Part shown: piece after piece, positions 1 to 64,000 of the stretch
Numbering within the stretch: the first letter of the stretch is position 1
How the letters are laid out: each line of letters begins with the position of its first letter
NCBI GenBank assembly: GCA_024998595.1
Contig: JACOEK010000004.1
Span: forward strand, 248,001 to 312,000
Reading direction: 5' to 3'
Origin: Nitrospira sp.
Lineage (GTDB): Bacteria > Nitrospirota > Nitrospiria > Nitrospirales > Nitrospiraceae
Length of the DNA stretch: 64,000 nucleotides
Program-made: the position numbers and the translations under genes
The notes under the pieces: generated by a model
What the model saw: the letters and a program-made list of their open reading frames with translations, nothing else
Told to the model about the DNA's origin: nothing
Database searches by the model: none

Positions 1-19
1 CGCCATTTTTATTTTCAGC

Positions 20-39
20 TACTGTACCACCGTACAGAC
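20..39. promoter_or_regulatory. LexA-like operator (SOS box)
   Basis: The sequence contains CTGT-N8-ACAG with flanking TA, which is the layout of the proteobacterial LexA box, and the inner bases extend the symmetry (CTGTAC, four bases, GTACAG). It sits about 46 bases before the first small ORF. A LexA-controlled promoter would make these genes DNA-damage inducible. That is an inference: the host LexA motif is unknown and no strong -35/-10 pair is visible beside it. Confidence 0.5.
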
Positions 40-84
40 AACATCCTAGCTCGATGTCTCCTGACGTGCTATAGACGAGCCTGC

Positions 85-258
85 ATGAATTTACCTGACT
101 GGATTGAGAAAGACATCGCCATGTTGCCGAAGAATTTCACCGGCCAGATCGTGATCGAATGTTGGGACGGCGGGGTTACTCGCCGGGACTTCATCGATCG
201 GCGCACCGCGCCAAAAGCGACGCCCGTGGAATCAAAGCGGCATGTACTAAGCGCATGA
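85..258 (+). CDS. Small phage protein, 57 aa
   Basis: ATG-started ORF whose stop overlaps the start of the next gene as ATGA, a sign of real coupled genes. The middle (QIVIECWDGGVTR) has the strand-turn-strand look of the small DUF2292/YezD-like proteins, but the match is weak and I do not assign a function. It lies directly downstream of the LexA-like operator and ahead of a terminator, so with its neighbour it forms a short transcription unit distinct from the head operon. Confidence 0.6.
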   Translation: MNLPDWIEKDIAMLPKNFTGQIVIECWDGGVTRRDFIDRRTAPKATPVESKRHVLSA

Positions 259-464
259 ACGTCTACGACACCGCCATCGACGAGATGATCGGGCACCTTC
301 AGCACCTGAAGGGTGATCATTCCATCACAGACCTGAAGTTTGAGGATCATGTGGGGCTCGACGATATTCCGTCAATGGACGGCTTCCGGCGTCGTGAAGT
401 GAACGGCACACGGACCATCACGTTACGGATTAACGGCGGGGCCGCAGATAATGTGCGGCAGTAA
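255..464 (+). CDS. Small phage protein, 69 aa
   Basis: The start codon overlaps the preceding stop (ATGA), which decides this start over a longer upstream reading. The protein is mostly charged, with a helical N-terminal half (IDEMIGHLQHL) and a short strand-rich end (TRTITLRI). No known family is recognised. It ends 33 bases before a strong terminator, so it is the last gene of the small unit that starts at 85. Confidence 0.6.
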   Translation: MNVYDTAIDEMIGHLQHLKGDHSITDLKFEDHVGLDDIPSMDGFRRREVNGTRTITLRINGGAADNVRQ

Positions 465-497
465 GAAAACAGAGTAGTCGGCTCGTTCGTACCAACG

Positions 498-541
498 AAG
501 GCCACTTGAAGGGGAGCAGTCCTCTTTGGGTGGCCTTTTTG
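498..541 (+). terminator. Rho-independent terminator
   Basis: The arms at 498-515 and 520-537 pair over 18 positions, allowing G-U wobbles, around a GCAG loop, and a run of T follows. It separates the two small genes from the head operon. Transcription of the head genes therefore needs readthrough (antitermination) or a promoter between here and 563. Confidence 0.75.
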
Positions 542-562
542 TGTTACTGGGGCAGGGAACAG

Positions 563-784
563 ATGGCAGAACCGACCGTCGATGACATGCTCACCAACGT
601 GCGAACGGCGATAAATGACGCGCTGATCGCCGGAGGCGCCATCGAGGTCGAGATTAATGGCCGCCGTATCCGTCGCGACTATACCCAGCTTCTTGAAATC
701 GAAAAGCGGCTCATCCAGCGCCAACACGCCGCCGTGCCGGCTGGATCAATGCGCAGTCTTGTCACGTTCACGAGGCCGAGCTGA
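563..784 (+). CDS. gpW-like head-tail joining protein
   Basis: 73 aa, the size of lambda gpW, and placed directly before the portal gene as in lambda-like phages. The ending IEVEINGRRIRRDYTQLLEIEKRLIQ-type pattern (strand, RR turn, long helix) is typical of the gpW family, which seals the portal ring after packaging and binds the tail. The ATG inside the longer frame is preferred because GGCAGGGAACAG precedes it and the length then fits the family. Its stop shares one base with the portal start. Confidence 0.8.
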   Translation: MAEPTVDDMLTNVRTAINDALIAGGAIEVEINGRRIRRDYTQLLEIEKRLIQRQHAAVPAGSMRSLVTFTRPS

Positions 785-2406
785 TGCGCGAAGTTCCTCG
801 TCAGACGCTGACCCGCAGTGAACGGTTCGGGACCACGATCGACGGCCTGATCAGCGTGATCGCGCCGTCATGGGGGCTGCGTCGCTTGCAAGCCCGCACT
901 GCTCGTCGTGTGCTCTTCGGGGCCTATCGCGGCGCAGAAAAAAACCGCCTGAAAAGTGACTGGACGGCGCTCGACGGCTCAGCGGATGCCGATCTGCTCG
1001 CCGACCTGCCCACGCTCAGACAGCGCTGCCGCGATTTGAACCGCAATGATGCCCACGCCAGCGCGATCACGGCCACAGTGGTAGCAAACGAGGTCGGTAC
1101 CGGACTGAAACCGCAGAGCCGGCCAGATATTGAAGCCCTCGGCGTCTCCGAAGCCGATGCCGCTCGCTTCACCCGCATGGCCGAGCGAGCGTGGCGCAAG
1201 TGGTGCAAGACGGCCGATGCGCAGAATCGGATGGATTTTTACGAGATTCAGGCACTCGTCAGGCGGCAAATCCTCGAAAACGGCGAAGTCTTCGTGTTGC
1301 CGCTGATGATCAAAGACGAGCCGGGGCGGGATTATTCGCTCGCGCTCGAAATTATCGAAGCCGATCGGGTGGAAACGCCGCCCAGTCAGCGCGGCAACAA
1401 GAACATTCGCGATGGGGTGGAGCTGGGAGACCGTGGGCAACCGATTGCCTACTGGATCCGAAAATCTCACCCGGGCGATGTGTTGCTGGGCCGTCCCGGC
1501 GTCACCGGCCCGGCTGAACACACCCGCTATCCGGCGTTTAACAGTGCCGGCCGCCGCAATGTGCTGCATCTCTACCACGTCAAACGGCCAGGACAGACCA
1601 GGGGCGAGCCGTTCTTCGCCCCAGTGCTCTCCGCGTTCAAGGATCTGGCTGATTACATGGAGGCCGAGATCGTCGCGGCCCGCGTCGCGGCCTGTTTCGC
1701 CGCCTTTATCACGAAAACGGATGCCTACGGCACGATGAATGCCAACACCAGCATCGATCCGAAGGGCAACCGCCTCGAATCGCTCGAACCGGCCATGGTG
1801 CAGTACCTGAACCCGGGAGAAGAGGTCTCGTTCGGTGATCCCAAGCGGCCATCCGGCGCGTTTGAGCCGTTTGTGCTCGCCGTGCTGCGGTCCATCGGGA
1901 GCGCGCTCGGTCTGCCGCTGGAATTGGTGCTGAAAGACTTCTCAAAGACCAATTATTCCAGCGCGCGGGCGGCGCTCCTCGAAGCCCGACGCTTTTTCCG
2001 GGCCAATCAGGCCTGGTTGGCCGGTCGTCTCTGTCATCCCTGCTGGGAATGGGTGATGGAAGAGGCCTGGCTACGTGAAGCATTGCCCGCCGTCGACCTC
2101 TTTGGCGACATGCGCGAGGACTGGCTCCGGGCCCTCTGGATCGCACCGGGATGGGGCTGGGTCGATCCCGTGAAGGAAGTGGAGTCCTCCACCATGGCCA
2201 TCGACGCCGGATTGTCCACGCTGGCCGACGAATGCGCGTCTCAAGGACGGGATTGGGAAGATGTGATGGCCCAGCGGAAGCGCGAGCAGGATCGTGCCAA
2301 GGAATTGGGCATCGAAGAACCTGCACCGCCCACGGCCGTGCAGCTTCAACGGCGACAGGCCTGGATCGAAGAGCCCATTGATGAACCCGTGGGAGCGAAC
2401 GCATGA
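784..2406 (+). CDS. Phage portal protein, lambda gpB type
   Basis: 540 aa, the usual length for lambda-type portals (phage_portal_2 family). The protein forms the dodecameric vertex ring through which DNA enters and leaves the capsid. Recognisable features are the N-terminal RNDAHASAI stretch, the NGEVFVLPL strand near residues 165-175, the central HLYHVKRPGQTRGEPFF segment and the LKDFSKTNYSSARAALLE clip helix near residue 385, all characteristic of the family. It overlaps gpW by one base and the protease gene by four bases, so translation is coupled. Confidence 0.95.
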   Translation: MREVPRQTLTRSERFGTTIDGLISVIAPSWGLRRLQARTARRVLFGAYRGAEKNRLKSDWTALDGSADADLLADLPTLRQRCRDLNRNDAHASAITATVVANEVGTGLKPQSRPDIEALGVSEADAARFTRMAERAWRKWCKTADAQNRMDFYEIQALVRRQILENGEVFVLPLMIKDEPGRDYSLALEIIEADRVETPPSQRGNKNIRDGVELGDRGQPIAYWIRKSHPGDVLLGRPGVTGPAEHTRYPAFNSAGRRNVLHLYHVKRPGQTRGEPFFAPVLSAFKDLADYMEAEIVAARVAACFAAFITKTDAYGTMNANTSIDPKGNRLESLEPAMVQYLNPGEEVSFGDPKRPSGAFEPFVLAVLRSIGSALGLPLELVLKDFSKTNYSSARAALLEARRFFRANQAWLAGRLCHPCWEWVMEEAWLREALPAVDLFGDMREDWLRALWIAPGWGWVDPVKEVESSTMAIDAGLSTLADECASQGRDWEDVMAQRKREQDRAKELGIEEPAPPTAVQLQRRQAWIEEPIDEPVGANA

Positions 2407-3521
2407 ACGAGCTGGACGACATCGCCGCAACGCTCGGCTTGGCCGCCGAAGATCGCTGGTTCCGTGGAGGATTGTCGCGCGGCATCGAACTGCGTGAAGG
2501 CAAGCCATCAGTCGACCGCGAGCAGGGCATCATTTACGGCTACTCCGTCATTACGGAAGGGCCGGCACTCGGCCACGATATGGACATCGACGGCACCACG
2601 CTCGATCAGGTGGTGAGTCTCGGCAATAAGGTCACGGTCGGCATCAAGTCGCGATTCGATCACCCCAATGCCTCGAATACGTCGATGGGCACCTTCCTCG
2701 GACGCACCAAGAATTTCCGCAAGGTGGGGAAGCAAGTGCTCGGCGATCTGCATCTGAGCGAGTCCGCCAAGGAAGCGCCGCAGGGCGACCTGTATAGCTA
2801 CGTATTAGGACTTGCCGAGCGTGATCCGGCTGCGTTCGGGGCGTCCATCGTGTTCAGTGGCAAGGCCGAGCCCAGACTCAACGCCGACGGGACGCCGCAA
2901 CGGGACGAGAAGGGCAATCGATTGCCTGCGCTGGCACGCATCGAGCAGCTCCTCGCCTCCGATGTCGTCGACGATCCGGCGGCCAATCCGAACGGATTGT
3001 TTGACCGTGGCGACAGTCTCGCCTCGAAAGTCACCGCATTTCTCAACCGCTGGGCAGTGAATGACCTGCTGCCACAGCTTCGGGCCCAGCACAAGGAGGA
3101 TTCCATGGCAGAGACACCAGCCCCCGCGACCCTGTCACAGGCCGATCTCGATCAGGCCACAGCCGCTGGCATCAAGGCCGAGCGGGAACGTATCAGCGGC
3201 ATTTTATCCGCCGCATTGCCCGGCCAGGAGCAGTTCGCCAAGGAATTGATCGACCTCGGCGCGACCGTGGAGGAGGCCACCAGGGCGTTCAAAATCAGAA
3301 AGCTCACCGAATTGCAGCAGGTCGCGCCGCCGTCAGCTGGCGGAGGGGCAGAGCCCACGACCACGAAGGTAGACCTCTCCGCATTGCCGCTCGAAGAGCG
3401 CTGCAAGGCCGAATGGGAGCAGAACGAGCACGGCGTGCGCGAGGAGTTCGCGACGTATGGCTCCTATCTCGCCTTTGCGCGTGCCGATGCGAACGGACAG
3501 GTCAAGATTCTGAAGAAATAA
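2403..3521 (+). CDS. Prohead protease with C-terminal scaffold domain
   Basis: 372 aa. The N-terminal two thirds resembles phage prohead proteases: a histidine in SRFDHP near residue 85 and a serine in FGASIVF near residue 150 are candidate catalytic residues. From about residue 235 the protein becomes charged, helical and low in hydrophobics, as expected of a scaffold. This is the lambda gpC/Nu3 arrangement, where a protease-scaffold fusion and a free scaffold share one reading frame. It lies between portal and decoration/capsid genes, the expected place. Confidence 0.85.
   Translation: MNELDDIAATLGLAAEDRWFRGGLSRGIELREGKPSVDREQGIIYGYSVITEGPALGHDMDIDGTTLDQVVSLGNKVTVGIKSRFDHPNASNTSMGTFLGRTKNFRKVGKQVLGDLHLSESAKEAPQGDLYSYVLGLAERDPAAFGASIVFSGKAEPRLNADGTPQRDEKGNRLPALARIEQLLASDVVDDPAANPNGLFDRGDSLASKVTAFLNRWAVNDLLPQLRAQHKEDSMAETPAPATLSQADLDQATAAGIKAERERISGILSAALPGQEQFAKELIDLGATVEEATRAFKIRKLTELQQVAPPSAGGGAEPTTTKVDLSALPLEERCKAEWEQNEHGVREEFATYGSYLAFARADANGQVKILKK
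3105..3521 (+). CDS. Nested scaffold protein from an internal in-frame start
   Basis: An in-frame ATG inside the protease gene is preceded by AAGGAGGATTCC, the best Shine-Dalgarno in the neighbourhood. Initiation here would give a 138-aa charged, helical protein (SQADLDQATAAGIKAERERI and onwards) that equals the C-terminus of the protease. Lambda makes its Nu3 scaffold in just this way from the end of gene C. Known of the family: scaffold assembles the procapsid and is then cleaved. The internal start is seen; its use is inferred. Confidence 0.75.
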   Translation: MAETPAPATLSQADLDQATAAGIKAERERISGILSAALPGQEQFAKELIDLGATVEEATRAFKIRKLTELQQVAPPSAGGGAEPTTTKVDLSALPLEERCKAEWEQNEHGVREEFATYGSYLAFARADANGQVKILKK

Positions 3522-3576
3522 CGACGCGGCCAGCGAGCCGACGCACCAGATCGCTCACTTTGAGGAGGACGAGACC

Positions 3577-4341
3577 ATGTCAACACTAGCAGTCGATAAG
3601 CCGAGGGCACAGGGACTCGGGGAGCTCAACGAATATCCGATGATCGCCGCCGACATCATCTATGAAGGCGCGGCAGTCGGGCTGGTGGATGCCAGCGGCC
3701 ACGCGCAACCGCTCACCGCCTCCGACAAGTTTGTCGGCTTCGCCATCACCAAGTCTGACAACTCGGGCGGCGCCGCGGCGGCACGCACCGTCAAGGTGCT
3801 GTCGGTGGGCCGCGTCCAGTTGCCGGTCAGCGGAGCGGTCATCACCGACGTGGGGCAACCGGTCTATGCGACCGACGACGACACGTTCACCTTCCTGCCC
3901 ACTGGGGCGGTCTTTATCGGCTACGTGCATCGGTTTGTCAGCGCGGGGGTCGTCATCGTGGCCTTCCATGCGGGCAAGTTCCAAGACCCGTATGGCAACA
4001 CCGCGCGCAAGACCAAGAGCGCCAACTACACCGTGGATGCGACCGACAACGGCACCACGATCTTCGTCGATACCGATGCGGTCGTGATCACCTTGCCGGC
4101 AGTGGGAGGCATCAGCGGGGTGAAGGTCGTCAATATTGCGGCCTTCGGGGTCTCCGGCGTGTCGGTCAGCCCGAACGCGTCAGACATGGTGGAGGGGCCC
4201 GGCATCACCGCCGCCGACGATAAAGACATCATCAACACCAAGGCCACGGCCCGGCGCGGCGATTACATCGCCTTGAACGATGGCGATGCCAACGGCTGGT
4301 CCATCGTGGAGATGCGCGGCACCTGGGCACGGCAAGCCTAA
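3577..4341 (+). CDS. Head decoration protein (DUF2190/gpD-like)
   Basis: 254 aa, preceded by TTTGAGGAGGACGAG. The first 140 residues match the pattern of phage DUF2190 or gpD-like head-stabilising proteins (AADIIYEGAAVGL, FVGFAI, VKVLSVGRVQLPV, GQPVYATDDDTFT), and the gene lies between scaffold and capsid genes. The last 110 residues (ANYTVDATDNGTTIFVDTD onwards) look like a second strand-rich domain often seen appended to virion proteins and thought to be exposed on the capsid surface. The role in stabilising the expanded head is inferred from the family. Confidence 0.75.
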   Translation: MSTLAVDKPRAQGLGELNEYPMIAADIIYEGAAVGLVDASGHAQPLTASDKFVGFAITKSDNSGGAAAARTVKVLSVGRVQLPVSGAVITDVGQPVYATDDDTFTFLPTGAVFIGYVHRFVSAGVVIVAFHAGKFQDPYGNTARKTKSANYTVDATDNGTTIFVDTDAVVITLPAVGGISGVKVVNIAAFGVSGVSVSPNASDMVEGPGITAADDKDIINTKATARRGDYIALNDGDANGWSIVEMRGTWARQA

Positions 4342-4391
4342 GTCGAGGGTAACGGGAAGACGACTCACTGAACGGAGAAGGAGGACAGCAC

Positions 4392-5348
4392 ATGGGTGGA
4401 TCAGGACTAGGGAGCCGGGCGATCATCGGCACCTTCTATGAAACGTTGGAGCAGGCGATCGGCAGCACCTGGATGGGTCGCCTGGCGATGGCATTCAGCT
4501 CCGATCAGGAGAGTGAAACCTACAAATGGCTCGGGGCCTCACCGGCGGTCCGTGAATGGGTCGGAGAACGCTTGGCCAAGGGCCTGCGGGAGAACGGCCT
4601 CACGATCGTCAACAAGACCTTCGAGGCGACGCTGAAAATCCTGGTCGATGACCTGCGAAGGGACAAGACCGGGCAGATCATGCTGCGCATCAAGGAAATG
4701 GCCGATCGAGTCGCCGCCCATCCCATGAGCATGATTTCGACGCTCATCAACAATGGCGGCGCTGCCACAAACGGCCTCGCCTATGACGGACAGTATTTCT
4801 TCGACACGGATCACGTCGAAGGCGACAGCGGCACGCTGAAGAACGATCTCGCGGCGGGGGATTATGCCGTCTTGAACGTGGGCGCGCCGACCGCACCCAC
4901 CTCGAATGAGATGGCCGATGCGATCCTCGCCGTCTTGGGGCACTTCTATAGCTTCAAAGACGATCAAGGCGAGCCGATCAACGAAATGGCCAAGCAGTTC
5001 CTCGTCATGGTCCCGTTCAACATGTGGGGGGCGGCACAGACGGCGGTGAGCGCCAACCTGCTGAACACCGGCAGCGGTGGCCGGGATAATCCGCTCACCA
5101 AAATGGGCGTCAGCATCGATGTCGTGGCCAATACTCGATTGACCGCTCAGGACAAGTTCGCGATGTTCCGCACCGATGGGCGCACCAAGCCCTTCATCGA
5201 GCAGACGGAAGAGGCGGTCAAGATTTCCGCCATCGGAGAAGGCTCGGAATACGAATTCCAGAACAACGCGCATCTGTATGGCGTCAAAGTGATTCGGAAC
5301 GTCGGCTACGGCATGTGGCAGCAGGCGATCCGAGCCACGCTGAGCTAA
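4392..5348 (+). CDS. Major capsid protein (Mu gpT-like)
   Basis: 318 aa. The protein matches Mu-type major head subunits: N-terminal IIGTFYETLEQA, then SDQESETYKWLG near residue 40, TFEATLKILVDDLRRDK near residue 80, GLAYDGQYFFDTDH near residue 135 and the C-terminal HLYGVKVIRNVGYGMWQQA. It should adopt the HK97 fold and form the shell. A strong AGAAGGAGGACAGC site precedes the start, as expected for the most abundant virion protein. Confidence 0.92.
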   Translation: MGGSGLGSRAIIGTFYETLEQAIGSTWMGRLAMAFSSDQESETYKWLGASPAVREWVGERLAKGLRENGLTIVNKTFEATLKILVDDLRRDKTGQIMLRIKEMADRVAAHPMSMISTLINNGGAATNGLAYDGQYFFDTDHVEGDSGTLKNDLAAGDYAVLNVGAPTAPTSNEMADAILAVLGHFYSFKDDQGEPINEMAKQFLVMVPFNMWGAAQTAVSANLLNTGSGGRDNPLTKMGVSIDVVANTRLTAQDKFAMFRTDGRTKPFIEQTEEAVKISAIGEGSEYEFQNNAHLYGVKVIRNVGYGMWQQAIRATLS

Positions 5349-5422
5349 GAGCAGGTGGCGAGCTGAGCGGGCGCTCCCCATCGGGGCGCCCACAACCTCC
5401 GAGAGACGACAACGAGGGATCT

Positions 5423-5716
5423 ATGGGAAAGAAACGCAAAAAAAAGGCCGCCGCGCCGGTGCCGACCGCGCCAGACGGATCGGTCCAGCCGGATGCCAGC
5501 GCGCCTCCGGTCGAGGGTGAGATCCGGCTCCTGGTGCCTCGGCTCAATGCCCACCGCGTGATGTGCCCGGCCGGGACGGTGATCGCGCCTAATGTCGACG
5601 GCTGGCCGGATGCCCGCGTGGGGCTGCATCTCCGGCATGGACATGCGGAAGTGGTGCAGATCAGCCACAGCGAACAGGACGACACGACCCACACCGAAGC
5701 GGGCGCCGCGGAGTGA
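5423..5716 (+). CDS. Small head-associated phage protein
   Basis: 97 aa from the ATG after AACGAGGGATCT; the longer upstream reading is rejected because it would start inside the spacer. It begins with a very basic GKKRKKKAA run, has a Pro/Ala-rich linker, then a compact globular part (IRLLVPRLNAHRVMCPAGTV). It lies between capsid and connector genes and overlaps the next gene by four bases. No family is recognised; a role in head completion is only positional inference. Confidence 0.6.
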   Translation: MGKKRKKKAAAPVPTAPDGSVQPDASAPPVEGEIRLLVPRLNAHRVMCPAGTVIAPNVDGWPDARVGLHLRHGHAEVVQISHSEQDDTTHTEAGAAE

Positions 5717-6078
5717 CGATGCCGTCAGATTCCGTGCTCATGGTCGCAGCGTTGGGGGGTGAGGTCATCACCTACACGCCGTATGACGACGAATCCAAGA
5801 CCTTCAAGGCCATTGTGAACCGGAGGCCGACGCAGGTGCAGCCGAACGTGTCGGGGGCCAGTAAGTTTGCTTATCACGCGAACGTGATCGAGCTGCAGAT
5901 CCCGCGCGATGCGACCGCAGGGGTGCTGAGCATCGCCGAAGGGCAAGACAAGGTCAGTTTCAAGAAATCCCTCGATGATGAAGACGAGACGGAATTCACG
6001 GTGACCAAGATCGTGCAGGAAGATACGGGCCTCGTGCCATCGGATGGCGGCATGTTCACCGTCTTGGTGCAAGCATGA
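5713..6078 (+). CDS. Probable head-tail connector protein
   Basis: 121 aa (GTG start in a GTGA overlap; an ATG two codons on is possible). It is strand-rich (EVITYTPYDDESKTFKAIV, NVIELQIPRDATAG) and sits where lambda places its FII-type head-tail attachment protein, right after capsid genes and before a gp10/gpZ-like protein. Assignment rests on size, predicted fold and order; no signature motif proves it. Confidence 0.55.
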   Translation: MTMPSDSVLMVAALGGEVITYTPYDDESKTFKAIVNRRPTQVQPNVSGASKFAYHANVIELQIPRDATAGVLSIAEGQDKVSFKKSLDDEDETEFTVTKIVQEDTGLVPSDGGMFTVLVQA

Positions 6079-6602
6079 GTGACGGCGTTCAAACATCCAT
6101 CGTGTTGCTTGGTGCAGCGGAGTTCATCCGGGGGATCAAAGAGGCCCAGCTCACCAAAGTGAAGTTCATGCGCTCGGAACTGAAGCGTGGCGGCCAGCGC
6201 GTCCGCAGGGAGTTCATCCGACGTGATTTGAGTGGAAGACCGGGGATTCACGGTGGAAAATTCCGGGTTGGAAAGAAGGTCTTCAGCTTCGTGAAAGGGG
6301 CGAGCGAAAACGAACTGGCCGTCAATGTCGGCATTAGTAAGAGTCTAAGAGTTCATGAAGAAGGGTTCACGTTCCGCCCAAAGACCGGGGAGTTTATTTA
6401 TATCAAGAAAGACCGGACGGGAAGGAACGATGGAACCATTGTCGCCAAGGTCAGACAGGTCGTGATCCCGAAGCGCACCAACTTTGTCCCGCTCACGAAG
6501 CAGATGGCGCCGGAGGTCCTCCGCAAGGCCGGGGAAGCCGGGATGCGCGGCGTCCAGGTCGCCGTCGAGAAAAGTAGCAAACGATTTATGGCGGGGCTGT
6601 AG
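6075..6602 (+). CDS. Tail completion protein (HK97 gp10 / lambda gpZ-like)
   Basis: 175 aa. The long N-terminal helix rich in Arg and Lys (AQLTKVKFMRSELKRGGQRVRR) followed by strands and the closing amphipathic helix (MAPEVLRKAGEAGMRGVQVAVE) are typical of the gp10/gpZ group, which completes the tail end joining the head. It overlaps the preceding gene by four bases and precedes a gpU-sized gene, as in lambda (Z then U). Confidence 0.7.
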   Translation: MSDGVQTSIVLLGAAEFIRGIKEAQLTKVKFMRSELKRGGQRVRREFIRRDLSGRPGIHGGKFRVGKKVFSFVKGASENELAVNVGISKSLRVHEEGFTFRPKTGEFIYIKKDRTGRNDGTIVAKVRQVVIPKRTNFVPLTKQMAPEVLRKAGEAGMRGVQVAVEKSSKRFMAGL

Positions 6603-6605
6603 CAC

Positions 6606-7076
6606 ATGGCCGATACAGTCAAAGAACGGATCATGAAGCAGATCGTCGCGCGATTGGAGACGATCAGCCGCGCCAATGGCTACGCGAACGACATCGCCAG
6701 CGTGCAACGCTACACCCTGGGCGGGCTCAATCTGAATACGGTCCCGGTGCTCTACGTGCGGGAGGGCGACGATACCGTCAATCGAGAAAAAAGTGCGCGT
6801 CCTGCCGTGGCGCGTCAGCTCGAAGTCTATGTGACGGTCCTGCACCGTCCGGAAGTGGGGGAGACGCGTTCGGGTGATGAGATTCTGGGGAGTCTCTGTA
6901 GCGATGTCGAGCGGTGCCTTATGGCCGATCCCACGCGAAGCCGGCTGGCCATCTGGACGCACAACCCAGACTGGATGGAAGTCGCCATCGAGGACGATCT
7001 GCCGCATTTGGGGAAAGCCCTGTTGTTCACGATCGACTATCGGCATCACTTCCAGAGCCCGGAGCAGGCCGCATGA
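6606..7076 (+). CDS. Tail terminator-like protein (gpU position)
   Basis: 156 aa. An N-terminal helix (VKERIMKQIVARLETISRA) followed by strands (TVPVLYVREGDD, RQLEVYVTVLH, KALLFTIDYRH) fits the alpha/beta fold of tail terminators that cap the tail tube at its head end. It lies between the gpZ-like protein and the tail tube gene, the lambda gpU position. No single diagnostic residue is available, so the call rests on fold pattern and order. Confidence 0.65.
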   Translation: MADTVKERIMKQIVARLETISRANGYANDIASVQRYTLGGLNLNTVPVLYVREGDDTVNREKSARPAVARQLEVYVTVLHRPEVGETRSGDEILGSLCSDVERCLMADPTRSRLAIWTHNPDWMEVAIEDDLPHLGKALLFTIDYRHHFQSPEQAA

Positions 7077-7168
7077 GTGCACCGACGAAACTGCTGATTC
7101 AGGAACTCTGTCGGGCGGCCAAAATGATGATTGCCGCCGTGGAAAAATGGGCGAAAACCTATGAGTAA
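7073..7168 (+). CDS. Micro-protein in the tail operon, 31 aa
   Basis: The ATG overlaps the stop of the preceding gene (ATGA) and encodes a basic, amphipathic helix (LLIQELCRAAKMMIAAVEKW). Tail operons often carry such micro-ORFs between terminator and tube genes. The overlap supports reality; the function is unknown. A further ATG at 7161 opens a 48-codon frame with no protein-like features, which I do not call. Confidence 0.45.
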   Translation: MSAPTKLLIQELCRAAKMMIAAVEKWAKTYE

Positions 7169-7270
7169 CGCACAACCAACCCCGAGCACGCCGCAACGTC
7201 TCACGGCTTCTGTCTCACGAGCCGTCACACGCCGCACCGATGCCTCCTCGGTCTACCCGTGGAGGCCCTC

Positions 7271-7699
7271 ATGTCTGATGCCATTGCAGCGTATGGAACA
7301 CTCTTAAAGCGGGGCGACGGGAACACACCCGAGACCTTTACGAACATTGCCGAGGTGAAGTCGATCTCCGGGCCGAACATGAGCTCGGACGTGATCGATG
7401 TCACCACGCATAGCTCGGCGGCCGCCGGCGCCTGGCGGGAAAAGATCGCGAGCCTCATCGACCCTGGCGAGCTCTCCTTCGACATCAACTTCATCCCGGA
7501 TGCTGCCGGGCACATCGCGTTGCGGACGGATTTCGTCAATCGCACGAAGCGCAATTTCAAGATCCAATTTCCCAATATCGCGGCGACCACCTGGACGATC
7601 GAAGGCATCGTCACGGGCTTTGAGTGCGAAGCGCCGACCGATGACGTGTTGGCGGCGTCGATCACCATCACCATCACGAAGGCCCCGACCTTCAGCTAA
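7271..7699 (+). CDS. Major tail tube protein
   Basis: 142 aa from the ATG after CCGTGGAGGCCCTC. The protein shows the tail-tube pattern of lambda gpV-like and TP901-like tubes: ETFTNIAEVKSISGPNM, then VIDVTTHSSAAAG near residue 45, ELSFDINFIPD, and ANFKIQFPN-type strands with WTIEGIVTGFE near residue 110. Such proteins stack as hexamers to form the hollow tube. Its position before the G/GT chaperones and tape measure agrees. Confidence 0.88.
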   Translation: MSDAIAAYGTLLKRGDGNTPETFTNIAEVKSISGPNMSSDVIDVTTHSSAAAGAWREKIASLIDPGELSFDINFIPDAAGHIALRTDFVNRTKRNFKIQFPNIAATTWTIEGIVTGFECEAPTDDVLAASITITITKAPTFS

Positions 7700-7750
7700 G
7701 GGCCGAAAACATCGTGGCATTGATCTGAATTCGAGAAGGAGGACTCACAG

Positions 7751-8110
7751 ATGGCTAGAACAGCACTCACGCCGGTCTCACCGAAAGGCCCGTATCCCGG
7801 CACCGTCGCCGCCAATGCGCTGGACTTTGTCTTCGCCGCATCGGACGCCAGCAACGGCAACTACTTCGTTGGCACCGGCAGAGAAATGATCCTGGTGCAG
7901 AACGCCGACGCAGGCGCGCAGACCTTCACGCTCACCAGCATCGCCGATCCGTATGGCCGGCTGGGCAGCATTACCACCTACAGCTTGTCCGCCGGGGAGT
8001 TCGCCATGTTCTGGCTCGGGGCGCTGGTCGGATGGGATCAGGGCGGGGGGCAGATCTACCTCGATTCCAGCAACGCCAACATCAAGTTCGCCATCATCCG
8101 GATGCCGTAA
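7751..8110 (+). CDS. Tail-region structural protein, unassigned
   Basis: 119 aa with a strong GAGAAGGAGGACTCACAG site upstream, which suggests high expression. It is strand-rich (EMILVQNADAGAQTFTLTS, IYLDSSNANIKFAIIRM) and resembles the small beta-sandwich proteins that decorate tails or capsids in environmental phages. It lies between the tube protein and tail chaperones. Function is unknown; a tail-surface decoration is the likeliest reading. Confidence 0.6.
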   Translation: MARTALTPVSPKGPYPGTVAANALDFVFAASDASNGNYFVGTGREMILVQNADAGAQTFTLTSIADPYGRLGSITTYSLSAGEFAMFWLGALVGWDQGGGQIYLDSSNANIKFAIIRMP

Positions 8111-8118
8111 GGAGACCC

Positions 8119-8514
8119 ATGGGCTTACTCAATCGACAGCAAATTCTCGATTCCGATGACCGCCGCACCGAGCGTGTCGCCGTCCCTGAATGGGGCGGCG
8201 AAGTGCTCATCCGTGGCCTGAGCGGCACGGACCGCGATGAGTTCGAGGCCTCGCTCCAGGTCAAGAACGGAAAAAAGCGCGACGTCAACCTGCGCAATGT
8301 GCGGGCCAAGCTCGTCGTGCTGTGCCTCGTCGATGAGACGGGCAAGCCGCTCTTTTCAATCGAAGACATTCAGCGCCTGGGCAACAAGAGCGCCGCCGCG
8401 CTGGGGCGCTGTTTCGATCGGGCGAAGCAGCTCTCCGGGCTCGGGGACGAGGACATCGACGAGCTCGCAAAAAACTCCGCGACCGACCAGAGCGACGTTT
8501 CTATTTCCGCCTAG
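8119..8514 (+). CDS. Tail assembly chaperone, lambda gpG-like
   Basis: 131 aa after a GGAGACCC site. Length, charge and place (between tube and tape measure) fit gpG-like chaperones, which coat the tape measure protein and recruit tube subunits. The C-terminal part (VVLCLVDETGKPLF, RLGNKSAAALGRCFDRAK) matches the general pattern of these proteins. A slippery heptamer 39 bases before the stop lets a fraction of ribosomes continue into the next frame to make the GT product. Confidence 0.8.
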   Translation: MGLLNRQQILDSDDRRTERVAVPEWGGEVLIRGLSGTDRDEFEASLQVKNGKKRDVNLRNVRAKLVVLCLVDETGKPLFSIEDIQRLGNKSAAALGRCFDRAKQLSGLGDEDIDELAKNSATDQSDVSISA

Positions 8515-8822
8515 CGCTCGCGCTGGGCTGTTCGGTGTCAGAGCTTCTGAGTCGGCTGTCTTCGAGAGAACTGACGGAATGGATGGCTTACGCGCAGGTC
8601 GAGCCATTTGGAGAAACGGCGGCGTTCTGGCGCGCAGGCATGGTGGCCTCGGTCCTGGCCAACGTGAACCGGACGAAGAAGGGGCAGAAGGCCTTCAAGC
8701 CCGAGGACTTCATGCCCAAGGAACCGAAAGATGCGACGCAAGAGGACACCTGGGAAACGATGCTGAAGCAGGCCAAGGCCATCACCGACATGCTGGGGGG
8801 CAACAGTGGCGACGCTCGGTAG
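8119..8822 (+). CDS. gpGT-like fusion made by programmed -1 frameshift
   Basis: The frame of the downstream T domain is open back to the slippery site at 8469-8475, so a -1 slip gives a 234-aa protein (join 8119-8475 and 8475-8822). Without the slip the T domain would lack its conserved beginning: RFYFRLALALGCSVSELL followed by SSRELTEWMAYAQVEPFGE is the classic start of gpT/DUF4035 proteins and lies partly upstream of any start codon. Known in lambda: the G to GT ratio is set by frameshifting and GT links tape measure to tube. The T frame overlaps the tape measure start. Confidence 0.85.
8469..8475 (+). promoter_or_regulatory. Slippery heptamer A AAA AAC for -1 frameshifting
   Basis: In the gpG frame the codons read GCA AAA AAC, so the heptamer has the exact X XXY YYZ phase. 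After a tandem slip, reading continues at base 8475 in the frame that encodes the gpT-like domain. The following 60 bases are GC-rich and may form a stimulatory structure; I did not fold them. Confidence 0.85.
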
Positions 8823-11424
8823 CCTGATCGTCAAGATCGGGGCAGACATCAAAGACTTCACCAGCGGGCTCGATCGCGTGGCGAAGTCCACCGGCGACCT
8901 GGGGAAGTTCACCGCCACGGCGGCCGATGTCGCCGGCAAAGCGCTCACCGTGATGGGGGCGGCGGCCACGGGAGTCGGCGTCAATGCGACGCGGATGGCG
9001 ATGGATTTCGAATCCTCGTTTGCCGGGGTGAAGAAGACCACCGATGCGACCAAGGAAGAGTTTGCAGCCCTATCGCAAGGCCTGCGGGACCTCGCCCAGG
9101 AAGTGCCGGTCAGCGTCAACGAATTGAACCGTATCGCGGAGACGGGGGGCGCGTTGGGCGTCGCGAAAGAGGCCCTCGTCGACTTCACGAAGACCATTGC
9201 CATGGTGGCCACCTCGTCGAACCTCACGGCCGACAACGCGGCCAACTCGTTTGCCCGGATCGGCAACGTGATGGGGCTGACGGCGCAGGATTTCGGACGC
9301 ATGGGGGCCGCCGTCATCGATCTCGGCAACAAAGGCGCGTCCACAGAAACCGACATCACCGAAATGGCGATGCGCATTGCCGGGGCGGCCAACGCGATCG
9401 GCATGTCGGCGCGTGATGTGCTCGCCCTGGCGGCCGCCATGTCGGACGTCGGCATTGAAGCGGAAATGGGCGGCAGCGCGATCAGCCGGCTGATGATCAA
9501 AATCGCCGCCGATGTGAACACCGGCTCGGAAGACATCAAGAGCTGGGCCGACATCGCCGGGGTCAGCGCGCAGCAGTTCGCCCAATCGTTCAAGACCGAT
9601 CCGGCGGCGGCCATCGATGCCTTTGTGCAAGGGCTGGCCCGCGTGAAGGCCGAAGGCGGGGATCTCTTCGGCACGTTGGAATCGCTCGACATCAAAGAAA
9701 TCCGGCTGCGTGACACCGTGCTGCGCCTGGCGGGCGCAAAAGACGGCCTGGCCAAGAGTCTCGAGAATGCCCGCACCGCCTGGGATCAAAACACGGCCCT
9801 CACGACGGAAGCCGGGAAGCGGTATGAAACCTCGGCCAGTCAGCTCCAGATTTTTCAAAACCGCCTGTCCGACACACAGATCACCCTCGGCACCGCGCTG
9901 ATTCCCGTGCTGATGCAGGCGCTCGATCTGGCGGAGCCGCTCATTCAGATGCTCAAAAGCTGGGCCGACGGCTTCGCCGCGCTCGATCCCACGACGCAAA
10001 CCTTTATCGCCGCGGTCACCGGCCTGTCGGCGGTGCTGTATCCGGCGATCATTGCGCTCGCCGGATTCACGCGAGCCGTGCAGACCCTGATCCCGCTGGT
10101 GACCGCCCTCTGGGGCGTCATCATGGCGCATCCGTTTGTCGCCATCGGGGTGGCGGTCGCGGCCCTCGCCGTCGCCGTGGTGATGAACTGGGACAAGATC
10201 GTGAAGGTCATCGACGGCTGGGCCCATTCCGTGGCCGGCACGGTAGACCGTGGCCTGGTCGCCGTGCAGAACGCGTTCACGGCGGCCCACACGGCCATTC
10301 TGGGCACCGTCAAGGCATTAGTCACCGGTATCCAGGACTGGCTGAGCAATAAGCTCGCCGCGATCTTCGGCAAGGTCAACGCCGGGATCGAAGAAGTCAA
10401 AGGCTATTTCCGTGGTCTGTATGACGCCGTCGTCGGCCACTCCTACATTCCCGACATGGTCGAAGAAATCGGCGACCACATGCGAAACCTCGACGTCACC
10501 ATGACCGCACCCGCGCGCAACGCCGTGGTGAATACCGGCCGCGTGATCGAAGGCGGGACGCTCTCCTGGGGAAGCACCATCAACCAATTTGCCAGCACCG
10601 CGAACCAGACGTGGGGGGGCATCTCGCAAACGTTTGCCTCGAATCTCGCGCGCATGACGGTGGAGACGGTGCAGTGGGGAGAAGTCTTCAAGCAGATGGG
10701 CGTGCAGCTTCTTCAGAACTTTATCACGACGTCAATGGGCATCGTTACGCAATGGGTCCTGACCGAAGCAGGAAAAACGGCGGCCGCTCAGGCCGGGGCG
10801 TCAGCGCGCACAGCGATTGCGACCGAAGAAGCCATCGCAGAGCAAACCATCATGGCCCAGTCAGGCTCTGCTGTCACGACCATGTGGGAGTCCGTGGGGC
10901 AATCGACGATCGCTGTTGGAAAAACAGCGCTGGAAGTACTCGCACAGATCACCGATGGCGTCATGGGCATTATCAATGCCATTGCGGACGCGCTCACATT
11001 CACCGGGATCCTGGCTCCTGTTGGGATGGCGCTGAAGGGCATCACTTCGATGCTGAGCGGGCAGGCCGGGGGCATATCTTCCGCCTTAGGAGGTTTCCTG
11101 GACGGGGTCGACTTTGGCTGGATCGACAACATCAAAGAGTTTTTCGGCTTCAGCAGCATGGTCAACCTAGACGCTATGCCAAGCGTGGCGTTTGCATCCG
11201 GTGGCATCGTGACCGGTCCTACCAGGGCCATCATGGGCGAAGCGGGTTCACCGGAAGCGGCCATCCCACTCAATTCGCGCGGCGCGGCGTTTATGCAGCA
11301 GGCCATGGGCCTCGGGGGTGGCGGGAATACGACCATCATCTTTGAAGAGGACGGGCGCCGGACTGCCACCTACGTGATGCAGAACATGCAGAAGGTCTAT
11401 CGGCAAAAGAGGGGAAATCGCTAA
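8806..11424 (+). CDS. Tail tape measure protein
   Basis: 872 aa, the longest phage gene here. The N-terminal TP901-type tape measure region is clear (LIVKIGADIKDFTSGLDRVAK, then FESSFAGVKKTTDATKEEF near residue 70), followed by long helices, a hydrophobic block around residues 400-470 with membrane-spanning character (YPAIIALAGF, VAIGVAVAALAVAVV) and a C-terminal part ending in FASGGIVTGPTRAIMGEAG, a motif common in tape measures. By the known proportion of about 0.15 nm per residue the tail would be roughly 130 nm. It overlaps the T frame by 17 bases. Confidence 0.93.
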   Translation: MATLGSLIVKIGADIKDFTSGLDRVAKSTGDLGKFTATAADVAGKALTVMGAAATGVGVNATRMAMDFESSFAGVKKTTDATKEEFAALSQGLRDLAQEVPVSVNELNRIAETGGALGVAKEALVDFTKTIAMVATSSNLTADNAANSFARIGNVMGLTAQDFGRMGAAVIDLGNKGASTETDITEMAMRIAGAANAIGMSARDVLALAAAMSDVGIEAEMGGSAISRLMIKIAADVNTGSEDIKSWADIAGVSAQQFAQSFKTDPAAAIDAFVQGLARVKAEGGDLFGTLESLDIKEIRLRDTVLRLAGAKDGLAKSLENARTAWDQNTALTTEAGKRYETSASQLQIFQNRLSDTQITLGTALIPVLMQALDLAEPLIQMLKSWADGFAALDPTTQTFIAAVTGLSAVLYPAIIALAGFTRAVQTLIPLVTALWGVIMAHPFVAIGVAVAALAVAVVMNWDKIVKVIDGWAHSVAGTVDRGLVAVQNAFTAAHTAILGTVKALVTGIQDWLSNKLAAIFGKVNAGIEEVKGYFRGLYDAVVGHSYIPDMVEEIGDHMRNLDVTMTAPARNAVVNTGRVIEGGTLSWGSTINQFASTANQTWGGISQTFASNLARMTVETVQWGEVFKQMGVQLLQNFITTSMGIVTQWVLTEAGKTAAAQAGASARTAIATEEAIAEQTIMAQSGSAVTTMWESVGQSTIAVGKTALEVLAQITDGVMGIINAIADALTFTGILAPVGMALKGITSMLSGQAGGISSALGGFLDGVDFGWIDNIKEFFGFSSMVNLDAMPSVAFASGGIVTGPTRAIMGEAGSPEAAIPLNSRGAAFMQQAMGLGGGGNTTIIFEEDGRRTATYVMQNMQKVYRQKRGNR

Positions 11425-12953
11425 TGGCCTTTGGGTCGGGCCCATTTGGTACCGTTCCCTTCGGGTCTGGTCCGCGTCGCGGATCGGCCGGCGGGGGCGT
11501 ACTCGGGGAGTTTTCTATCCGTATCGGTACCACCGACGTCACCAAGTACATGGAGGTCGATGCCTGGACGATGCAGGAGGACCTGAATGGCCGCGATACC
11601 TGCACGATTCCGCTGGTGGTGTCTGACGGCTACGTGCCACACCGGGGCGAACGGATCGTGGCGCTCTTCGGCAATGTCCGCTGGTGGGCTGGACTGGTCC
11701 ATGACATCGATCTCGCCTTCACCGCGCAGAAGCGGAACGATTATGTGAGCATCATGGTGCGCGGGGTCGATCTCTCGGCGCTCGCCGACCGGATCACCGT
11801 CAATGAGGTCTATCAGAATAAAACCGCCGGCGAGATCATCCGCCACATCATCAGCAAATACCTGGCCGCCGACGGCATCACCGATGGCGGTGTGCACGAT
11901 GGCCCGAGCTTGCAGAAGGTCGTTTTCGCGAGACGGTCGGCGGCGGATTGTTTCGATCAGGTCGCCGCGCTCACCGGCTATCACTGGACCGTTGATCAGT
12001 TCGCCGTCATGCAGTTCTTTCCGAAGTTTGCCTCCCTGGCGCCGTTCGACATCAACCACACGACGGCCGTCTTCCGCGACGCCCGCGTCTCCAAGACCTT
12101 AGCCGACTACCGCAATGTGCAATACGCCATCGGCGGGCAAGGCATCACGCTGCCCATCACCGAGTTCTTCGAAGGCGACGACATCGCCCGCACATTCCCA
12201 ACCGCCTATCCCCTGGCGCAACTACTTGGGGTGACCGTCAACGGCGCCGCGCAGACGCTTGGCATTCGCTCGGTAGACGATGCCGGCAGCAAACAATGGT
12301 TCTGGAACGCGAACCAGCAGGGCATCAACCAAGATCCCAGCCAGCCGCTCCTCAAGGCCAAAACCGCGACCACCCCGGCCGATCGCCTCGCGATCACCTA
12401 CACCGGGTTCTATGGACCGGTCACCACCAAGCTGGTCGACGCGCCGGGAATTGCCGCGCGCCAAGCCATTGAGGGCGGGAGTGGTCGGTACGAAGTCGTC
12501 GATCAAGACTCATCGCTCGATGGCCTCGAAGTCACGGTCGCGAAAGCCAGAGGCGATTTGCGGCGGTTCGGCTCCCTTGACGATCAAGTGGACTTCGAAA
12601 CGGACCGGGTCGGCCTCGCCATCGGGCAAACCGTCACCGTCAATCTGCCAGAACTCGATCTGCACGATGCCGCCATGCTGATCACCTCCATGGAAACCAG
12701 CCTGTTCGGCATCGAGCAGCGGCGGCATCGCGTCACGGCGGTGAGCGGACAACTGAAGGGGACCTACGCCGAGTTTTTCGCCGCGTTCTTCGCGCGCGGG
12801 ATTCCCGTCACGATTTCACCCGACGACATCATCAACGAAGTGGTCGTCGCCAACGATCTGCTCACCGCAACTGATCTCGTCACCGTCACCACCGGCGTCG
12901 CGCACACCGGGGAATGGGGCACAGACATCTGGGGGGCCATGGAATGGGGCTGA
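11424..12953 (+). CDS. Tail tip / baseplate hub-like protein
   Basis: 509 aa, start overlapping the tape measure stop by one base. A short Gly/Pro/Phe repeat at the N-terminus (FGSGPFGTVPFGSGP) leads into a hub-like fold: FSIRIGTTDVTKYMEVDAWTM, RIVALFGNVRWWAGLVHDID, YVSIMVRGVDLSALADRI, and AGEIIRHIISKYL. This pattern is shared with gp27-like and distal tail hub proteins that connect tube and fibres. No peptidoglycan hydrolase motif is seen in it. Confidence 0.7.
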   Translation: MAFGSGPFGTVPFGSGPRRGSAGGGVLGEFSIRIGTTDVTKYMEVDAWTMQEDLNGRDTCTIPLVVSDGYVPHRGERIVALFGNVRWWAGLVHDIDLAFTAQKRNDYVSIMVRGVDLSALADRITVNEVYQNKTAGEIIRHIISKYLAADGITDGGVHDGPSLQKVVFARRSAADCFDQVAALTGYHWTVDQFAVMQFFPKFASLAPFDINHTTAVFRDARVSKTLADYRNVQYAIGGQGITLPITEFFEGDDIARTFPTAYPLAQLLGVTVNGAAQTLGIRSVDDAGSKQWFWNANQQGINQDPSQPLLKAKTATTPADRLAITYTGFYGPVTTKLVDAPGIAARQAIEGGSGRYEVVDQDSSLDGLEVTVAKARGDLRRFGSLDDQVDFETDRVGLAIGQTVTVNLPELDLHDAAMLITSMETSLFGIEQRRHRVTAVSGQLKGTYAEFFAAFFARGIPVTISPDDIINEVVVANDLLTATDLVTVTTGVAHTGEWGTDIWGAMEWG

Positions 12954-13528
12954 TCCACATCACGCCTGCTGGACAGGTGCGGCGCAGCAGCGGGGCAGGA
13001 ATTCGTGAGCGCATGGCCACCAGGGGCCGCGTGCAGGCCGTGGTGTGGGGCGCCGAGATGGAGCGCTGGCTGCTCGATGACCCGCAGCGCGTCTTTCATC
13101 CCAAGCAATATCGCCGGCACGTCCTCCGGATCGATCCGTGGCGCAAGAACAAGATCGTTGCCAACTCGGTCGCCGGGTTCGGCAACGGCCTCAACCTCAT
13201 GCGCGATTGGCTCGCTGCCGAAGTGCCACCGCCGCCCACGCATGTGGCCTGGGGCACGAACGGCACTGCGCCGCAGCTCTCCGACGTGGGCTTGTTCGAC
13301 GAGAAGGTCCGCACCGACATCATCGCCCGGGCGAAGGGCGACAAGCAGGTCATCATCGGCGGCTTCATGGGCAGCACGACCGGAAACGGGTTCACCTACC
13401 AAGAGGCGTCGCTCGTCACCGGTCCGCTGGCCAGTCAGTGGCGGCTGTTCGCCCGCGTCGCCATCAATCCTATCGTGAAAAGCACCAGCGTGATCATTTC
13501 CGTGAGTTGGCAGGTGGATCTCGCATGA
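12944..13528 (+). CDS. Tail tip-associated protein
   Basis: 194 aa from an ATG overlapping the hub gene by ten bases. Residues from about 100 (THVAWGTNGTAPQLSDVGLF, then VRTDIIARAK) match a beta-sandwich module that recurs in phage tail-tip and fibre-connecting proteins, where a time or unit-like GTGTTAP motif is followed by paired strands. The N-terminal half is basic (RMATRGRVQ, KQYRRHVLRIDPWRKNKIV). Position next to the fibre genes suggests a link between hub and fibres. Confidence 0.55.
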   Translation: MGLIHITPAGQVRRSSGAGIRERMATRGRVQAVVWGAEMERWLLDDPQRVFHPKQYRRHVLRIDPWRKNKIVANSVAGFGNGLNLMRDWLAAEVPPPPTHVAWGTNGTAPQLSDVGLFDEKVRTDIIARAKGDKQVIIGGFMGSTTGNGFTYQEASLVTGPLASQWRLFARVAINPIVKSTSVIISVSWQVDLA

Positions 13529-14544
13529 GCAATACGAACATCACGACGCCGCTGGTTCAGCCCAGCCAGAACGATCTCAATGGCGGGGTGTCCGGAGACG
13601 GCAAGAAGGCCCTGGAGAAATACGTCCGCGAGCTATTCAAAGCGGTCAACGGGATCTCGTATTTCACGAGCGGGAATGCGCTCCCAACCTCAGCGGCGAA
13701 TCTCGTGCTCATCGTCCCGGCGGGGTCGGCCTATATCTCGGGGTATCACCTCACCTGGGCCCAGACCAACGTCACGCTCCCCAGCAGTTCAACGAGTCAC
13801 ATTTTCGTGAAGTTGATCTTCTCCGGCGGCCTCGTGAGCAACGTCCAGATCGAAGACAACACCAGCGGCACGCATCCCGCAGACGCCGTCAAGTACGGCA
13901 CCGTGGTGACCAGCGGCAGCGCGATCACCTCCGCCACCGATCAACGGCTCCTCGAAGGCAACCAGCGCATCCGCCGCGCGGTCATTTCCGCCACCGGCTC
14001 CACTTCGTGGATCGTCCCAGCCAACGTGACGAAGCTTCGCATTCGGCAGTGGGGCGCGGGTGGCGGCGGTGGGGGCGGGGGCGGCCCAGACGGGACCTAT
14101 AGCGGGGGTGATGGAGGGGCCGGCCAAAACGGCGGGTATGTCGAAGTCGTGCAGGCGGTCACGCCAGGCGCGACGGTCACCGTGGTGAATGGGACAGGGG
14201 GAAGCGGTGGGGGCGGCGGTGCGTTCAACGTGAGCGGGGGCGCGAACGGCAGCGCCGGCGGCGCGGGCGGCAATTCGACCATCTCTGGCACCGGATTTTC
14301 GTTTACTGCCAACGGGGGCCCAGCGGGGGCCGCAGGCCCAGGCGCCGCCGCAGGCGGCCCGGCCGGGACCTCTATCGCGTATACGCCCAATCCCGGCACG
14401 GCCACGCAGACCACGGGCACGGCGGATGTGTTGGTGCATGGCGGCGGCCGCGCCGGAGGCACACGGGGCTCCGGCGGCACCGGGACGAGTAACGGCACGG
14501 CCGGGTCGGCCGGCCAAAACGCGGTGACGGTCATTGACTACTAA
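13525..14544 (+). CDS. Tail fibre with glycine-rich receptor-binding domain
   Basis: 339 aa; the start overlaps the previous gene by four bases. Residues 1-150 form a typical fibre base (YVRELFKAVNGISYF, YHLTWAQTNVTLPSS, TDQRLLEGN). From about residue 175 the sequence is dominated by glycine loops (GAGGGGGGGGG, GGAGQNGGYVEVV, GTGGSGGGGGAFN), as in polyglycine-sandwich adhesins such as T4-like gp38, where the loops set receptor specificity. Specificity here is unknown. Confidence 0.8.
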   Translation: MSNTNITTPLVQPSQNDLNGGVSGDGKKALEKYVRELFKAVNGISYFTSGNALPTSAANLVLIVPAGSAYISGYHLTWAQTNVTLPSSSTSHIFVKLIFSGGLVSNVQIEDNTSGTHPADAVKYGTVVTSGSAITSATDQRLLEGNQRIRRAVISATGSTSWIVPANVTKLRIRQWGAGGGGGGGGGPDGTYSGGDGGAGQNGGYVEVVQAVTPGATVTVVNGTGGSGGGGGAFNVSGGANGSAGGAGGNSTISGTGFSFTANGGPAGAAGPGAAAGGPAGTSIAYTPNPGTATQTTGTADVLVHGGGRAGGTRGSGGTGTSNGTAGSAGQNAVTVIDY

Positions 14545-14554
14545 AAGGAACGCC

Positions 14555-16885
14555 ATGCGACGACAGACCAGAGACCTCCTGCTGACCCTGTGCCTGTGGC
14601 TCAGCCTCGGCAATGGCCTGGCGCTGGCCGCACTCGATCCCATCACGAATTTTGCCGAAACGACCATGTCCACCGGCTACGACGCGGCGGCCACGTCGGT
14701 CATTGTCGCGGCCGGCACCGGCTCGAAATTTCCCAGCAGCTATACGTATCCCTTGGTCTGGTGGAATTGCACCGATTACAACCGCGCCAGCGCCGACCCG
14801 AACGTCGAAATTGTTTCCGTCACCAACCGCTCCGGCGACACCTTCACCATCGCGCGCGGGCAAGAAAGCACCACGGCCGTCGCCCACAACACGGCCGGGA
14901 AAGTCTACTGTTTCGAGCTGAACCTGACCAAGGGCATGTGGGACCGGATTCAGACGACCATCAACGGGGTGGGCGGCGGGATCGCCGACGTCGTCGATTG
15001 CGCCTCCTATGCCTCTTGCAACGATGCCGTCACGGCGATCAGCTCCGCCGTCAAAACCCTGCGCATCTCCAATGCCCAGCCCGTGGCGAGCAACCTCACG
15101 ATCCCGCAGAACATCACCGTCGAATGCACCGGATCGGGGGTCTTTCAGATCGCCACCGGCGTCACGCTCACCGGCCATTCGCCGGAGCAGTTCAAGTGCA
15201 ACCCACGCGCGCAGATCTTCAGCTTTACGGGCACCGCCGCGCTCGCCTTTACCAATCCCGGCACCGTCTCCATCGGCTGGTGCGGGGCGATCCCGAACGA
15301 TGGCACCGACGACAGCGTCGCTGCGAAGAAATGCCACGACAGCATGCCAAGCGCCACGAATACCGGGGTGCTGGAACTCTTGCCGGGGGCCTACACCTGG
15401 AACAGTGAGCTGGTGAGCGCCACCAACGGGATCTTGATCCGCATGGTCGGGGCCACCCTCGACATGACCGGCATGACGGGCAGCGGGCGGGCGTCCATTC
15501 ATGCCTCGCAGAACGTGCTTGGCGCCATCGTGCTGACGGGATCGAATCAGCGGGTGGTCGGCGGGCGCATCACCGGCCCGAACACCGTCAACACCAACAA
15601 GCTCGCCGTCGGCGTGCTCTTGATCGGCGCGGCGAATGCGCGTGTCAGTTCGATGCTCGGCGATGGGCCCTATGCCTGCGTCTGGGCCGGGAATAACACC
15701 ACGGATCTGGTGCTGGCCAATATGGATCTCTCCGGGTGCGGCTACGGGGGCTTTTTAGGCTTCTCCTCCGCGCCCTCCGATCCACAGGTCACCAGGGCCA
15801 CGGTGCTGAACGTGCGGGCACATGGGAGCACCATCGGCGCCGGGCTGCTGATCGAGTCCTTCGCGCGCGATGTGCAAGTGCTCGGGGGCTACTACTACAG
15901 CAACGCCACGCATGGCCTCGACGTCGAAGTGGGCGGCGATCGGGTGCAGCTCATCGGGGTCAACAGCTATTCCAACTCCGGTCATGGCCTGCGCATCCGC
16001 TATGGGAGCGATACGGGGGAAACGGCCGGGAAATGGGGCTACGGCCGCCGGTCGATCGTCGCAAATAACATCTTCCGCAACAACACCCTCGACAACGTCT
16101 CCATCCAGCTCGTCGACTATAGCCAGTTCTCCACCATCGGCGGCATTGAGGAAATGTCGATCGAAGGGAACTATTCGGAGGGCTCGGGCGACGATGGGTA
16201 TGTGATCGGTTGCGTGCGCTGCACGGTCAAAGGCAATGGCGCCTACCGCAACCAGGGCGAAGGCTTCACCTTCCGCTCCCTGCGCGATACGGACATCAGC
16301 GGCAATCAGGCCTGGGATAACGGCATCGCCGGCGACAACCGCCGAGGGTTCAAATTCACCACGGCCGCCACCACCGGCAGCACGCCACCCAATTCCACCA
16401 ACGTCACGCTGCGCGGGAACCACGGGGGCGATACCAGGTCCGGCGGCTCGCGCACCACCAACTTTTCCTTCGATCTGCAAAAACTCGACAACAGCGATGT
16501 GAGCGGCAACATCGGCACGAATGCCAACACTGCCGACTGGATCAACGTCAACGGTCTCACGGCCGTGAGCTTCTTTCAGAATCGCGGCACGGTCAACAGC
16601 GGGGAGACGATGGGCAGCGTCGTGGCGAAACACCTGAGCGCCACCGGCACCTATGACCCGCCGAATGTCACCTCTGGATCCCAAACCAGTACCACGCTCG
16701 CGGTGAGCGGCGCGGCCGTGGGGGATACCGTCACCTGCGGGCATACGACCATCACCGCCGACCTCTGGCAGATCTCCTGCTACGTCAGTGCGGCCGACAC
16801 CGTGCGCGTGGTGCTGAAGAATCATTCCGGGGGCGCGATCGACGCGGCCAGCGGCACGCTGCGCGCCGACGTGTGGAAACACTGA
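14555..16885 (+). CDS. Beta-helix tail spike with signal peptide
   Basis: 776 aa after AAAAGGAACGCC. Residues 1-26 are a clear Sec signal (basic start, LLLTLCLWLSLGNGLALAA, Ala-X-Ala cleavage region). The next 100 residues (DPITNFAETTMSTGYDAAA, NVEIVSVTNRSGDTFTIARG) are a well-known phage tail-protein N-terminal domain. From about 230 to 690 repeated short strands with Asn, Gly and Val (VRAHGSTIGAGLLI, GYYYSNATHGLDVEV, NIFRNNTLDNVSI) indicate a right-handed beta-helix as in pectate-lyase-like spikes, probably polysaccharide-degrading. A signal peptide on a virion protein is unexpected because tails assemble in the cytoplasm. Confidence 0.8.
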   Translation: MRRQTRDLLLTLCLWLSLGNGLALAALDPITNFAETTMSTGYDAAATSVIVAAGTGSKFPSSYTYPLVWWNCTDYNRASADPNVEIVSVTNRSGDTFTIARGQESTTAVAHNTAGKVYCFELNLTKGMWDRIQTTINGVGGGIADVVDCASYASCNDAVTAISSAVKTLRISNAQPVASNLTIPQNITVECTGSGVFQIATGVTLTGHSPEQFKCNPRAQIFSFTGTAALAFTNPGTVSIGWCGAIPNDGTDDSVAAKKCHDSMPSATNTGVLELLPGAYTWNSELVSATNGILIRMVGATLDMTGMTGSGRASIHASQNVLGAIVLTGSNQRVVGGRITGPNTVNTNKLAVGVLLIGAANARVSSMLGDGPYACVWAGNNTTDLVLANMDLSGCGYGGFLGFSSAPSDPQVTRATVLNVRAHGSTIGAGLLIESFARDVQVLGGYYYSNATHGLDVEVGGDRVQLIGVNSYSNSGHGLRIRYGSDTGETAGKWGYGRRSIVANNIFRNNTLDNVSIQLVDYSQFSTIGGIEEMSIEGNYSEGSGDDGYVIGCVRCTVKGNGAYRNQGEGFTFRSLRDTDISGNQAWDNGIAGDNRRGFKFTTAATTGSTPPNSTNVTLRGNHGGDTRSGGSRTTNFSFDLQKLDNSDVSGNIGTNANTADWINVNGLTAVSFFQNRGTVNSGETMGSVVAKHLSATGTYDPPNVTSGSQTSTTLAVSGAAVGDTVTCGHTTITADLWQISCYVSAADTVRVVLKNHSGGAIDAASGTLRADVWKH

Positions 16886-17928
16886 TGCGCCGAATGCTCG
16901 TCATTGCGCCTCTGTTCCTGGCCCTGCTCGCGTCGTGCCTCTGGGCGATGCCGGCGCAGGCTGCCGTGGCTAGAAACAGCGCCACCTATACGCAGTGCTC
17001 ATCCTATCCCTGCACCAACGCGCACACGCCCGCCGGGGCCGATCCCTTCCTGGCCGTCTGTGTGGCCTGGTGGCACTATCTCTCGACGCCCACGATCACG
17101 GCGGCGAGCTGGAACAGCCTGCCGCTCACGCATGTGCTCACGGCCAGCAATCCCAGCTGCGGGGACACCTGCAAGGCGGCTGTCTATATTCTGCCGAATC
17201 CGTCGTCCACGACCGCGAACACCTCCATCACCTTTTCGGGAACGCCGACCGCCGCCGTCGTCGGGACCATTTCCTTTACCGGCGTCGATCCCACCGCGCC
17301 GATCGGCACGGCGGTGTCGGCCATCGGATCCGGCTCTCCAGCCAGCGTGACCGTGAGCAGTGCAAGCGGCGAAGCCGTGCTCGATTGCCTCAATTCCATC
17401 GCGGCCGGGTCGCCGCCCTCCGTCGCCTCAGGCCAGACCTCGAATTGGAGCACCTTCGACACGGCGGGCTTCACGCATAACGCGAGCAGCGCTGTCGCCG
17501 GGACGCCCTCCACCGTCTCCGCATGGACCATCTCCGGCACGCCGCAGTGGGCGATGCTCGGCGTGCCGATCAAGCCCGTCGGGGGCGGCGGTGGGGGAGG
17601 CTCCACGCCGGGCACGCAGCGCGTCATCAGCTGGAACGACAACTCCGACAACGAAACCTGCTTCCATCTGCAATGGCAGACCGATCAAAGCCTGCCGAAC
17701 TGGGTCGACATCAATGCCTGTCTGCCGGCGAACACTGTCTCCTACGCCCACAACATCGGGACCAATACCGGCGACTGCTACCGAATCGAGGCCACGAACG
17801 CGGGCGGCAGTAACGGCTTTACCAGCCCGGCTTGCTCGGCAGCGGCTCCACCGCCGCCTCCACCACCGCCCCCACCGTCGGCCGTCCTGACTGCCGTGCC
17901 GTTCGATTTTGAGGAGGATTTATTATGA
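16885..17928 (+). CDS. Secreted FN3-containing protein with Pro-rich tail
   Basis: 347 aa; ATG shares a base with the preceding stop. N-terminal Sec signal (VIAPLFLALLASCLWAMPAQA). Residues 30-235 form a Cys-containing beta domain (TQCSSYPCTNAH, VCVAWWHYLSTPTITAASW, IKPVGGGGG) like the small secreted domain often found in phage fibres. A glycine hinge is followed by an FN3-like domain (RVISWNDNSDNETCFHLQWQ, DCYRIEATNAGGSNGF) and then ten prolines near the C-terminus. Several cysteine pairs would suit an oxidising, extracytoplasmic location. Function unknown; adhesion is inferred. Confidence 0.7.
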   Translation: MRRMLVIAPLFLALLASCLWAMPAQAAVARNSATYTQCSSYPCTNAHTPAGADPFLAVCVAWWHYLSTPTITAASWNSLPLTHVLTASNPSCGDTCKAAVYILPNPSSTTANTSITFSGTPTAAVVGTISFTGVDPTAPIGTAVSAIGSGSPASVTVSSASGEAVLDCLNSIAAGSPPSVASGQTSNWSTFDTAGFTHNASSAVAGTPSTVSAWTISGTPQWAMLGVPIKPVGGGGGGGSTPGTQRVISWNDNSDNETCFHLQWQTDQSLPNWVDINACLPANTVSYAHNIGTNTGDCYRIEATNAGGSNGFTSPACSAAAPPPPPPPPPPSAVLTAVPFDFEEDLL

Positions 17929-18863
17929 CGCGACGCATCGCGTGGGTGCTCAGTCTGGTGCTGCTCGGTGCGTCTCCGGCGATGGCTCAGGTCTGGCCGA
18001 ATGAACCGGCAGGATCGGCGAATGTGTTCGACTGCACCATGGCTCATCTGCTCTGCAATGGGCTGCTCACCGACAACTACAACACCACCGGATTGAATGC
18101 GAGTCCGCCTTCCGCCTTCTCCGTGGTGTCTGGGAGTGATGCCTCGGAGCTCGTATCTCCTCCCAGCGCCCTGGTTTCTAAGATTGCGCAAGGGCAACTG
18201 ACCGGCGGCACGGAGCTGACGCGCTACCTGGGAACAAACCGGCGCGAGATTTATGTGGGAATCGACTGGCGGACGAACCTGGGCTTTCAAGGGCGCACTG
18301 TCGGCAACAAGATGGTGCTCATCCGGGGCCCGGGTGTGAACCACGTATTTCTGTTCGGCAATTCGTCTCTTGTAAATGGCCAAGCGCCGCTGATTTTCGC
18401 CCACAATACAGGGGCACCGTCCTATCCAGGATTCAGCGAGAACCATGCCTGCCCGGCCTTTGCGCTTGGTGAAGCCTGCTACCCGAACGTGGGGCCGGGC
18501 ATCCTTCATGTCGGCCCACCATGGCAAAAGCTCGAATTCTATCTGAGGTCGAGTACCACCTCGACCTCGCGTGATGGGATCGTCCGCGCGTGGATCGACG
18601 GCGTGCCGGCCTTAAATTATACAAACCTGAACGTCGCGCCGAATGGATTCGACAATGTCACTTGGTCGGAGACCTGGGACGGTTCGCCGTGCTGCACCTT
18701 CGTGACCAGCGCTGACGGCTGGCAGCATTGGATCGGCCATTGGCGAATCAGCTTTCCCAATTGCCCGAGCGGGTGCGCGCCAACCGGGGGAGGGGGCACC
18801 GCGCCACCGCCTCCACCACCGCCCTTGCCACCAAACAAGCCGACGAATCTGAGGGTGCAGTGA
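17925..18863 (+). CDS. Secreted lectin/jelly-roll-like protein
   Basis: 312 aa, overlapping its neighbour by four bases with GAGGAGG upstream. Signal peptide at residues 1-22 (WVLSLVLLGASPAMAQ). The body has concanavalin-like features (REIYVGIDWRTN, WQKLEFYLRSSTT, GIVRAWIDGVPALNY, WQHWIGHWRIS), the pattern of polysaccharide lyase or lectin jelly-rolls. The end is a Pro-rich linker followed by PTNLRVQ, which is the first strand of an FN3 domain whose remainder is missing from this protein. Carbohydrate binding or cleavage is inferred. Confidence 0.7.
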   Translation: MTRRIAWVLSLVLLGASPAMAQVWPNEPAGSANVFDCTMAHLLCNGLLTDNYNTTGLNASPPSAFSVVSGSDASELVSPPSALVSKIAQGQLTGGTELTRYLGTNRREIYVGIDWRTNLGFQGRTVGNKMVLIRGPGVNHVFLFGNSSLVNGQAPLIFAHNTGAPSYPGFSENHACPAFALGEACYPNVGPGILHVGPPWQKLEFYLRSSTTSTSRDGIVRAWIDGVPALNYTNLNVAPNGFDNVTWSETWDGSPCCTFVTSADGWQHWIGHWRISFPNCPSGCAPTGGGGTAPPPPPPPLPPNKPTNLRVQ

Positions 18864-19432
18864 TGCGACCACTCAGACAGACGGTCGTGCTCGCCTGGGT
18901 CATCCTGTTGGGCCTCGCGGGCGTGTCAATCAGCGCGGTTACGAATGGGACATTTACCGCGACCTGGACGCCGGCAACTGATGCGGCTGAGCAATACGAA
19001 TTCCGCTGGCGGCATTTTGCCTCGGACGACTGGCTCGCGCTGCCGACCATGCCTGGCCCAGCCGGATCGATGCGGGTGACGTTCACCGCACTCCCGACTG
19101 TGCCGACTACCGATCGGTGGATGTGCGTCGATGCGCGGATGGTGACGCCGACGGTGGGCGCGTGGCTGTCAGAGACATCGGATGGGCCCTCCTGTAATAC
19201 CGTGGATGTGGCGGTGATTCCGGTGCCCACGCCTCCGCCACCGATCCCCACGCCTCCGGCGCCTGCGCCGTCGCCCATACCACCGCAACCGAACATCTTC
19301 ACCAATCTGCAACAGGCCGACGGTCGCCTCTCGCTGGAGTATCAAGTCGGGGCCTGCCCGCGTGGCGTGCAGCAGACCACCGGGGCGCTCAAAAACGGCC
19401 GCCGCACCATCACCTTGACCTGTAGGAGATAG
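18863..19432 (+). CDS. Secreted FN3 protein
   Basis: 189 aa; ATG shares a base with the previous stop. A Sec signal (VVLAWVILLGLAGVSISA) leads directly into FN3 strands B onwards (NGTFTATWTPATDAAEQYEFRW, then MRVTFTALPTV and DRWMCVDARMVTPTVGAW), so the domain lacks its own first strand. A long Pro-rich linker (VPTPPPPIPTPPAPAPSPIPP) precedes a 50-residue C-terminal module with two cysteines (ACPRGVQQTTGALKNGRRT). The previous gene ends with what looks like the missing strand. Confidence 0.65.
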   Translation: MRPLRQTVVLAWVILLGLAGVSISAVTNGTFTATWTPATDAAEQYEFRWRHFASDDWLALPTMPGPAGSMRVTFTALPTVPTTDRWMCVDARMVTPTVGAWLSETSDGPSCNTVDVAVIPVPTPPPPIPTPPAPAPSPIPPQPNIFTNLQQADGRLSLEYQVGACPRGVQQTTGALKNGRRTITLTCRR

Positions 19433-19433
19433 C

Positions 19434-19658
19434 ATGCCCGTCAACGCCATCTTTCTCACGCAAGAGGAATACGACGGAATCGTGACCCGACTCGCCGCCC
19501 TTGAAGCCGCGCTCCCGGCACGATCCTCCGATATCGAGGCGCTCACCTTGCGGGTGCAAAGTCTTGAATCCACCCTCAGCGCCTTTTCGAAAACCGTGGC
19601 CGATCTCCCGCGCCTGGTCGTGAAGGAGTCTGTCACAAAGGGAGGCTCACCTGCATGA
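19434..19658 (+). CDS. Small coiled-coil protein
   Basis: 74 aa following a GTAGGAGATAGC site. Heptad-like spacing of Leu and Ile (LAALEAALPARSSDIEALTLRVQSLESTLSAF) predicts a coiled coil. It has no signal peptide, unlike both neighbours, so it would remain cytoplasmic, where it could act as a trimerisation element or chaperone for fibre proteins. That role is inferred from its position only. Confidence 0.6.
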   Translation: MPVNAIFLTQEEYDGIVTRLAALEAALPARSSDIEALTLRVQSLESTLSAFSKTVADLPRLVVKESVTKGGSPA

Positions 19659-20017
19659 CGATCCGTCTCGCGATGGTGCTGATCGGTGTGCTGGTTTGTG
19701 CGGACGCCCAGGCCCAGACCGTGCTGCAAGTGCCCTATGACGCGGCGGTGATCGCCTGGCAACCGGCCGTGACGCCTGCGCCGACCGGCGTGGGGGAAAC
19801 GCGCTGGTATGCGATGAATTGCGGGGCGGGGGATCTTCGCATTGACCTCCCGGCCTCGTCCGTGCCGGTCAAGACCGTCGCGCCGAAGCCGGGAAAATAT
19901 AGCTGCACGCTCTGGGCCGTGAACAACTTCGGCAAATCGCTGCCGGCGACGGTGCCGGCCTTTGACGCGGGCTACCTTCCGGCCACGCCGGACAACGTGC
20001 GCATTGAGGTGAGATGA
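19655..20017 (+). CDS. Secreted FN3-like protein
   Basis: 120 aa, four-base overlap with the previous gene. Sec signal at residues 1-21 (LAMVLIGVLVCADAQAQ), then an FN3-like domain with one cysteine pair (ETRWYAMNCGAG, GKYSCTLWAVNNFGKS). The C-terminus ends in PDNVRIEVR, again the first strand of an FN3 domain with nothing after it. It overlaps the next gene, an SGNH hydrolase, by four bases. Confidence 0.65.
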   Translation: MTIRLAMVLIGVLVCADAQAQTVLQVPYDAAVIAWQPAVTPAPTGVGETRWYAMNCGAGDLRIDLPASSVPVKTVAPKPGKYSCTLWAVNNFGKSLPATVPAFDAGYLPATPDNVRIEVR

Positions 20018-21771
20018 ACCCGTACCTCGGACTCGTCGCGACGCGGGGTCAGATGCCGTTGCTGTTGAACAGCACGAACCGGCAAGCGATGTCACGCACT
20101 GGCCGCTTTGCCAGGACCGACATCACCTCCCTCCAACTCGTGTTGGCGAACTGGTACATCCCGCTCACGACCTGGGCCGAAACGGGATCTGGGAGCACCG
20201 CGACCGTCACCGCCAGCATTGAATATCCAGCCAGCACGTTCACGCAGGTGCTCTTCGGCGGGAGTCCAAGCGGGTCCATTTCAAATCTCGCGTCGCTGGT
20301 TTCGGATGCGGTGGCCGTCAGCATTCCGAATGGAGCCAAGTTTTGGGTCAGGATTTATTGGACGAGCACCACGGGGGTGCTGTACTGCGCACAAGATGTG
20401 TCCGGCGGCAGCACCATCGGTGATGGATTTGAAACCGGCGTGTCAGGGATCACCGACAAGACGATGAGCGGATCCGTCACGGCCTCAGACAATCACTATT
20501 CACCAGTTGCCGTCATCGGCCTCACTCGGGAACCGTCTGTCGTCATTGTGGGCGACAGCATTGCAGAAGGCGAGGGGGATACGGTCGGCGATGCCACGGG
20601 AGACTTCGGTTTGGTGGCTCGCTCCATCGGTCCGCGATTCGCGTACACCAATCTGGCCCGATATGCCGATGACACGGCGCGATTTCTCGCCAGCTCCACC
20701 CTGCGGCAAGCGCTGTTTCCGTATGCGTCGCATCTGATCTGCCAGTATGGGTTCAACGACTTTTACAATGCCGGCAGAACCGTCGCGACGGTGTATGGAA
20801 ACCTCTCCACGATTCGCGGGTACATGACGGCCCTGGGGTCGGAGAAACGAGCCTATCAGACGACCATCACACCCTACACCACGACGACCGACAACTGGGC
20901 GACGCTGGGAAACCAGACGGCGGTGTCCGGCAATGCGAATCGTGTCACCTTCAACAATTTGGTCCGAACGGGTCTGCCGTTCTATATCGAAACCGCCGAT
21001 GCGATCGAGTCCTCAAGAGACAGCGGCAAGCTGAAAGTGACCGGATCGGCCTTCGGCTATACGCCAGATGGAGGCCATCTCAACACGCCCGGGTATGAAC
21101 TGGTGCGAGATGCCAACGTCTTTGGAGGCATCTCGGATTTCAGCGGTGTGTTGGCCTTCCCTCGCACGATCATCCGGGACACCTTTACGCGAGCCAATGA
21201 AAGCCCTGCAACAGGCTGGACCCAGATCACGCATTTCAGCTCCGTGGTGCACCAGATTGTGAGCAACGCCCTCAAGGCCAATGCCGGGTCATCCGTCTTT
21301 GATTCGTATTTCACCAGCGTGGGCGCCTGCGGTCCGAACTGTGAGGTCTACGCCAAGTGGTCGGTCAAAGGGCCGAATCAATGGGTGACCTTGCGCGTCG
21401 CGAACCCGGGTGCGGCCACCGACGGGTACTACATTGAAATTGTGGACCATGGCGGGGGCGGCGCAGATGAGTTGAATGTGTATCGCTTTGACAACAGCGC
21501 CAACACGCTGGTCGGCGCGCAGGTGCTGCTGACCTTCAACGCGGGCGATGAACTCGGCGCGAGAATGATCGGCGACACCATTGAGGTGTTCATCAACGGC
21601 ATTCTGATCGCCACGCGCACCGATGCCACCTATTCGGCAGCGGGGTTCATCGGGTGTGGCGGCATAAGCAATGCGGGCAACACCGCGCCGCAAGCGACGT
21701 ATTTTGGTGGCGGGACGCTCGTCGGACCTCGGCTGTACCGCCCTCTGCCCATGCACTTATTGGCACGATAA
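20014..21771 (+). CDS. Tail-associated SGNH hydrolase
   Basis: 585 aa. An N-terminal beta region (residues 1-170) is followed by an SGNH/GDSL esterase domain: block I VVIVGDSIAEGEGD with the nucleophile Ser182, block III-like LICQYGFNDFYN near 245, and block V GGHLNTPGYEL near 355 providing Asp/His. A C-terminal concanavalin-like domain (residues 390-570; FDSYFTSVGACGPNCEVYAKW, VFINGILIATRTDATY) probably binds glycan. No signal peptide. Such enzymes in phages usually remove acetyl groups from capsule or O-antigen, a fitting activity beside a beta-helix spike. Confidence 0.75.
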   Translation: MNPYLGLVATRGQMPLLLNSTNRQAMSRTGRFARTDITSLQLVLANWYIPLTTWAETGSGSTATVTASIEYPASTFTQVLFGGSPSGSISNLASLVSDAVAVSIPNGAKFWVRIYWTSTTGVLYCAQDVSGGSTIGDGFETGVSGITDKTMSGSVTASDNHYSPVAVIGLTREPSVVIVGDSIAEGEGDTVGDATGDFGLVARSIGPRFAYTNLARYADDTARFLASSTLRQALFPYASHLICQYGFNDFYNAGRTVATVYGNLSTIRGYMTALGSEKRAYQTTITPYTTTTDNWATLGNQTAVSGNANRVTFNNLVRTGLPFYIETADAIESSRDSGKLKVTGSAFGYTPDGGHLNTPGYELVRDANVFGGISDFSGVLAFPRTIIRDTFTRANESPATGWTQITHFSSVVHQIVSNALKANAGSSVFDSYFTSVGACGPNCEVYAKWSVKGPNQWVTLRVANPGAATDGYYIEIVDHGGGGADELNVYRFDNSANTLVGAQVLLTFNAGDELGARMIGDTIEVFINGILIATRTDATYSAAGFIGCGGISNAGNTAPQATYFGGGTLVGPRLYRPLPMHLLAR

Positions 21772-21783
21772 AGGAGACCATTT

Positions 21784-22251
21784 ATGGGACGCATGTTTAC
21801 GGGACAGTTTAACGGGGTGGCCGTGACGGCACAGCAAGACTTGTTTGAGCTGGTGGCGCCGGCCACCGCGATCTGCGTGATTCACGCGATTGAGCTGGAG
21901 CAGACCACCGAAGTCGGGGACGCACAGGAAGAGGGACTGTCGATTCTGTTGAAAAGTGGCGCCACGACATCAGGCTCTGGGGGCAGCACTCCGTCAAAGG
22001 TGGCCGCGCAAGTCAGCGATGCCGCCTCAGGGGCAACGCTCGAAGCGAATAATACGACCAAGGCGACGGCAGGAACCATTGTCACGCATAACGCCTGGTC
22101 CTGGAATGTGCGTATGCCGTTCAACAAGATTTTCACACCGGAGATGCGGCCGGTGGTTGCGCCCTCCAGAAGGCTCACCCTCGAACTCGGTACGACGCCG
22201 GCCGACTCGATCACCATGAACGGGACGATTACGTGGGAGGAAATCGGGTAA
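21784..22251 (+). CDS. Phage structural protein, unassigned
   Basis: 155 aa after AAAGGAGACCATTT. Strand-rich, soluble, with no signal peptide (MFTGQFNGVAVTAQQDLFEL, TAICVIHAIELEQTTEVGD, RRLTLELGTTPADSITMNGT). Small proteins of this pattern are common in environmental siphophage genomes next to fibre genes and are thought to be virion decoration. I cannot name a family. Directly followed, with no spacer, by the repeat protein. Confidence 0.6.
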   Translation: MGRMFTGQFNGVAVTAQQDLFELVAPATAICVIHAIELEQTTEVGDAQEEGLSILLKSGATTSGSGGSTPSKVAAQVSDAASGATLEANNTTKATAGTIVTHNAWSWNVRMPFNKIFTPEMRPVVAPSRRLTLELGTTPADSITMNGTITWEEIG

Positions 22252-23160
22252 ATGCCTGACGTCTTCCGGCGAACCTCTCGCTATGCGCTGTATGTCCGTC
22301 GACCCGTTCGGCTCTTGGGTGCCGCGCCGGCGGCGGTCACGTTCGATGCAGCCGTGGGGGTGTCGATCGTCACGTCCGGCAGTCTCTCGACATCCATTCT
22401 GGCGTCGGGTGCCGCGACCTGTTCGATTGGGGCTGCAGGAGCCCTCACCACCGCTGTTCGGTTGGCCGGAGCCGTCACCGTGTCCGGTGTGGCGGCTGGC
22501 GCACTCACCACACAAATCACCCTGGCCGCTGCCGTGACTGCGTCGCTCACGACCGCCGGGGCACTCTCAACGCAAATTCAATGTGCCGGATCGGGGCTGC
22601 TGTCCGTGACTGCAGCGGGCGCACTCACGACGCAGATCACCATGGTCGGCGCGGGGTCGGTCTCGGTCACGACGGCCGCCGATCTGTCTGTGGGATCCGG
22701 CCTTGCCGGCGCAGTCACCGTCTCGGGGCAACTTGCGGGCGCGCTCACGACCCAGATCGCCTTGGCTGCCGGACTGTCTGTGGCACTCAGCACCACCGGG
22801 GCCCTGACCACCGCCATCCGCATGGCCGGAGCAGGGTCCGTCTCGGTCCTGGCCTCCGGTGATCTCACGACGAGTCTCCGCCTGACCGGATCGGCGGTGC
22901 TCTCCGTCTCGCCCACCGGGGCCCTCACCACGGCCATCACCCTGGCTGGGGCCTCGGTGTGTGCGGTACAGACCACGGGGGCGATCAGCACCGCCATCAC
23001 GCTGGCGGGGGCACCGACCCTCTCGGCGTTCGCGCAGGGGGCGCTCTCGACCATCGAACGGAATGGGGTGCCATTCGACGTCATCGTCTTTGTCACGGCA
23101 CAACTGTCTATCACCTGTGTTCTATCGCAAACCATCACGAAGCGCGTGGTGACCGTCTAA
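22252..23160 (+). CDS. Fibre-like protein made of 20-residue repeats
   Basis: 302 aa. After a 42-residue basic start, eleven tandem 20-residue units follow in exact register, of the form GALTTAITLAGAxSVSVxTA (Gly-Ala-Leu-Thr-Thr at the start of each). The regular small and hydrophobic alternation suggests a beta-solenoid or stacked fibre shaft. A 40-residue cap (VPFDVIVFVTAQLSITCVL) closes it. Signal peptide absent. The stop of the previous gene is immediately followed by this ATG. A shaft or spacer role in adsorption is inferred. Confidence 0.7.
   Translation: MPDVFRRTSRYALYVRRPVRLLGAAPAAVTFDAAVGVSIVTSGSLSTSILASGAATCSIGAAGALTTAVRLAGAVTVSGVAAGALTTQITLAAAVTASLTTAGALSTQIQCAGSGLLSVTAAGALTTQITMVGAGSVSVTTAADLSVGSGLAGAVTVSGQLAGALTTQIALAAGLSVALSTTGALTTAIRMAGAGSVSVLASGDLTTSLRLTGSAVLSVSPTGALTTAITLAGASVCAVQTTGAISTAITLAGAPTLSAFAQGALSTIERNGVPFDVIVFVTAQLSITCVLSQTITKRVVTV
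22378..23037 (+). repeat. Eleven 60-bp in-frame tandem repeats
   Basis: Each 60-bp unit encodes one 20-residue repeat beginning with a GALTT-like motif. The units keep exact length but have diverged in DNA sequence, so the period is under selection at protein level. Unequal recombination could still change the copy number. Confidence 0.8.
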
Positions 23161-23177
23161 CGAGGAGGGAATCGTCT

Positions 23178-24062
23178 ATGTCTTACAAGGAAATGCTGTT
23201 GGGGCTCTCGAGCGAGACGCAGGCCACCATGCCCTATGCGGAACTCTGCGTCATGCGGAGCTCGGCTTTTGCTGAGCATGTGGGGGCCATGGAGGTGCCG
23301 ACCCGGCTGAAGGAATGGGCCGCCATCATGCAGGCGCGGTATGGCCGCAAGGTGAAGGTGTGGCACGCGGTCCAGACCTCCTGGCTCGTGGCGCTGATGA
23401 TCGTGCGCTACGGCGAAGCCATCGAACACTGGCCGGGGGCGTTCTCTGATGACGACGTGCGCCGGGCCGTCAAATGGGAACAAGGCGAGATGCCCGCGGG
23501 CGTCACCTACATTCCGCAGGCCGACGGCCTCCAGCTCGCCTGCTATGCCGTGGCGCTGTTGTGCGTCGCGCTGGGCATCATCCACGGATCGGGATTCTGG
23601 GGCCTCGCGGCTTTCCCGTTCCTGCTGGGCACGGCCATGACGGACTACCTCGAAAACAAGCTGGCGGATCATATCTTCCGCACCACCACGTTTACCCAGC
23701 CCTCCGTGCTGGCCATGGCCTTGTATACCGCCGCGCCGGGGGAAACCGGGGGTGGCACGGAAGTCTCCGGCGGCTCGTATGCCCGCGTCTCGAACAACCC
23801 GGCCAACGCCAATTGGAACGGCACCCACGGCAACACGACCGGGGCCAGCTCCGGCACGGGCGGACAAGTGAGCAACGCGGGGGCCATGACGTTCCCGACG
23901 CCGTCGGCCAACTGGGGCTCGGTCACCCATTTCGGGATTCACGATGCGACCAGCGCCGGAAACCTGCTGATCTATGGCGCGCTGACGGCAGCGAAGACGG
24001 TCAACAACGGCGACCCGGCTCCGTCCTTCCAGGCGGCGGCCTTGACCGTCACCTTTGCCTGA
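23178..24062 (+). CDS. Fibre protein with an N-terminal membrane domain
   Basis: 294 aa after CGAGGAGGGAATCG. Residues 1-130 are an unknown domain with a strongly hydrophobic pair of helices near 120-160 (LQLACYAVALLCVALGII, GFWGLAAFPFLLGTAM). From about residue 160 it is a well-known phage module (DYLENKLADHIFRTTTF, LAMALYTAAPGETGGGTEV, GGSYARVSNNP) that normally starts a protein by itself. Here it has become fused behind a membrane segment, consistent with the other export features of this region. Confidence 0.65.
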   Translation: MSYKEMLLGLSSETQATMPYAELCVMRSSAFAEHVGAMEVPTRLKEWAAIMQARYGRKVKVWHAVQTSWLVALMIVRYGEAIEHWPGAFSDDDVRRAVKWEQGEMPAGVTYIPQADGLQLACYAVALLCVALGIIHGSGFWGLAAFPFLLGTAMTDYLENKLADHIFRTTTFTQPSVLAMALYTAAPGETGGGTEVSGGSYARVSNNPANANWNGTHGNTTGASSGTGGQVSNAGAMTFPTPSANWGSVTHFGIHDATSAGNLLIYGALTAAKTVNNGDPAPSFQAAALTVTFA

Positions 24063-24074
24063 TACGGAGGGTCT

Positions 24075-24398
24075 ATGCCGAAGGGGGGACTCGTAGCGGG
24101 GGACGGCGGCAGCCTCTTGCGCGTGCGCATTGTCGACAGCGAGACGAACGAGCCGATCGATCTGACCGGCAAGACCGTCATGCTGCGCTTCAGCCTTGCC
24201 GGCGGAGCGACGGTGGAGAAGATGATGACGGCGCTCGACCAGACGGCGAGCAAGGGCTGGGCGACGTATCAATTCGTCGGCTCCGATCTGCCGCAAGGGG
24301 GCGAGCTGCAGGCCGAAACCCGGCTCAACGATGGGCAGCCGGATCAGCTCACGAGCGATCGCAAATTCAAAATTCCCGTGAGAGATCCACTGCCGTGA
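24075..24398 (+). CDS. BppU-like Ig-fold baseplate protein
   Basis: 107 aa, start preceded by ACGGAGGGTCT. The arrangement (LLRVRIVDSETNEPIDLTGKTVMLRF, then KGWATYQFVGSDLPQGGELQAE) is the one-domain Ig-like fold seen at the N-terminus of baseplate upper proteins (BppU_N), where it attaches fibres to the baseplate. It has no signal peptide. Confidence rests on this pattern and location. Confidence 0.65.
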   Translation: MPKGGLVAGDGGSLLRVRIVDSETNEPIDLTGKTVMLRFSLAGGATVEKMMTALDQTASKGWATYQFVGSDLPQGGELQAETRLNDGQPDQLTSDRKFKIPVRDPLP

Positions 24399-24437
24399 AA
24401 GATGCGCAGAGGAAGAAGATTTGAGATGGGGGGACTT

Positions 24438-24950
24438 ATGACACGACGAATCATGAGCGCGGCCATGCTGGCGCTCGCGCTGGGATGGCTGGGAGTGGCG
24501 CAGGCCGCTCCCGTGGAAGAAATGCACCGCACCGATAAGCTCATGACCGAGCATGACGGCGCGACCGGTGACATTTATCTGCTGACCAAGCTCAAAAGCC
24601 TGCTGGCCTGCGAACGGCTTCAGGATCAGGCCTCGAAAGGGCACTGCGTCATCGTCGATGCGGCCAACCTCTCCGTGATCAGCAAGACCACGGCGGCGAC
24701 GATTGGGGGCGGGGTCGCTAATGACACCTACCTCAAGCGCGTGATCGTGCTCGCGGCGCTGACGGGAACGTGCGTCTTCACCGGCTTCGCCGACAGCGAC
24801 GGCACCGCCCAGTCGTTTACCATTCCGGCCGCCTTCGTCGGCGAGCGCAATTTCGGCGGGGCGAAGAACAGCGCCGGGGCCTTGACGGTCACCTGCAGCA
24901 ATGCCGCCGACGATAACCTCGTCCTGGTCGAATGGTGGCCGGCATCATGA
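24438..24950 (+). CDS. Secreted phage protein, unassigned
   Basis: 170 aa from the ATG after GGGGGGACTT; upstream starts at 24402 and 24426 would disrupt the signal peptide. Sec signal at residues 1-24 (MSAAMLALALGWLGVAQAAP). The mature part includes two cysteine pairs (LACERLQDQASKGHCVIVD, GTCVFTGF, VTCSNAAD) and ends in a short beta module like those on phage surface proteins (DDNLVLVEWW). The start of the next gene overlaps its stop by four bases. Confidence 0.65.
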   Translation: MTRRIMSAAMLALALGWLGVAQAAPVEEMHRTDKLMTEHDGATGDIYLLTKLKSLLACERLQDQASKGHCVIVDAANLSVISKTTAATIGGGVANDTYLKRVIVLAALTGTCVFTGFADSDGTAQSFTIPAAFVGERNFGGAKNSAGALTVTCSNAADDNLVLVEWWPAS

Positions 24951-26275
24951 CGCGCATGATCGTCAGCCTGATACTCCTCGTGCTGTTTCCATTGCCGGCG
25001 CTCGCCGATCGTCCAGTGGCGACGCTCAATCCGCTGTTTGTGAATGCCTCACCTCGCCCAGTCGTTTCAGCGCGGACGGCCCCACGGCTTGTTGAGAACA
25101 TCATGGGCGGGGTCAGTTCTACGGCCTATGGCTACGAACGGTATCAGAAGGATGCTTCCTCGGCCTGGGGCGATTTCCCGACCAACACCACAGAAATTGT
25201 CTGGGGATACACGACAGACGGTGGGCAATGGTTCCAGGCCACGGCCACCCTCGGGGCAGCAGAGCGCGTGTGGGGTGCGGTGTCCTTTCCCGCAGTGCTC
25301 GGGGAAACCTACGTGATTTCCTTTACCGTCGATGCAAAGACCGGCACGCATGGGGCGGCAGGGAATGCTGCGTTAGCGAGCGGCACCTGGACGGGGACCA
25401 CCTCCATCAATAATGCGGCATTGGGCAGAAATGCGCTGGTCGTGAAAGCCACCAGCAATGCGACGGCGCAAGTTCGTCTTGGGGTGGGGGTCTCCGCAAA
25501 TAATGGGGCCACCGGCTCCATGCGATTCTCAAACGTCATGGTTGAGCGGGTGCCGGCGAGTGTGGCCTACCCCTCCGAGTATGTCTACCCAGGGGAGCAG
25601 CGCGTGTTCCCGTATAGCTATTCGACGTCTGTGGTGAGCGGGGCGGTGCAGACCCCGACCGTCGGCGCAGTGTACGCAGTGCCACGCCGCTCCAGCGTCC
25701 TGATGCTGGGCGATTCGTGGGCGAACGACCCGTGGACAGCGTCAAATTTCGGAGACTTCCCTTGGCAGACCAGGCGAGCCCTTGGCCGTGCACCAATCGC
25801 CATCAACGCCTATGGCGCGTCTGGTGCGCGTATTGACCAAATTACAAGTCAAATTGCGACGGCGGTGGCCCGCAACTCGACCATTCCAGGCGCGGGCCCT
25901 TATACCCTCTGCGTGGCCTTCGGTGGGACGAACGATATTGCGCAAAGCCGCACGCTGACGCAAATGCAAGCGGCACGACTTGAGCAAATCTCCGCCATTG
26001 TTGCGGCTGGCATGTATCCCATCCTCGTGACTGTCGCGCCCTATAACGCCGCGAGTGCCGGGCAGCAAACCGTCATGGACGCCTACAACGCGTGGCTCAA
26101 GACGTTGGGGTATCCGGTCTATGATTTATTCGCGGATGCCACCGATGGAAACAACGATCTCAAATCAGTGTGGGATGTCGGCGACGGTGTGCATCCCTCG
26201 CAGCACGCGAATGGCGGGGCTGCGATCATGGGTCAACGCCTCGCGGATCTCATCATGTTGGTAGGAGATCGATGA
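24947..26275 (+). CDS. Secreted SGNH hydrolase
   Basis: 442 aa; ATGA overlap decides the start. Sec signal (VSLILLVLFPLPALAD). Residues about 55-215 form a carbohydrate-binding-like beta sandwich (WFQATATLGAAERVWGAV, SMRFSNVMVERVP). The SGNH domain carries block I LMLGDSWAND with the nucleophile serine, block III CVAFGGTNDIAQ and block V VGDGVHPSQHANGG with Asp and His. It is the second SGNH enzyme of this cluster and, unlike the first, carries an export signal. An esterase acting on envelope or capsule glycans is inferred. Confidence 0.8.
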   Translation: MTRMIVSLILLVLFPLPALADRPVATLNPLFVNASPRPVVSARTAPRLVENIMGGVSSTAYGYERYQKDASSAWGDFPTNTTEIVWGYTTDGGQWFQATATLGAAERVWGAVSFPAVLGETYVISFTVDAKTGTHGAAGNAALASGTWTGTTSINNAALGRNALVVKATSNATAQVRLGVGVSANNGATGSMRFSNVMVERVPASVAYPSEYVYPGEQRVFPYSYSTSVVSGAVQTPTVGAVYAVPRRSSVLMLGDSWANDPWTASNFGDFPWQTRRALGRAPIAINAYGASGARIDQITSQIATAVARNSTIPGAGPYTLCVAFGGTNDIAQSRTLTQMQAARLEQISAIVAAGMYPILVTVAPYNAASAGQQTVMDAYNAWLKTLGYPVYDLFADATDGNNDLKSVWDVGDGVHPSQHANGGAAIMGQRLADLIMLVGDR

Positions 26276-26292
26276 CAAATCAAGGAGGACCT

Positions 26293-26739
26293 ATGTTACG
26301 CAACACCCTGTGCCTGATGAGTCTGTGCCTGCTGGTGGGACTGACCGGCTGCGTGGAGCGGCTGGAGCACTTCCATCGGGGGAACAAGATCATCGAGCGG
26401 CATTACATTCCGGGAGACTGGAGCATTCCGGGGGATGTGTCCAAGACGGAATGCCGACCCGATCAAATGGAATGGAGCGTGTTCTGGGGGAAGAAGGTCT
26501 GCCCGGACACGATCGAGAAAAACGCACCGCTCGCGGTGGAGCGCGGGAGCGTGCAGACGGCCAGTTACAAAGATCTGGTGGTGCCGGCGGCCATTCAGGG
26601 GGCGTTCACCTTCGGGGGCTTTGTCGCGCTGGCGAAACTCTCACCGGAGGTGCGGATCAACCAGGCCAACTACGGCAGCCCGATTCGAACGAGCACGCTG
26701 CTGATCAATGGCCCTGTCCCTGGAGGCGTGGCGCCCTGA
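26293..26739 (+). CDS. Phage-encoded lipoprotein
   Basis: 148 aa after AAGGAGGACCT. A lipoprotein signal with lipobox LTGC puts the mature N-terminus at Cys20. The mature part has a cysteine pair (TECRPDQ, KKVCPDT) and a C-terminal hydrophobic stretch near residues 95-115 (VPAAIQGAFTFGGFVALAKL) that may contact membrane. It lies between tail and lysis genes. Phage lipoproteins at such a position often block superinfection or act in lysis; which applies is unknown. Confidence 0.7.
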   Translation: MLRNTLCLMSLCLLVGLTGCVERLEHFHRGNKIIERHYIPGDWSIPGDVSKTECRPDQMEWSVFWGKKVCPDTIEKNAPLAVERGSVQTASYKDLVVPAAIQGAFTFGGFVALAKLSPEVRINQANYGSPIRTSTLLINGPVPGGVAP

Positions 26740-26963
26740 TGACCTGCACACGCTGCGGAGGCCTCTGTCGGGTGGAGCTGGCGCGAGGGCGGCGCGGAGA
26801 GGGTTTGATTCGCCTCTGGGCCTGCCTGATCTGCGGAGACCGCACCGACGGTCAGATCCGCTGGTATCGCCGGCAGGCGGTGGAGGCCTCCATCACGCAG
26901 CGGTGGAAAGAGCTGGTCTGGGCGGATGTGTGTGATCTGGTGAAACGGAGGGCGACGGCATGA
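26739..26963 (+). CDS. Small zinc-ribbon protein
   Basis: 74 aa, ATG sharing a base with the preceding stop. Two knuckles (CTRCGGLC near residues 3-9 and CLICGD near 30-35) form a treble-clef or ribbon zinc site, followed by a basic-acidic helix (WYRRQAVEASITQRWKELVW). Similar mini-proteins recur across this phage. Target, DNA, RNA or protein, is unknown. Confidence 0.6.
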   Translation: MTCTRCGGLCRVELARGRRGEGLIRLWACLICGDRTDGQIRWYRRQAVEASITQRWKELVWADVCDLVKRRATA

Positions 26964-27088
26964 TCAGGTTCACGATCAGCCGCCGGCAGTTTCTGAAGGT
27001 GTCGATCGGGACGGTCGCAATGGGGTGGGGGATTGTGCCGATCACGAATGGTCTGTTGCAGGAGGGGCACGCATGGAATCAACGGTGA
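26960..27088 (+). CDS. Micro-ORF with a twin-arginine motif
   Basis: 42 aa; its ATG overlaps the upstream stop and its end overlaps the endolysin start by 16 bases. It reads MIRFTISRRQFLKVSIG, an almost perfect Tat motif (SRRxFLK) followed by a hydrophobic stretch (VAMGWGIVPITNGLL). As a protein on its own it would be little more than a signal peptide or one membrane anchor. The endolysin frame is one base behind, so a -1 slip in the overlap would fuse this signal to the enzyme; no classical slippery site is visible. Confidence 0.45.
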   Translation: MIRFTISRRQFLKVSIGTVAMGWGIVPITNGLLQEGHAWNQR

Positions 27089-27555
27089 CACCCTGGCAGA
27101 TGTACGGGCGCGTGCTACTGGCGCTCACCCTCTGGCGCGAGGCGCGGGGGGAACCGTTCACCGGCAAAGTGGCGGTGGCGCAATCCATCAAGAACCGCGT
27201 CGATCATCCCTCATGGTGGGGGAACGATCTCGTGTCGGTGCTCACCAAGAAATGGCAGTACTCGAGCCTGACCGATCCCCACGATCGGCAGCTCACCACC
27301 TGGCCGAAGGCGGATGACGCGGTGTTCGAAGAATGCCTCACCATTGCCGACGGGGTGCTGAAGGAGCGCTACGCCAGCCCGCTCACGCGCGGGGCGGATT
27401 CGTACTTTGACGACTCGCTGCAAGGCGATCTGCGGCCCAAGTGGGCGCGGGAACATCCGGAGCGGTTCGTCGGCAAGATCGGGCGCATGAACTTTTACAA
27501 CATGGATTGCGACGTCGAGGACCCGCACGTCTCGATTAAGGAGACCGAGGCCTGA
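27073..27555 (+). CDS. SleB-like cell wall hydrolase (endolysin)
   Basis: 160 aa after AGGAGGGGCACGC. It has the hydrolase_2 (SleB/CwlJ) pattern: LTLWREARGEPFTGKVAVAQSIKNRV near residue 20 with the key Glu of REARGE, then ADGVLKERYASPLTRGADSYF and the GRMNFYN end. These enzymes cleave the peptidoglycan glycan backbone. It has no signal peptide, so it needs a holin, or help from the Tat micro-ORF ahead of it. It lies at the head of the lysis module. Confidence 0.85.
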   Translation: MESTVTPWQMYGRVLLALTLWREARGEPFTGKVAVAQSIKNRVDHPSWWGNDLVSVLTKKWQYSSLTDPHDRQLTTWPKADDAVFEECLTIADGVLKERYASPLTRGADSYFDDSLQGDLRPKWAREHPERFVGKIGRMNFYNMDCDVEDPHVSIKETEA

Positions 27556-27695
27556 TGTTGCTGTATCGCTGCCCGCGCTGCGGCGCGACCTATCCGCATG
27601 ACGAGGCCAACCCCCATGCGGTGTATCGGTGTCCATTTCGGAAGGAACGAGAACAGGAGGAGCGCGATGGCGGAGGGCAACGGAAACGGGCTTGA
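27555..27695 (+). CDS. Zinc-ribbon micro-protein, 46 aa
   Basis: The ATG shares a base with the endolysin stop. It encodes YRCPRCGATYPHDEANPHAV followed by YRCPF, i.e. a CxxC and a third cysteine, then a very charged tail. The end overlaps the next gene by 29 bases in another frame. Overlap with both neighbours and the cysteine pattern support a real gene; function unknown. Confidence 0.5.
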   Translation: MLLYRCPRCGATYPHDEANPHAVYRCPFRKEREQEERDGGGQRKRA

Positions 27696-28035
27696 AATGG
27701 AAGCGGGGCCGGCGAAGGTGCGAGCGACCGGGAGCACGACCATCACCGTGCTGCTGGCGATCCTCATCATCGCGGCGAACTTCTACAGCGTGTTCGTCAC
27801 GAATCAGCAGACCATCCAGATTCAAGCCGAACATGCGCAGCACCTGGCCATCATCAGCACGGACCACCGCGCCATGGTGGAGGCGATGCGGGAGCAGGCC
27901 CAGGCCAGCGACAACGTGTTTCTGTCCACGCTGATGACACCGGATCAAAAGCAGGATCTGCCCGGGTATCTCAAGGCGCGGGCGAAGGCGATCGTGGAAC
28001 GCAAGGCGCAGACGGTCACGGAGAATCGGCAATAG
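27667..28035 (+). CDS. Single-span membrane protein of the lysis module
   Basis: 122 aa after ACAGGAGGAGCGCG. One membrane helix at about residues 25-45 (ITVLLAILIIAANFYSVFV) is followed by a periplasmic helical, coiled-coil-like region (IQIQAEHAQHLAIISTDHRAMVEAMREQAQ). This topology fits either an inner-membrane spanin or an accessory holin. It is the first membrane protein after the endolysin. Confidence 0.65.
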   Translation: MAEGNGNGLEMEAGPAKVRATGSTTITVLLAILIIAANFYSVFVTNQQTIQIQAEHAQHLAIISTDHRAMVEAMREQAQASDNVFLSTLMTPDQKQDLPGYLKARAKAIVERKAQTVTENRQ

Positions 28036-28073
28036 TGCATCAACGCCTGTCATGGGAAGGGGAGGGCTTCGAT

Positions 28074-28346
28074 ATGGAATGGCTGCATAATCTACTCGGC
28101 GGATCGAGCCCGATCACGGGCTATCTGGGCTCACTGATCATGCTGCTCGATGTGCTGAATCAGGTGTTGGTGGTGCAGGCCTGGCCGAAGAACGCCCAGG
28201 AATGGATCGTCTTCATCGGCGCGTTCTGCACCGGCCTCTCGGCGCGGCTGGCCAAGGATGCCAACAAAAGCCACGCGCAAGACCCGCAGCCGGTCGCCCA
28301 GCCGGTCAAGGCCGTCGCGCCCGAGCCGCCCTATGGGATGCCGTAA
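28074..28346 (+). CDS. Probable holin
   Basis: 90 aa. The ATG after GGGGAGGGCTTCG is preferred to the GTG 39 bases upstream. Two hydrophobic stretches (YLGSLIMLLDVLNQVLVV and WIVFIGAFCTGLSARL) and a charged, Pro-rich C-terminal tail are typical of class II holins, which open the inner membrane to release endolysin. It directly follows the endolysin and the single-span protein. Confidence 0.65.
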   Translation: MEWLHNLLGGSSPITGYLGSLIMLLDVLNQVLVVQAWPKNAQEWIVFIGAFCTGLSARLAKDANKSHAQDPQPVAQPVKAVAPEPPYGMP

Positions 28347-28552
28347 TGCCCTGGAGCGACGTGCCCACACTGCTGCTGAAAGCCTGGCGGTATCTGCTGG
28401 GGGATCAGACGCGAAAGGAGGCCAGCCTTGAAGCTGATGGAGAACGCGCCCTGGAGGCGAGCAAGCAGGCCCGCACGGCTGCTGAGCTTAACGCTGCTGA
28501 TGCTGACCTGCAGCGCGTGCATGACGAAGCCCGCGCCGCCCGCGGCGAATGA
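28346..28552 (+). CDS. Rz-like helical protein
   Basis: 68 aa, ATG sharing a base with the holin stop. It has a short hydrophobic start (VPTLLLKAWRYLLG) and then a long charged helix (LEADGERALEASKQARTAAELNAAD), similar to the periplasmic helix of spanins but without a convincing membrane anchor. A lipoprotein gene in another frame begins inside it, the Rz/Rz1 arrangement. The inner-membrane role may be shared with the product at 27667. Confidence 0.5.
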   Translation: MPWSDVPTLLLKAWRYLLGDQTRKEASLEADGERALEASKQARTAAELNAADADLQRVHDEARAARGE

Positions 28553-28733
28553 CCGGCCCTGCTATCAGTGGGTGATCACGCAGGATCAGGAAGTGTACGT
28601 CTACGACAATGGGCATCTGGTCGCGCGATTGGAGACCGAGCCCTATGATGCGGTGATTTCCGGCTGGTGCGTGATGCGGAATAACGAACACCTGATGAAC
28701 GATATCCGGAGGCTGGCGAGGCCGACGGACTAG
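28428..28733 (+). CDS. Rz1-like outer-membrane spanin lipoprotein
   Basis: 101 aa. The TTG start is supported by AAAGGAGG eight bases upstream, stronger than any site before the ATG at 28437. A basic start, hydrophobic LLSLTLLMLTCSAC and a Cys in a lipobox-like context followed by Pro-rich KPAPPAA define a lipoprotein. The gene overlaps the Rz-like gene by 125 bases in a different frame. Spanins fuse inner and outer membrane in the last lysis step. The globular end (YQWVITQDQEVYVYDNGHLVARL) is longer than lambda Rz1. Confidence 0.6.
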   Translation: MKLMENAPWRRASRPARLLSLTLLMLTCSACMTKPAPPAANDRPCYQWVITQDQEVYVYDNGHLVARLETEPYDAVISGWCVMRNNEHLMNDIRRLARPTD

Positions 28734-28740
28734 AGGTCCG

Positions 28741-28917
28741 CTACACGCGGCTTTGTCCAGCTTGTGATCGTGCCTTGACGATGGCGTCCCATTGAATATC
28801 GCTAAGCATGATGGGCTCGCCTCCGGCAAACTGGACCAGCTTGCCTCCGTTGATTTCCTTTGCGAACTGAACCGCATGGGGGTCAACAATGTATTCACCC
28901 AGCTGAATGAAGCTCAT
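28741..28917 (-). CDS. Small phage protein, minus strand, 58 aa
   Basis: An AGGAGG site lies five bases before the ATG, which is strong support. The protein (FIQLGEYIVDPHAVQFAKEI, IMLSDIQWDAIVKARSQ) is soluble with strand-helix character. It is the last gene of a leftward cassette and converges on the lysis operon 8 bases away, so transcription of the two must be separated in time or end in this junction; no terminator is seen. Confidence 0.6.
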   Translation of the reverse strand: MSFIQLGEYIVDPHAVQFAKEINGGKLVQFAGGEPIMLSDIQWDAIVKARSQAGQSRV

Positions 28918-28946
28918 ATGCCTCCTATGTGTTTAACGTGAAATTA

Positions 28947-29126
28947 CTACTTCGGTAACCACGTCGGCGCTTCGGGGGCGGCCTTCGCGGCTTCGCCGGG
29001 GGTGGTTTTTCTGCCGACCATGGCCGTCGCTTCCCAGCCGCGAATGGTGCCGATCAATTCGGCGCGATCAGCGGCCCAGAATGTCTCCCTCGCACCAACT
29101 ACTCTTCGTTCCTCCGCTATACGCAT
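28947..29126 (-). CDS. Small phage protein, minus strand, 59 aa
   Basis: ATG-started ORF that overlaps the end of the nuclease gene by 59 bases in a different frame. It is basic at the start (MRIAEERRVVGARETFW), then RAELIGTIRGWEATAMVG, and ends with an Ala/Pro-rich tail. The long overlap makes it less certain than its neighbours, but it fills an otherwise empty gap in a compact leftward operon. No family recognised. Confidence 0.5.
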   Translation of the reverse strand: MRIAEERRVVGARETFWAADRAELIGTIRGWEATAMVGRKTTPGEAAKAAPEAPTWLPK

Positions 29127-29520
29127 ACGCCAGGCCAGCCTTTACCAGTTCATCTGCCAGATCGATCCCGTCCGCCACGATCAGCGCCAGCACGCGGAAG
29201 TATTTGTCACGCGCGACGAATTCAATCTGAATATCCTGGGCGCTGCGAAGATGTTTCATCAGAAAGGTCTTGGCTTCCCTGGCGAGGTCTCGCTCCCGAT
29301 CGCATTTGCCCTTCATCTCTGGCGTATCGATGCCGACGAGTCGCAGGCCCAGCCTATCGCCAAAGATTCCCGGCAACGTCGGAATGCTGATGGTGCAGGT
29401 ATCGCCGTCATAGCAGTCATGGATCGTCGCCGATCCGACTGTCGTCGTGGCATCCGGATAAGCCGCAACGGCCACGCAGGGCACCGCCAGTGCAGTGGTC
29501 AACATCAGTGTTCGGATCAC
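29068..29520 (-). CDS. Exported thermonuclease-like (SNase) protein
   Basis: 150 aa from a GTG that overlaps the preceding stop (GTGA); an ATG at 29505 is possible. Sec signal (LMLTTALAVPCVAVAAYP). The SNase fold is clear: HDCYDGDTCTISI near residue 40, LRLVGIDTPEMKGKCDRERDLAREAKTFL near 65-95 (Arg and Glu/Asp of the active site), DKYFRVLALIVADG near 115 and AGLAYAYSGGTKSSWC at the end. Ca-dependent cleavage of nucleic acid in the periplasm or outside is expected. In a prophage this could degrade incoming DNA (superinfection exclusion) or scavenge it; both are inferences. Confidence 0.8.
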   Translation of the reverse strand: MIRTLMLTTALAVPCVAVAAYPDATTTVGSATIHDCYDGDTCTISIPTLPGIFGDRLGLRLVGIDTPEMKGKCDRERDLAREAKTFLMKHLRSAQDIQIEFVARDKYFRVLALIVADGIDLADELVKAGLAYAYSGGTKSSWCEGDILGR

Positions 29521-29861
29521 GGCAGCTGCACGATGGAAATCGACCAATCTCCCGCTCCGCTGATTTGCAGATAATAGGTCCCGCCCGTCGGATAATACGT
29601 TGCGCCTGGGCCAGGCTTCGTCTGGACGGCAATCGTGTCCACGGGGTCTCCGTTCTGGGCATGCAAAATGGCCGTAAAGATCGGGCCCGCTGCTGTCCAG
29701 CGGAGTTCCCATCCATCTTTCACCGTGAATGGGCGAAGATTGCGGGTGCCGCTTGCGGAGGCTTGCTGGACCACTTCCTCTGCGAAGGCTGGACCGCTGC
29801 TGAGGGGGACCGCGAGCAGCGCGAGCATAAACATGATGGAGATAGCGCGCACGGTGTTCAC
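29517..29861 (-). CDS. Secreted phage protein in the nuclease cassette
   Basis: 114 aa. Sec signal (ISIMFMLALLAVPLSSGPAFA). The mature part is a small beta sandwich (TRNLRPFTVKDGWELRWTAA, YYPTGGTYYLQISGAGDWSISI) that resembles secreted proteins of the kind that carry a single jelly-roll. It overlaps the nuclease start by four bases and directly follows the lipoprotein, so all three are translated together. Function unknown. Confidence 0.7.
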   Translation of the reverse strand: MNTVRAISIMFMLALLAVPLSSGPAFAEEVVQQASASGTRNLRPFTVKDGWELRWTAAGPIFTAILHAQNGDPVDTIAVQTKPGPGATYYPTGGTYYLQISGAGDWSISIVQLP

Positions 29862-30191
29862 CTATTGATGCACGGTCGGATCGTAACCGACTGGTTTCGT
29901 GACGCCGGGGGCTGGCTCACCGTCCACAGTGATGCACTGCGTGCCGAACAGCAGCAGATAGAACCAGTCCAGGGAAATGCTTCTGATCTTCTGGATCGGG
30001 GGACTCGCATTCGCCATGGCTTGTTCGACCGTGTTGGTTCCGAAGCCGAAGCCCATGACCATAAAGGAGCAAGTACTGCCTTCAGTCATCGGCTTAACGG
30101 TTGGGTTTTCAGGGGTGAGTTTATTGGTGATATTCACACACCCTGACACCAGCATCGCGATTAGCAAGACAAGCCCGCTCAGTGTGTGCAT
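29862..30191 (-). CDS. Lipoprotein heading the minus-strand cassette
   Basis: 109 aa from the ATG after CGGAGAACCCTG. Lipobox LVSGC after a hydrophobic LSGLVLLIAML. The mature protein has two cysteines (GSTCSFMVMGFGFG, GTQCITVDG) and resembles small bacterial lipoproteins of the TRL type (GFGFGTNTVEQAMANA); that is a pattern impression only. Its stop abuts the next gene start. Region 30192-30417 upstream holds no gene and no convincing promoter that I can see. Confidence 0.7.
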   Translation of the reverse strand: MHTLSGLVLLIAMLVSGCVNITNKLTPENPTVKPMTEGSTCSFMVMGFGFGTNTVEQAMANASPPIQKIRSISLDWFYLLLFGTQCITVDGEPAPGVTKPVGYDPTVHQ

Positions 30192-30417
30192 CAGGGTTCT
30201 CCGTGGGGTAGGGGGTGCTGTTGGCATGCGGCACAATTCTCGGCGTCTAAAATTGACACATCGTGCCGCCTACAATACCGAACCGGACGAAAAGATGAAA
30301 GGGCTTCGTCTGCCGATCGCCGCATAAACAGTCTCACCGAGGCGGTGGGGCCGCTCTGAATGGCCCTAGGCATCTGCCCTACGTATTTCTTTTTGGTGCG
30401 GGGTGCTGGTGTCTGCG

Positions 30418-30738
30418 CTAAGAAGGGGAGCCGTGGCGCTTCTTCTCCTTTGGCCTGTCGAGATCGCGCCGATAGACAGGTCTCTCCTCAGCAATAAAAT
30501 CGAGCGGAAATCCTTCATCGTCAATCCTGCCGCCCGCTTCTTCGTATCGCTTCACCAAATAGTGCACGGCGCGGTCAACCAGGGTGTTCATGGAATTAAA
30601 ATTCTTCGGATGCGCTGAAACAAACTCATCCATCAACGCTTTGAGCGAGCGTGTGCCCGATATTTTAATTTGAACGTCCCGCTTCTCGCCGTCTTTTTTC
30701 GCCATAAATACAACTGCTTGGTGGTGAAGTGGTGCCAT
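30418..30738 (-). CDS. Putative DNA-binding regulator, divergent
   Basis: 106 aa starting at the ATG preceded by CAGGAAGGCCCAC; an internal ATG at 30705 (MAKKDGEK) is possible. Its pattern (RDVQIKISGTRSLKALMDEFV, then MNTLVDRAVHYLVKRYEEAGG) is a strand followed by two helices, as in ribbon-helix-helix proteins, and it ends in a basic tail. It faces the early promoter at 30773, so it is a candidate for the lysogenic repressor in place of a CI-like protein, which is absent. The role is inferred. Confidence 0.6.
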   Translation of the reverse strand: MAPLHHQAVVFMAKKDGEKRDVQIKISGTRSLKALMDEFVSAHPKNFNSMNTLVDRAVHYLVKRYEEAGGRIDDEGFPLDFIAEERPVYRRDLDRPKEKKRHGSPS

Positions 30739-30772
30739 TGTGGGCCTTCCTGCAAAAAATTATCAACGGGTA

Positions 30773-30801
30773 TTGACATGGTACCATGTTGGTACTAATA
30801 T
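30773..30801 (+). promoter_or_regulatory. Early promoter with embedded operator
   Basis: TTGACA at 30773-30778, a 17-base spacer and TAATAT at 30796-30801 make a near-consensus sigma-70 promoter. The spacer holds a perfect 12-bp palindrome CATGGTACCATG (30777-30788), and TGGTAC recurs 11 bp later (30790-30795), one helical turn on the same face. This is what a ribbon-helix-helix repressor operator would look like and would block polymerase directly. It drives the early genes to the right. Confidence 0.8.
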
Positions 30802-30807
30802 ACGGCC

Positions 30808-30987
30808 ATGAAGTCGTCACGAATGACCACACGAACCAGGAAGTCGGCGCGGCGTCCGATGATCAAGATTCACACGACGCAAGAGATCGTTGACCAGTTC
30901 GCTGCCAAGGCGAAGGCCGACGGTCGCTCCATGTCGAAGCAGGGGGAATACCTGATTCGGCAGCATTTGTCTCAAGCCACTCACTAG
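30808..30987 (+). CDS. Ribbon-helix-helix protein, 59 aa
   Basis: Begins six bases after the -10 box, so its mRNA would start at or very near the ATG (leaderless) unless a later ATG (30823 or 30859) is used. A basic arm (KSSRMTTRTRKSARRP) precedes an RHH core: strand MIKIHTTQEI, helix VDQFAAKAKADGRS, MSKQGEYLIRQHL. Arc/Mnt-type repressors have this size. Autoregulation at the operator upstream is the natural inference. Confidence 0.7.
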   Translation: MKSSRMTTRTRKSARRPMIKIHTTQEIVDQFAAKAKADGRSMSKQGEYLIRQHLSQATH

Positions 30988-30998
30988 GGGAGGTGTCC

Positions 30999-31256
30999 AT
31001 GTCCCGCCCGAAACTCACTGAGCGCATCACGATCCGGCTGCCAGAAGAATTGCTGCAGGACCTTACGGCCGACGCAGCTCGCCGGAACAGCAGCATCAAT
31101 GAGGTGGTGTTGGGGGCCATCGAGCGGGACCTTTCCTTCCGGCTGACCTATCGCTGCGATTACTACGCGCAGCTTCGCACGCTCGGCCTGTCGGGCCAAG
31201 GCGACAATGTCAGCGACTTTCCTCGTTTGTCAGACACGAAAGTGCGGGCGGTGTAA
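30999..31256 (+). CDS. Arc-like ribbon-helix-helix protein
   Basis: 85 aa from the ATG after GGGGAGGTGTCC. RHH core near the start: RPKLTERITIRLPEELLQDLTADAARRNSSINEVVLGAIERDL, described here by its strand (ERITIRLP) and its two helices with the RNSSIN turn, which is the Arc-type signature. The C-terminal 40 residues are an extension of unknown role. Second RHH gene in a row behind the early promoter. Confidence 0.75.
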   Translation: MSRPKLTERITIRLPEELLQDLTADAARRNSSINEVVLGAIERDLSFRLTYRCDYYAQLRTLGLSGQGDNVSDFPRLSDTKVRAV

Positions 31257-31303
31257 CGGGGCGGGGAATCAGCAGTTTTTTTGACCAGGAGAGGCCTAGG
31301 CAC

Positions 31304-31717
31304 ATGAGCAGCCATTGTGATTCGACCATGCCGGACGATGCAAGGGAACTGGGGGCAACCCTGGAGGCGCTGTCGGAATATTCTGACGGTCCTGTCGCCG
31401 CACCGACGACGCCTGCCAGCCTGCTAGGCCTTCCGCTTCCGGGGATCGACCGTTGTGATTGCCGCATTCAAGCCCTGGACGCCATTCGCCTGGAGATTGC
31501 CACCTGGACGCTGGGGACGGTGCCCGACCTGGAGGTGTGGGCGCATGAGGTCGCGGGGTGGATTGTGGAATTGCCCACGGAGGATTTGCGGATATTTTGG
31601 CCGGGGCTCCTGGCGCTGGATCTCCACGAGCGGGCGGGCCTCTCGCTCCGTGCCGCCTCGGGGCTGATTCAGCGACATGTCGGCGTGGCCCTGCTCACCA
31701 AGGGAGGACGGAGATGA
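31304..31717 (+). CDS. Early phage protein, unassigned
   Basis: 137 aa after CAGGAGAGGCCTAGGCAC. A disordered start (SSHCDSTMPDDAREL) is followed by a Cys pair (CDCRIQAL) and helices (AIRLEIATWTLG, LEVWAHEVAGWIVELP, LRAASGLIQRHVGVALL). No family is recognised. It overlaps the following gene by four bases, and so is part of the early operon. Confidence 0.55.
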   Translation: MSSHCDSTMPDDARELGATLEALSEYSDGPVAAPTTPASLLGLPLPGIDRCDCRIQALDAIRLEIATWTLGTVPDLEVWAHEVAGWIVELPTEDLRIFWPGLLALDLHERAGLSLRAASGLIQRHVGVALLTKGGRR

Positions 31718-32055
31718 ACAGCACGAAGCGACCGAATGTGCGCTGGCAGCAGCATGGCGCGGGGGTGAGTACGGTGTCGGCGATGAACCGGCAACAGTGG
31801 GACGCGCCCAGTGCGGACCTCGATCGCGCCATCAACCGTCGGGCCTATGCGGTGACGGGGCTGATCGTCGCGGTGCTCGTCACGATCCTCATGAACCTGA
31901 ACCATCTGCCGGACTTCTGGGGCGGCTTCACGGCGGGGGTGATCACGCTGGCGGCCCTGGGTCTTGGGGCCCTGGCCATCGGCGCCTGTCTCGGCGGCGC
32001 CAGGCTCTCGGACGTGCCACGCCCCGGCACCGGTGACCGGGGGATGCCCCGATGA
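31714..32055 (+). CDS. Small membrane protein
   Basis: 113 aa, ATGA overlap and GGGAGGACGGAG upstream. A basic soluble start is followed by two membrane helices at about residues 45-62 and 70-95 (AVTGLIVAVLVTILMNL, AGVITLAALGLGALAIGACLGG). Early-expressed phage membrane proteins often act in superinfection exclusion; that is inference only. Confidence 0.55.
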   Translation: MNSTKRPNVRWQQHGAGVSTVSAMNRQQWDAPSADLDRAINRRAYAVTGLIVAVLVTILMNLNHLPDFWGGFTAGVITLAALGLGALAIGACLGGARLSDVPRPGTGDRGMPR

Positions 32056-32228
32056 TGCGGGAATGCCTCCAGGCGCTCTTGCTGATCGCTCTCGGGGTAG
32101 GGGTGGCCGCCACGATCAACCTGCTGTTCGACTGGCGACGGAATAAACGCCTCAACAAGTGGATGGAAGAGCCGCGCTACCTCCCGGCCTGCGCCAGCGC
32201 GGGCACCGTGAGGCCGGGGCGACGATGA
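32052..32228 (+). CDS. Small single-span membrane protein, 58 aa
   Basis: Two adjacent ATG codons overlap the previous stop. One hydrophobic helix (LQALLLIALGVGVAATINLLF) is followed by a basic segment (WRRNKRLNKWM), so the C-terminus is cytoplasmic. Its stop overlaps the next start (ATGA). Too short for the usual size filters but well supported by the overlaps. Confidence 0.5.
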   Translation: MMRECLQALLLIALGVGVAATINLLFDWRRNKRLNKWMEEPRYLPACASAGTVRPGRR

Positions 32229-32425
32229 GCCAGACCTTGTACCGAGACATTCGGCAGACCCGCGCGAGGCGGCAGATCCCGACCCGGACGGCGTTCCGCA
32301 TCGAGCGCCAACAGCCGCCCGATGCGTTTCTGAAAGTTCCACGGGGAACACAAGCCCGCCGGGGCAGTGCCAGCACGGCGGCCATGCACCGGGCGACGCA
32401 ACTCGCGGCCCGCCTGGGCCTGTAA
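32225..32425 (+). CDS. Small basic early protein
   Basis: 66 aa, very rich in Arg (RDIRQTRARRQIPTRTAFRIERQ, ending AMHRATQLAARLGL). The composition suggests nucleic-acid contact. It overlaps the membrane protein gene by four bases. No family recognised. Confidence 0.5.
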   Translation: MSQTLYRDIRQTRARRQIPTRTAFRIERQQPPDAFLKVPRGTQARRGSASTAAMHRATQLAARLGL

Positions 32426-32437
32426 CGGAGGACCGCC

Positions 32438-32593
32438 ATGCACCAGATCGAGCAACAGTTGCAGGACCGCAATCTCGAAGCCGCCTGGCAGCTCGCCGGG
32501 GGCTGGGCGCGGGAAGATCAAGACCACCTGGCCGACCTGATCGTGGAGCGGTTCATCCGCCAGCCGGAGCGGCAGCAGCCAGCGAGCCACTAA
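32438..32593 (+). CDS. Small early protein, 51 aa
   Basis: ATG after ACGGAGGACCGCC, a good binding site. It is predicted to be one long amphipathic helix pair (IEQQLQDRNLEAAWQLAGGW, HLADLIVERFIRQ). Spacing and site support a real gene; function unknown. Confidence 0.5.
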   Translation: MHQIEQQLQDRNLEAAWQLAGGWAREDQDHLADLIVERFIRQPERQQPASH

Positions 32594-32608
32594 TCAAGGA
32601 GGAATGTG

Positions 32609-32977
32609 ATGCACGAACCGACACCGCTGAGTCTCGACACGATTTGTGAAGGCCAGATCCCAGCCATCTTCACGCGCGAATTGCGCGAGGTGCTCGACAA
32701 TATTTCCGATCCCAACACCGCCGCCGCCAAGACCCGCACCATCACCCTGACGCTGAACCTGAAGCCGCTGGACGATCGCAGCGGGGCGGTGATGTCGTTT
32801 ACCTGCAAATCCAAACTGGTGCCGGTTTCTGTCGCGGCGAGCACCTGCTTCCTCTCGCGCCACACGGGACGGCTGGAGGCCTACGGCATGGATACGCGGC
32901 AGGGGGTGTTGTTCGGGCAGACCTCGGACGCACCCGCGCCCGCATCGGACAGCAAAGTCATCAATCTGAAACCTTAA
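32609..32977 (+). CDS. Early phage protein, unassigned
   Basis: 122 aa after CAAGGAGGAATGTG (a GTG three bases upstream is an alternative start). Alpha/beta pattern (FTRELREVLDNISDPNTAAAKTRTITLTLNLKP shown here as helix then strand, SFTCKSKLVPVSV, GRLEAYGMDTRQGVLF). Proteins of this size and pattern often sit beside recombination genes in siphophages, but I cannot name it. Confidence 0.55.
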   Translation: MHEPTPLSLDTICEGQIPAIFTRELREVLDNISDPNTAAAKTRTITLTLNLKPLDDRSGAVMSFTCKSKLVPVSVAASTCFLSRHTGRLEAYGMDTRQGVLFGQTSDAPAPASDSKVINLKP

Positions 32978-33007
32978 TCGAGGCCTCGCCTCAGAACGGA
33001 CACGCCG

Positions 33008-33724
33008 ATGCTCAAGGAACTCGCCGAATATCTCGTGCAGCAATCCGTGCCGACCACCATGCAGTTCGATGGGCTGTCGTATGTGAACAGAACCCTTTCC
33101 CTGATGGCTCCGCCGCTGGTGCCCAAGCTCACGGTCAGCACCTTGACCGGCTTGGTGGATGCCGTGAAGGAACCGCTTCCTCTCATTGCGAACGACGCCT
33201 GGGTGCTGTGGGTGGAATCCCATAAAGCCGTCTCGGTGGTGTCGTTGCGAGGTGATCAGTATGGCCGACGGGCGTGCCTGGTCCGTGCCGAGCTACCGGA
33301 GGGCGAGCGGCCCTTCCGCTTCGACACCTTTCACGATCGAGAATCCTTCGTGATCGGGCTGCAGAGCCGCTTTGTGCCATCCGGACCGTTGACCTCGGTG
33401 CTGGAGGTGGCCTCGGCACTGACCGATGCGCAGGTGGTCACGAGCGAGGACGACGGGATCTCACAGAGCACGACGATCAAGCGCGGGGTCGCCTCCCTGA
33501 AGCAGCCCATCACCGTGAAGGGGCGGGTGCCGCTCCAGCCCTATCGCACGTTTCGAGAAATTGAGCAGCCGACCTCGGAATTCATCTTCCGTCTGCAATC
33601 CAAAGAAGGCGTGCCGGCCTGCGCCTTATTCGAGGCCGATGGGGGGAAGTGGCAGCTCGATGCGATGCTGACGATCAAGGCGTGGCTCGAAGCGAAGGAG
33701 CTAGGCCTGCGCGTGGTGGCGTGA
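33008..33724 (+). CDS. Phage DUF2303-like protein
   Basis: 238 aa. The order of features (LKELAEYLVQQSVPT, FRFDTFHDRESFVIGLQS, TSVLEVASALTDAQV, KRGVASLKQPITVKGRV, PYRTFREIEQPTSEFIFRL) resembles phage proteins of the DUF2303 type, which are found in recombination/replication modules with unknown biochemistry. The match is by impression. It precedes the zinc-binding and HD proteins. Confidence 0.55.
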   Translation: MLKELAEYLVQQSVPTTMQFDGLSYVNRTLSLMAPPLVPKLTVSTLTGLVDAVKEPLPLIANDAWVLWVESHKAVSVVSLRGDQYGRRACLVRAELPEGERPFRFDTFHDRESFVIGLQSRFVPSGPLTSVLEVASALTDAQVVTSEDDGISQSTTIKRGVASLKQPITVKGRVPLQPYRTFREIEQPTSEFIFRLQSKEGVPACALFEADGGKWQLDAMLTIKAWLEAKELGLRVVA

Positions 33725-33939
33725 TGACCTCGCACTGTGACCCGATCCGCCATCCGCACGCGCTCTGCTCGGAATGCGGACATCGTGAGGCGATGGTGGC
33801 GCTCAACGCCCGGCGCTCACCGAAAAGCCGCAAGGCGAAACGGGCGGGGCGGTATCGGTTGAAGGCCCACGATCTCTGTGGGCCCTGCTGGCGAGCCATG
33901 TGTGCGCAGTTTTGGGTGCATGGGGAGGTGTCGGCATGA
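33724..33939 (+). CDS. Small zinc-binding protein
   Basis: 71 aa, ATG sharing a base with the preceding stop. Cysteine pattern LCSECGH near residue 14 and LCGPCWRAMC near 52, with a basic linker (SPKSRKAKRAGRYRLK). A zinc-stabilised nucleic-acid binder is likely. Overlaps the HD gene by four bases. Confidence 0.55.
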   Translation: MTSHCDPIRHPHALCSECGHREAMVALNARRSPKSRKAKRAGRYRLKAHDLCGPCWRAMCAQFWVHGEVSA

Positions 33940-34454
33940 GCCAGCGCGATGCCTCGCCCTGCATCCGCACCTATCGGTGGATCGACTTCAATCCGCTGGA
34001 GCCGGACCCGGTCAAGATCCTGATTGAAGACATCGCCCGGGCGCTCTCGCACATCTGCCGGTACAACGGCCACGTCAATCAGTTCTACAGCGTCGCCGAA
34101 CACAGCCTCCGGGTGAGTGCCAGCGTGCCACACAAAGACGCCTTGTGGGGGCTGTTGCACGATGCCGCCGAGGCCTATCTGGGGGACTTCGTGAGCCCGC
34201 TGAAGCATCACACGGAATGCGGCGAACACTACCAGCGATACGAGGCCCTTGTGATGGCGGCGGTGTGCCAACGGTTCGGTCTGTCTGACCACTGCCCGGC
34301 CTCCGTCCTTCGTGCGGACCATGAGCAATTGCAGGAAGAAGAACACTGGCTGCGCCAGCCGCTCACCGGCAGCACCTGGCACCGCGTGGTCACCATGCCA
34401 CCACTCCAAGCTGAACTTGAGTTTTTGAACCGCTTTCGGGAGCTGACGCGATAA
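33936..34454 (+). CDS. HD-domain phosphohydrolase (YfbR-like)
   Basis: 172 aa. The HD metal site is visible: YSVAEHSLRVS near residue 50, LLHDAAEAYLGDFVSPLK near 75, and RADHEQLQEEE near 125. This arrangement is that of YfbR-like 5'-nucleotidases and phage-encoded homologues, which act on deoxynucleoside monophosphates. It lies directly ahead of the replication gene, so nucleotide-pool control during replication is a reasonable inference. Confidence 0.75.
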   Translation: MSQRDASPCIRTYRWIDFNPLEPDPVKILIEDIARALSHICRYNGHVNQFYSVAEHSLRVSASVPHKDALWGLLHDAAEAYLGDFVSPLKHHTECGEHYQRYEALVMAAVCQRFGLSDHCPASVLRADHEQLQEEEHWLRQPLTGSTWHRVVTMPPLQAELEFLNRFRELTR

Positions 34455-35296
34455 TGCCCAACCGCTGGATTCGTGAGAGCGCCAGGACGAGCAAGAATCT
34501 CAACGAGGTATCGGACTTCGCCGAGCGGTTGTTCTGGCGGCTGATCACCACGGCGGATGACTACGGGCGCTTCCTGGCCTGCGGCTCCATTGTGCGGTCG
34601 GCCTGCTTCCCGCTGATGGATACCATCCGCGTGGAGAAGGTGGAAAAGGCCATCGCCGAGCTGAAAGCGCATAAATTGATTGATCTCTACGAGGTGGGGG
34701 ATCGGCGATACGGCTGCTTTCTCAAATGGTTCGAGCATCAAGGTAAACCTCGGTCTGAGAAATCGAAGTACCCTGATCCGCTTCCGGCTTCCCCGTCCGT
34801 TTCGCCGTTGCATACAGCTGCAAACAATTGTGCGCAGCCGCGCACAGATGCGCCCGGACCACCGGATACGGAGACGGACTCGGAAACGGACTCGAAGACG
34901 AGTCCTATCCCTCGTTCTTTTTCTTCTCTTCCTCCGGAATCCGGAAAGAGCAGCGAGCATGCCGAAGAACGGACCGCACCAGCAGAGACGGCGCTGCCCA
35001 CGCTGTGGGAACAGGCCGAAAGCCTGCTGGCCTTCCTGAACCGCAAGGCGGCCAAGAACTATCTGCCGCGCAAACCCAACAAGGATCCGACCGTGAGCCT
35101 CAAGGCTGTGCATGCGCTGCTGAAGCAGGGCTACACGGAAGAGCAGGTGCGGAAGGTGATTGCCAATCGGCTGCTGAAGTGGGGAGACGATCCGAAGATG
35201 CGGGAATATCTCAGGCCCGACACGTTGTTCCGGCCGTCGAAATTCGAACAGTACCTCGGGGAACTGGGGGTGACGCATGCAATGCCCCACCTGTGA
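34454..35296 (+). CDS. Replication protein O-like
   Basis: 280 aa, one-base overlap with the HD gene. Residues 1-95 are a winged-helix-like N-terminal domain (LFWRLITTADDYGRFLA, VEKAIAELKAHKLIDLYEVG). A Ser/Pro/Thr-rich linker follows. Residues 195-275 are the conserved phage C-terminal domain of the Phg_2220_C type (LLAFLNRKAAKNYLP, LLKQGYTEEQVRKVI, YLRPDTLFRPSKFEQYLGEL). Such proteins bind the phage origin and load the host helicase. No separate helicase loader gene is seen nearby. Confidence 0.8.
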   Translation: MPNRWIRESARTSKNLNEVSDFAERLFWRLITTADDYGRFLACGSIVRSACFPLMDTIRVEKVEKAIAELKAHKLIDLYEVGDRRYGCFLKWFEHQGKPRSEKSKYPDPLPASPSVSPLHTAANNCAQPRTDAPGPPDTETDSETDSKTSPIPRSFSSLPPESGKSSEHAEERTAPAETALPTLWEQAESLLAFLNRKAAKNYLPRKPNKDPTVSLKAVHALLKQGYTEEQVRKVIANRLLKWGDDPKMREYLRPDTLFRPSKFEQYLGELGVTHAMPHL

Positions 35297-35639
35297 CAGC
35301 TGGTTCACCGGCACGAGCTGCGACTGCGGCTATGTGCTGCCGAAACGCGGCACCACGCCGCATCGCTGCACCGAGCATGTGCTGCCTGAACAGGGCCTCG
35401 ACATGGAATCCGCCCTCGGGCAGCCGTTGCACGATGCGCTCATCGCCATCGGCAATATCACGACGCTGCGGGTGCAGCTGGGCCGCGCGGCGATGGGGGA
35501 GATCCCGAGACGGATCGTGGTGGACTGTCAGCAAAAAGAGGCCACCGCGATCGGCATGCTGCGCGCTTCACTCCTGAAACTGCAGGCCGACCAGGTGACT
35601 GAGCTGGTGCAGAAATATCCCTGGGTGGCGGCATGCTGA
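35277..35639 (+). CDS. Zinc-ribbon protein of the replication module
   Basis: 120 aa, starting 20 bases before the end of the replication gene. N-terminal zinc ribbon (CPTCDSWF, CDCGYVLP, HRCTEH), then a helical region (LHDALIAIGNITTLRVQLG, IGMLRASLLKLQADQVTELV). The gene overlaps RusA by seven bases. Possibly an accessory DNA-binding factor. Confidence 0.6.
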   Translation: MQCPTCDSWFTGTSCDCGYVLPKRGTTPHRCTEHVLPEQGLDMESALGQPLHDALIAIGNITTLRVQLGRAAMGEIPRRIVVDCQQKEATAIGMLRASLLKLQADQVTELVQKYPWVAAC

Positions 35640-36058
35640 ACGGGGTGGTGATTTATGGGCAGCCGATGGGAAAGCCGCGGATGACGCGGAAGGACCAGTT
35701 CCTCACGCAGAAGCGGACGTTCCGGACGGAGGCTGATGCTCGGCGCGCCGAGAAACTTCGGCAGTATTTCGACTGGTGCAACGGGGCGCGAGCCCAAGCG
35801 CAGACACCCGATGGCATCACCTTGGATCGGCCGACGGCTCTCAGCGTGCGGGCCTATCTGGCGATGCCTGCATCATGGTCGCAAAAGAAAAAGACGCAGC
35901 AGATCGGGGCGCCGCATGTCGTCACACCGGATGGCGACAACATTCTGAAAGGTATCTGCGACGCCTTGTTCGTCAACGACCAGATGATCTACCGCAAGAT
36001 CATCGAGAAACGGTGGGACGATGGGCGCGGCCCGCGTGTCGAGGTTGCGACCTGGTGA
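35633..36058 (+). CDS. RusA-like Holliday junction resolvase
   Basis: 141 aa. RusA features: N-terminal VVIYGQPMGKPRMTRKDQF, central TALSVRAYLAMPASW, and the metal-binding acidic motif PDGDNILKGICDALFVND near residue 100 (Asp, Asp and a third Asp), followed by RKIIEKRW. RusA cuts four-way junctions so that replicated DNA can be packaged. The position after the replication protein is typical of lambdoid and other siphophages. Confidence 0.9.
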   Translation: MLNGVVIYGQPMGKPRMTRKDQFLTQKRTFRTEADARRAEKLRQYFDWCNGARAQAQTPDGITLDRPTALSVRAYLAMPASWSQKKKTQQIGAPHVVTPDGDNILKGICDALFVNDQMIYRKIIEKRWDDGRGPRVEVATW

Positions 36059-36438
36059 CCTGCCCACGCTGCAGCGGCCTCCTGGTGCCGGAGACGGTGC
36101 ACGACGGGGCGCTCTCGGAAGACCTGCTGCGCTGTGTGAATTGCGGACGGATGGCGAAGGAGGGGGAGATGCCGAAATTCAACGATGAGGCCCATCGGGA
36201 ACGCTGGATGGAAGGGCAGCGTCTCGCACGGGAAGCGAAAAAGAAGCAGACCGAGAAGGCATCTGCACCACCGTGCACCAGTGTGGTGCAGACGACGAAG
36301 CCCGTGAAGAAAGTCGCGACCTTCGTGGAGAGCATTGTTGTGTCGCCGTCGTCGCTCGATGAAGCCATTGCCAAGGTTCGGGGGGATCTGGAAGCGTTGG
36401 AGCGGGCGAAAGAAATTGTGAGGCGTATTTCTGCATGA
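36055..36438 (+). CDS. Zinc-ribbon protein with coiled C-terminus
   Basis: 127 aa from a GTG in a GTGA overlap with rusA. N-terminal zinc ribbon (CPRCSGLLVPE, LLRCVNCGRMA), a basic helical middle (HRERWMEGQRLAREAKKKQTE) and a closing helix (LDEAIAKVRGDLEALERAKEIV). Overlaps the next gene by four bases. Function unknown. Confidence 0.55.
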   Translation: MTCPRCSGLLVPETVHDGALSEDLLRCVNCGRMAKEGEMPKFNDEAHRERWMEGQRLAREAKKKQTEKASAPPCTSVVQTTKPVKKVATFVESIVVSPSSLDEAIAKVRGDLEALERAKEIVRRISA

Positions 36439-36638
36439 GCGCGCCATACCTCACAGTGCGAGAGCGTGAAGTGCTCCGTCTGATTTGGGACGGATTGCAG
36501 AACAAAGGCATCGCCGTGCGCCTGCAGGTCAGCATCAAGACCGTGGAAGCGCATCGGGCGAAGTGCTTGGAAAAGTTTCACGCGAAGAATACCGCGCAAT
36601 TGCTGAGAGCCGCCTTAGAAGCTGGAGTGATTTCCTGA
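36435..36638 (+). CDS. LuxR-type helix-turn-helix protein, 67 aa
   Basis: An almost complete GerE/LuxR DNA-binding domain with nothing else: LTVREREVLRLIWDGLQNKGIA, then LQVSIKTVEAHRAKCLEKF with the recognition helix, then LLRAALEAGVI. Free-standing LuxR domains in phages are likely transcription regulators, possibly of late genes. ATGA overlap with the preceding gene and one-base overlap with the next. Confidence 0.8.
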   Translation: MSAPYLTVREREVLRLIWDGLQNKGIAVRLQVSIKTVEAHRAKCLEKFHAKNTAQLLRAALEAGVIS

Positions 36639-36988
36639 TGACACCCGACGAAGCCAAGCTGCTCACCATTTTGCGCAACCATGCGGGGCTCGCCCGGGCG
36701 ATCTCGCTGATGGACGTCTCGGAGCGCATGGGCTATGGGCGCGACAAGAACGGCACGCGCAAGGTGCAGGAGCTGAAGCGGGCCCTGGTGGAGCTGGGCT
36801 ACCCGATCGGGAGCAGCAGTGCGAGCACGGGCGGGGGCTACTACATGGCGACGACCGAGGCCGAGCTGCAGGCGACGATTCAGCAATACGCGCATCGGTT
36901 CTATTCCCTCTCGACGCTCCTGAAGCGCATGCGGGGGATGCTGGCCAAGCCGGAGCCGGCGCAACAAACCATGAGCTGGGGGGAGTGA
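36638..36988 (+). CDS. Early phage protein with winged-helix features
   Basis: 116 aa. N-terminal helices and a possible wing (LLTILRNHAGLARAISLMDV, RKVQELKRALVELGYPIG, GGGYYMATTEAELQ) resemble a winged-helix DNA-binding domain; the rest is a long helix (LLKRMRGMLAKPEP). Pattern-level call only. It shares one base with each neighbour. Confidence 0.5.
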   Translation: MTPDEAKLLTILRNHAGLARAISLMDVSERMGYGRDKNGTRKVQELKRALVELGYPIGSSSASTGGGYYMATTEAELQATIQQYAHRFYSLSTLLKRMRGMLAKPEPAQQTMSWGE

Positions 36989-37371
36989 TGTGGAATAAAG
37001 GGAAATTTCTGATCACCACCGAGACGTTGCTGGCCGACATGCATCGCGTCCACGCGGAGCTGGGCTTCATTAACCAGGAGGCCTACCGCGACTACGGCCG
37101 GTATTCCGCCGAGAACATGAAGCATCGGTTCGGCTCCTGGCTCAAGGCCTGCGCAGCCGCAGGGCTTGAAAGCCGGTCGCACACGGGGCGGACGGCGCGG
37201 GACCTCGAAACGGAATCGCGCCGTTGCCTTGGGACGGGGCCGGAACATGTCTTTCAGGCCATCAAGGACGATCCCACGCACCGGATCTGTGACGCCTGTA
37301 AATCGCGCACCGCGCCCGATCCCTGGGACCGCATTGCCGTGGCCGACGGCTGGGAGGTGGTGGGGGCATGA
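36988..37371 (+). CDS. Homing-endonuclease-associated repeat protein
   Basis: 127 aa. Residues about 10-55 (ETLLADMHRVHAELG, YRDYGRYSAENMKHRFGSWLKACAAAGL) match a single HNH_repeat, the DNA-binding repeat found beside HNH homing endonucleases. A cysteine pair near the end (RICDACKSRT) may be half of a zinc site; no HNH catalytic motif is present, so it is more likely a DNA-binding protein than a nuclease. Confidence 0.6.
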   Translation: MWNKGKFLITTETLLADMHRVHAELGFINQEAYRDYGRYSAENMKHRFGSWLKACAAAGLESRSHTGRTARDLETESRRCLGTGPEHVFQAIKDDPTHRICDACKSRTAPDPWDRIAVADGWEVVGA

Positions 37372-37463
37372 GCAAGAAAGCTGTGAACCACCCGGCACAC
37401 TACGGCGGGGCGGACAATCCGTGGGGGTGGGTGCGGACGTTTAAGAGGGGCGAGAGGCCGTGA
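37368..37463 (+). CDS. DUF3310-like N-terminal fragment, 31 aa
   Basis: ATGA overlap with the preceding gene. It contains KAVNHPAHYGGADNPW, the hallmark start of phage DUF3310 (nucleotide-kinase-associated) proteins, but stops after 31 residues where full-length members run past 60. It is either a truncated remnant or a short version with an independent use. Confidence 0.5.
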   Translation: MSKKAVNHPAHYGGADNPWGWVRTFKRGERP

Positions 37464-37543
37464 GTAGCTAGAAGCGGCATCTACAGCGAGTCTGCCAGGA
37501 TAGCTGCTTCTATTGTAGGCGTAATGGGCGACGAAGCCCGCTA

Positions 37544-37660
37544 GTGGTTTCTCCACAACCTGTTGTGCGGGGGAAGATTCTGACCAGTGTGCTGATTGCC
37601 GGGTTCATGCTTGGCATGGGAATCCCTGTAATCGATAATGGGCGCAAGAGGACGATATGA
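37544..37660 (+). CDS. Possible membrane micro-protein, 38 aa
   Basis: A GTG-started frame ends in an ATGA overlap with the next gene and encodes one hydrophobic helix (ILTSVLIAGFMLGMGIPV). The frame stays open and protein-like further upstream without a start codon, so it may be the end of a decayed gene. Otherwise the 37464-37656 stretch shows nothing recognisable. Confidence 0.3.
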   Translation: MVSPQPVVRGKILTSVLIAGFMLGMGIPVIDNGRKRTI

Positions 37661-37929
37661 AAGTTCCCGATTCCAGCACAGAGCGTCGCTCCAGAGTAAA
37701 ACGCTTGATTGGCAACGGGCTTTTTACGCTGTGGGTTGTCGCATACGCAGCGACTCTCGTCTACGGGGCTTTCCTGTTGATTGGGTGGAACATTCTATTA
37801 TTCGCGGGGCAAGCCTCGAGGGAGAGCTTCACGATTGTCTGTGCCGATGCGGTTGTCCTGATGTACCTGGTGCTTTGGTGGGGCAGTGGTAGTCCATGGA
37901 ATTTCGGCAAGCCAGACAAGAAAAAGTAG
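37657..37929 (+). CDS. Small two-span membrane protein
   Basis: 90 aa after CAAGAGGACGAT. A basic start (TERRSRVKRLIG), two membrane helices (LFTLWVVAYAATLVYGAFLLIGW region and FTIVCADAVVLMYLVLWW) and a basic tail (GKPDKKK). The base composition is slightly more AT-rich than that of the neighbouring genes. Located just before excisionase; a superinfection-exclusion role is possible but unproven. Confidence 0.55.
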   Translation: MKVPDSSTERRSRVKRLIGNGLFTLWVVAYAATLVYGAFLLIGWNILLFAGQASRESFTIVCADAVVLMYLVLWWGSGSPWNFGKPDKKK

Positions 37930-37951
37930 TGGTCGTGGAGGTCTTGGGAAT

Positions 37952-38245
37952 ATGGTCCTGCTGACTCTGACAGAAACCGCGACGATGCTGAAAGTGAGCC
38001 CGCGGACGGTGCGCCGGTTGCCCATCACCCGCGCATATGTCGGGGGACAACTGCGGTATGATTTGGCCGATCTGGAGGCGTATGTGAAGAGTCGAAAAGC
38101 CGGGGGATTACCGGTGCAGCTGGTGACTGTGGCGGTGCAGCCGACGATGCAGATCGAATCACACTCGTCGGCGCCGATGCCGTTCGCTCCGGCCCGGCTG
38201 GTGAAACATCGGAATCCGCTCTTTGCGATCGGGGGCAAGCGGTGA
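37952..38245 (+). CDS. Excisionase-like helix-turn-helix protein
   Basis: 97 aa from the ATG after GTGGAGGTCTTGGGAAT. Residues 1-50 (LLTLTETATMLKVSPRTVRRLPITRAYVGGQLRY) have the winged helix-turn-helix of MerR-like excisionases, with LADLEAYVKSRK closing it. It lies two small genes upstream of the integrase, the typical place for xis, where it would steer excision. Confidence 0.75.
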   Translation: MVLLTLTETATMLKVSPRTVRRLPITRAYVGGQLRYDLADLEAYVKSRKAGGLPVQLVTVAVQPTMQIESHSSAPMPFAPARLVKHRNPLFAIGGKR

Positions 38246-38409
38246 GCTGGATGAAAGAGGTCCGCATGCTTCTTGGGGATATGTTCATCGGCTTCGCTTT
38301 TAATACCTATCCAGACGGGGAGCCATTGAAGCTTTCTCTCGCGGTCTGGGTGCACCAGAATTTCGGTGTTCATCTTCACGCATCACGGGGAGTGAAGAAG
38401 CCGCAATGA
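38242..38409 (+). CDS. Small phage protein, 55 aa
   Basis: GTG start in a GTGA overlap (ATG at 38251 is an alternative). Alpha/beta composition (EVRMLLGDMFIGFAFN, EPLKLSLAVWVHQNFGVHL). It overlaps the next gene by four bases. No family recognised. Confidence 0.45.
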   Translation: MSWMKEVRMLLGDMFIGFAFNTYPDGEPLKLSLAVWVHQNFGVHLHASRGVKKPQ

Positions 38410-38621
38410 GCCCCACCTCACCAACCATATCCGGCTGGTACTGGTATCGAGAAGACGGCTTGAATCTTGACCGTCCGATGCCTGTCTGGGTGTTCGAGCA
38501 CAGCGGGCGGATCTATGCGGATCTCTGCACGGTGCACGAGCCCGCGACCTTCCGATGCACGCGCATGGTCACCGATTGCCCGGGGGACTGGCTGGGAAAA
38601 CTGGAGCCACCGACCGCATGA
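38406..38621 (+). CDS. Small phage protein, 71 aa
   Basis: ATGA overlaps on both sides. The pattern ISGWYWYREDGLNLDRPMPVWVFEHSGRIY, here described as a Trp-rich start with a WVFEHSG strand, is common in small phage proteins that are rich in aromatic residues next to integrase genes. Function unknown. Confidence 0.55.
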   Translation: MSPTSPTISGWYWYREDGLNLDRPMPVWVFEHSGRIYADLCTVHEPATFRCTRMVTDCPGDWLGKLEPPTA

Positions 38622-39880
38622 AAATCACTCGCACCATGACGCCACAGGGCATGCGCTCGCTAATGGATCTTCGGTATCGCGGGGTGCGGTATCGGCCGGT
38701 GTTGGGGTACAACCTCAGCGCCGATCAGGAGCACGAGGCAATGGCGCAGGTGCTGGTGTCGATTCAATCGCAGGTGGGGGGCGTGACTGGAGATCCTGGG
38801 CTGACGGTCGCCGAATTTGTGCCGAAGTATCTCGCGAAGCTGCAGAGCAAACAGCTGCAGGCGCTGGATCGCCCGACGACCATTCTGCATCGGCATCTAG
38901 TCCCGTTCTTCGGCCTGCGCCCGTTGCGCTCGCTGAAGTTGGAGGATGGCATTGCGTATATTGCCCATCGTCGCGCGCAGGAAGCGGCAGAGGGCACGAT
39001 CAAACGGGAATGCGGGGTGTTGCTGGGGCTGCTGAATTATGCGGTGGCGAATGAGGATCTCGACAAGAATCGGTTGCTGTCGCTCGATCTGCCTGTTGGG
39101 GCGAAACGCGAGCGCGTGGCCGAGCCGTGGGAGCTGTTCCGGATTTATCACCATGCGCCGCCGTCGATTCAACGGGTGATGCTGCTGGCGCTGCTGACGA
39201 CGCTGCGGCAGGACAAGATCATCGCGATTCATCACGAGTGGGTGACCCAGCGGGTCGATGGAGACTGGCTCTGTCCGGCGCCAGGTAGCCGGCTGAAGGG
39301 CGTGCCGAAAGATCTGCCGCTTTCACCGCTGGCCCATTTCTTTCTGCGTGGGACCACGCCACGCATCGGGGGCCGGTATTTCTCCCAATGGCGCGATGCG
39401 AACAGTTTCAAACATCGCTGGATCGAAGCCTCTGCGCGCGCAGGTGTGCACGATCTCCACTTCCACGATCTGCGGCATACGGCGGCGACGTGGTTGATCC
39501 AGGCGGGTGTCGAGTACGCGACGGTGGAGAAGTTGCTCGGGCATAAGTTGCCCGGCATGGGTGAGCAGTACATTCACGATTGGAAAGCCAAGCTGCGGGC
39601 AGCGGTGGGCGTCTTGGAAGAAACGGTCGTAGAGCGCTTTAAGGCCGCGTCGGAGGACGAGCGAGTCAAAACCGTGGGCAGTAATGGGCAGTTGGTGGAC
39701 AGTTACAAAAACGAACAACTACCTAAGTGGTGGGTTTCATGGTGCCGAGGGACAGAATCGAACTGTCGACACCAGCCTTTTCAGGGCTGTGCTCTACCAA
39801 CTGAGCTACCTCGGCATTTCGGCAGGATGCATGGAGGGGGTTTCTGTCTACAGGATCACCGAAGAAAAATCAACTCTTGA
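38618..39880 (+). CDS. int: Tyrosine integrase reading through tRNA-Phe
   Basis: 420 aa. N-terminal arm-binding and core-binding domains (residues 1-160) precede the catalytic domain with Arg197 (TTLRQDK), His283 and Arg286 (HDLRHTAA), His309 (LLGHKL) and the nucleophile Tyr318 (GEQYIH). The frame then continues about 100 residues and crosses tRNA-Phe antisense (residues 375-399), which gives the well-known translation ESNCRHQPFQGCALPTEL. The last part therefore comes from attachment-site and host DNA, so the free phage protein ends differently. Four-base overlap with the preceding gene. Confidence 0.92.
   Translation: MKITRTMTPQGMRSLMDLRYRGVRYRPVLGYNLSADQEHEAMAQVLVSIQSQVGGVTGDPGLTVAEFVPKYLAKLQSKQLQALDRPTTILHRHLVPFFGLRPLRSLKLEDGIAYIAHRRAQEAAEGTIKRECGVLLGLLNYAVANEDLDKNRLLSLDLPVGAKRERVAEPWELFRIYHHAPPSIQRVMLLALLTTLRQDKIIAIHHEWVTQRVDGDWLCPAPGSRLKGVPKDLPLSPLAHFFLRGTTPRIGGRYFSQWRDANSFKHRWIEASARAGVHDLHFHDLRHTAATWLIQAGVEYATVEKLLGHKLPGMGEQYIHDWKAKLRAAVGVLEETVVERFKAASEDERVKTVGSNGQLVDSYKNEQLPKWWVSWCRGTESNCRHQPFQGCALPTELPRHFGRMHGGGFCLQDHRRKINS
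39740..39790. other. Probable attachment site (attR) in tRNA-Phe 3' half
   Basis: Tyrosine integrases of this type usually recombine within the 3' half of a tRNA so that the phage restores the gene. The integrase reads directly into this tRNA and no phage genes follow it. The extent of the core is an estimate; the second copy lies left of the window. Confidence 0.55.
39740..39815 (-). tRNA. tRNA-Phe (GAA)
   Basis: 76 bases including an encoded CCA. Acceptor stem GCCGAGG pairs with CCTCGGC, followed by discriminator A. The anticodon loop CTGAAAA sits between CAGCC and GGCTG, giving GAA. The T arm has the TTCGATT loop. The 3' end faces the integrase and is the probable attachment core. Confidence 0.96.
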
Positions 39881-39889
39881 TGTTCGACG

Positions 39890-39980
39890 TGGCGGAGAGG
39901 GCGGGATTTGAACCCGCGACAGGCTTTTGACCTGTGCCGGTTTAGCAAACCGGTGCCTTCGGCCACTCGGCCACCTCTCC
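39890..39980 (-). tRNA. tRNA-Ser (GCU)
   Basis: 91 bases with encoded CCA and discriminator G. Acceptor GGAGAGG pairs with CCTCTCC. The anticodon stem-loop (CCGGTTTGCTAAACCGG) gives GCU, and a long variable arm (CACAGGTCAAAAGCCTGT) is typical of serine tRNA. It lies 74 bases from tRNA-Phe on the same strand. Confidence 0.96.
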
Positions 39981-40152
39981 GCAAGCCACAGACTGTGTGT
40001 GGATCTCTCGCGCCTAGACGCTGTCGACTAGGATTCTGTTCCACTCGAAGAAGGGGGATCATACCCTAGAGCATGGATCGCACTCAAGTGATTCTCTCGA
40101 ACGATTTTGACCTTCTTGCTATTCGGTGGAACGGCGGGAGAGCACGTAGCAA

Positions 40153-40428
40153 CTATCGTTTCCCGAACTCTTTGAGGATATCGACGAAGGTGGTGTGCCA
40201 CTGAGCGAGTAGGCCCAAGTGACGGTTGTGGCCTGTCGTATGGATCAGTTTGGTATACACCGATTTATCAGGGTAGATTGTACGCGGGGGGCTGGTCTGG
40301 AATCGGGGGGCGGCCATCCCTGGAGGATCTACGTCGGCCCCTCGGATGACTCCGCTGGTCAGGAGCATCCGCAGAGCGTGTGACTTCTGATGGGTTCGTG
40401 ACTTGATCAATTTGTGCGCGTTTGCCAT
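40153..40428 (-). CDS. Hypothetical protein, 91 aa
   Basis: The ATG after GGAGCAAAAGGATCC is preferred to a GTG at 40491. The protein is basic with a helical start (MANAHKLIKSRTHQKSHALRM as helix, split here) and a C-terminal part with three His and a Trp (LIHTTGHNRHLGLLAQWHTT). No family recognised. It lies downstream of the zinc-ribbon ORF, 53 bases away on the same strand. Region 39981-40152 shows no gene. Confidence 0.35.
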   Translation of the reverse strand: MANAHKLIKSRTHQKSHALRMLLTSGVIRGADVDPPGMAAPRFQTSPPRTIYPDKSVYTKLIHTTGHNRHLGLLAQWHTTFVDILKEFGKR

Positions 40429-40481
40429 GGATCCTTTTGCTCCGAACATTATGCCCATCGGTGAAGTTGAAGGTTCGGCCG

Positions 40482-40682
40482 CTACATCCACAGGATGCGG
40501 CCAAGGTCCTCATCAACTTCTTTGGTTCGTTGGCATTGGCTGCAGCGAGCGAAGAGGCCGTCGGTAGCCGGGAGTGTGTGTGCGCGGAGTACAAGTTGAT
40601 ATTTCTGCCCTCCACAAAATGGGCAAGCCTTCCCGTGAAGTTCTCGGCGCACGGACCCGATTCTTCCAACTTGTTTGTGCAT
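40482..40682 (-). CDS. Small zinc-ribbon protein
   Basis: 66 aa from an ATG with CCGGAGGTCTT in front, the best binding site here. Zinc ribbon with two knuckles (ACPFCGGQKYQ near residue 19 and ARCSQCQRTKE near 45), then an acidic end. It resembles the ribbon of many small bacterial proteins and could bind nucleic acid. Confidence 0.5.
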   Translation of the reverse strand: MHKQVGRIGSVRRELHGKACPFCGGQKYQLVLRAHTLPATDGLFARCSQCQRTKEVDEDLGRILWM

Positions 40683-41857
40683 AAGACCTCCGGTGAATGG
40701 GAGAGTCATTGCGGGGATCCTGCCGGTGATTTCGGGGCAGTCTGTGTAATGACTCGTGTATGCTCAACAATACCGAGCAAGGAGGAGGGTGAGAATACCG
40801 TGGAGGAGGGGAGGGCGACGAAGCAAAAGAGGGGGGAGAAGTAGAGGAATGCTGGAGATTGTGCGTTCTCGATAAAGTTGTATTTGATATATAATTTCAA
40901 TGTATTATTGATTTAATGTCATCCTTTTGTTGCACTTTCAGTGAGGTGACGGCAACCCTGTGCAGGATGCTGCCAAAATGGAATAATGTGGAGGAGGTAA
41001 TCTGATCGTTGAGGTTTGTGGGTGAAGGCAGATCTCGCCAGGAGGATGCCGAGACCTCTTCCCGCCCTGGGTGGGCACAACCAAGGCAGAGACCTTCACC
41101 CTTTTTCAGTCAACCACGCGGTTGGGTACTCGCGCAAGTGCGTACTTGTTCTAATGAACCATCACTTCTTCTGGATATCGAAGAAGAAAGAAACGAGCGA
41201 ATGGGCACGGAAAGACTAACAGTCCGTAACTCCGCTCATAACCTCCCCCCTCGACTGGTGCCCTCCAGGAAGTGCGTTATGCAGCGGGTCGACTTGGCAG
41301 AATGGCTTTCTTGTGATCAGGGCGACAGGTTAACACCATGGCCCGTGATTCTGATGCACAACATTGGTCGGGTAGATCTAGGCCCGAGATAGACCAAGCG
41401 CGAGCCTTCTGAATATCTGGAATTTCATCCTACCAAAGAATCAGCGCGTTCCCTTCTTCTGAGGACATGGTGGCAGAACCGGCATCTCGTAAACGTACTG
41501 GTGCACCGGGAGCCCTGGACCACTATCCATTGAGGAGAGAATTATGGGTAGGAGCATCATGGCTGCCCATCGGGGAACTTATTCAGGTGACATTCAACGG
41601 AATTCCTCCACCAAGGCCGGAACCGGTGGATTCGGCGATTGCCATGTACTCGATCCATAAATGGTTAGCACACCCTAGGACACCGCCGTACAGGATTGGA
41701 AAGCCATATTTCGTTTGCATACAGTCAGAGCGGATAGCTTTCCGCAATAAAAAACCAGCCCCAACAAATCTACAGAAGGAGTGGTGCCGCTAAATTCGAT
41801 CCGCGTTTCAGGTTATGTTGTCCTGGCGACAGTGGCAGTTGGTTTGGAGGTCTCGGG
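40683..41857. other. AT-richer stretch without a convincing gene
   Basis: This segment between the serine tRNA genes is visibly lower in GC than its surroundings, notably around 40,850-40,930. Frames at 41009 and 41467 (plus) are open, but lack good ribosome binding sites and protein-like composition. It looks like decayed or foreign DNA. No tRNA, repeat array or terminator is seen by eye. Confidence 0.5.
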
Positions 41858-42205
41858 GTGAGTACTGTTGGGCAAATAAATGAAGCACACTATTCTCAAT
41901 TATCGGGAAACTTGAATCAATGGATCGGTAAACATCGAGACGAGCGTATCAAAGTTGCCGGACTACCTAGCCGATGTTTTGTTCTTGAGACTCACGAGGA
42001 AGTTTGCGAGTGGATTCACGAGGGGATGAGTGGACAATCCTATTGCGGAGTGAACGGAGGATATGGCGCGTCTTCTTCATGGAAGCATAGTGTCTTATTC
42101 ATATACGACAGTCGGCGCATCGCAAAATCTTGGCGATACAATGGGGATTGGAGGCAGTTTCAGAGGGATCAACACCTCATCCCCGCCAAGAAGGAATCGG
42201 CTTAG
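41858..42205 (+). CDS. Hypothetical protein, 115 aa
   Basis: GTG start with GGAGG seven bases upstream. The protein is soluble and has aromatic-rich parts (THEEVCEWIHEGMSGQ, SWKHSVLFIYDSRRIAKSWRYNGDW). No family recognised. It is the only frame in this region with both a good site and natural composition, but it stands alone between tRNA genes. Confidence 0.4.
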   Translation: MSTVGQINEAHYSQLSGNLNQWIGKHRDERIKVAGLPSRCFVLETHEEVCEWIHEGMSGQSYCGVNGGYGASSSWKHSVLFIYDSRRIAKSWRYNGDWRQFQRDQHLIPAKKESA

Positions 42206-42347
42206 CCGCATGACCGACACTGGCAGGCAACCAATTTCGCTGTTGATTGAGAAGACTCTCCTCACAGTGCCTGATGAGTGTATCAATACTCAGAAGCTGC
42301 TGGTCAGGCGATATCCCTGCGAGTGAGTCTAGCAATCTGGTGAGATT

Positions 42348-42437
42348 TGGCGGAGGGGGCGAGATTTGAACTCGCGGATAGGTTACCCCATCTCCGGTTT
42401 TCAAGACCGGCACGTTCGGCCACTCCGTCACCCCTCC
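42348..42437 (-). tRNA. tRNA-Ser (UGA)
   Basis: 90 bases with encoded CCA and discriminator G. Acceptor GGAGGGG pairs with CCCCTCC. The anticodon stem-loop (CCGGTCTTGAAAACCGG) gives UGA, and there is a long variable arm. Its 5' end is 22 bases downstream of the serS stop on the same strand, so the two may be cotranscribed. Confidence 0.96.
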
Positions 42438-42459
42438 ACATCAGGCCGGAACACGTTGA

Positions 42460-43749
42460 CTATGACGATCGCACTATCGTCTGGATCCCACCCATATACG
42501 TTTGCAAAGCGGCTGGAATAGTCACGGTGCCATCCGGCTGCTGATAATTCTCGAGAATGGCAACCAGCGTTCTCCCGACCGCCAGGCCCGAACCATTTAA
42601 CGTATGAACAAATTCGGGCTTGGACTCTTTTTTCCCTGCCTTGGGACGGCAACGAATGTTTGCGCGCCGCGCTTGAAACGCTTCGAAATTGCTGCAGGAT
42701 GAGATTTCCCGAAACGTCTGCTGTGACGGCAACCATACCTCAATGTCATAGGTCTTTGCTGCAGAAAATCCCATGTCACCTGTGCACAGCGTGATCACCC
42801 GATAGTGTAACCCCAGACCTTGGAGCACGGCTTCGGCATGCGAGGTGAGCCGCTCCAGTGCATCATAGGAGTGCTCGGCTTTCGTGAAGACGACGAGCTC
42901 CACTTTATTGAATTGGTGAAGACGAATGAGGCCGCGCGTGTCCTTGCCGTAGGAGCCTGCTTCACGTCTGAAACAGGGAGTGTAGGCCGTATACTGAATC
43001 GGCAAGGTCTCTTCCGCTAGGATCTCTTCGCGGTGCAAATTGGTGACGGGGACTTCGGCGGTCGGGATCAAGAACAGTTCCTCGTCGCGCATCTGGAACA
43101 GGTCTTCTTCGAACTTGGGTAATTGCCCTGTCCCGGTCATTGCGGCGCGATTGACCATCAGCGGCGGCATCACTTCGCGATAGCCGTGCTGCGTAGTATG
43201 CATATCCAACATATAGTTGATAAGGGCCCGCTCGAGACGGGCTCCGAGCCCGGTCAGGACGGCAAACCGGGCTTTGGCCATGCGTACCGCGCGGTCGAAA
43301 TCTAGAATGCCCAGCGCTTCACCAAGGTCCCAATGCGATTGCGCCGGCGCGGAAAGTTGCGGTGGCGATCCCCACCGACGAACTTCCACATTGTCCGCCG
43401 CGTCATGACCCGCCGGCACGGAGCCGTGGGGAAGATTGGGAATGCGGAGCGCAATGTGGGCCAGCTGTTCTTCGATCACACGAAGCCGGTCCTCATGGAC
43501 TTTGATGGTATCTCCTACGGCCTTCATGGCTGCCATGGCCTCTTCAGCAGGCTGCTTCTCTCGTTTGAGGCGGGCGACTTGCTCGGAGCCTTTTTTGAGC
43601 TGGTGCCGAAGTTCTTCGACTTGCATCGTCTGGGTGCGTCGATCTTCCGTGAGTGTTCTCAGGTCCTCCCAGGCGACGTCCTTGCCGCGTGGCCCTAACT
43701 GGTCACGAAGTTGGTCCAGATTGTCCCGCAATACCCGAAGATCGTACAT
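42460..43749 (-). CDS. serS: Seryl-tRNA synthetase
   Basis: 429 aa from [10 protein letters not shown], with GGGAGAGTGT directly upstream; the longer frame to 43803 lacks support. Residues 1-110 form the antiparallel coiled-coil arm that grips the long variable arm of tRNA-Ser. The class II core follows: motif 2 [20 protein letters not shown] near residue 270, and motif 3 [19 protein letters not shown] near 390. Charges tRNA-Ser with serine. It lies right beside tRNA-Ser(UGA) and 2.5 kb from tRNA-Ser(GCU). Confidence 0.97.
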
Positions 43750-43849
43750 ACACTCTCCCTTTGAAGCGGCCAGAAATTTAACACCCGATGTCCGCGTAGT
43801 CAATGAAAGTGGTCTCTTTCCGCCATGACGTAGAGCTCAATGGGCACGA

Positions 43850-44911
43850 TTGACAACGCGCAGCTTGGGCGGCACCATAGTGTGCGTGAAGCCCATCTCC
43901 AATCCCCCTAATCGATTCGAACCACTTCGGCGTGAAGCCCTTGAGCCAGCCTTGCGCGCGCGAATTCAGCTCTTCGAGGACAATACGCATCAGATTCTCA
44001 GCCGGAACGACAGCCCCGACCTCCCATTTCAATGGAGCGTGAATCCCTACCGGGGCTGTTTTCATGCTTGCGCCTACTGTTACGCGCGCCCGTCCCATGA
44101 GTATTGGGGGTTCGGAGCCGGAACCGATTTTGAGTCGAAGATCGTGCTCAAACGTCGTGCGGCAACCCTCCTGCAGCAGGCGTTCGAGAAGCCATCCTGG
44201 AAAGGCGAGTTAATCGTGTTTTCTGGCAATACCGATTGTTATCAACCCATCGAGGCTACCCTCGGCTTGACCCGGGCTTGCCTGGAAGTCTGCGCGAAAT
44301 ACCGGAATCCTGTGGGCATTATCACGAAGGGCGTCATTGCGGCACGTGATCTGGATCTGTTCACGCAATTGCACGAACAGGCCTGGATTCGCGTTTACTT
44401 CAGTATCGCCTTTGCCGATGATGACACCGCGCGTTTGGTAGAGCCGCAGGCCCCCGGCATCGAGGCACGCTTTGAGGCCATGCGTGTGCTTTCCGAGGCA
44501 GGCATTCCTACCGGTATTTCCGTAGCGCCGATCATTCCCGGCTTGAATGAAGAGGCCATTCCTGAAATATTGTCCCGTGCCAAGCAGGCGGGAGCCACCT
44601 CTGCGACTGGGAGTCTGCTTCGGTTACCCGGGAACGTTGAGCATGTGTTCGTTGATCGTATGCGCGAGGCCTTTCCTGATCGGATCACAAAAATCATGCA
44701 TCGCATACGGGAGGTTCGTGGAGGAGCCTTGAGTGAGGCGGAATTTTTCAGCCGGCATCATGGCACGGGCACCTATTGGCGCTGTGTCGAGCAGTTGTTC
44801 GAATTGGGACGCCGGCGTGCAGGCTTTGAGTCGGATGAATTGCCCGCTCCCCAGACGTTTCGGCGCCCGACGGCGCAGCAATCGTTGTTTCATGAGGAGG
44901 AGTCACTGTGA
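43850..44911 (+). CDS. PA0069-family radical SAM protein
   Basis: 353 aa from TTG; a GTG at 43880-43890 (VKPISNPPNRFEP) is an alternative start. Radical SAM cluster CFHACAYCY (Cx3Cx2C) near residue 70, then SHEYWGFGAGTDFESKI, and VFSGNTDCYQPIEA near 125, all typical of this group, which is distantly related to spore photoproduct lyase. Its substrate is unknown. It shares a GTGA overlap with the rhodanese gene, so the two are probably coexpressed. Divergent from serS. Confidence 0.88.
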   Translation: MTTRSLGGTIVCVKPISNPPNRFEPLRREALEPALRARIQLFEDNTHQILSRNDSPDLPFQWSVNPYRGCFHACAYCYARPSHEYWGFGAGTDFESKIVLKRRAATLLQQAFEKPSWKGELIVFSGNTDCYQPIEATLGLTRACLEVCAKYRNPVGIITKGVIAARDLDLFTQLHEQAWIRVYFSIAFADDDTARLVEPQAPGIEARFEAMRVLSEAGIPTGISVAPIIPGLNEEAIPEILSRAKQAGATSATGSLLRLPGNVEHVFVDRMREAFPDRITKIMHRIREVRGGALSEAEFFSRHHGTGTYWRCVEQLFELGRRRAGFESDELPAPQTFRRPTAQQSLFHEEESL

Positions 44912-45288
44912 AGCATAATCCGGGATTCTTAAAGGTCGTGGATGAAGCGCGGACCCGCGTGAGGGAATGTACCGTCGGTGATGTGAAGGCCAGACTGGAT
45001 CGAGGCGAACGGTTTCATTTTGTGGACGTTCGGGAGGATGAGGAATTTTGTGACGATCATGCCGCAGGGGCTACTCATATTGGTAAAGGCGTGATCGAAC
45101 GGGATATTGAAACGGCGATTCCAAATACGCAGGAGCCGATCGTATTGTATTGCGGTGGTGGGTATCGGTCGATTTTAGCCGCCGACAGCCTCCGCCAGAT
45201 GGGGTATACGAATGTCATCTCGATGGACGGCGGCATGAAGGCATGGCGCACTGCCGGATATCCCATTGAGAGAGGGCGGCGTCCCTGA
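44908..45288 (+). CDS. Rhodanese-like sulfurtransferase
   Basis: 126 aa from a GTG after GAGGAGGAGTCACT. Single rhodanese domain: FHFVDVREDEEFCDDHAAGATHIG near residue 35 and the active-site loop LYCGGGYRSILAAD with the nucleophilic Cys near residue 83. Transfers sulfane sulfur. Coupling to the radical SAM gene suggests it may supply or handle sulfur for that enzyme, which is an inference. Confidence 0.85.
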   Translation: MKHNPGFLKVVDEARTRVRECTVGDVKARLDRGERFHFVDVREDEEFCDDHAAGATHIGKGVIERDIETAIPNTQEPIVLYCGGGYRSILAADSLRQMGYTNVISMDGGMKAWRTAGYPIERGRRP

Positions 45289-45291
45289 CGC

Positions 45292-46362
45292 ATGGCGTTT
45301 TCAAGACGCGAATTGTTCAACAATGCCGGATTCGGTTTGCTTCTCCTGCCGGCACTGTTGCGCTCGCCACAGACCATCTTTCGTCATCTGCTCTTCGATC
45401 CCGAGGGGCCGCTGGTTTCGCCCAAACCCATTCCAATCAATCCATTTACCCGAGAAGGCCGCTCCCTCGTCTCCATCGTCTACGGCACAGACCCTCGCCG
45501 AATGCTGATGCGTGCCGTTGAACTGCTTGGGGGGATCGACCGCTTGGGCTTCCGGGGGGCCCGTGTTCTGCTGAAACCCAATGTATTGAACGATCAGCCG
45601 CCGCCTTCGACGACCAATCCTCTGGTAGTGAAGGCCATGGCCGACATGGTGAGAGCGAATGGGGCGGCGGAGGTGGTGGTGGCCGACGGGTCGGGGATCA
45701 TCCGCCTTCCCACATCCGCCAATCTGACCAGCACAGGAATGCGAGCGGCGGTGGGATCAGTGGGGGCGAGGGTGCTGGCGCTTGAAGATGAACCCTGGGT
45801 GCGGCTTGAACCGGTGGAAGCAAAAGCGATCGGCCACTTCTATTTTTCTCGACCGGTCTATGAAGCCGATGTGGTGATCAACATGCCGGTCATCAAGACC
45901 CATCGCTTTGCGGAGTTTTCCTGTGGTCTGAAGAATTTCGTGGGGGCGGTCCACCCGCGTTATCGTCCATCTGTCACATTTTGGAGCGGGGATTGGCACG
46001 AGCGGATTGCTGAAATCAATCTCGCGGTTCATCCTGCGCTGACCGTGGCCGACGGAACCACGACCATGATTGAGGGTGGCCCGACATCAGGCACCCCGGC
46101 GAAGACCAACCTGCTCATCTGCAGCGGCGACCGGGTTGCGCTGGACCTCACGGCCCTCGCGCTCTTGCGGTCGTTCGGCAAGTCGTCAAAACTGCAGGGC
46201 GGGCGAATCGGCGATCAACGGCAGATCCGACGTGCGGCGGCACTCGGATTGGGGATCGGTTTCGGGCGTGGGATTGAACTCGTCACGGAGGCGGTGGACC
46301 CGGCTCCACCAGCCTTTTTTCAGCTGGTGGAGCATATTCGGCAAGACTTGCTGGATTCGTGA
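45292..46362 (+). CDS. Tat-exported DUF362 protein
   Basis: 356 aa. A twin-arginine signal starts it (FSRRELFNNAGFGLLLLPALL). The DUF362 domain (residues 60-330) shows VLLKPNVLNDQPPPSTTNPLVV, VADGSGIIRLPTS, VVINMPVIKTHRFAEFSCGLKNFVG and VADGTTTMIEGGPTSGTP. DUF362 proteins are often iron-sulfur associated, but no Cys cluster motif is seen here. It starts three bases after the rhodanese gene, and converges with the OmpH gene three bases on. Confidence 0.8.
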   Translation: MAFSRRELFNNAGFGLLLLPALLRSPQTIFRHLLFDPEGPLVSPKPIPINPFTREGRSLVSIVYGTDPRRMLMRAVELLGGIDRLGFRGARVLLKPNVLNDQPPPSTTNPLVVKAMADMVRANGAAEVVVADGSGIIRLPTSANLTSTGMRAAVGSVGARVLALEDEPWVRLEPVEAKAIGHFYFSRPVYEADVVINMPVIKTHRFAEFSCGLKNFVGAVHPRYRPSVTFWSGDWHERIAEINLAVHPALTVADGTTTMIEGGPTSGTPAKTNLLICSGDRVALDLTALALLRSFGKSSKLQGGRIGDQRQIRRAAALGLGIGFGRGIELVTEAVDPAPPAFFQLVEHIRQDLLDS

Positions 46363-46365
46363 CCG

Positions 46366-46923
46366 TTACTTGTTGGTGCGATCGAATTCCTTGATGACCT
46401 GTTCAGTCAAATCGATGGTGTCTTTGTTGAAGATCACGATTTTCACGGTTTGCTCACTGCCCTTATCCAGGACCAGTTGATACCCGGCCTTGTCGGCGAC
46501 CGCCTGTGTGGCCACGGCAATCTTCTTCATATATTCGTCGACGAGTTCCTTCTGCTTGCCCTGCAGTTCTTGATTAAACTCCTGAGCGCGCTTCTGGTAA
46601 TCCTGGATCTTACTGCGAAACGCGGTTTCCTTGTCTTTCTTTTCGGCGTCGGTGAATTTCGAGGCCTGCTCCTTGAGCTGCTTCTCGGTATTGCGCAACT
46701 CTTCCTCGTCCCGCGACAACAGCTTCTGGCGTGTCGCCACATACTCTCTTAGCCCGTCCAGTGCTCGCTTGCCGGCCTTGCTCTTTTCCAGGACCACTTG
46801 AGGATCGATGACCCCCATCTTGAATTCCGCCGCCGGACTCGTTGAGAACAAGCCGAGGGTCGCTGCGACGAGCGCCCCGACCACGACCGCACGCCGGCCT
46901 GCTCCGTGCCACTTCACACCCAT
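46366..46923 (-). CDS. OmpH/Skp-family periplasmic chaperone
   Basis: 185 aa from MGVKWHGAG, with GAAAGGAGTCCCGAG upstream; a longer frame to 47010 is rejected. Sec signal (VVVGALVAATLGLFSTSPAAE). The mature part begins with the OmpH strand FKMGVIDPQVVLEKSKAGKRALDGL and continues as a long charged coiled coil (residues 55-140) that forms the tentacles of the trimer, and ends with a strand (ADKAGYQLVLDKG). Escorts outer-membrane proteins. It stands alone here, not beside bamA. Confidence 0.88.
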   Translation of the reverse strand: MGVKWHGAGRRAVVVGALVAATLGLFSTSPAAEFKMGVIDPQVVLEKSKAGKRALDGLREYVATRQKLLSRDEEELRNTEKQLKEQASKFTDAEKKDKETAFRSKIQDYQKRAQEFNQELQGKQKELVDEYMKKIAVATQAVADKAGYQLVLDKGSEQTVKIVIFNKDTIDLTEQVIKEFDRTNK

Positions 46924-47109
46924 CTCGGGACTCCTTTCGCGGGAAAAATGTCGTGCTACAAACCTCGGGAGGATAGCTGCCTGCTGGTATCGTGTCAAGG
47001 AGGGAGGCACTGGGGAGTGAGGGTGATTTGACAGGCGTAGGGTTGATGGCTATAAGCCAGGGCCAGGCAAACATCGTGGACACCAGGCCGGGTGGGAAAG
47101 GATTCAAGA

Positions 47110-47511
47110 ATGTCTTCCGAGCAAGCACAGGCCCATCGCCTGTTTATCCGTGCGCTGCAACATGAGGCCATCAGCTGCGAGCGCGCCGGATGTCCGGGTC
47201 CGGTTGAGGTGATTGATCAATCGCAGACGCGGGACCGGGTCAAGACCTTTGATATGCATTGTGAGCGTTGCGGATGGCACACCAGTGTGACCGGGCGTGA
47301 ACAGCTTTCTCCGGTTTGGGATAATGCGTCCCTGGAACTGATGGCCGATGAACATTTGATGCATCAACAGCCGCTGTGCCCCTACGATGACACCCCGGTC
47401 GTGTTCATCTCCATGCCGAACCCCCGGCGGAAGGCGAAGTACCGAGTGGCCTGTTTTTATTGTGGCAGACAGACGGAAATGGATTGGCCTCCGCCTGAGA
47501 GCAAGCGCTAG
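47110..47511 (+). CDS. Zinc-ribbon hypothetical protein
   Basis: 133 aa from the ATG after GGGAAAGGATTCAAG. Three Cys groups are present: SCERAGCPGPVEV near residue 18, MHCERCGWHTSV near 45 and VACFYCGRQTEMDW near 118, plus CPYDDTPV near 90. At least two zinc sites are likely. The family is not recognised. No neighbours in the same operon. Confidence 0.6.
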   Translation: MSSEQAQAHRLFIRALQHEAISCERAGCPGPVEVIDQSQTRDRVKTFDMHCERCGWHTSVTGREQLSPVWDNASLELMADEHLMHQQPLCPYDDTPVVFISMPNPRRKAKYRVACFYCGRQTEMDWPPPESKR

Positions 47512-47541
47512 AAACGGGTGCTGAGATGAGACGGCGGGCGG

Positions 47542-49140
47542 TTAGACGAAGTAGCGGCCTGTGTCGAAGTGGTACTCGGCATTGTCGACGAGCTGCAGAA
47601 TGTTGTGAGGATACGCTCCGGTTTCGTCCTGCGCGGCCAGATCGAGCTCGGGACCGTCCTCAATGGAAGTGCCATCCGCATCGGTAATCACTCTCACCAC
47701 CGGGCGTTCCGCATTGGTTTTGTCCTGAGCGGGCTTGAGGACGACCGCCAGAGGGCCGGAGTCGAGCCGCACGAGACTGCCGATGGGAATGATGCCCACG
47801 CAGTTTACGAACAGTTTGAGCAAGACAGGATCGAATGATTGCCCGCTTTTCCCAAACATGAATTTGAGCACGTTCGCGGGGGACATGGGCTCCCGGCGAT
47901 ACACGCGTGAAGAGGTCATCGCATCGTAACAGTCTGCGATCGTGATGATACGGCTGGCGACGGTTTGATTCCAAGGCACCTGGAGTTTGGGATACCCAGA
48001 GAAATCATAGTTCATATGATGCTCGAACGAGGCCGAGGCCATGCGTGCGGGCACGTTGTTGATGCCGCGTGCCTTGACGAGCGTGAACACCCCTTCAATC
48101 GGGTGTGATCGCATGATGGTCCACTCGTCCTGAGTAAACTCGCCGGGCTTGTTCAACACATCCAGAGAAATGGCGCACTTTCCCACGTCGTGAAAGAGCG
48201 CCGACAGACCGAGATCGGCCAGCTCGACCTTCGGGTATCCGGCGCGATTGCCGAGGGCCATTGCCAGCAGCGACACGTTGACAGAATGGTTGTGCGTATA
48301 TTGATCATGACAGCGGAGGTTGGTCAGACCCAGGAGTGTGGATTCGTCCTGCATCATCAATTCGACAATGTTCTGAATCGCGCGTTTTGCCTGCTTGAAG
48401 CTGACGGTTCCACCCGCCCGCGTATTCTTGGTGAGATCGCCGAGGGCCGTGGCCGCTTTCGCATAGCGGCCTTTCGCGATGGCCTTGCGCTTCTCCTTCA
48501 TATCCTCCGGCCCGCCTGCTGAGGTTCCAAACCGCGTGCCCGCCGTGCCGGCACCGGCTTCGGCGTCGTTCGACGGTTGAAGCTGAAGTGCTCGAGGTTC
48601 TTCCAGTTCGATTCCGTTGACGTGCGCGGTCTGAAGGGCTTCCTGCAAATCGGCCAGCGTATGTTTTTCCGGATCGAGGCTGACAAACAGATAAGCGAAC
48701 TCGCGAAAGTCTTTGGACTCGGCCGTTGAGGCAAACGAGACCCCGCCGATATGCCATTTGTTCAACGCTTCGATGATGCTCGCGAACACCGCCATCTGCT
48801 GCGAACTCATTTTCAGGTGGCTGTCCCCGAGAAAGAGAAAGTCATTCTGCAAGCGAAGCACAACAGGGTGGTCTGCGGCCAGGGTCTTCACCAGCGTCAT
48901 CATGGAGTCCACGGGTTTGTCGAGCGCCGCATTGGTGCGTCCATGAATGCGCGACGTCTTGATGAGGACGTTCAGCTGAGTCACCAGTTGAATACCCAGC
49001 ATGGCCAGTTGCTGGTCGAGGATATCACCGGCCTCGGACCCTTTGGCGATCTTGTTGGCGAGCGACCGTTCATGGGTGAGGATCGGGTGCACAGCGTCCG
49101 GGCTCGGGACCGGATTGGCAGGAGAAGGGGAGTCGGTCAC
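47542..49140 (-). CDS. HD-GYP domain protein
   Basis: 532 aa from GTG after CGAGGAAATCC. The N-terminal 250 residues are helical and of unknown fold. The HD-GYP domain spans about 255-450: LTNLRCHDQYTHNHSVNVSLL, the HD pair in LGLSALFHDVGKCAI near residue 310, and FEHHMNYDFSGYPKL in place of the usual HHERxDGxGYP. These enzymes hydrolyse cyclic di-GMP; the altered GYP motif leaves activity uncertain. A further 70 residues follow. Lies 14 bases after the HEAT gene, one operon. Confidence 0.85.
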   Translation of the reverse strand: MTDSPSPANPVPSPDAVHPILTHERSLANKIAKGSEAGDILDQQLAMLGIQLVTQLNVLIKTSRIHGRTNAALDKPVDSMMTLVKTLAADHPVVLRLQNDFLFLGDSHLKMSSQQMAVFASIIEALNKWHIGGVSFASTAESKDFREFAYLFVSLDPEKHTLADLQEALQTAHVNGIELEEPRALQLQPSNDAEAGAGTAGTRFGTSAGGPEDMKEKRKAIAKGRYAKAATALGDLTKNTRAGGTVSFKQAKRAIQNIVELMMQDESTLLGLTNLRCHDQYTHNHSVNVSLLAMALGNRAGYPKVELADLGLSALFHDVGKCAISLDVLNKPGEFTQDEWTIMRSHPIEGVFTLVKARGINNVPARMASASFEHHMNYDFSGYPKLQVPWNQTVASRIITIADCYDAMTSSRVYRREPMSPANVLKFMFGKSGQSFDPVLLKLFVNCVGIIPIGSLVRLDSGPLAVVLKPAQDKTNAERPVVRVITDADGTSIEDGPELDLAAQDETGAYPHNILQLVDNAEYHFDTGRYFV

Positions 49141-49154
49141 GGATTTCCTCGCAA

Positions 49155-51011
49155 TTAGGAATTCGCTGCGTTCGGAATGGTGTGCCGGTGCTGGCGGCTC
49201 GCGAAGGAGATGGCCGCGCTGCAGGCCTGCCGGACGGCCGCGCCGCCTTTTTTCTGTCCGAGTTCAAGGGCTGCCATGGCCGCAGGCGTCGCCAATTTGC
49301 CGAGGATCTCCGCCGCCAATAGTGCGAGCTCCTCCTTCTTTTTCCGATTGGTCCAGGACCATTCCGTCAACAGTCCCTGCCAGTAGGGCACGGCTTCATC
49401 AGCGGCAGTGTGCTTGAGGGCTTGGTAGATCGCACGTTTTTCCGCCGGCGACCGGTCGTAGAAGTCATCGGCCGTGACGAACGGCGACCAGGCCGAAAAC
49501 GCGGCCGTATACTGGCCGCCGGTAAGGACTTTCATCGCCGTGAGGCGAACGGTTTCATCGCTGTCACTCAAGAGTGCGACTAACTTCACCCCGCTGCCCG
49601 AAGGGCGAAGGGTCGACAGGATTCGTAAGGCTTCGCGACGCACGGTGGCCTCGGGATGGCGCAGCGCTTTTTCCACGCTGTCGGCAAAACGGGCATCATT
49701 CCATCGAGAGATGAGAGTCAGCAGGTTCCGTACGAAGGTCGGCCGTTTGTCGGTCAGGCCGCGGATGATCGGCTCGGCATGGTCCCGCGCGAGGGTCTGC
49801 AGGGCCTCCATGACCACCGCCTGATGGGCCGGCGTATCCAGGGTGGCCAACACCGAGCAGAGTCCCGGGATCGCCTCGAGTTTCATCATGAGCAGGAGGG
49901 TGATCAACCCTTCCGTGTTGGCCTGGGGGTTGCGGTTCAAGTGGACACCGATGGCTTTCAATCGTTCGGGGCGACCCAGACCATCGAATAATCCAGCGAC
50001 CTGCTGTTTGTGGCTGTCCGAAAGATCCGGCCGGACCGTCTCCGCTTCCTGCAACATGGTCAGCACGGTTTCGAGCATCGTCCATTGTCCTGCCCGAATC
50101 AGCGCCTCCAGTACATGATCCCAGACGTCGAACAGTTTGGTCAGGAGAACGGGGGATGGTTCGGAGGCCAGCACGGCTGACAAGATGTCGAGGATATACG
50201 TCGTAGCATCACGCGCGGTTTCGCGCTGGATCTCCTGCGTCAAGGCCTCATGCTCTTCGTCGGAGACATCATACCCGACGACATTGACTTGGAAGCGACG
50301 ATTGCGGTTCGCGTTGCCGCCGGTGACATTCCCGCCCGCCGGTTCGACGGAGCTGCCGGAACCCTCGGTATCAGGGGTTTTCGCCGCGCGCTCGCGGTCG
50401 AGAAGTTCGCGTAAGGAGCCGACCGGCATACTCATATATCCCTGGGTCTGAAGTTCGAGTTCATCGAGTCCGAATCCGGATGCTCGGACAAGTTCTTCTG
50501 CGGTCACCAGGGTAATGGTCTCGAGATTTTTCGCCCACAATCGCGTCACGATGTCGTCGTCTTCTTCATGGTCGACGGCGACGTCGGCCGGGGCGGTTTC
50601 GTCGGCCGGCGTCCCCCAGAGCGCTTCCAGAAAAAAAGCGAGGTCTTCACGTGTGAGTCCCTGATGGAAGCTCAGCTCGCGGATCCCGTCAGAATACATT
50701 TTGAAGGCGAAACTATCTCCGGTGGCATCGCGCTCCGGTTCGTAGACGACTTCATTTTGGAAGAGCAGCTGATTGCGCTGCACCAGCAGGGCAAGGCGGG
50801 AGTGCTGGGCCAGATGACTGGTCAGGTCATCGTAAAATTGCTGGAAGAATCGCTGCGCCACCGGGTTCTTCGTGCCATACGTACGAGCCGATTTGGCCGC
50901 TTTATCAAGTAGCTTCAACAGCTGCTTGATGGCCGCGACCTGCGGGTCGGTACCTGCTTTCACGAAGGGAGCAAGCGGAATGCCTTCTCCGAGTGGGGGT
51001 GTGGGTTCCAT
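49155..51011 (-). CDS. HEAT-repeat protein
   Basis: 618 aa from MEPTPPLGEG (a TTG at 51038 is an alternative start). An N-terminal region (residues 20-230) has the same feel as the start of the neighbouring HD-GYP protein (VKAGTDPQVAAIKQLLKLLDKAAKSARTYG in pieces: long helices, then LLVQRNQLLFQNEVVY). From about 290 onwards HEAT-like helical pairs follow (LLTKLFDVWDHVLEALIRAG, ALRHPEATVRREALRILSTLR, LLSDSDETVRLTAMKVLTGG). A scaffold for the c-di-GMP enzyme beside it is a reasonable inference. Confidence 0.7.
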   Translation of the reverse strand: MEPTPPLGEGIPLAPFVKAGTDPQVAAIKQLLKLLDKAAKSARTYGTKNPVAQRFFQQFYDDLTSHLAQHSRLALLVQRNQLLFQNEVVYEPERDATGDSFAFKMYSDGIRELSFHQGLTREDLAFFLEALWGTPADETAPADVAVDHEEDDDIVTRLWAKNLETITLVTAEELVRASGFGLDELELQTQGYMSMPVGSLRELLDRERAAKTPDTEGSGSSVEPAGGNVTGGNANRNRRFQVNVVGYDVSDEEHEALTQEIQRETARDATTYILDILSAVLASEPSPVLLTKLFDVWDHVLEALIRAGQWTMLETVLTMLQEAETVRPDLSDSHKQQVAGLFDGLGRPERLKAIGVHLNRNPQANTEGLITLLLMMKLEAIPGLCSVLATLDTPAHQAVVMEALQTLARDHAEPIIRGLTDKRPTFVRNLLTLISRWNDARFADSVEKALRHPEATVRREALRILSTLRPSGSGVKLVALLSDSDETVRLTAMKVLTGGQYTAAFSAWSPFVTADDFYDRSPAEKRAIYQALKHTAADEAVPYWQGLLTEWSWTNRKKKEELALLAAEILGKLATPAAMAALELGQKKGGAAVRQACSAAISFASRQHRHTIPNAANS

Positions 51012-51134
51012 AAGTGTCAGTCGTACCGTGAGGCTCAATATTCGTCAAGAAAATAGCCGGTCTGCGCAAGACCTCCTATGCATGCGCGCCTGTCCAACAT
51101 TGCGTCGGCTCGTTTGAGACAGTAGAATTCCTTC

Positions 51135-51806
51135 GTGACGACCGCCACTCCACCCCCGCTCATTCTCTGTTTCGGTGATAGCCTCACGGCTGGGTACCAG
51201 ACTCGCAGTCCGGGGCATGCCTCTGACCGGGACACGCCGTATGGTCACATGTTGCAGGACTATCTCGGGGAGCGAGGCCGCGTTGAGGTCAGCGGAATCT
51301 GCGGTGAAGTGACCGGCGAAATGGTGCTGCGTTTCCGCGCGACGGTCCTCGACCGCCGTCCTCAGATGGTGATTATTCTGGGCGGCACGAATGACTTGGG
51401 ATGGAATGCCGATCCCACGGAGATCATGCGAAATCTCACCAAGATGTATGAATTGGCGAGAGCCTCCTCGATCACGCCTGTTCCCGTGACCGTCCCCTCC
51501 ATTCGGGTTGACCTTGGCGAGGATAATCCCGATGCCGCATCGTGGGTGGCTCAGCATATTCAGCGGCGTCAGCGATTGAATGCCATGATCGCAGACTATG
51601 CGGCACGAAAAGGTCTGCGGCACATCGATCTGTTCACGGCGACGGCCGAACCGGAGTCTCTCATGCTGGCGCAGCCGTACTCGAACGACGGGCTGCATCT
51701 CACGAGCAGCGGCTACCGGTTATTCGGCCGGTTGGTCTATGAGCAGCTATTTGCCGCCAGTCCCGCCGCCACGGGTGAGGCGTCTTCCGATGTGGCGCGT
51801 CCGTGA
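51135..51806 (+). CDS. SGNH/GDSL hydrolase
   Basis: 223 aa from GTG. Block I LILCFGDSLTAGYQTR places the nucleophile Ser near residue 16, block III VIILGGTNDLGWN near residue 80, and block V NDGLHLTSSGYRLFG near 188 gives Asp and His. This is the TesA-like lipase/esterase group. No signal peptide. It overlaps the thioredoxin gene by four bases. Chromosomal, and not closely similar to the phage SGNH proteins outside the motifs. Confidence 0.85.
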   Translation: MTTATPPPLILCFGDSLTAGYQTRSPGHASDRDTPYGHMLQDYLGERGRVEVSGICGEVTGEMVLRFRATVLDRRPQMVIILGGTNDLGWNADPTEIMRNLTKMYELARASSITPVPVTVPSIRVDLGEDNPDAASWVAQHIQRRQRLNAMIADYAARKGLRHIDLFTATAEPESLMLAQPYSNDGLHLTSSGYRLFGRLVYEQLFAASPAATGEASSDVARP

Positions 51807-52132
51807 TCGAGGAGGTGACGGATCGCGACTTCGCGCGTCAGGTGGAGCAGGCCTCCATGCCGGTGCTCGTGGAATTCTGGCAGCCCGGTTGCGGCCACTG
51901 TGGTGCGCTCCTCGCGCAATTGGAACAGTTGCAGGTCGAGGTGGGCGCAGCAGTGAAGATCGTGAAGATGAACGTCCAGGAAAACTTCCAGATTCCTGCC
52001 GAACTCGAGATCAGTTCGTTGCCGGCACTGGCGCTGTTCGACGGGGGAGCATTCGTACGGTTTATCGGTGGGATCGGGAAGAAGGACGAGATTCGAAAAC
52101 AGCTGTCTGCATCAGTAAACATGAAGCCGTGA
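51803..52132 (+). CDS. Thioredoxin-like protein
   Basis: 109 aa from a GTG in a GTGA overlap. Thioredoxin fold with VLVEFWQPGCGHCGALLAQLEQL; the active site is CGHC, as in protein disulfide isomerases, rather than CGPC. The cis-proline is in ISSLPALALFDGG and the last strand in FVRFIGGIG. No signal peptide, so cytoplasmic. CGHC implies a less reducing potential. Confidence 0.85.
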   Translation: MIEEVTDRDFARQVEQASMPVLVEFWQPGCGHCGALLAQLEQLQVEVGAAVKIVKMNVQENFQIPAELEISSLPALALFDGGAFVRFIGGIGKKDEIRKQLSASVNMKP

Positions 52133-52184
52133 ACATGAACCTATCGCCACGGCGGCTTGGCTGCGGCCATGGTTCTATGTCCGG

Positions 52185-53729
52185 CTACAGGATCCGCCAG
52201 GTCCGCCCGTCGTGTTGAATCATCCGTTCGGCTTCCACCGGTCCCCAGGTTCCGGCCTGGTATTCGGGCAACCAACGCAGTTTCTGCTGAGCCCAGCCTT
52301 CGAGAATCTTGGTCACCCAATCCCATGACGCTTCCACCGCGTCGCGCCGCATAAAACGCGAGGCATCTCCCGCCATCACGTCGAGCAGCAAGCGTTCATA
52401 GGCTTCCGGTGACGGGCATCCGAACACGTCGCTATATTGAAAATCCATCTCCACGGGATGCGTCTGCGCGCGCGTGCCGGGGACTCGCGAAATAATGCGC
52501 AGGGACAGTCCCTCATCCGGCTGAATGCGCAAGGTCAAGACGTTGGCCGGTTGAGGAGCCGCAGGGTCGGCATTGAAAAGAATCTGCGGAATGTCTTTGA
52601 ATTGCACCGCGACTTCACTTGCCCGCTTCGGGAGGGCTTTTCCGGTGCGAAGATAAAACGGCACGCCGGCCCAACGCCAGTTCTCTACGAACGCCTTGAC
52701 CGCCACATACGTTTCGGTGGTGGAGTTTTGATTGACGCCCTTTTCCCGTCGATATCCCGGCACCGGCTGGTCATGCGCGACACCCTCGGCATATTGCGCC
52801 CGCACCGTATACTGCTCGACATCCTTGCCGACGATGGGCCGGAGACAGCGCAGCACTTCCATCTTGGCGTTGCGCACCACGTTCGGATCCAGCGAATAGG
52901 GCGGCTCCATGGCGACGAGACACAGCAGCTGCAGTAAGTGATTTTGAATCATGTCCCGCAGTGCGCCGGCCTCTTCGTAATAGCTGGCTCTGGTCCCCAC
53001 GCCTTCCGATTCGCTGACCGTAATTTGGACGTGATCGATATATTTGTGGTTCCAAATCGGTTCGAAAATGCTGTTGGCGAACCGGACCACCATGAGATTC
53101 TGAACCGTCTCCTTGCCCAGGTAGTGATCGATCCTGAAAATCTGCGACTCATCGAACACTTTGCCGGTCACTTCGTTGATCTGTTGGGCGGAAGCCAGAT
53201 CGCGCCCGACAGGCTTTTCCACGATGATCCGCGAATAAGGCGAGGAGGCAGAAGCGGAGGTGGCCAGGCCGGACTGGGCCAATCCCTCACAAACCGATGC
53301 GAAAGAACTGGGCGGAATACTCAGGTAAAAAATGCGGTTGCCGGGCAACTGCATGGCCTGCTCCACCTCTTCCGCTTTGGCGCGGAGCGTAGCGTAGGTC
53401 TGCGCATCTTCGTTTTCTCCCTGGATATAAAATAGATGGGATTGGAAGGTAGCCCAGGTCTCCTCCCGCAGAGCCTGCCGCGAATGTTTGACGATCCCTT
53501 CTTTGACCAGATTGCGGAATTCGTCGTCGGTCATCGGTTTGCGGCCCAGACCGATCACCGCATATTTGGCCGGCAGGAGCCCGTCGAGCAGGAGGTTATA
53601 GACGGCCGGGATGAGGCGGCGTCGGGCGAGGTCTCCGGAGCCGCCGAAAATGACGAGGGTACAGGGCTCGACCATGGCGACGGTTTCAGGAACAGGTTTG
53701 ATATCGACAGGCGTTGTTGGCGAAGACAT
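52185..53729 (-). CDS. zwf: Glucose-6-phosphate 1-dehydrogenase
   Basis: 514 aa, normal length. NADP-binding start LVIFGGSGDLARRRLIPAVYNLL, the substrate motif RIDHYLGKETVQNLMVVRF near residue 200 containing the catalytic His, and the C-terminal PSPEAYERLLLDVMAGDASRF. Oxidises glucose 6-phosphate to the lactone with NADP. Directly after gnd on the same strand (27 bases), so the two oxidative pentose-phosphate dehydrogenases form an operon. No lactonase gene lies between. Confidence 0.97.
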   Translation of the reverse strand: MSSPTTPVDIKPVPETVAMVEPCTLVIFGGSGDLARRRLIPAVYNLLLDGLLPAKYAVIGLGRKPMTDDEFRNLVKEGIVKHSRQALREETWATFQSHLFYIQGENEDAQTYATLRAKAEEVEQAMQLPGNRIFYLSIPPSSFASVCEGLAQSGLATSASASSPYSRIIVEKPVGRDLASAQQINEVTGKVFDESQIFRIDHYLGKETVQNLMVVRFANSIFEPIWNHKYIDHVQITVSESEGVGTRASYYEEAGALRDMIQNHLLQLLCLVAMEPPYSLDPNVVRNAKMEVLRCLRPIVGKDVEQYTVRAQYAEGVAHDQPVPGYRREKGVNQNSTTETYVAVKAFVENWRWAGVPFYLRTGKALPKRASEVAVQFKDIPQILFNADPAAPQPANVLTLRIQPDEGLSLRIISRVPGTRAQTHPVEMDFQYSDVFGCPSPEAYERLLLDVMAGDASRFMRRDAVEASWDWVTKILEGWAQQKLRWLPEYQAGTWGPVEAERMIQHDGRTWRIL

Positions 53730-53756
53730 AGTGTCGGTGTCCGTTGGGTTGAAAGC

Positions 53757-54650
53757 TCAGCGCCGGACGCTGTGTCCGCCGAAGGCGTTGCGCAAGGCGG
53801 CCAGCATTTTCTCGGCGAACGATTCTTCCTGCCGCGACCGGAAGCGGGTGAACAGCGCCGCCGTAAGGGTCGGGACGGGCACATCCTTATCGATGGCGTC
53901 TTGTATCATCCAGCGGCCCTCGCCGGAATCCTGCACGTATCCTTTCAATTTTTCGAGCTTGGGATCCTGTTTCAGGGCGCCGACCGCCAGTTCCAGAAGC
54001 CAGGAGCGGACCACGCTGCCATGCATCCACACATCGGCGACTTTGCCCAGATCAAGGCGATACTCGCTTTTCGCCATGAGTTCGAACCCCTCGGCATATC
54101 CTTGCATCATGCTGTACTCGATGCCGTTGTGCACCATCTTTACGTAGTGCCCCGCGCCGTGGCCGCCCATGTGGGCCCAGCCCTGTTCGGGCGCCAGTGT
54201 CGTGAAGATGGGGGTCAGGCGCTGAACCGGTTCATTCTCGCCGCCGATCATGAGGCAATACCCCACCGTCAGCCCCCAAATGCCGCCGCTGGTGCCGACA
54301 TCGACATAGTGGATGCCTTTGGTCTTTAACTCGGTCGCGCGTCGCGTATCGTCGTGGAAGCGGGTGTTGCCGCCGTCGATGATCGTATCGCCCGGTTGCA
54401 GCAGCGCGCTGATGGCGTGAATCGTTTCTTCGGTTGGGGCTCCTGATGGAACCATGATCCAGACTGCGCGAGGGGCGGCGAGTTTGGAGACCAGGTCGCT
54501 GAGGGAGGCGGCCCCGATACAGCCCTTGCTCTCGGCCTGTTTGACGACATCGGGCGCACGATCATATGCCACGATGCGGTGCCGGCCCTGTTGCAGGCGT
54601 GTCACCATATTCAGGCCCATTTTGCCGAGTCCGACGAATCCAAGTTCCAT
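53757..54650 (-). CDS. gnd: 6-phosphogluconate dehydrogenase, short type
   Basis: 297 aa, the size of the GntZ/YqeC-type enzyme rather than the ~470-aa Gnd. Rossmann start LGFVGLGKMGLNMVTRL, then IIDGGNTRFHDDTRRA near residue 75, the substrate-binding VGTSGGIWGLTVGYCLMIGG near 120, and GAGHYVKMVHNGIEYSMMQ with the catalytic Lys near 175. Decarboxylates 6-phosphogluconate to ribulose 5-phosphate. Short forms are usually NAD-linked. Ahead of zwf. Confidence 0.95.
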   Translation of the reverse strand: MELGFVGLGKMGLNMVTRLQQGRHRIVAYDRAPDVVKQAESKGCIGAASLSDLVSKLAAPRAVWIMVPSGAPTEETIHAISALLQPGDTIIDGGNTRFHDDTRRATELKTKGIHYVDVGTSGGIWGLTVGYCLMIGGENEPVQRLTPIFTTLAPEQGWAHMGGHGAGHYVKMVHNGIEYSMMQGYAEGFELMAKSEYRLDLGKVADVWMHGSVVRSWLLELAVGALKQDPKLEKLKGYVQDSGEGRWMIQDAIDKDVPVPTLTAALFTRFRSRQEESFAEKMLAALRNAFGGHSVRR

Positions 54651-54805
54651 AGGTCACCCTCTCTGGTGAAGGCCGGTATGTGATGACTGACGCGGAGCCG
54701 CTCAGGACGGAATGCCGCGCCATCGGTGCGGTGAATTTCCGATGCTACCACGGTCGGGCGCCGGTGCAAGCGGATGCCGCCTTTGAGCGGGATGACGGAG
54801 CCCTG

Positions 54806-55612
54806 TCAATCCACGCGGGGTGGAAGGGGAATATCGCGAAACAGGGTCTCGGCAAACCGGCGGCCGGCCATTAGCCGGTCGTGCAGGGTGGCCGCGCTCA
54901 GGAACTGGCTGGCCAGCTCACCGAGAGCCGGGTCGCGGGAAGCCAGGAACCGCAGGGTGTCCACCGGCGCAGTGAACCACAGTCCTCGCGTTCGAAAAAA
55001 TGCGGAGACGCACTCTTCAAAAAAAAGCTGCAGCAGGTATTGCGCGGTGTTGGGTTTGTCGCGCAGATCCTCGACCTTTCCGAGCCAGTGCAGGCACTCG
55101 GCCTTGAGGCGGATGCGCTCGTGAAGCGTGGCCGCCGGCGGGCCCTGGCGAAAACGCTGGGCTGCCTTGGCGATGAGTTGCGCCGCGATATCTTCATGGT
55201 CATAGAGGACCCGCCCCTTGCGAAGCAGGGGCGCGAGACGAGGAGAATAGGCAAGGTCCTCGGCCACAGTCTTATGCTCGCCGTAGCGAATATCAACCAG
55301 CCGGTCTCCCACACGAATCATTTCCTGTCCATCGGCCGGACCTTTCACCAGGACGATGAGATCGATATCGCTGTGCGAGGTCACGGCGCGCCGGGCGCCG
55401 GATCCGACGAGAATGATGCCGACCAGGTCGCCGCCGCGTTTGGCGCGAACGTACTTCACGGCGCCGGCCAGGGCCTCGTCGTAGCCGGGTGGCGTCACTG
55501 CCGGCGGCATCTCTGGTGGTTCGGGAATATCCAGTAACTCGGCTTTCAGTTCCTCCGACGAAGGGAGAGCCGGGGACGCCTGAGATGAGGAGGCTGCAAG
55601 ATGTGATTCCAT
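54806..55612 (-). CDS. Nucleotidyltransferase-fold protein
   Basis: 268 aa. The MNT-like nucleotidyltransferase motif is clear (GIILVGSGARRAVTSHSDIDLIVLVKG near residue 65-90, with GS followed by DxD). A helical domain (residues 130-260; RIRLKAECLHWLGKVEDL, LLQLFFEECVSAFF) resembles HEPN or kanamycin-transferase-like C-terminal parts. In operon with gnd/zwf by spacing, which may be coincidental. Substrate unknown. Confidence 0.75.
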   Translation of the reverse strand: MESHLAASSSQASPALPSSEELKAELLDIPEPPEMPPAVTPPGYDEALAGAVKYVRAKRGGDLVGIILVGSGARRAVTSHSDIDLIVLVKGPADGQEMIRVGDRLVDIRYGEHKTVAEDLAYSPRLAPLLRKGRVLYDHEDIAAQLIAKAAQRFRQGPPAATLHERIRLKAECLHWLGKVEDLRDKPNTAQYLLQLFFEECVSAFFRTRGLWFTAPVDTLRFLASRDPALGELASQFLSAATLHDRLMAGRRFAETLFRDIPLPPRVD

Positions 55613-55630
55613 GTCTATCCTTGAACGTGG

Positions 55631-55858
55631 TCAGGCGGCCTGCACACGTCGTATCTGTTGCTCGAGCGTGCCGAGCCATGCGTCGAACGGCTGGTCGGCA
55701 TCGACGACAATCTCAAGTTTTCCATTAGGGAGTTTGCGGACGATGCCCGGACTGTCCGGTGAGAGAGGAATTTCCACCCACTCGCGATTCAATCCCAGGG
55801 TATCTGTCAGTTCGAGAATGCGACTGATCTGTTGAAACGACACCGCGTGAAGCGACAC
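55631..55858 (-). CDS. Hypothetical protein, 75 aa
   Basis: Small alpha/beta protein (SFQQISRILELTDTLGLNREWVEI as helix then strand, KLPNGKLEIVVDADQPFDAWLG). It ends 18 bases before the nucleotidyltransferase gene, so the pair is probably cotranscribed. No family recognised. Confidence 0.6.
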   Translation of the reverse strand: MSLHAVSFQQISRILELTDTLGLNREWVEIPLSPDSPGIVRKLPNGKLEIVVDADQPFDAWLGTLEQQIRRVQAA

Positions 55859-55933
55859 TCATTCCTCATTGCTCGAATCTACTGGTCGGCATTGTAGGAG
55901 GGGGGACAGAGCCTGTCAATGCGGGCGGCCGGC

Positions 55934-56965
55934 CTACTGTGTGAGCACGCGTGCGAAATGATCGGCGGCCTGCTCGATGGCCTCGGCCGACACATCGAGA
56001 TGGGTCACCGCACGACAGGTGGATCCGCCGACGGCGTTGATCAGCACGCCCTCCTGCTTGAGGGCGGCCACAAACGCGGGCGTGGAAAGTTTTGTGCTGT
56101 GCACATCGAAGAACAGCATGTTCGTCTCGACCAAGGATGGATCGATGGTCACAGCGGGAATCTTTTGCAGGCGGGCCGCCAGCCGCTTGGCGTTCGCATG
56201 GTCTTCACTCAAGCGATCAATGTGATGCTCCAAGGCGTAGAGGCCCGCCGCTGCGAGAATCCCAGACTGGCGCATGGCGCCTCCATACATGCGGCGGAAA
56301 CGTCGAAGGCGCTCTAATAGATTGGGGTCGTCCGTCGCAATCAAAGACCCGGCCGGCGCACCGAGTCCCTTAGAGAGGCAGAAGGTGACCGTCTCGAAGT
56401 GGCGCGCATATTCCGCCGCTGACACCCCCGATGCCACAACCGCATTGAAGAGGCGGGCTCCGTCGAGGTGCATGGGTACTCCATGAGCAGTGGCGACTGC
56501 GCGAATGGCTTGAATGGTGGAGAGCGGGTAGACTCGGCCGCCCCCGGCGTTGTGCGTGTTCTCAATGCAGATGAGCGCGCTCTGAATGCTGTAGGGATCT
56601 TTCGGTCGAATCGCGGCTTGCACCTGTTCAGCCGTCATGAGCCCTTGTTTGCCGGTCACCCAGTGGAGCTGCACTCCAGCCAACGCCGACGCTGCGCCCT
56701 GTTCATAGCGAATGATATGCGACTGACCTTCAACAATCACTTCACGTCCTGGTTCGGCCTGCGCGCGCAGAGACAATTGGTTGCCAAGGGTGCCCGAGGG
56801 CACGAAGAGTGCGGCGCGTTTTCCCAGGAGGGCGGCGCCCACCTCCTGGAGACGATTGACCGTGGGGTCTTCCCCATAGATGTCATCACCCACGTCGGCG
56901 CGGGCCATGGCTTCGCGCATGGCGGGGGAGGGTTTTGTGACCGTATCGCTCCGGAGATCGATCAT
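55934..56965 (-). CDS. ltaE: Low-specificity L-threonine aldolase
   Basis: 343 aa from MIDLRSDTVTKPS, the conserved start of the family; the longer frame to 56995 adds nothing conserved. PLP enzyme of fold type I: DDIYGEDPTVNRLQE near residue 30, the Asp of HLDGARLFNA near 170, and the PLP lysine in TFCLSKGLGAPAGSL near 200. Cleaves threonine to glycine and acetaldehyde. Confidence 0.93.
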   Translation of the reverse strand: MIDLRSDTVTKPSPAMREAMARADVGDDIYGEDPTVNRLQEVGAALLGKRAALFVPSGTLGNQLSLRAQAEPGREVIVEGQSHIIRYEQGAASALAGVQLHWVTGKQGLMTAEQVQAAIRPKDPYSIQSALICIENTHNAGGGRVYPLSTIQAIRAVATAHGVPMHLDGARLFNAVVASGVSAAEYARHFETVTFCLSKGLGAPAGSLIATDDPNLLERLRRFRRMYGGAMRQSGILAAAGLYALEHHIDRLSEDHANAKRLAARLQKIPAVTIDPSLVETNMLFFDVHSTKLSTPAFVAALKQEGVLINAVGGSTCRAVTHLDVSAEAIEQAADHFARVLTQ

Positions 56966-57084
56966 GGATGCGCCTCTGTCTGTGTTGGATCGCACCTACG
57001 CATGAGGAAACCGCGGGCGCATTCTAGCAAAATTCTGCTTGCCGGTGTTCATAGGCCTGCTACACTGCGCCCACTTGGAGTCCC

Positions 57085-58350
57085 ATGGAGAGATGGCATC
57101 GGTCAGTGATCCGGTTTGTGCAGGCAGAGCCGCAAGAAGTGTGGCCGTTGGCCTGGTCCTTCGGATATTTCTTCTGTCTGCTCTGTGGCTACTACATTCT
57201 TCGCCCCGTGCGCGATGAAATGGCGATTCAGGGAGGCGTCCACAATCTTCCCTGGATGATGACGGGTACGTTTGTCACCTTGCTCGCTGTTACGCCGCTG
57301 TTCGGCTGGTTATCGGCGAGGTATTCCCGCTACCGGTTGCTGCTCGCTGTCTATCTGTTCTTTATTGCCAATCTGATCGGGCTCTACGTGTTGATGACGA
57401 GCGGTCAGTACATCGAATGGGTCGCGCGGGGGTTCTTTATCTGGCTCTCGGTGTTCAACCTGTTCGTCGTGTCGGTGTTCTGGAGTTTCATGGCCGATCT
57501 GTTTGCGCCGGCGCAAGGGGCGCGCCTCTTCGGCGTGATTGCGGCTGGCGGCAGCACGGGGGCCTTGTTCGGACCGCTCATCACGACCGGACTAACCTAT
57601 GTGTTCCCGGTTCCGGTGTTGATGCTGGTATCGGCTGCCCTCCTAGTCGCCTGCATCGGCTGCATCTACCAACTGGAAATGTGGAGCCGCAGGCGGTCAC
57701 GGTCCCATCACGAGAACAGCGGGGAACCATTGGGTGGAGGCTTTCTGGCCGGCGTTCGCCTCGTGTGGTCGTCGCCGTATCTGCTCGGTATCTGCGGCTA
57801 CCTGACATGTTTGACGATGACCGCGACCTTCCTCTATTTCGAGCAAGTGCGTCTGGTCGCTGAACAGTTCGACACGCCGGAAGCCCGCACGCGCCTCTTC
57901 TCAATGGTGGACTTTGCCACCAACATCCTCACCTGGCTGACGCAGCTGCTGATCACTAATCGTGTGGTGGCCCGGTTCGGGCTGGCCGCGGCCTTGTTAT
58001 TTCTTCCGGCGGTGAGCCTGCTTGGATTTCTTGGTATCGCCCTCTGGCCTGGATTGGTCGTGTACGTCAGTTTTTCCGTGCTGCGCCGGGTGGGGGAATA
58101 TGCGCTTTCCAAACCGGCGCGCGAGGTGCTCTTTACGGTGGTCAGTCGCGAAGAAAAGTACAAGGCGAAAAACTTTATCGATACGGCGATCTCGCGGGCT
58201 GGTGATGCGTCGACCGGATGGCTGGTCTCCGGCCTCAAGGCGCTGAGCGTGACGACCGCACAGATTGCCTGGGCACTGGTCCCTCTCATGGTCCTTTGGG
58301 CCTGGCTGGGTCGTTGGTTGGCCGCGCAGCAGAGCAAACGGGCCGACTGA
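57085..58350 (+). CDS. NTT-like (ADP/ATP translocase family) transporter
   Basis: 421 aa with about eleven or twelve membrane helices. The start (WPLAWSFGYFFCLLCGYYILRPVRDEM) has the YYILRPVRDE motif of bacterial NTT-type nucleotide transporters, followed by ALFGPLITTGL and SVFWSFMADLFAPAQGARLFG. Family members in intracellular bacteria exchange ATP and ADP; those in free-living bacteria, of which this is one type, have unknown substrates and are often called MFS proteins. Confidence 0.8.
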   Translation: MERWHRSVIRFVQAEPQEVWPLAWSFGYFFCLLCGYYILRPVRDEMAIQGGVHNLPWMMTGTFVTLLAVTPLFGWLSARYSRYRLLLAVYLFFIANLIGLYVLMTSGQYIEWVARGFFIWLSVFNLFVVSVFWSFMADLFAPAQGARLFGVIAAGGSTGALFGPLITTGLTYVFPVPVLMLVSAALLVACIGCIYQLEMWSRRRSRSHHENSGEPLGGGFLAGVRLVWSSPYLLGICGYLTCLTMTATFLYFEQVRLVAEQFDTPEARTRLFSMVDFATNILTWLTQLLITNRVVARFGLAAALLFLPAVSLLGFLGIALWPGLVVYVSFSVLRRVGEYALSKPAREVLFTVVSREEKYKAKNFIDTAISRAGDASTGWLVSGLKALSVTTAQIAWALVPLMVLWAWLGRWLAAQQSKRAD

Positions 58351-58403
58351 GGGTAGGCGGGGAACCGGGAGGGTAGTACCTCGATCTCTGGTCTGCACCG
58401 TCT

Positions 58404-58433
58404 TTGACTCACAAAAAAATCGCGTGGTATAGT
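58404..58433 (+). promoter_or_regulatory. Probable sigma-70 promoter of the proA-like gene
   Basis: TTGACT at 58404-58409 and TATAGT at 58428-58433 with an 18-base spacer that includes an A7 run. The transcript would have a leader of about 100 bases before the ATG at 58541. Confidence 0.6.
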
Positions 58434-58540
58434 CCGGCGCGGATCATTAGAGAGCCCTTCATTATGCTGCCCAGTCGAATCACTAGATCTTGCGGCAAAT
58501 CACCGGACGCCTACTCACCAGATCACCAATTGGGGAAATA

Positions 58541-59905
58541 ATGGTTGAAGTTCCAGTTAAGCTGTATCTCGATAAAGTGCTGAAGACAGCCCGTGACGCG
58601 GTGCGACCAACCTCGCTGCTCTCCGGTCCCGTGCGGGACAAGGCGCTGCGTGGCATGGCCTTATCCATTACGGAAGCGGAGGAGTCCATCCTGGTCGCGA
58701 ACGAAAAGGATGTGGATGCGGTCGGAAAGTCGATGATTGGATACGAAAACCGGGAGCGGGTGCGTGACGCCGTGGCCAGAATTCGTATGACGGCCGATGA
58801 CGTCAAGGCTCTCGCGGATCGATTGCACCACATTGCTGATCTCCCGGATCCGCTCGGTGAGGTGTTGGGGCGTCACGAGGAGCCGAACGGTCTCCAGGTC
58901 AGCCGGGTACGCGTCCCGATCGGCGTGATCGGCATCGTCTCGGAGCTGTCGCCGCTGGAAACGATTGATGCGCTGGCGCTCTGCCTGAAGTCGGGCAACG
59001 TCTGTGTGTTCCGCGGCTCGCCGGATTGGACCCATACACAGCAGGTCATTGCGGCTGGTCTTGCGAAGGCCATGCATGACGCAGGAATTCCCAAGGGCGC
59101 TTGTACCATCATCGATCGGCAGGAAAAGGAGGCGGCCCTGGAACTGATTAAGTCCGGCAAAGCCTTGGATGCGATTATTCCACGCGGCGGCGCAGGACTC
59201 CGGAAGGTGGTGCAGGAACAAGCCAAGATGCCGATCCTCTGTCACGACGGTGGGATTACGCACGTCTATATCGACGATGATGTGGAAATCCCCCTGGCGC
59301 AAAACATTGTGGTGAACTCCAAGGTGCAGAATCCCTCGGCGCCCAATTCGGTGGATACGCTGCTGGTCCATCAGGGGATCGCGCGCCCGCTGTTGTCGGC
59401 GCTGATCCTTCGACTGCTGGATGAATTCAAAATCGACATTTACGGCTGCCCGAAAACCGTGTCCTTGATGGGTCAGATGCTCATGACGGGTCACAAGGCG
59501 GTCAAGCCGGCGCAAGAGTCGGATTGGAACAAGCAATTTCAGGGACCCAGCATGGCCATCAAGATGGTGCCGGGCTTCGAAGAGGCGCTGGCGCATATTG
59601 CACAGCACGGTCCGAGCCATACTTGCGTCATCGTGACGAAGTCGTATGAATCCGCCATGCGGTTCAGCAGAGAAGTGGATGCCGGGTCGGTCCTGGTCAA
59701 TGCCTCGTCCCGATTGAACGCCGGCGACAGCCTGGGGTTCGGCGCGGATATTGGGTTGAGTTCCGCGCGCCACCATGCGCGAGGGCCGATCGGCTTAAAC
59801 CAACTCACCTGTGAAAAGTATGTGGTATTCGGCAGCGGGCAACTCCGGCATCCGCATCCGGTTCCGTTGGCCTATGAAGATGCCATCATGCTCAAGCGGC
59901 CGTAA
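58541..59905 (+). CDS. ProA-like protein lacking the catalytic cysteine
   Basis: 454 aa from MVEVPVKLYLD, about 35 longer than typical ProA. It aligns throughout with gamma-glutamyl phosphate reductase: RVPIGVIGIVSE near residue 125, VFRGSPDWTHTQQVI, IPRGGAGLRKVVQEQ near 210, and RLNAGDSLGFGADIGLSSARHHARGP near the end. At the active site, where ProA reads PxxCNxxETLLV, this protein reads NPSAPNSVDTLLV, so the nucleophilic Cys is Pro; the usual Cys in the GICHVYVD-type motif is Thr. Classical activity is thus unlikely. Whether another proA exists in the genome cannot be seen here. Confidence 0.8.
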   Translation: MVEVPVKLYLDKVLKTARDAVRPTSLLSGPVRDKALRGMALSITEAEESILVANEKDVDAVGKSMIGYENRERVRDAVARIRMTADDVKALADRLHHIADLPDPLGEVLGRHEEPNGLQVSRVRVPIGVIGIVSELSPLETIDALALCLKSGNVCVFRGSPDWTHTQQVIAAGLAKAMHDAGIPKGACTIIDRQEKEAALELIKSGKALDAIIPRGGAGLRKVVQEQAKMPILCHDGGITHVYIDDDVEIPLAQNIVVNSKVQNPSAPNSVDTLLVHQGIARPLLSALILRLLDEFKIDIYGCPKTVSLMGQMLMTGHKAVKPAQESDWNKQFQGPSMAIKMVPGFEEALAHIAQHGPSHTCVIVTKSYESAMRFSREVDAGSVLVNASSRLNAGDSLGFGADIGLSSARHHARGPIGLNQLTCEKYVVFGSGQLRHPHPVPLAYEDAIMLKRP

Positions 59906-59943
59906 CGCACGTATCGCGATGGCTCTCCCGGCAAGAGGATCTT

Positions 59944-61170
59944 GTGGCCGGTGACCGGAACGATGAGATTGAAACGGCCCTGCACAAGCATCTCGCCTGG
60001 TGGGGGCTCCGGCACATCGAATCCGATGCCGCCTACTTTGCGTGGCAGCGCGAGGTCTTCACTCCAGAAGACTTCGCCGCGCTGCACCGGTCTATCGAAG
60101 CCAAACGAGCGGCGGCCAGCGGATCGTCCGCGGAAATCGCCTTTTACGATTTGACGGCGCAGTCCCGATTCATTCCCGCCCTTTACAGTCAACGCTACGA
60201 ATATTATATCGAGGTCGGGTCTCGGATTGCCGCTCAGTTGGAGAGCGCACAGACCATCCTGGATGCCGGTTGTGGCATCGGCCTCCTTACGACCTTCTAT
60301 GCCAAGCACTGTCCCGACGCGTCGGTTGTGGGCATCGATCGTTCACCCGTTTCCATCGCCCTTGCGCGACAGCGGGCACATGACCTTGGACTGACTAACG
60401 TCTGTTTCGAATGCGTCGATTTGGATCAACAGGTTCCCGCCGAGAAGTTTGACGTGATTGTGGCGACACATGTCTTGCTCCAAGCCGAGCAGGATCCTGG
60501 GCTTCCCAGCTGCGACTGGCAGGATTTCAAACGAGCGTTGGATGTCCACGCCCAACAAACGTTTGAACAGCGGACTGGGCTGGGGCTACGGTTGGATCGG
60601 CTTGGCGGCGCGCTTGCATCACATGGTCGAATGATCGTGTTCGAAAAGACCAGGCAACTCGCGCGACGGATTCCCTTCCAACGGGCGCTGGCGGCTCGCG
60701 GCCTGATGCTGCTCCTACCACCTGAACCGATCCGGTATCGCTCGATCGAAGAGGTGACCGATGACGGACCTCTGTATGTCACCGGATTGGCTCCATCATC
60801 GAATGTCCTGCCGTGGGCTGAGTCACCCGAGCCGGATGGTGTCCCTCCACTCAATGTGGAGCAGCTGCGCTCCGTTCGAGCAGACCAGGATCAGCCGTTG
60901 TACGAAAACCATGGGACCTCCGCGCAGCAGGCTTGGCTCAATCTTCCCACGAAACAAGTTGTGGATCAGGTTACCAGGACAGAGGCGGATGGACGGCAGC
61001 TGCATGTGGAATGGGGGCGGGCAGGGGAGTTTGTCTATCTCTATTGCGCGAACACCTTCGACCAGAGGCAACTGGTCGTCATCGAACCGGCCCGGGCGGC
61101 AATGGTAGAAACCTATTACCGGGAAATTCTCGGCGAGCAATCCACGAGCACACAGGGGGCACTGGGATGA
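59944..61170 (+). CDS. SAM-dependent methyltransferase
   Basis: 408 aa from a GTG preceded by AAGAGGATCTT. Class I methyltransferase core at about residues 95-200: ILDAGCGIGLLTTFYAKH (motif I), VVGIDRSPVSIALARQRA (motif II) and FDVIVATHVLLQAEQD. The flanking regions are unique; the last 100 residues form a strand-rich module (LHVEWGRAGEFVYLYCANTF). The stop overlaps the start of the nucleotidyltransferase gene, so they are probably one pathway. Substrate unknown. Confidence 0.75.
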   Translation: MAGDRNDEIETALHKHLAWWGLRHIESDAAYFAWQREVFTPEDFAALHRSIEAKRAAASGSSAEIAFYDLTAQSRFIPALYSQRYEYYIEVGSRIAAQLESAQTILDAGCGIGLLTTFYAKHCPDASVVGIDRSPVSIALARQRAHDLGLTNVCFECVDLDQQVPAEKFDVIVATHVLLQAEQDPGLPSCDWQDFKRALDVHAQQTFEQRTGLGLRLDRLGGALASHGRMIVFEKTRQLARRIPFQRALAARGLMLLLPPEPIRYRSIEEVTDDGPLYVTGLAPSSNVLPWAESPEPDGVPPLNVEQLRSVRADQDQPLYENHGTSAQQAWLNLPTKQVVDQVTRTEADGRQLHVEWGRAGEFVYLYCANTFDQRQLVVIEPARAAMVETYYREILGEQSTSTQGALG

Positions 61171-62015
61171 AGGATGCGGGTGGCCCACCAAAGGTTTCTC
61201 TCCCGATCCCGTTCGAAGTGGTGGGACTCGTGCCGGCGGCCGGAATGGCCACACGTCTCCAGCCGTTTCCTTGCAGCAAGGAAATCTACCCCGTCGGGTT
61301 CGCGATTGATGCAAAAACGGGCAAGCCTCGGCCGAAAGTGGCGGCACACTACTTACTGGAAAAATTCAGGGTGGCTGGAATCACGAAGACCTTCCTCGTG
61401 ATCAAGGAGGGTAAATGGGACATTCCCAACTATTTCCGTGAGGGCAATCTGGTCGGCCTGTCACTGGCCTATGTCGTGATCGCCGGGTCGCTGGGACCAC
61501 CAGATACCTTGGACCGTGCCTATCCGTTCATCGAGGCGAAGCGCGTCGCCTTCGGGTTTCCGGATATTCTGTTCGGGCCAGAGGATGCCTATCGCCAATT
61601 GATTGCGCAGCAGGAGCAGACTGGAGCCGACGTGGTGTTGGGCCTGCATGAGATCGAAGATCCACGTGTCTGGGATATGGTGGACTGTGACGAAGCAGGC
61701 TGCGTGCGGAACCTCGTCATGAAACCAGCCTCAACGAACCTCACTTACGGCTGGTGCTGCGCCGTCTGGACGCCGGCGTTCACGGAGTTTCTCCACTCGT
61801 TTCTTCGGGCCGATGAGACCAGACGCAATCTCGATCGGCTCGCGAGCAAGGCCAACGACTCGGGTGGGGATCTGGCCGTCGGGGTCGTCTTCCAGGCTGC
61901 CTTGAAGGCCGGTCTCTCGATCCATAGCGTCAAGTTTCCCGGCGAACGTTACCTGGATATCGGCACACCGGAAAACCTGGCCAAGGCCGTTCGTCAATTT
62001 TCCCAGCTCGAATAA
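61167..62015 (+). CDS. Sugar-phosphate nucleotidyltransferase family protein
   Basis: 282 aa from the ATG in an ATGA overlap. N-terminal GLVPAAGMATRLQPFPCSKEIYPVGF is the nucleotide-binding signature of RmlA/GalU-type enzymes; ADVVLGLHEIEDPRVWDMVDCDE near residue 155 and GERYLDIGTPENLAKAV near 262 follow the family pattern. The sugar is unknown. Coupled to the methyltransferase upstream, suggesting synthesis of a modified surface sugar. Confidence 0.82.
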   Translation: MKDAGGPPKVSLPIPFEVVGLVPAAGMATRLQPFPCSKEIYPVGFAIDAKTGKPRPKVAAHYLLEKFRVAGITKTFLVIKEGKWDIPNYFREGNLVGLSLAYVVIAGSLGPPDTLDRAYPFIEAKRVAFGFPDILFGPEDAYRQLIAQQEQTGADVVLGLHEIEDPRVWDMVDCDEAGCVRNLVMKPASTNLTYGWCCAVWTPAFTEFLHSFLRADETRRNLDRLASKANDSGGDLAVGVVFQAALKAGLSIHSVKFPGERYLDIGTPENLAKAVRQFSQLE

Positions 62016-62028
62016 TCGTCGCCCTTGT

Positions 62029-63939
62029 CTACGGATAGGCCGTGAGAATACGCTCGGCCGCCCTGAGGCGTTCCTGTCCTGCCTTGTCTTTGAATTGCTT
62101 TCGACAGCTTGCACAGAACGTGAGACGCCCGGCGATCGAACGAATGTCCCGCTGATCATTGTAGAAGAGGGGGCAGTCGGCCGGTCCCACCCGCCGGGGA
62201 TGCGGCGGGATGCCCGCGACGACCGCCGCCGCCAGGTGCGCCATCATGCGTTCGACTGTGAATTCCCGTTCGTTCAGCTGTTCAAGCAACCCGAAGGTCG
62301 AGGTCACGATAAGCGGGTCCCGCCGCCAATAGTAGAGGTACCTCGTCCGCGCGTCCTTCATCGGAAAATTGATCATGCAGATGAGCACATCCACGCCCAA
62401 TTCTTTGGGTTTGTCTTTCAAGCGGTCGTAGAGCGTTTCGGCCACGACAAATGCCTGATCCTTTTCCTGCTCTCGCCGCCAGATGCCGATCGGGGCAGGA
62501 AATGACACGGTTTCAAAAGCGTATTGGTCTTGGGCCTTGGTGAGACGCTCGCAGATTTCCGGTAAGTGAGGAATCATGCGATGCGCATTCCAAATCCCGA
62601 TCTTCGTTCGGTCTTCCACCGCACGCCGACGCTGGCGTACGGCCGCCCTGCGGGTTCGCTCATACCCGGCTGCCGTGCGCGGCACACAAAGTCGTTGTGC
62701 TGGGTTCCGCGCAAAGACGACGGGTACCGCCCAGTCGATCGCTTCGCCGGCGATGGAGTAGTTGACTGATACGCGGGCCTCGCGGGCCGCATCGCCGATG
62801 GTATGTCCCATGGCCAGGGCCCAGTAAAAATGTCGGGAGAAGGCGGTGGCGGATACGTCCAGGACCGGATATTGATTGGCGACGACGGCAGGTACTCCGC
62901 CCGCAATCAGCGCTTGCGCTACCCCGCGACTGAAATCCTGGCGCCCGCCGCGGCCGGTTTCGCACGCGTTTAAGCAAACCAGGCGTATACCGCGTCGGCA
63001 GACGATCTGACGCAGCGTGGAGGAATCCAATCGTTGCTCGCCGCCGTCTTGATTCTCGAAGATCAAATATCCGCAGTCGCTTTGTTCGTTGTATTCCCCG
63101 TGGCCGATAAAATGCAGCACGTCGATCGGGGCGGCCGCAGATTCCAACGCCCGGTGCAAGAGTTCCGGCGTCGCATCGAGCAGGAGTTCGACCTCGGCCA
63201 GCCCTGCGTCGAGCAGGCGGCGGAATCCGCTGCGAATGACGTCCGCTTCTTCTTCCACCGATAAGGCGCCGAGGCCCAGCGGCTGAGCGACCACGACGAG
63301 GATTCGCATGGTGAGTCGGGCCGGAATGCGTTCGGCTGGAATGGCCGTGAGCACGTTACGCGTGAAGTTGACTTCTTCCAGCGCGAGAAAGGTGCGTCGA
63401 TCAGGATCGTAAATGAATTCCCACGACTGGTCGGCGATCCAGCCGATATCGGAGGTGAAAATCAGGTTCAGTCGCTGACTCACCTGCTCCGATCGGGCCG
63501 CGTCATAGAGTCGGCGAACTTGTCCTGGAAACAGCGCGGTGAAGAGCGCACTGCCCATCTGCTGCAGTGCGGACTCGTCCGGGAGTTGCGGGTAGGCGGG
63601 GTCTCCATTGATGTAGCCGTGAATGTGCGCCTGTCCAGCCTTGATTTGAGCCCACTGCGTGGGCGTGTCGTCCGTAGCGGACCGGCGAGCAGTGGCCGTC
63701 GTTTTGCGCGTGCCGCCGGTGTGCAGGTGTTCCATGACGCGGGCATTCCGGAATGTGGCGATGAGTTGAGCCTCGTCAGAGCCTTCCTTGGGAGCGATCA
63801 ACGCAATATGAAAGACATCGTCCGGTTCGGCATAGGGCGCGAGAGTGGTGACGGGCGGATTCACCTGCGGCGCGGGAAGGGTCGGTCTGCTTGTCGGTGG
63901 TTCGTCTCGGCGTTCGGCCGGAAGATTGGTGGGCGGCAT
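62029..63939 (-). CDS. CHAT protease-like protein with a degenerate archaemetzincin-like tail
   Basis: 636 aa from the first ATG; the frame stays open to the window edge and encodes protein-like residues (IELDHDLPSGRR), so the true start may lie outside. CHAT (caspase-like) core at about residues 150-400: IDVLHFIGHGEY has the catalytic His, and IRLVCLNACETGRGG the catalytic Cys. The last 210 residues (from GIWNAHRMIPHLPEI) resemble archaemetzincins, ending in CPLFYND and FCASCRKQF, like the Cys-rich zinc knuckle of that family, but the HExxH metal motif is replaced (MMAHLAAAV). A peptidase with a binding-only appendage is the inference. Confidence 0.72.
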   Translation of the reverse strand: MPPTNLPAERRDEPPTSRPTLPAPQVNPPVTTLAPYAEPDDVFHIALIAPKEGSDEAQLIATFRNARVMEHLHTGGTRKTTATARRSATDDTPTQWAQIKAGQAHIHGYINGDPAYPQLPDESALQQMGSALFTALFPGQVRRLYDAARSEQVSQRLNLIFTSDIGWIADQSWEFIYDPDRRTFLALEEVNFTRNVLTAIPAERIPARLTMRILVVVAQPLGLGALSVEEEADVIRSGFRRLLDAGLAEVELLLDATPELLHRALESAAAPIDVLHFIGHGEYNEQSDCGYLIFENQDGGEQRLDSSTLRQIVCRRGIRLVCLNACETGRGGRQDFSRGVAQALIAGGVPAVVANQYPVLDVSATAFSRHFYWALAMGHTIGDAAREARVSVNYSIAGEAIDWAVPVVFARNPAQRLCVPRTAAGYERTRRAAVRQRRRAVEDRTKIGIWNAHRMIPHLPEICERLTKAQDQYAFETVSFPAPIGIWRREQEKDQAFVVAETLYDRLKDKPKELGVDVLICMINFPMKDARTRYLYYWRRDPLIVTSTFGLLEQLNEREFTVERMMAHLAAAVVAGIPPHPRRVGPADCPLFYNDQRDIRSIAGRLTFCASCRKQFKDKAGQERLRAAERILTAYP

Positions 63940-64000
63940 TTTCAGCAGAGCCGCGCCTCGCCGCCGTCCTGACGGCAGGTCGTGATCGAGTTCGATCGGG

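What the first reader, a model, noticed from the sequence alone, without database searches (positions are those of the whole stretch)
14555..26739. Eight phage tail-region proteins carry export signals
Within one continuous plus-strand structural operon, the tail spike (14555), three FN3 or lectin-like proteins (16885, 17925, 18863), an FN3 protein (19655), an unassigned protein (24438), an SGNH hydrolase (24947) and a lipoprotein (26293) all start with a textbook Sec or lipoprotein signal, and a further fibre (23178) has an added membrane domain. Siphovirus tails are built in the cytoplasm, so exported parts should not reach them. Either these proteins join virions late in the periplasm or at the surface, decorate the lysogen surface, or the signals are uncleaved virion-membrane contact sequences. 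The non-signal genes between them (coiled coil, BppU-like, repeat protein) are ordinary tail genes, so the pattern is not a simple inserted bacterial operon.
Basis: partly seen in the sequence, partly recalled or inferred. Interest (0 to 1): 0.85.

Follow-up and report, generated by a model that had tools for sequence, protein, structure and literature searches.

The report
Phage tail spikes carrying export signals
A virus lying dormant in the genome of a bacterium of the family Nitrospiraceae tags its tail spike and seven neighbouring proteins for export out of the cell's interior, although viruses of this kind are thought to be built inside the cell, and the same oddity turns up separately in other phages, which suggests that some phages finish their tails outside the cytoplasm.

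Summary
Eight products of one translationally coupled late operon (14555-26739) begin with Sec or lipoprotein signals. The same rule marks 14% of host genes, 8 of 14 genes here, and 0 of 18 head-to-tape-measure genes. Two relatives, a Nitrospiraceae genome and an IMG/VR phage contig, keep signals on the same subset of genes. Their signals have diverged but stayed hydrophobic: 6 of 105 replacements are polar where 28% is expected, P about 1e-9.

The spike is a real tailspike behind a signal. Its residues 32-140 match a tail fibre chain of a solved phage structure (8jov). The same domain starts without a signal in the other phages inspected. Independent cases exist: another prophage has a signal before a cryo-EM-known tailspike head-binding domain, and Gp80 virion fibres carry signals in a further prophage and in 3 of 55 IMG/VR loci.

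Export is therefore very likely real. My best mechanism is maturation in the periplasm and docking onto virions at lysis, with co-exported polysaccharide-active proteins clearing host slime. The main rival is secretion without docking. No proteomics was possible and the signal predictor was home-made. I found no published precedent in the papers searched.

The parts
8806..11424 (+). tape measure protein, no signal
   Evidence: phrog_13339, E 2.5e-104
11424..12953 (+). conserved tail protein (hub-like), no signal
   Evidence: 74% and 68% identical in L048 and L061; only a weak baseplate-hub match, E 0.04
13525..14544 (+). glycine-rich minor tail protein, no signal, no cysteine
   Evidence: phrog_356; cysteine count
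14555..16885 (+). tailspike: Sec signal (about 25 aa) + virion adaptor domain (about 31-141) + beta-helix
   Evidence: phrog_8469; 8jov_1 tail fibre residues 8-108; fold matches mostly tailspikes; signal kept in L048 and L061
16885..17928 (+). exported cysteine-rich protein similar to a phage minor tail family
   Evidence: phrog_553; 10 mature cysteines; 72-74% identical in L048 and L061
17925..18863 (+). exported jelly-roll protein, polysaccharide lyase or lectin fold; host EPS-locus family
18863..19432 (+). exported FN3-like protein lacking the first FN3 strand
   Evidence: fn3 E 0.019, below cut-off; conserved with signal in L048 and L061
19434..19658 (+). small coiled-coil protein, no signal
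   Evidence: no signal in L048, L061 or L128 either
19655..20017 (+). exported 120 aa FN3-like protein
   Evidence: signal by rule and by eye; L048 has an unrelated exported 285 aa protein in its place
20014..21771 (+). SGNH/GDSL esterase-like tail protein, no signal
   Evidence: phrog_8480, E 2.3e-54
21784..22251 (+). tail-region protein, no signal
   Evidence: no family match
22252..23160 (+). repeat protein, no signal
   Evidence: related proteins in L048, L088, L132 and L134
23178..24062 (+). N-terminal extension with hydrophobic stretch fused to a Gp80 virion fibre domain (153-292)
   Evidence: PF23140 E 1.2e-42; 8jou_a E 2.2e-11; extension shared with L088, L132, L134
24075..24398 (+). 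BppU_N-domain protein, no signal
   Evidence: PF10651, E 2e-6
24438..24950 (+). exported orphan protein
   Evidence: signal; no relative in 235 genomes of the order
24947..26275 (+). exported SGNH hydrolase
   Evidence: PF13472, E 7.7e-12
26293..26739 (+). lipoprotein
   Evidence: lipobox; 87% identical in G168 with a diverged signal and the lipobox kept
27073..27555 (+). cell wall hydrolase, probable endolysin, no convincing signal
   Evidence: PF07486; phrog_938 endolysin
28437..28733 (+). Rz1-like spanin lipoprotein
   Evidence: phrog_456, weak, E 0.0055; homologues in L046 and L128

Best explanation
The eight proteins are exported by the host Sec machinery as products of the phage late operon. 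The tailspike is translocated, its signal removed by signal peptidase, and it folds in the periplasm, probably with disulfide bonds. It still carries its virion adaptor domain. When holin, endolysin and spanin open the cell, virions assembled in the cytoplasm meet the stored spikes and accessory fibres, and these dock onto the particles. The co-exported polysaccharide-active proteins (17925, 24947) and cysteine-rich binding proteins act on the host's acetylated slime polymer around the lysing cell. Shown here: the signals, their conservation, one operon, virion-type domains behind signals, independent recurrence. Inferred: translocation, cleavage, disulfides, docking at lysis, and the slime substrate.
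For: Signal rate far above background. Signals keep their character in relatives: 6 of 105 replacements polar against 28% expected, P 8e-10. The same genes lack signals in the relatives. Adaptor domain of the spike matches a solved phage tail fibre chain and phrog_8469, and starts near Met without a signal in four inspected phages and L088. Independent cases: L085, signal then a domain matching a cryo-EM tailspike (9vyg) and, weakly, a tailspike head-binding domain (7eeq), with L120 having the same domain without a signal; L128, signal directly before Gp80; L149/L150 and L161, likewise. Gp80 there is only the fibre domain, with no enzyme, so export without docking would have no obvious use. 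Exported tail proteins have 1.94% cysteine, mostly in even number, against 0.44% in non-exported tail proteins. Adaptor cysteines 72 and 119 occur only in the three signal-bearing spikes. The endolysin has no convincing signal, so lysis should depend on a holin.
Against: No virion or periplasm proteomics. Siphovirus tails are normally completed in the cytoplasm. A non-exported spike relative (L121) also has 9 cysteines in 586 aa, so cysteine content of the beta-helix is not specific to export. The adaptor is no better conserved than the beta-helix between the window and L061 (57% against 61%), so docking is not proved by selection. The spike model is of low confidence (pLDDT 63, pTM 0.54).
Confidence: 0.45

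Rival explanations
1. Secretion only: the spike and its neighbours were virion proteins in the past and are now secreted enzymes and binding proteins that cut or coat the host's own slime, to free progeny from biofilm or to block superinfection. They never join virions.
For: 17925 belongs to a host-chromosomal exported family beside MBOAT and SGNH acetylation genes and has a polysaccharide-lyase-like fold. The block includes an exported SGNH hydrolase and a lipoprotein. Sinorhizobium phage PBC5 has an exported SGNH hydrolase near its tail fibre gene.
Against: Adaptor domains are retained intact in two unrelated spikes. Gp80 proteins made only of the virion fibre domain also carry signals. The genes are coupled to ordinary tail genes.
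Confidence: 0.35
2. Dual localisation: export is slow, a cytoplasmic fraction of the precursor builds the virion and the exported fraction acts outside.
For: Signals are gained and lost easily on homologues, for example window 7751 without and L090 6489 with. L061 has an in-frame ATG exactly at the mature start of the spike.
Against: No alternative ATG, GTG or TTG start between signal and adaptor in the window spike, and in L048 only one inside the hydrophobic core. AxA cleavage sites are kept.
Confidence: 0.13
3. Uncleaved hydrophobic N-termini used by virions to touch membranes during infection.
For: They are hydrophobic and conserved in character.
Against: Signal peptidase and lipobox motifs are kept across relatives, and positively charged n-regions are present in most. 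They lie ahead of the virion-docking end of the spike, not its tip.
Confidence: 0.04
4. Artefact: mis-set starts, or a bacterial surface operon inserted in a dead prophage.
For: One gene family, 17925, is mainly chromosomal.
Against: No alternative start for the spike. Same layout in an IMG/VR phage contig and another genus. Signal and non-signal tail genes overlap by a few bases.
Confidence: 0.03

Closest known systems
Tailspikes with N-terminal virion adaptor and beta-helix (fold matches: Det7 gp208, HK620, phage-type K1 capsule lyase); adaptor related to tail fibre chain 8jov_1 and phrog_8469
   Same: adaptor domain and beta-helix architecture, position in the tail operon
   Different: here a Sec signal precedes the adaptor; in the other phages inspected the domain starts within a few residues of Met
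Gp80 virion fibre family (PF23140, chain 8jou_a, 'Podophage GP4 fiber I protein gp80')
   Same: same domain in window 23178
   Different: window copy has an N-terminal extension with a hydrophobic stretch; in L128, L149/L150 and L161 a Sec signal sits directly before the domain, while 50 of 55 IMG/VR loci show neither
Lysogenic-conversion cargo such as lambda Lom and Bor (from general knowledge)
   Same: phage-encoded exported or lipoprotein products
   Different: here the genes are coupled members of the late tail operon and include virion-docking domains
Secreted and SAR endolysins (fOg44 Lys44, P1 Lyz; reviewed in PMC6116005)
   Same: tailed-phage late proteins that use the Sec system before lysis
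   Different: those are lysis enzymes; these are tail fibres and accessory proteins
PL36 / PL20 / PL14 jelly-roll polysaccharide lyases (Aly36B, glucuronan lyase, vAL-1)
   Same: fold of 17925 (Foldseek E about 1e-7)
   Different: sequence identity 11-15%; catalytic residues not checked

Membership tests
Phage tailspike (adaptor + beta-helix) | N-terminal virion adaptor domain | tested here: met
   8jov_1, profile E 4.8e-5 (single-sequence E only 0.025), and phrog_8469 E 1.2e-10
Phage tailspike (adaptor + beta-helix) | beta-helical body like known tailspikes | tested here: met
   best Foldseek matches are nearly all tailspikes, but the model is of low confidence, pLDDT 63
Phage tailspike (adaptor + beta-helix) | present in the virion | not testable with these tools
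   needs virion proteomics
Sec-exported protein | n-, h- and c-regions with an AxA-like site, conserved in character | tested here: met
   home-made rule, not SignalP; the rule misses two relatives (L048 17925, L061 16885) that look like signals by eye
Sec-exported protein | translocated and cleaved | not testable with these tools
   needs fusions or N-terminal sequencing
Moron / lysogenic conversion cargo | own promoter and terminator, transcribed apart from the late operon | tested here: inconclusive
   promoter- and terminator-like sites in 11000-29000 are not above shuffles (2 vs 3.4 and 9 vs 11.4), host promoters may differ; gene overlaps argue for coupling
PL20/PL36 polysaccharide lyase (17925) | jelly-roll fold | tested here: met
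   Foldseek E 3e-8 to 1e-7, TM 0.40-0.50 on the query
PL20/PL36 polysaccharide lyase (17925) | catalytic residues and activity | not tested
   no Pfam or PDB sequence match
Gp80 virion fibre (23178) | PF23140 domain | tested here: met
   145.7 bits against a cut-off of 27

The most novel reading that the evidence does not exclude
Some tailed phages complete their virions outside the cytoplasm: tailspikes and fibres are sent by Sec to the periplasm, matured there with disulfide bonds, and loaded onto virions only at lysis. The trait has arisen more than once by adding signal peptides to virion adaptor domains.
Probability: 0.4. Interest if true: 0.9.

Novelty: new variant of a known kind. Interest (0 to 1): 0.72.

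Why it matters
Tailed phages are taught as particles finished in the cytoplasm. Conserved Sec signals on spikes that also carry virion-docking domains would mean a compartment-split assembly route, open disulfide-stabilised receptor-binding proteins to phages, and change how phage proteomes are annotated, since exported tail proteins may be dismissed as host genes. It also gives a direct test: are mature, signal-less spikes on virions?

Tried and rejected
Mis-set starts: rejected for the spike, since no ATG, GTG or TTG lies between signal and adaptor. Dual start codons as a general mechanism: only L061 has an ATG at the mature start, not the window or L048. Cysteine content as proof of export: weakened, because the non-exported spike relative in L121 is also cysteine-rich; kept as support only. 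Inserted bacterial operon: rejected for the block, though the 17925 family is mostly chromosomal. Viral-contig scans with the spike itself found nothing; scans with 16885, the hub and Gp80 did. Promoter and terminator scan uninformative. A search for AMO to describe the host was uninformative. Paper searches gave no report of signal peptides on tailspikes; the library lacks most subscription journals.
Full report
WHAT IS THERE. The window (G000:C2:248001-312000) holds a temperate tailed phage genome: portal, head maturation protease, major head protein, major tail protein, tape measure and, near 38.6-39.9 kb, an integrase beside a tRNA-Ser. From 11424 to 26739 the plus-strand genes are spaced -10 to +39 nt with many start/stop overlaps.

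THE SIGNALS. Spike 14555, 16885, 17925, 18863, 19655, 24438, 24947 and lipoprotein 26293 begin with a short N-region (basic in all eight), a hydrophobic core and an AxA-like site or lipobox. No SignalP was available; I used a written rule with a genome control. It marks 47 of 326 host genes (14.4%), 0 of 18 phage genes from the head to 14544, and 8 of 14 curated genes in the block (P 2.5e-4). The rule calls 16885 a lipoprotein because of LASC in its core; the relatives lack that cysteine and keep the later A-A site, so I read it as a normal Sec signal.

CONSERVATION. Two relatives carry the same tail operon: L048 (Nitrospiraceae, another genus) and L061/L090 (IMG/VR contig). Spike, 16885, 17925 and 18863 begin with signal-like N-termini in both; the lipoprotein was seen in L048. 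Two of these are by eye only (17925 in L048, 16885 in L061), where the strict rule fails. The small coiled-coil gene 19434 never has a signal, nor do the repeat and BppU-like genes of L048. Within the signal regions of five families there are 105 replacements against the window; only 6 give D, E, K, R, H, N or Q, against 28% expected from random codon changes (P 8e-10). The sites compared share ancestry, so that P is approximate, but the direction is clear: the signals are under selection as signals.

WHAT THE SPIKE IS. Residues 31-141 match phage tail fibre family phrog_8469, and a profile of the family matches a tail fibre chain of a solved phage structure, 8jov_1 residues 8-108, at E 4.8e-5 (the single sequence gives only E 0.025). 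In INPHARED, 36 records match and all alignments begin at query residue 29 or later; in the four records opened, the gene starts near the domain with no signal. L088, a related Nitrospiraceae prophage, has the domain without a signal. The body models as a beta-helix whose best structural matches are almost all tailspikes, though the model is of low confidence.

INDEPENDENT CASES. L085/L046 (G061, with podovirus-type portal and head genes) has a 690 aa protein: signal, a domain matching cryo-EM tailspike chains 9vyg and weakly the tailspike head-binding domain 7eeq, then a beta-helix region; related domains occur without a signal in L120, DSL-LC05 and P26218. L046 also has an exported 17925 relative and several further exported proteins beside the lysis genes. 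L128 (G052) has a Gp80 fibre domain directly behind a signal, a family seen in a solved phage structure (8jou_a). Among 55 IMG/VR loci for Gp80, 50 have neither a signal nor a hydrophobic extension before the domain, 2 have the window's kind of extension, and 3 (two distinct) have a signal directly before it. So signals on virion fibre domains are rare but recurrent.

CYSTEINES. Mature exported tail proteins hold 14, 10, 8, 4, 2, 4, 1 and 2 (plus the lipid) cysteines, 1.94% of residues; non-exported tail proteins 0.44% (Fisher P 7e-8). In the spike adaptor, Cys72 and Cys119 are in all three signal-bearing spikes and in none of five signal-less homologues at those columns. This fits disulfides formed in the periplasm. 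Caution: a signal-less spike relative in L121 has 9 cysteines in 586 aa.

THE COMPANIONS. 17925 models as a jelly-roll close to alginate and glucuronan lyases and lectins. Its relatives in 26 other genomes of the order lie, in most of the loci opened, beside sugar-nucleotide and glycosyltransferase-like genes and, in several, an MBOAT acyltransferase and an SGNH protein. I infer a host slime polymer, perhaps acetylated, as target. 24947 is an exported SGNH hydrolase. 24438 is an orphan in the order.

MECHANISM. Shown: conserved, selected Sec-type signals on late tail-operon genes, ahead of virion-type domains, repeated in unrelated phages. Inferred: translocation and cleavage, periplasmic folding, docking at lysis, slime clearing. 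In favour of docking over secretion alone: adaptors are kept, and signal-bearing Gp80 proteins consist only of the fibre domain. Against: no proteomics, and adaptor conservation is not above that of the rest of the spike (57% and 61%, window against L061). From general knowledge, P22 tailspike can attach to tail-less particles in vitro, so late docking is physically plausible.

NOVELTY. I found no report of Sec signals on tailspikes in the papers searched. Known relatives of the idea are secreted and SAR endolysins (PMC6116005) and exported lysogenic-conversion proteins. I rate it a new variant of a known kind: true tailspikes with an export step added.

Noticed in passing
window 17925-19432 (also L048, L061): Phage copies of 17925 end in a conserved PPNKPTNLRVQ, like the first strand of an FN3 domain, and the next gene 18863 begins after its own signal at the second strand; one FN3 domain may be split over two exported proteins. 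Part of this stretch is also the ribosome-binding site of the next gene.
   Followed up: partly
window 29068-30191, minus strand: Three convergent genes that look like exported cargo: a staphylococcal-nuclease homologue with a signal, a 114 aa protein with a signal, and a TRL-like lipoprotein.
   Followed up: partly
L090 6489-6944 versus window 7751-8110: A small protein next to the major tail protein has a signal in L090 but none in the window or L130, an apparent gain of a signal on one lineage.
   Followed up: partly
L090 168-4845: Further signal-bearing proteins, including a 496 aa one, lie upstream of the tape measure gene in the IMG/VR phage.
   Followed up: no
L006 5658-6707 and L119 4679-5188: Sinorhizobium phage PBC5 has an SGNH hydrolase with a signal near its tail fibre gene, and Rhodoferax phage P26218 an exported 169 aa protein near its tail gene.
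   Followed up: no
G000:C2:148186-148962 (L040): The host carries its own 17925 homologue in a slime-polymer locus with MBOAT and SGNH acetylation genes, conserved across the genus.
   Followed up: partly
window 23178-23640: A roughly 150 aa N-terminal extension with a hydrophobic stretch is fused to the Gp80 fibre domain and shared with L088, L132 and L134; function unknown.
   Followed up: partly

Follow-up and report, generated by a model that had tools for sequence, protein, structure and literature searches.

A predicted exported nuclease in an apparently exchangeable cargo slot of a Nitrospira prophage

Introduction

The moron or lysogenic-conversion loci of temperate phages consist of extra genes on the opposite strand, which lie by conserved modules and beside the switch and vary among close relatives, and the cassette described here resembles them in all of these respects. 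Such accessory loci are reported to be often expressed in lysogens (PMC7067206). However, the exchange of genes in the Nitrospira slot appears to run via shared signal peptides. Prophage-encoded envelope proteins that are reported to act at DNA entry (viz. Ltp of phage TP-J34, which is a lipoprotein, and gp15 of HK97) offer a further likeness. No homology of the cassette to Ltp or HK97 gp15 was detected, and to our knowledge neither of these systems includes a nuclease.

SNIPE, a membrane-bound nuclease which cuts phage DNA during injection (PMC13190303), shows that the cutting of DNA as it enters can work in practice, and the separation of self from foreign DNA by a nuclease at the entry site is likewise the working idea here. 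However, SNIPE is a GIY-YIG nuclease with DUF4041 on the cytoplasmic side of the inner membrane, whereas the nuclease studied here is a predicted exported staphylococcal-type nuclease (SNase), which matches SNase only and not the GIY-YIG, DUF4041 and transmembrane segment by which SNIPE members are recognised. An extracellular DNase located on a prophage is also reported from Streptococcus pyogenes (Spd-3; PMC3629212). The closest likeness in family is to the PF00565 thermonucleases, inclusive of the exported phage SNases of PHROG 452, with which the domain, the catalytic residues and the export signal are held in common. Spd-3 differs in both its nuclease family and its host. In comparison to the PF00565 and PHROG 452 relatives, the Nitrospira members are distinguished by four conserved cysteines (a C-x5-C motif and two more), by a tandem arrangement with the gene for a beta jelly-roll protein (P2), and by their location in a swappable slot.

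The phages of nitrifiers are poorly known, and partial coverage of the literature retrieved no paper on such a Nitrospira locus. The locus presents a concrete gene set that a prophage may give to Nitrospira. The present work concerns the window, i.e. the whole 64-kb stretch of DNA that was analysed (bases 248001-312000 of contig C2), and positions are those of the window unless preceded by C2 or by another contig or locus.

Results and discussion

The prophage and its lysis region

The cassette lies inside a temperate phage genome, as indicated by an attachment repeat, an integrase and the head, tail and lysis genes. The prophage is 43.5 kb in length (C2:244276 to 287784) and is bounded by an exact repeat of 49 bp corresponding to the 3' end of tRNA-Phe; its genes include those for portal, protease, major head, tape measure, tail, endolysin, replication, RusA and integrase proteins. 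The cassette occupies the interval between the plus-strand lysis genes, which end at 28733, and a divergent control region at 30706-30807.

C2 244276-244324, left copy of the attachment repeat, outside the window
39736-39784, right attachment repeat, 49 bp, inside tRNA-Phe (39740-39815) at its 3' end
38555-39880, plus strand, prophage integrase, overlapping the tRNA-Phe attachment site
27073-27555, plus strand, lysis-module endolysin, transcribed towards the cassette (convergent)
28428-28733, plus strand, Rz1-like spanin, the final lysis gene, 8 bases from the cassette

Some minor features of this region may be recorded. As the integrase ORF crosses the attachment site, integration sets the 3' end of the integrase. 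Two large ORFs are found on the tail side, one matching the lysophospholipase L1-like esterase family (20014-21771; PHROG 8480) and the other SGNH hydrolase-like with a signal peptide by eye and with no PHROG match (24932-26275). A 42-aa ORF with a twin-arginine-like start (SRRQFLK; 26960-27088) overlaps the start of the endolysin ORF, and through a frameshift it could provide the endolysin with a signal for export or for an early exit. A search of positions 26000-34000 against Rfam gave 0 matches.

Three solid genes in the cassette

The initial annotation had described a leftward cassette of five small genes, each touching or overlapping the next, and had proposed it as a moron expressed in the lysogen, for superinfection exclusion or DNA scavenging. 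Minus-strand ORFs are indeed present at the coordinates given, opposite to the plus-strand portal, tail, endolysin and Rz1-like genes, but three of them are solid genes and not five. The three are the lipoprotein, the secreted beta protein and the exported thermonuclease-like protein, each of which was borne out as described.

29862-30191, minus strand, TRL-like lipoprotein, 109 aa, with a lipobox LVSGC (by eye) and TRL-like family similarity
29517-29861, minus strand, P2, predicted exported beta jelly-roll protein, 114 aa, its start abutting the TRL stop
29068-29520, minus strand, predicted exported staphylococcal-type nuclease, 150 aa, PF00565, with a GTGA overlap with the P2 stop
28947-29126, minus strand, 59-aa ORF, probable non-functional remnant corresponding to the 3' end of a lipoprotein gene of which a sister prophage has the complete copy
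28741-28917, minus strand, 58-aa ORF with a Shine-Dalgarno-like sequence and no convincing relative

The contact between neighbouring genes holds for the first four ORFs (the TRL-like gene and P2 abut, P2 and the SNase overlap by 4 nt, and the SNase and the 59-aa ORF by 59 nt), but a gap of 29 nt precedes the 58-aa ORF. Because relatives of the TRL-like lipoprotein, P2 and the SNase are found in other genomes, these three ORFs are more than chance. On the present comparisons the cassette is real and is a lysogen-type cargo slot with a predicted exported nuclease, and its lipoprotein, P2 and nuclease genes bear the hallmarks of lysogen-expressed accessory genes.

The nuclease scores 47.9 bits against PF00565 (curated cut-off 21), and all of the catalytic residues are present (D40, R60, D65, T66, E68 and R109), which we take to be equivalent to D21, R35, D40, T41, E43 and R87 of SNase. 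Its export signal was read by eye, and its cysteines 36, 42, 73 and 143 are conserved among the Nitrospira relatives (8 aligned rows, one of which is a fragment). No match of the cassette to a known superinfection-exclusion family was found in PHROGs, PADLOC gave only a weak SNase-domain hit, and the two resources, when searched for a described exclusion or defence protein, returned only nuclease-domain matches or weak hits. The SNase of Sulfurimonas phage SNW-1 matches the window nuclease at 42% over 108 residues, and its gene lies on the strand opposite to a CII regulator and the terminase. In the SNW-1 locus (L136 4606-6327), the exported SNase opposite the CII regulator lies 3' of a BRCT-like gene that is named a DNA polymerase in the record; a repressor identity for this upstream gene was considered and rejected, as the gene is BRCT-like.

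The lipoprotein scores 19.8 bits against PF13146, which is below the curated cut-off of 25, and it is for this reason named TRL-like rather than a family member; 5 of its 16 relatives match PF13146 at E values up to 0.01 (best 2.2e-6), and the alignment of the TRL-like proteins contains no conserved stretch. In three other genomes (G010, G008 and G017) the TRL-like genes come after small ribbon-helix-helix-like genes, a call that is below the Pfam cut-off for G010 and G008 and made by eye for G017, and the TRL-like gene of G008 is near an integrase that is 73% identical to that of this prophage. Three TRL-like lipoprotein genes are present in tandem in both G016 (L065 8898-9927) and G010 (L032), those in G016 being near an integrase gene.

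The export signal of P2 was read by eye (AFA/EE). AlphaFold2 models it as an all-beta jelly roll, in which the core blocks of 10 residues score 95-98. On comparison with jelly rolls inclusive of the pre-peptidase C-terminal, GOLD and collagen-binding types, the best structural match (Z 9.6) is a subtilisin of Thermococcus in its C-terminal domain, followed by YomS, Eph, GOLD and ColG domains at 8-9. Judged from this model, P2 is similar to many binding-type jelly rolls, a common fold from which a function does not follow. Relatives of P2 were found in 23 of 235 genomes of the order, its own genome included. A tandem-duplicated P2-type domain within one exported protein was observed outside Nitrospira, in Dethiosulfatarculus sandiegensis (L125 7995-8624).

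The claim that two further small genes belong to the cassette is wrong for the 59-aa ORF, a probable remnant, and unproved for the 58-aa ORF. The similarity of the 59-aa ORF to a 141-aa lipoprotein of the sister prophage is confined to the C-terminal part of that protein (79% over the last 39 aa; 56% over 64 aa), and since its DNA homology to the sister prophage is limited to 28948-29063, it is probably a stub left by a cargo swap. For the 58-aa ORF no relative was found among 29 genomes of the genus. Its single viral hit was rejected, being unconvincing once the reading frame was translated, and a viperin-like identity (PADLOC, NCBIfam) was also set aside, as the matches were weak and very partial. 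The presence of a remnant in the slot, along with one broken P2 relative (G009/L130), raises the question whether the whole cassette is passenger DNA with no present use that is decaying in the same manner as the stub. However, the three coupled genes are intact, the nuclease has retained every catalytic residue, and the pair of P2 and the nuclease has been repeatedly maintained in phages, so that we consider this explanation distinctly improbable.

The control region beside the slot

Upstream of the cassette are found a leader, a putative regulator gene and the divergent control region, beyond which the early genes are read on the plus strand.

30192-30390, minus strand, leader between the regulator gene and the cargo, about 90% identical in DNA to the sister prophage despite different cargo
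30228-30237 and 30260-30269, inverted repeat in the leader
30418-30705, minus strand, putative regulator, 95 aa, ribbon-helix-helix-like by eye only, divergent from the early genes
30700-30830, divergent control region, matched by the sister prophage at all of its 131 bases (131/131)
30773-30801 (plus strand) and 30766-30737 (minus strand), promoter-like sites in the control region
30777-30788, palindrome CATGGTACCATG in the control region
30730, 30779 and 30790, TGGTRCYA boxes in the control region
30808-30987, plus strand, ribbon-helix-helix gene, the first early gene, PF07878 below cut-off
30999-31256, plus strand, ribbon-helix-helix gene, PF01402 just over cut-off and Arc-like repressor in PHROGs

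The regulator gene is a candidate for the first gene of the cargo transcript. Its product gave no Pfam match, and its single-sequence structure model is poor. The promoter-like sites number 3 against 1.5 expected, and a search for a terminator of the cassette yielded no convincing one. The TGGTRCYA sequence has 4 matches in the window, all at 30730-30797, against about 3.8 expected window-wide, and as it was derived from the control-region sites themselves and fitted after the fact, this clustering is a hint and not a test. The RNA fold of the leader is not better than that of shuffled sequences (z -1.19). An ORF within the leader (30191-30373) was rejected as a gene, because 10 of its 17 changed codons are nonsynonymous as against 21 of 57 in the regulator, which makes conserved DNA likelier than a conserved protein. 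When the DNA of the leader and control region was searched at E values up to 1, many short matches due to chance were obtained, and the only real ones are those in G000 and G018.

Exchange of cargo between related phages

The sister prophage (L161, on contig C9 of G018) was recognised by tblastn with the phage proteins of the window, and the identities are 76% for the integrase, 70% for the replication protein, 75% for the holin-like protein, 82% for the Rz1-like protein and 73% for the regulator. In this close relative the cassette is replaced by other cargo: the slot has the same place and orientation, but it encodes a lipoprotein of 150 aa that differs from that of the window, the 141-aa lipoprotein in its complete form and several small products, inclusive of that of a helix-turn-helix (HTH) gene, whereas the nuclease is absent. 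The two sister prophages thus form a pair in which the cargo differs and the control region is shared. Between its conserved flanks the regulator gene has undergone 77 changes in 240 bases (first 80 codons). The identity of the 131 bases could reflect a recently recombined patch rather than selection.

When the two slots are aligned, their DNA ceases to be homologous at the lipobox of the first lipoprotein (30137) and is homologous again from 29063, at the SNase stop. The first 18 or so codons of the TRL-like gene, which encode its signal peptide and lipobox, have DNA in common with the gene of the other lipoprotein that the sister prophage carries. A second break of this kind was seen in two Mu-like phages that carry P2 and a nuclease. 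In their nuclease genes (L057 and L070) the DNA of the signal peptides is identical at 42 of 43 bases, as counted by eye, and then diverges; the P2 proteins are 88% identical and the nucleases only 57%, and the nuclease of L057 is closer to that of another Mu-like phage, L135 (65%), than to that of L070. In the window likewise, P2 is nearest to that of G010 and the nuclease to that of L070, in trees that are weakly supported. Based on these comparisons the mature part is apparently swapped behind a shared signal peptide in two cases, once for a lipoprotein and once for a nuclease, and as homology breaks off at the signal peptide in each of these separate cases, phages may have a simple means of trading exported proteins. 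Further, the HTH gene of the sister prophage is 67% identical to a gene that neighbours the P2-nuclease pair on a viral contig of the Mu-like type, from which it appears that unrelated phages draw on the same pool. The interval is, on this evidence, a slot for predicted exported accessory proteins that are exchanged between phages, located beside a conserved divergent control region.

A bolder form of this reading would have the signal peptides act as recombination anchors, with the mature domains of lipoproteins and nucleases being replaced while the control region and the secretion signal are kept; the locus would then be a hot-swappable envelope-protein slot of Nitrospira phages, whose nuclease cargo is an extracytoplasmic DNA barrier diversifying under phage-phage conflict. 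In this full form we regard the proposal as speculative and rather unlikely.

A separate observation concerns a lysis-region lipoprotein (26293-26739), whose 33% relative in the sister prophage (L161 11726-12196) is found across the spanin gene from the corresponding position, next to the cargo slot, indicating that this lipoprotein gene has moved.

The P2-nuclease pair in other genomes

Profile searches of the loci place an SNase gene next to P2 in 6 cases among the 21 P2 genes for which the flanks were read (some 12 more distant P2 genes were left out), compared with an expectation of about 0.0007 per gene, a contrast which, as the loci are related, does not amount to a true probability. The six loci are those in the window, in G018 (L057/L126), in an IMG/VR contig (L070/L071), and L128, L135 and L131. 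In the first five of these P2 is followed by the SNase, whereas in L131 an SNase of another subfamily lies upstream of P2. L128 is a contig of 5.9 kb, whose other strand contains tail genes akin to those of this phage. Scans of the viral contigs with the nuclease alone or the TRL-like protein alone revealed no relatives; a P2 search of the viral library gave no informative match; and tblastn of P2 and of the TRL-like protein against named phages found no relatives. The viral scan with the replication protein likewise revealed no relatives, and that with the endolysin found six, none of which had P2, SNase or TRL genes in the stretch covered.

The tandem coupled genes, with the P2 stop and the SNase start overlapping in both the window and L057, could be taken to indicate that the two proteins are a matched toxin and inhibitor, P2 holding the nuclease inactive inside or at the cell. 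However, the partners are unmatched, as noted earlier from the identities in L057, L070 and L135, and P2 is thus unlikely to be a matched inhibitor of the nuclease; in 15 of the 21 P2 genes, further, there is no SNase next door. We therefore view this explanation as very improbable.

In three Mu-like phages (L057/G018, L070 and L135) the pair is located directly 3' of a putative repressor and one short gene, on the strand opposite to the Mu transposase; the transposases were identified by Pfam, and the repressor has an HTH_3 match in L135 only, those of L057 and L070 being assigned by position. This arrangement bears upon a role in the lytic cycle, in which an exported nuclease made late would clear the DNA released at lysis or aid virion release. 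The nearness of the nuclease gene to the lysis genes agrees with such a role, as do the distant SNase relatives in many phages of all sizes, including some very large phage contigs, which mostly have an N-terminal hydrophobic stretch by eye; exported SNases being so widespread in phages, their export is not special to lysogeny. However, the cassette does not share its strand with the lysis and early genes, nor does the pair with the transposase in the Mu-like phages, and a lytic role appears quite improbable. The moron reading of the initial annotation, in contrast, gains comparative support from the swap of cargo beside a conserved control region and from the position of the pair 3' of a putative repressor in these three phages.

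A possible barrier to foreign DNA in the envelope

The best overall explanation, to which we assign a rough probability of 0.45, is that of an exchanged prophage slot with cargo read from the lysogenic side and an envelope nuclease cutting foreign DNA. The cargo would be transcribed leftward, on the lysogenic side of the switch, either along with the regulator gene or immediately following it, while the lytic genes are silent, and the coupled start codons would lead to the TRL-like lipoprotein, P2 and the nuclease being made together and all exported. The lipoprotein would be anchored in the membrane, and the nuclease, presumably stabilised by disulfides, would act in the periplasm or at the cell surface, where it would cut foreign DNA, mainly that of other phages, passing or spilling into the periplasm. 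The lysogen would be shielded in this manner, and the resident prophage would be spared because the nuclease stays outside the cytoplasm.

The weakest step in this explanation is the last, viz. that the purpose of the nuclease is an extracytoplasmic barrier to foreign DNA, which we put forward tentatively, at somewhat less than even odds. It is based on the occurrence of the genes in phages, on the rapid replacement of the nuclease body, which is as expected in conflict, and on the frequent expression of accessory loci in lysogens mentioned earlier. If the barrier is true, the nuclease would correspond, outside the cytoplasm, to membrane nucleases such as SNIPE. The many exported SNases of other phages weigh against a barrier. 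However, related SNases also stand alone in Nitrospira chromosomes, and such chromosomal relatives, one of them beside a ComEA-like gene, suit a use of DNA and argue against a barrier. They suggest instead DNA scavenging, in which the lysogen obtains phosphate and nucleotides by degrading DNA outside the cell or in the periplasm, or thins the biofilm. In L131 a chromosomal SNase of the other subfamily is beside a ComEA-like HHH_3 gene and P2, in G003 the chromosomal relative is likewise preceded by a gene that is ComEA-like by eye, and biofilms of Bacillus subtilis are reported to reclaim DNA phosphate via secreted nucleases (PMC11458576). However, the cargo described here sits in phages, the slot of the sister prophage is without a nuclease, and nutrition needs no rapid exchange of the nuclease body; scavenging is thus a rather unlikely competitor to the barrier. 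The chromosomal run in L131 (7147-8261) is in the order ComEA-like HHH gene, SNase of the other subfamily and P2.
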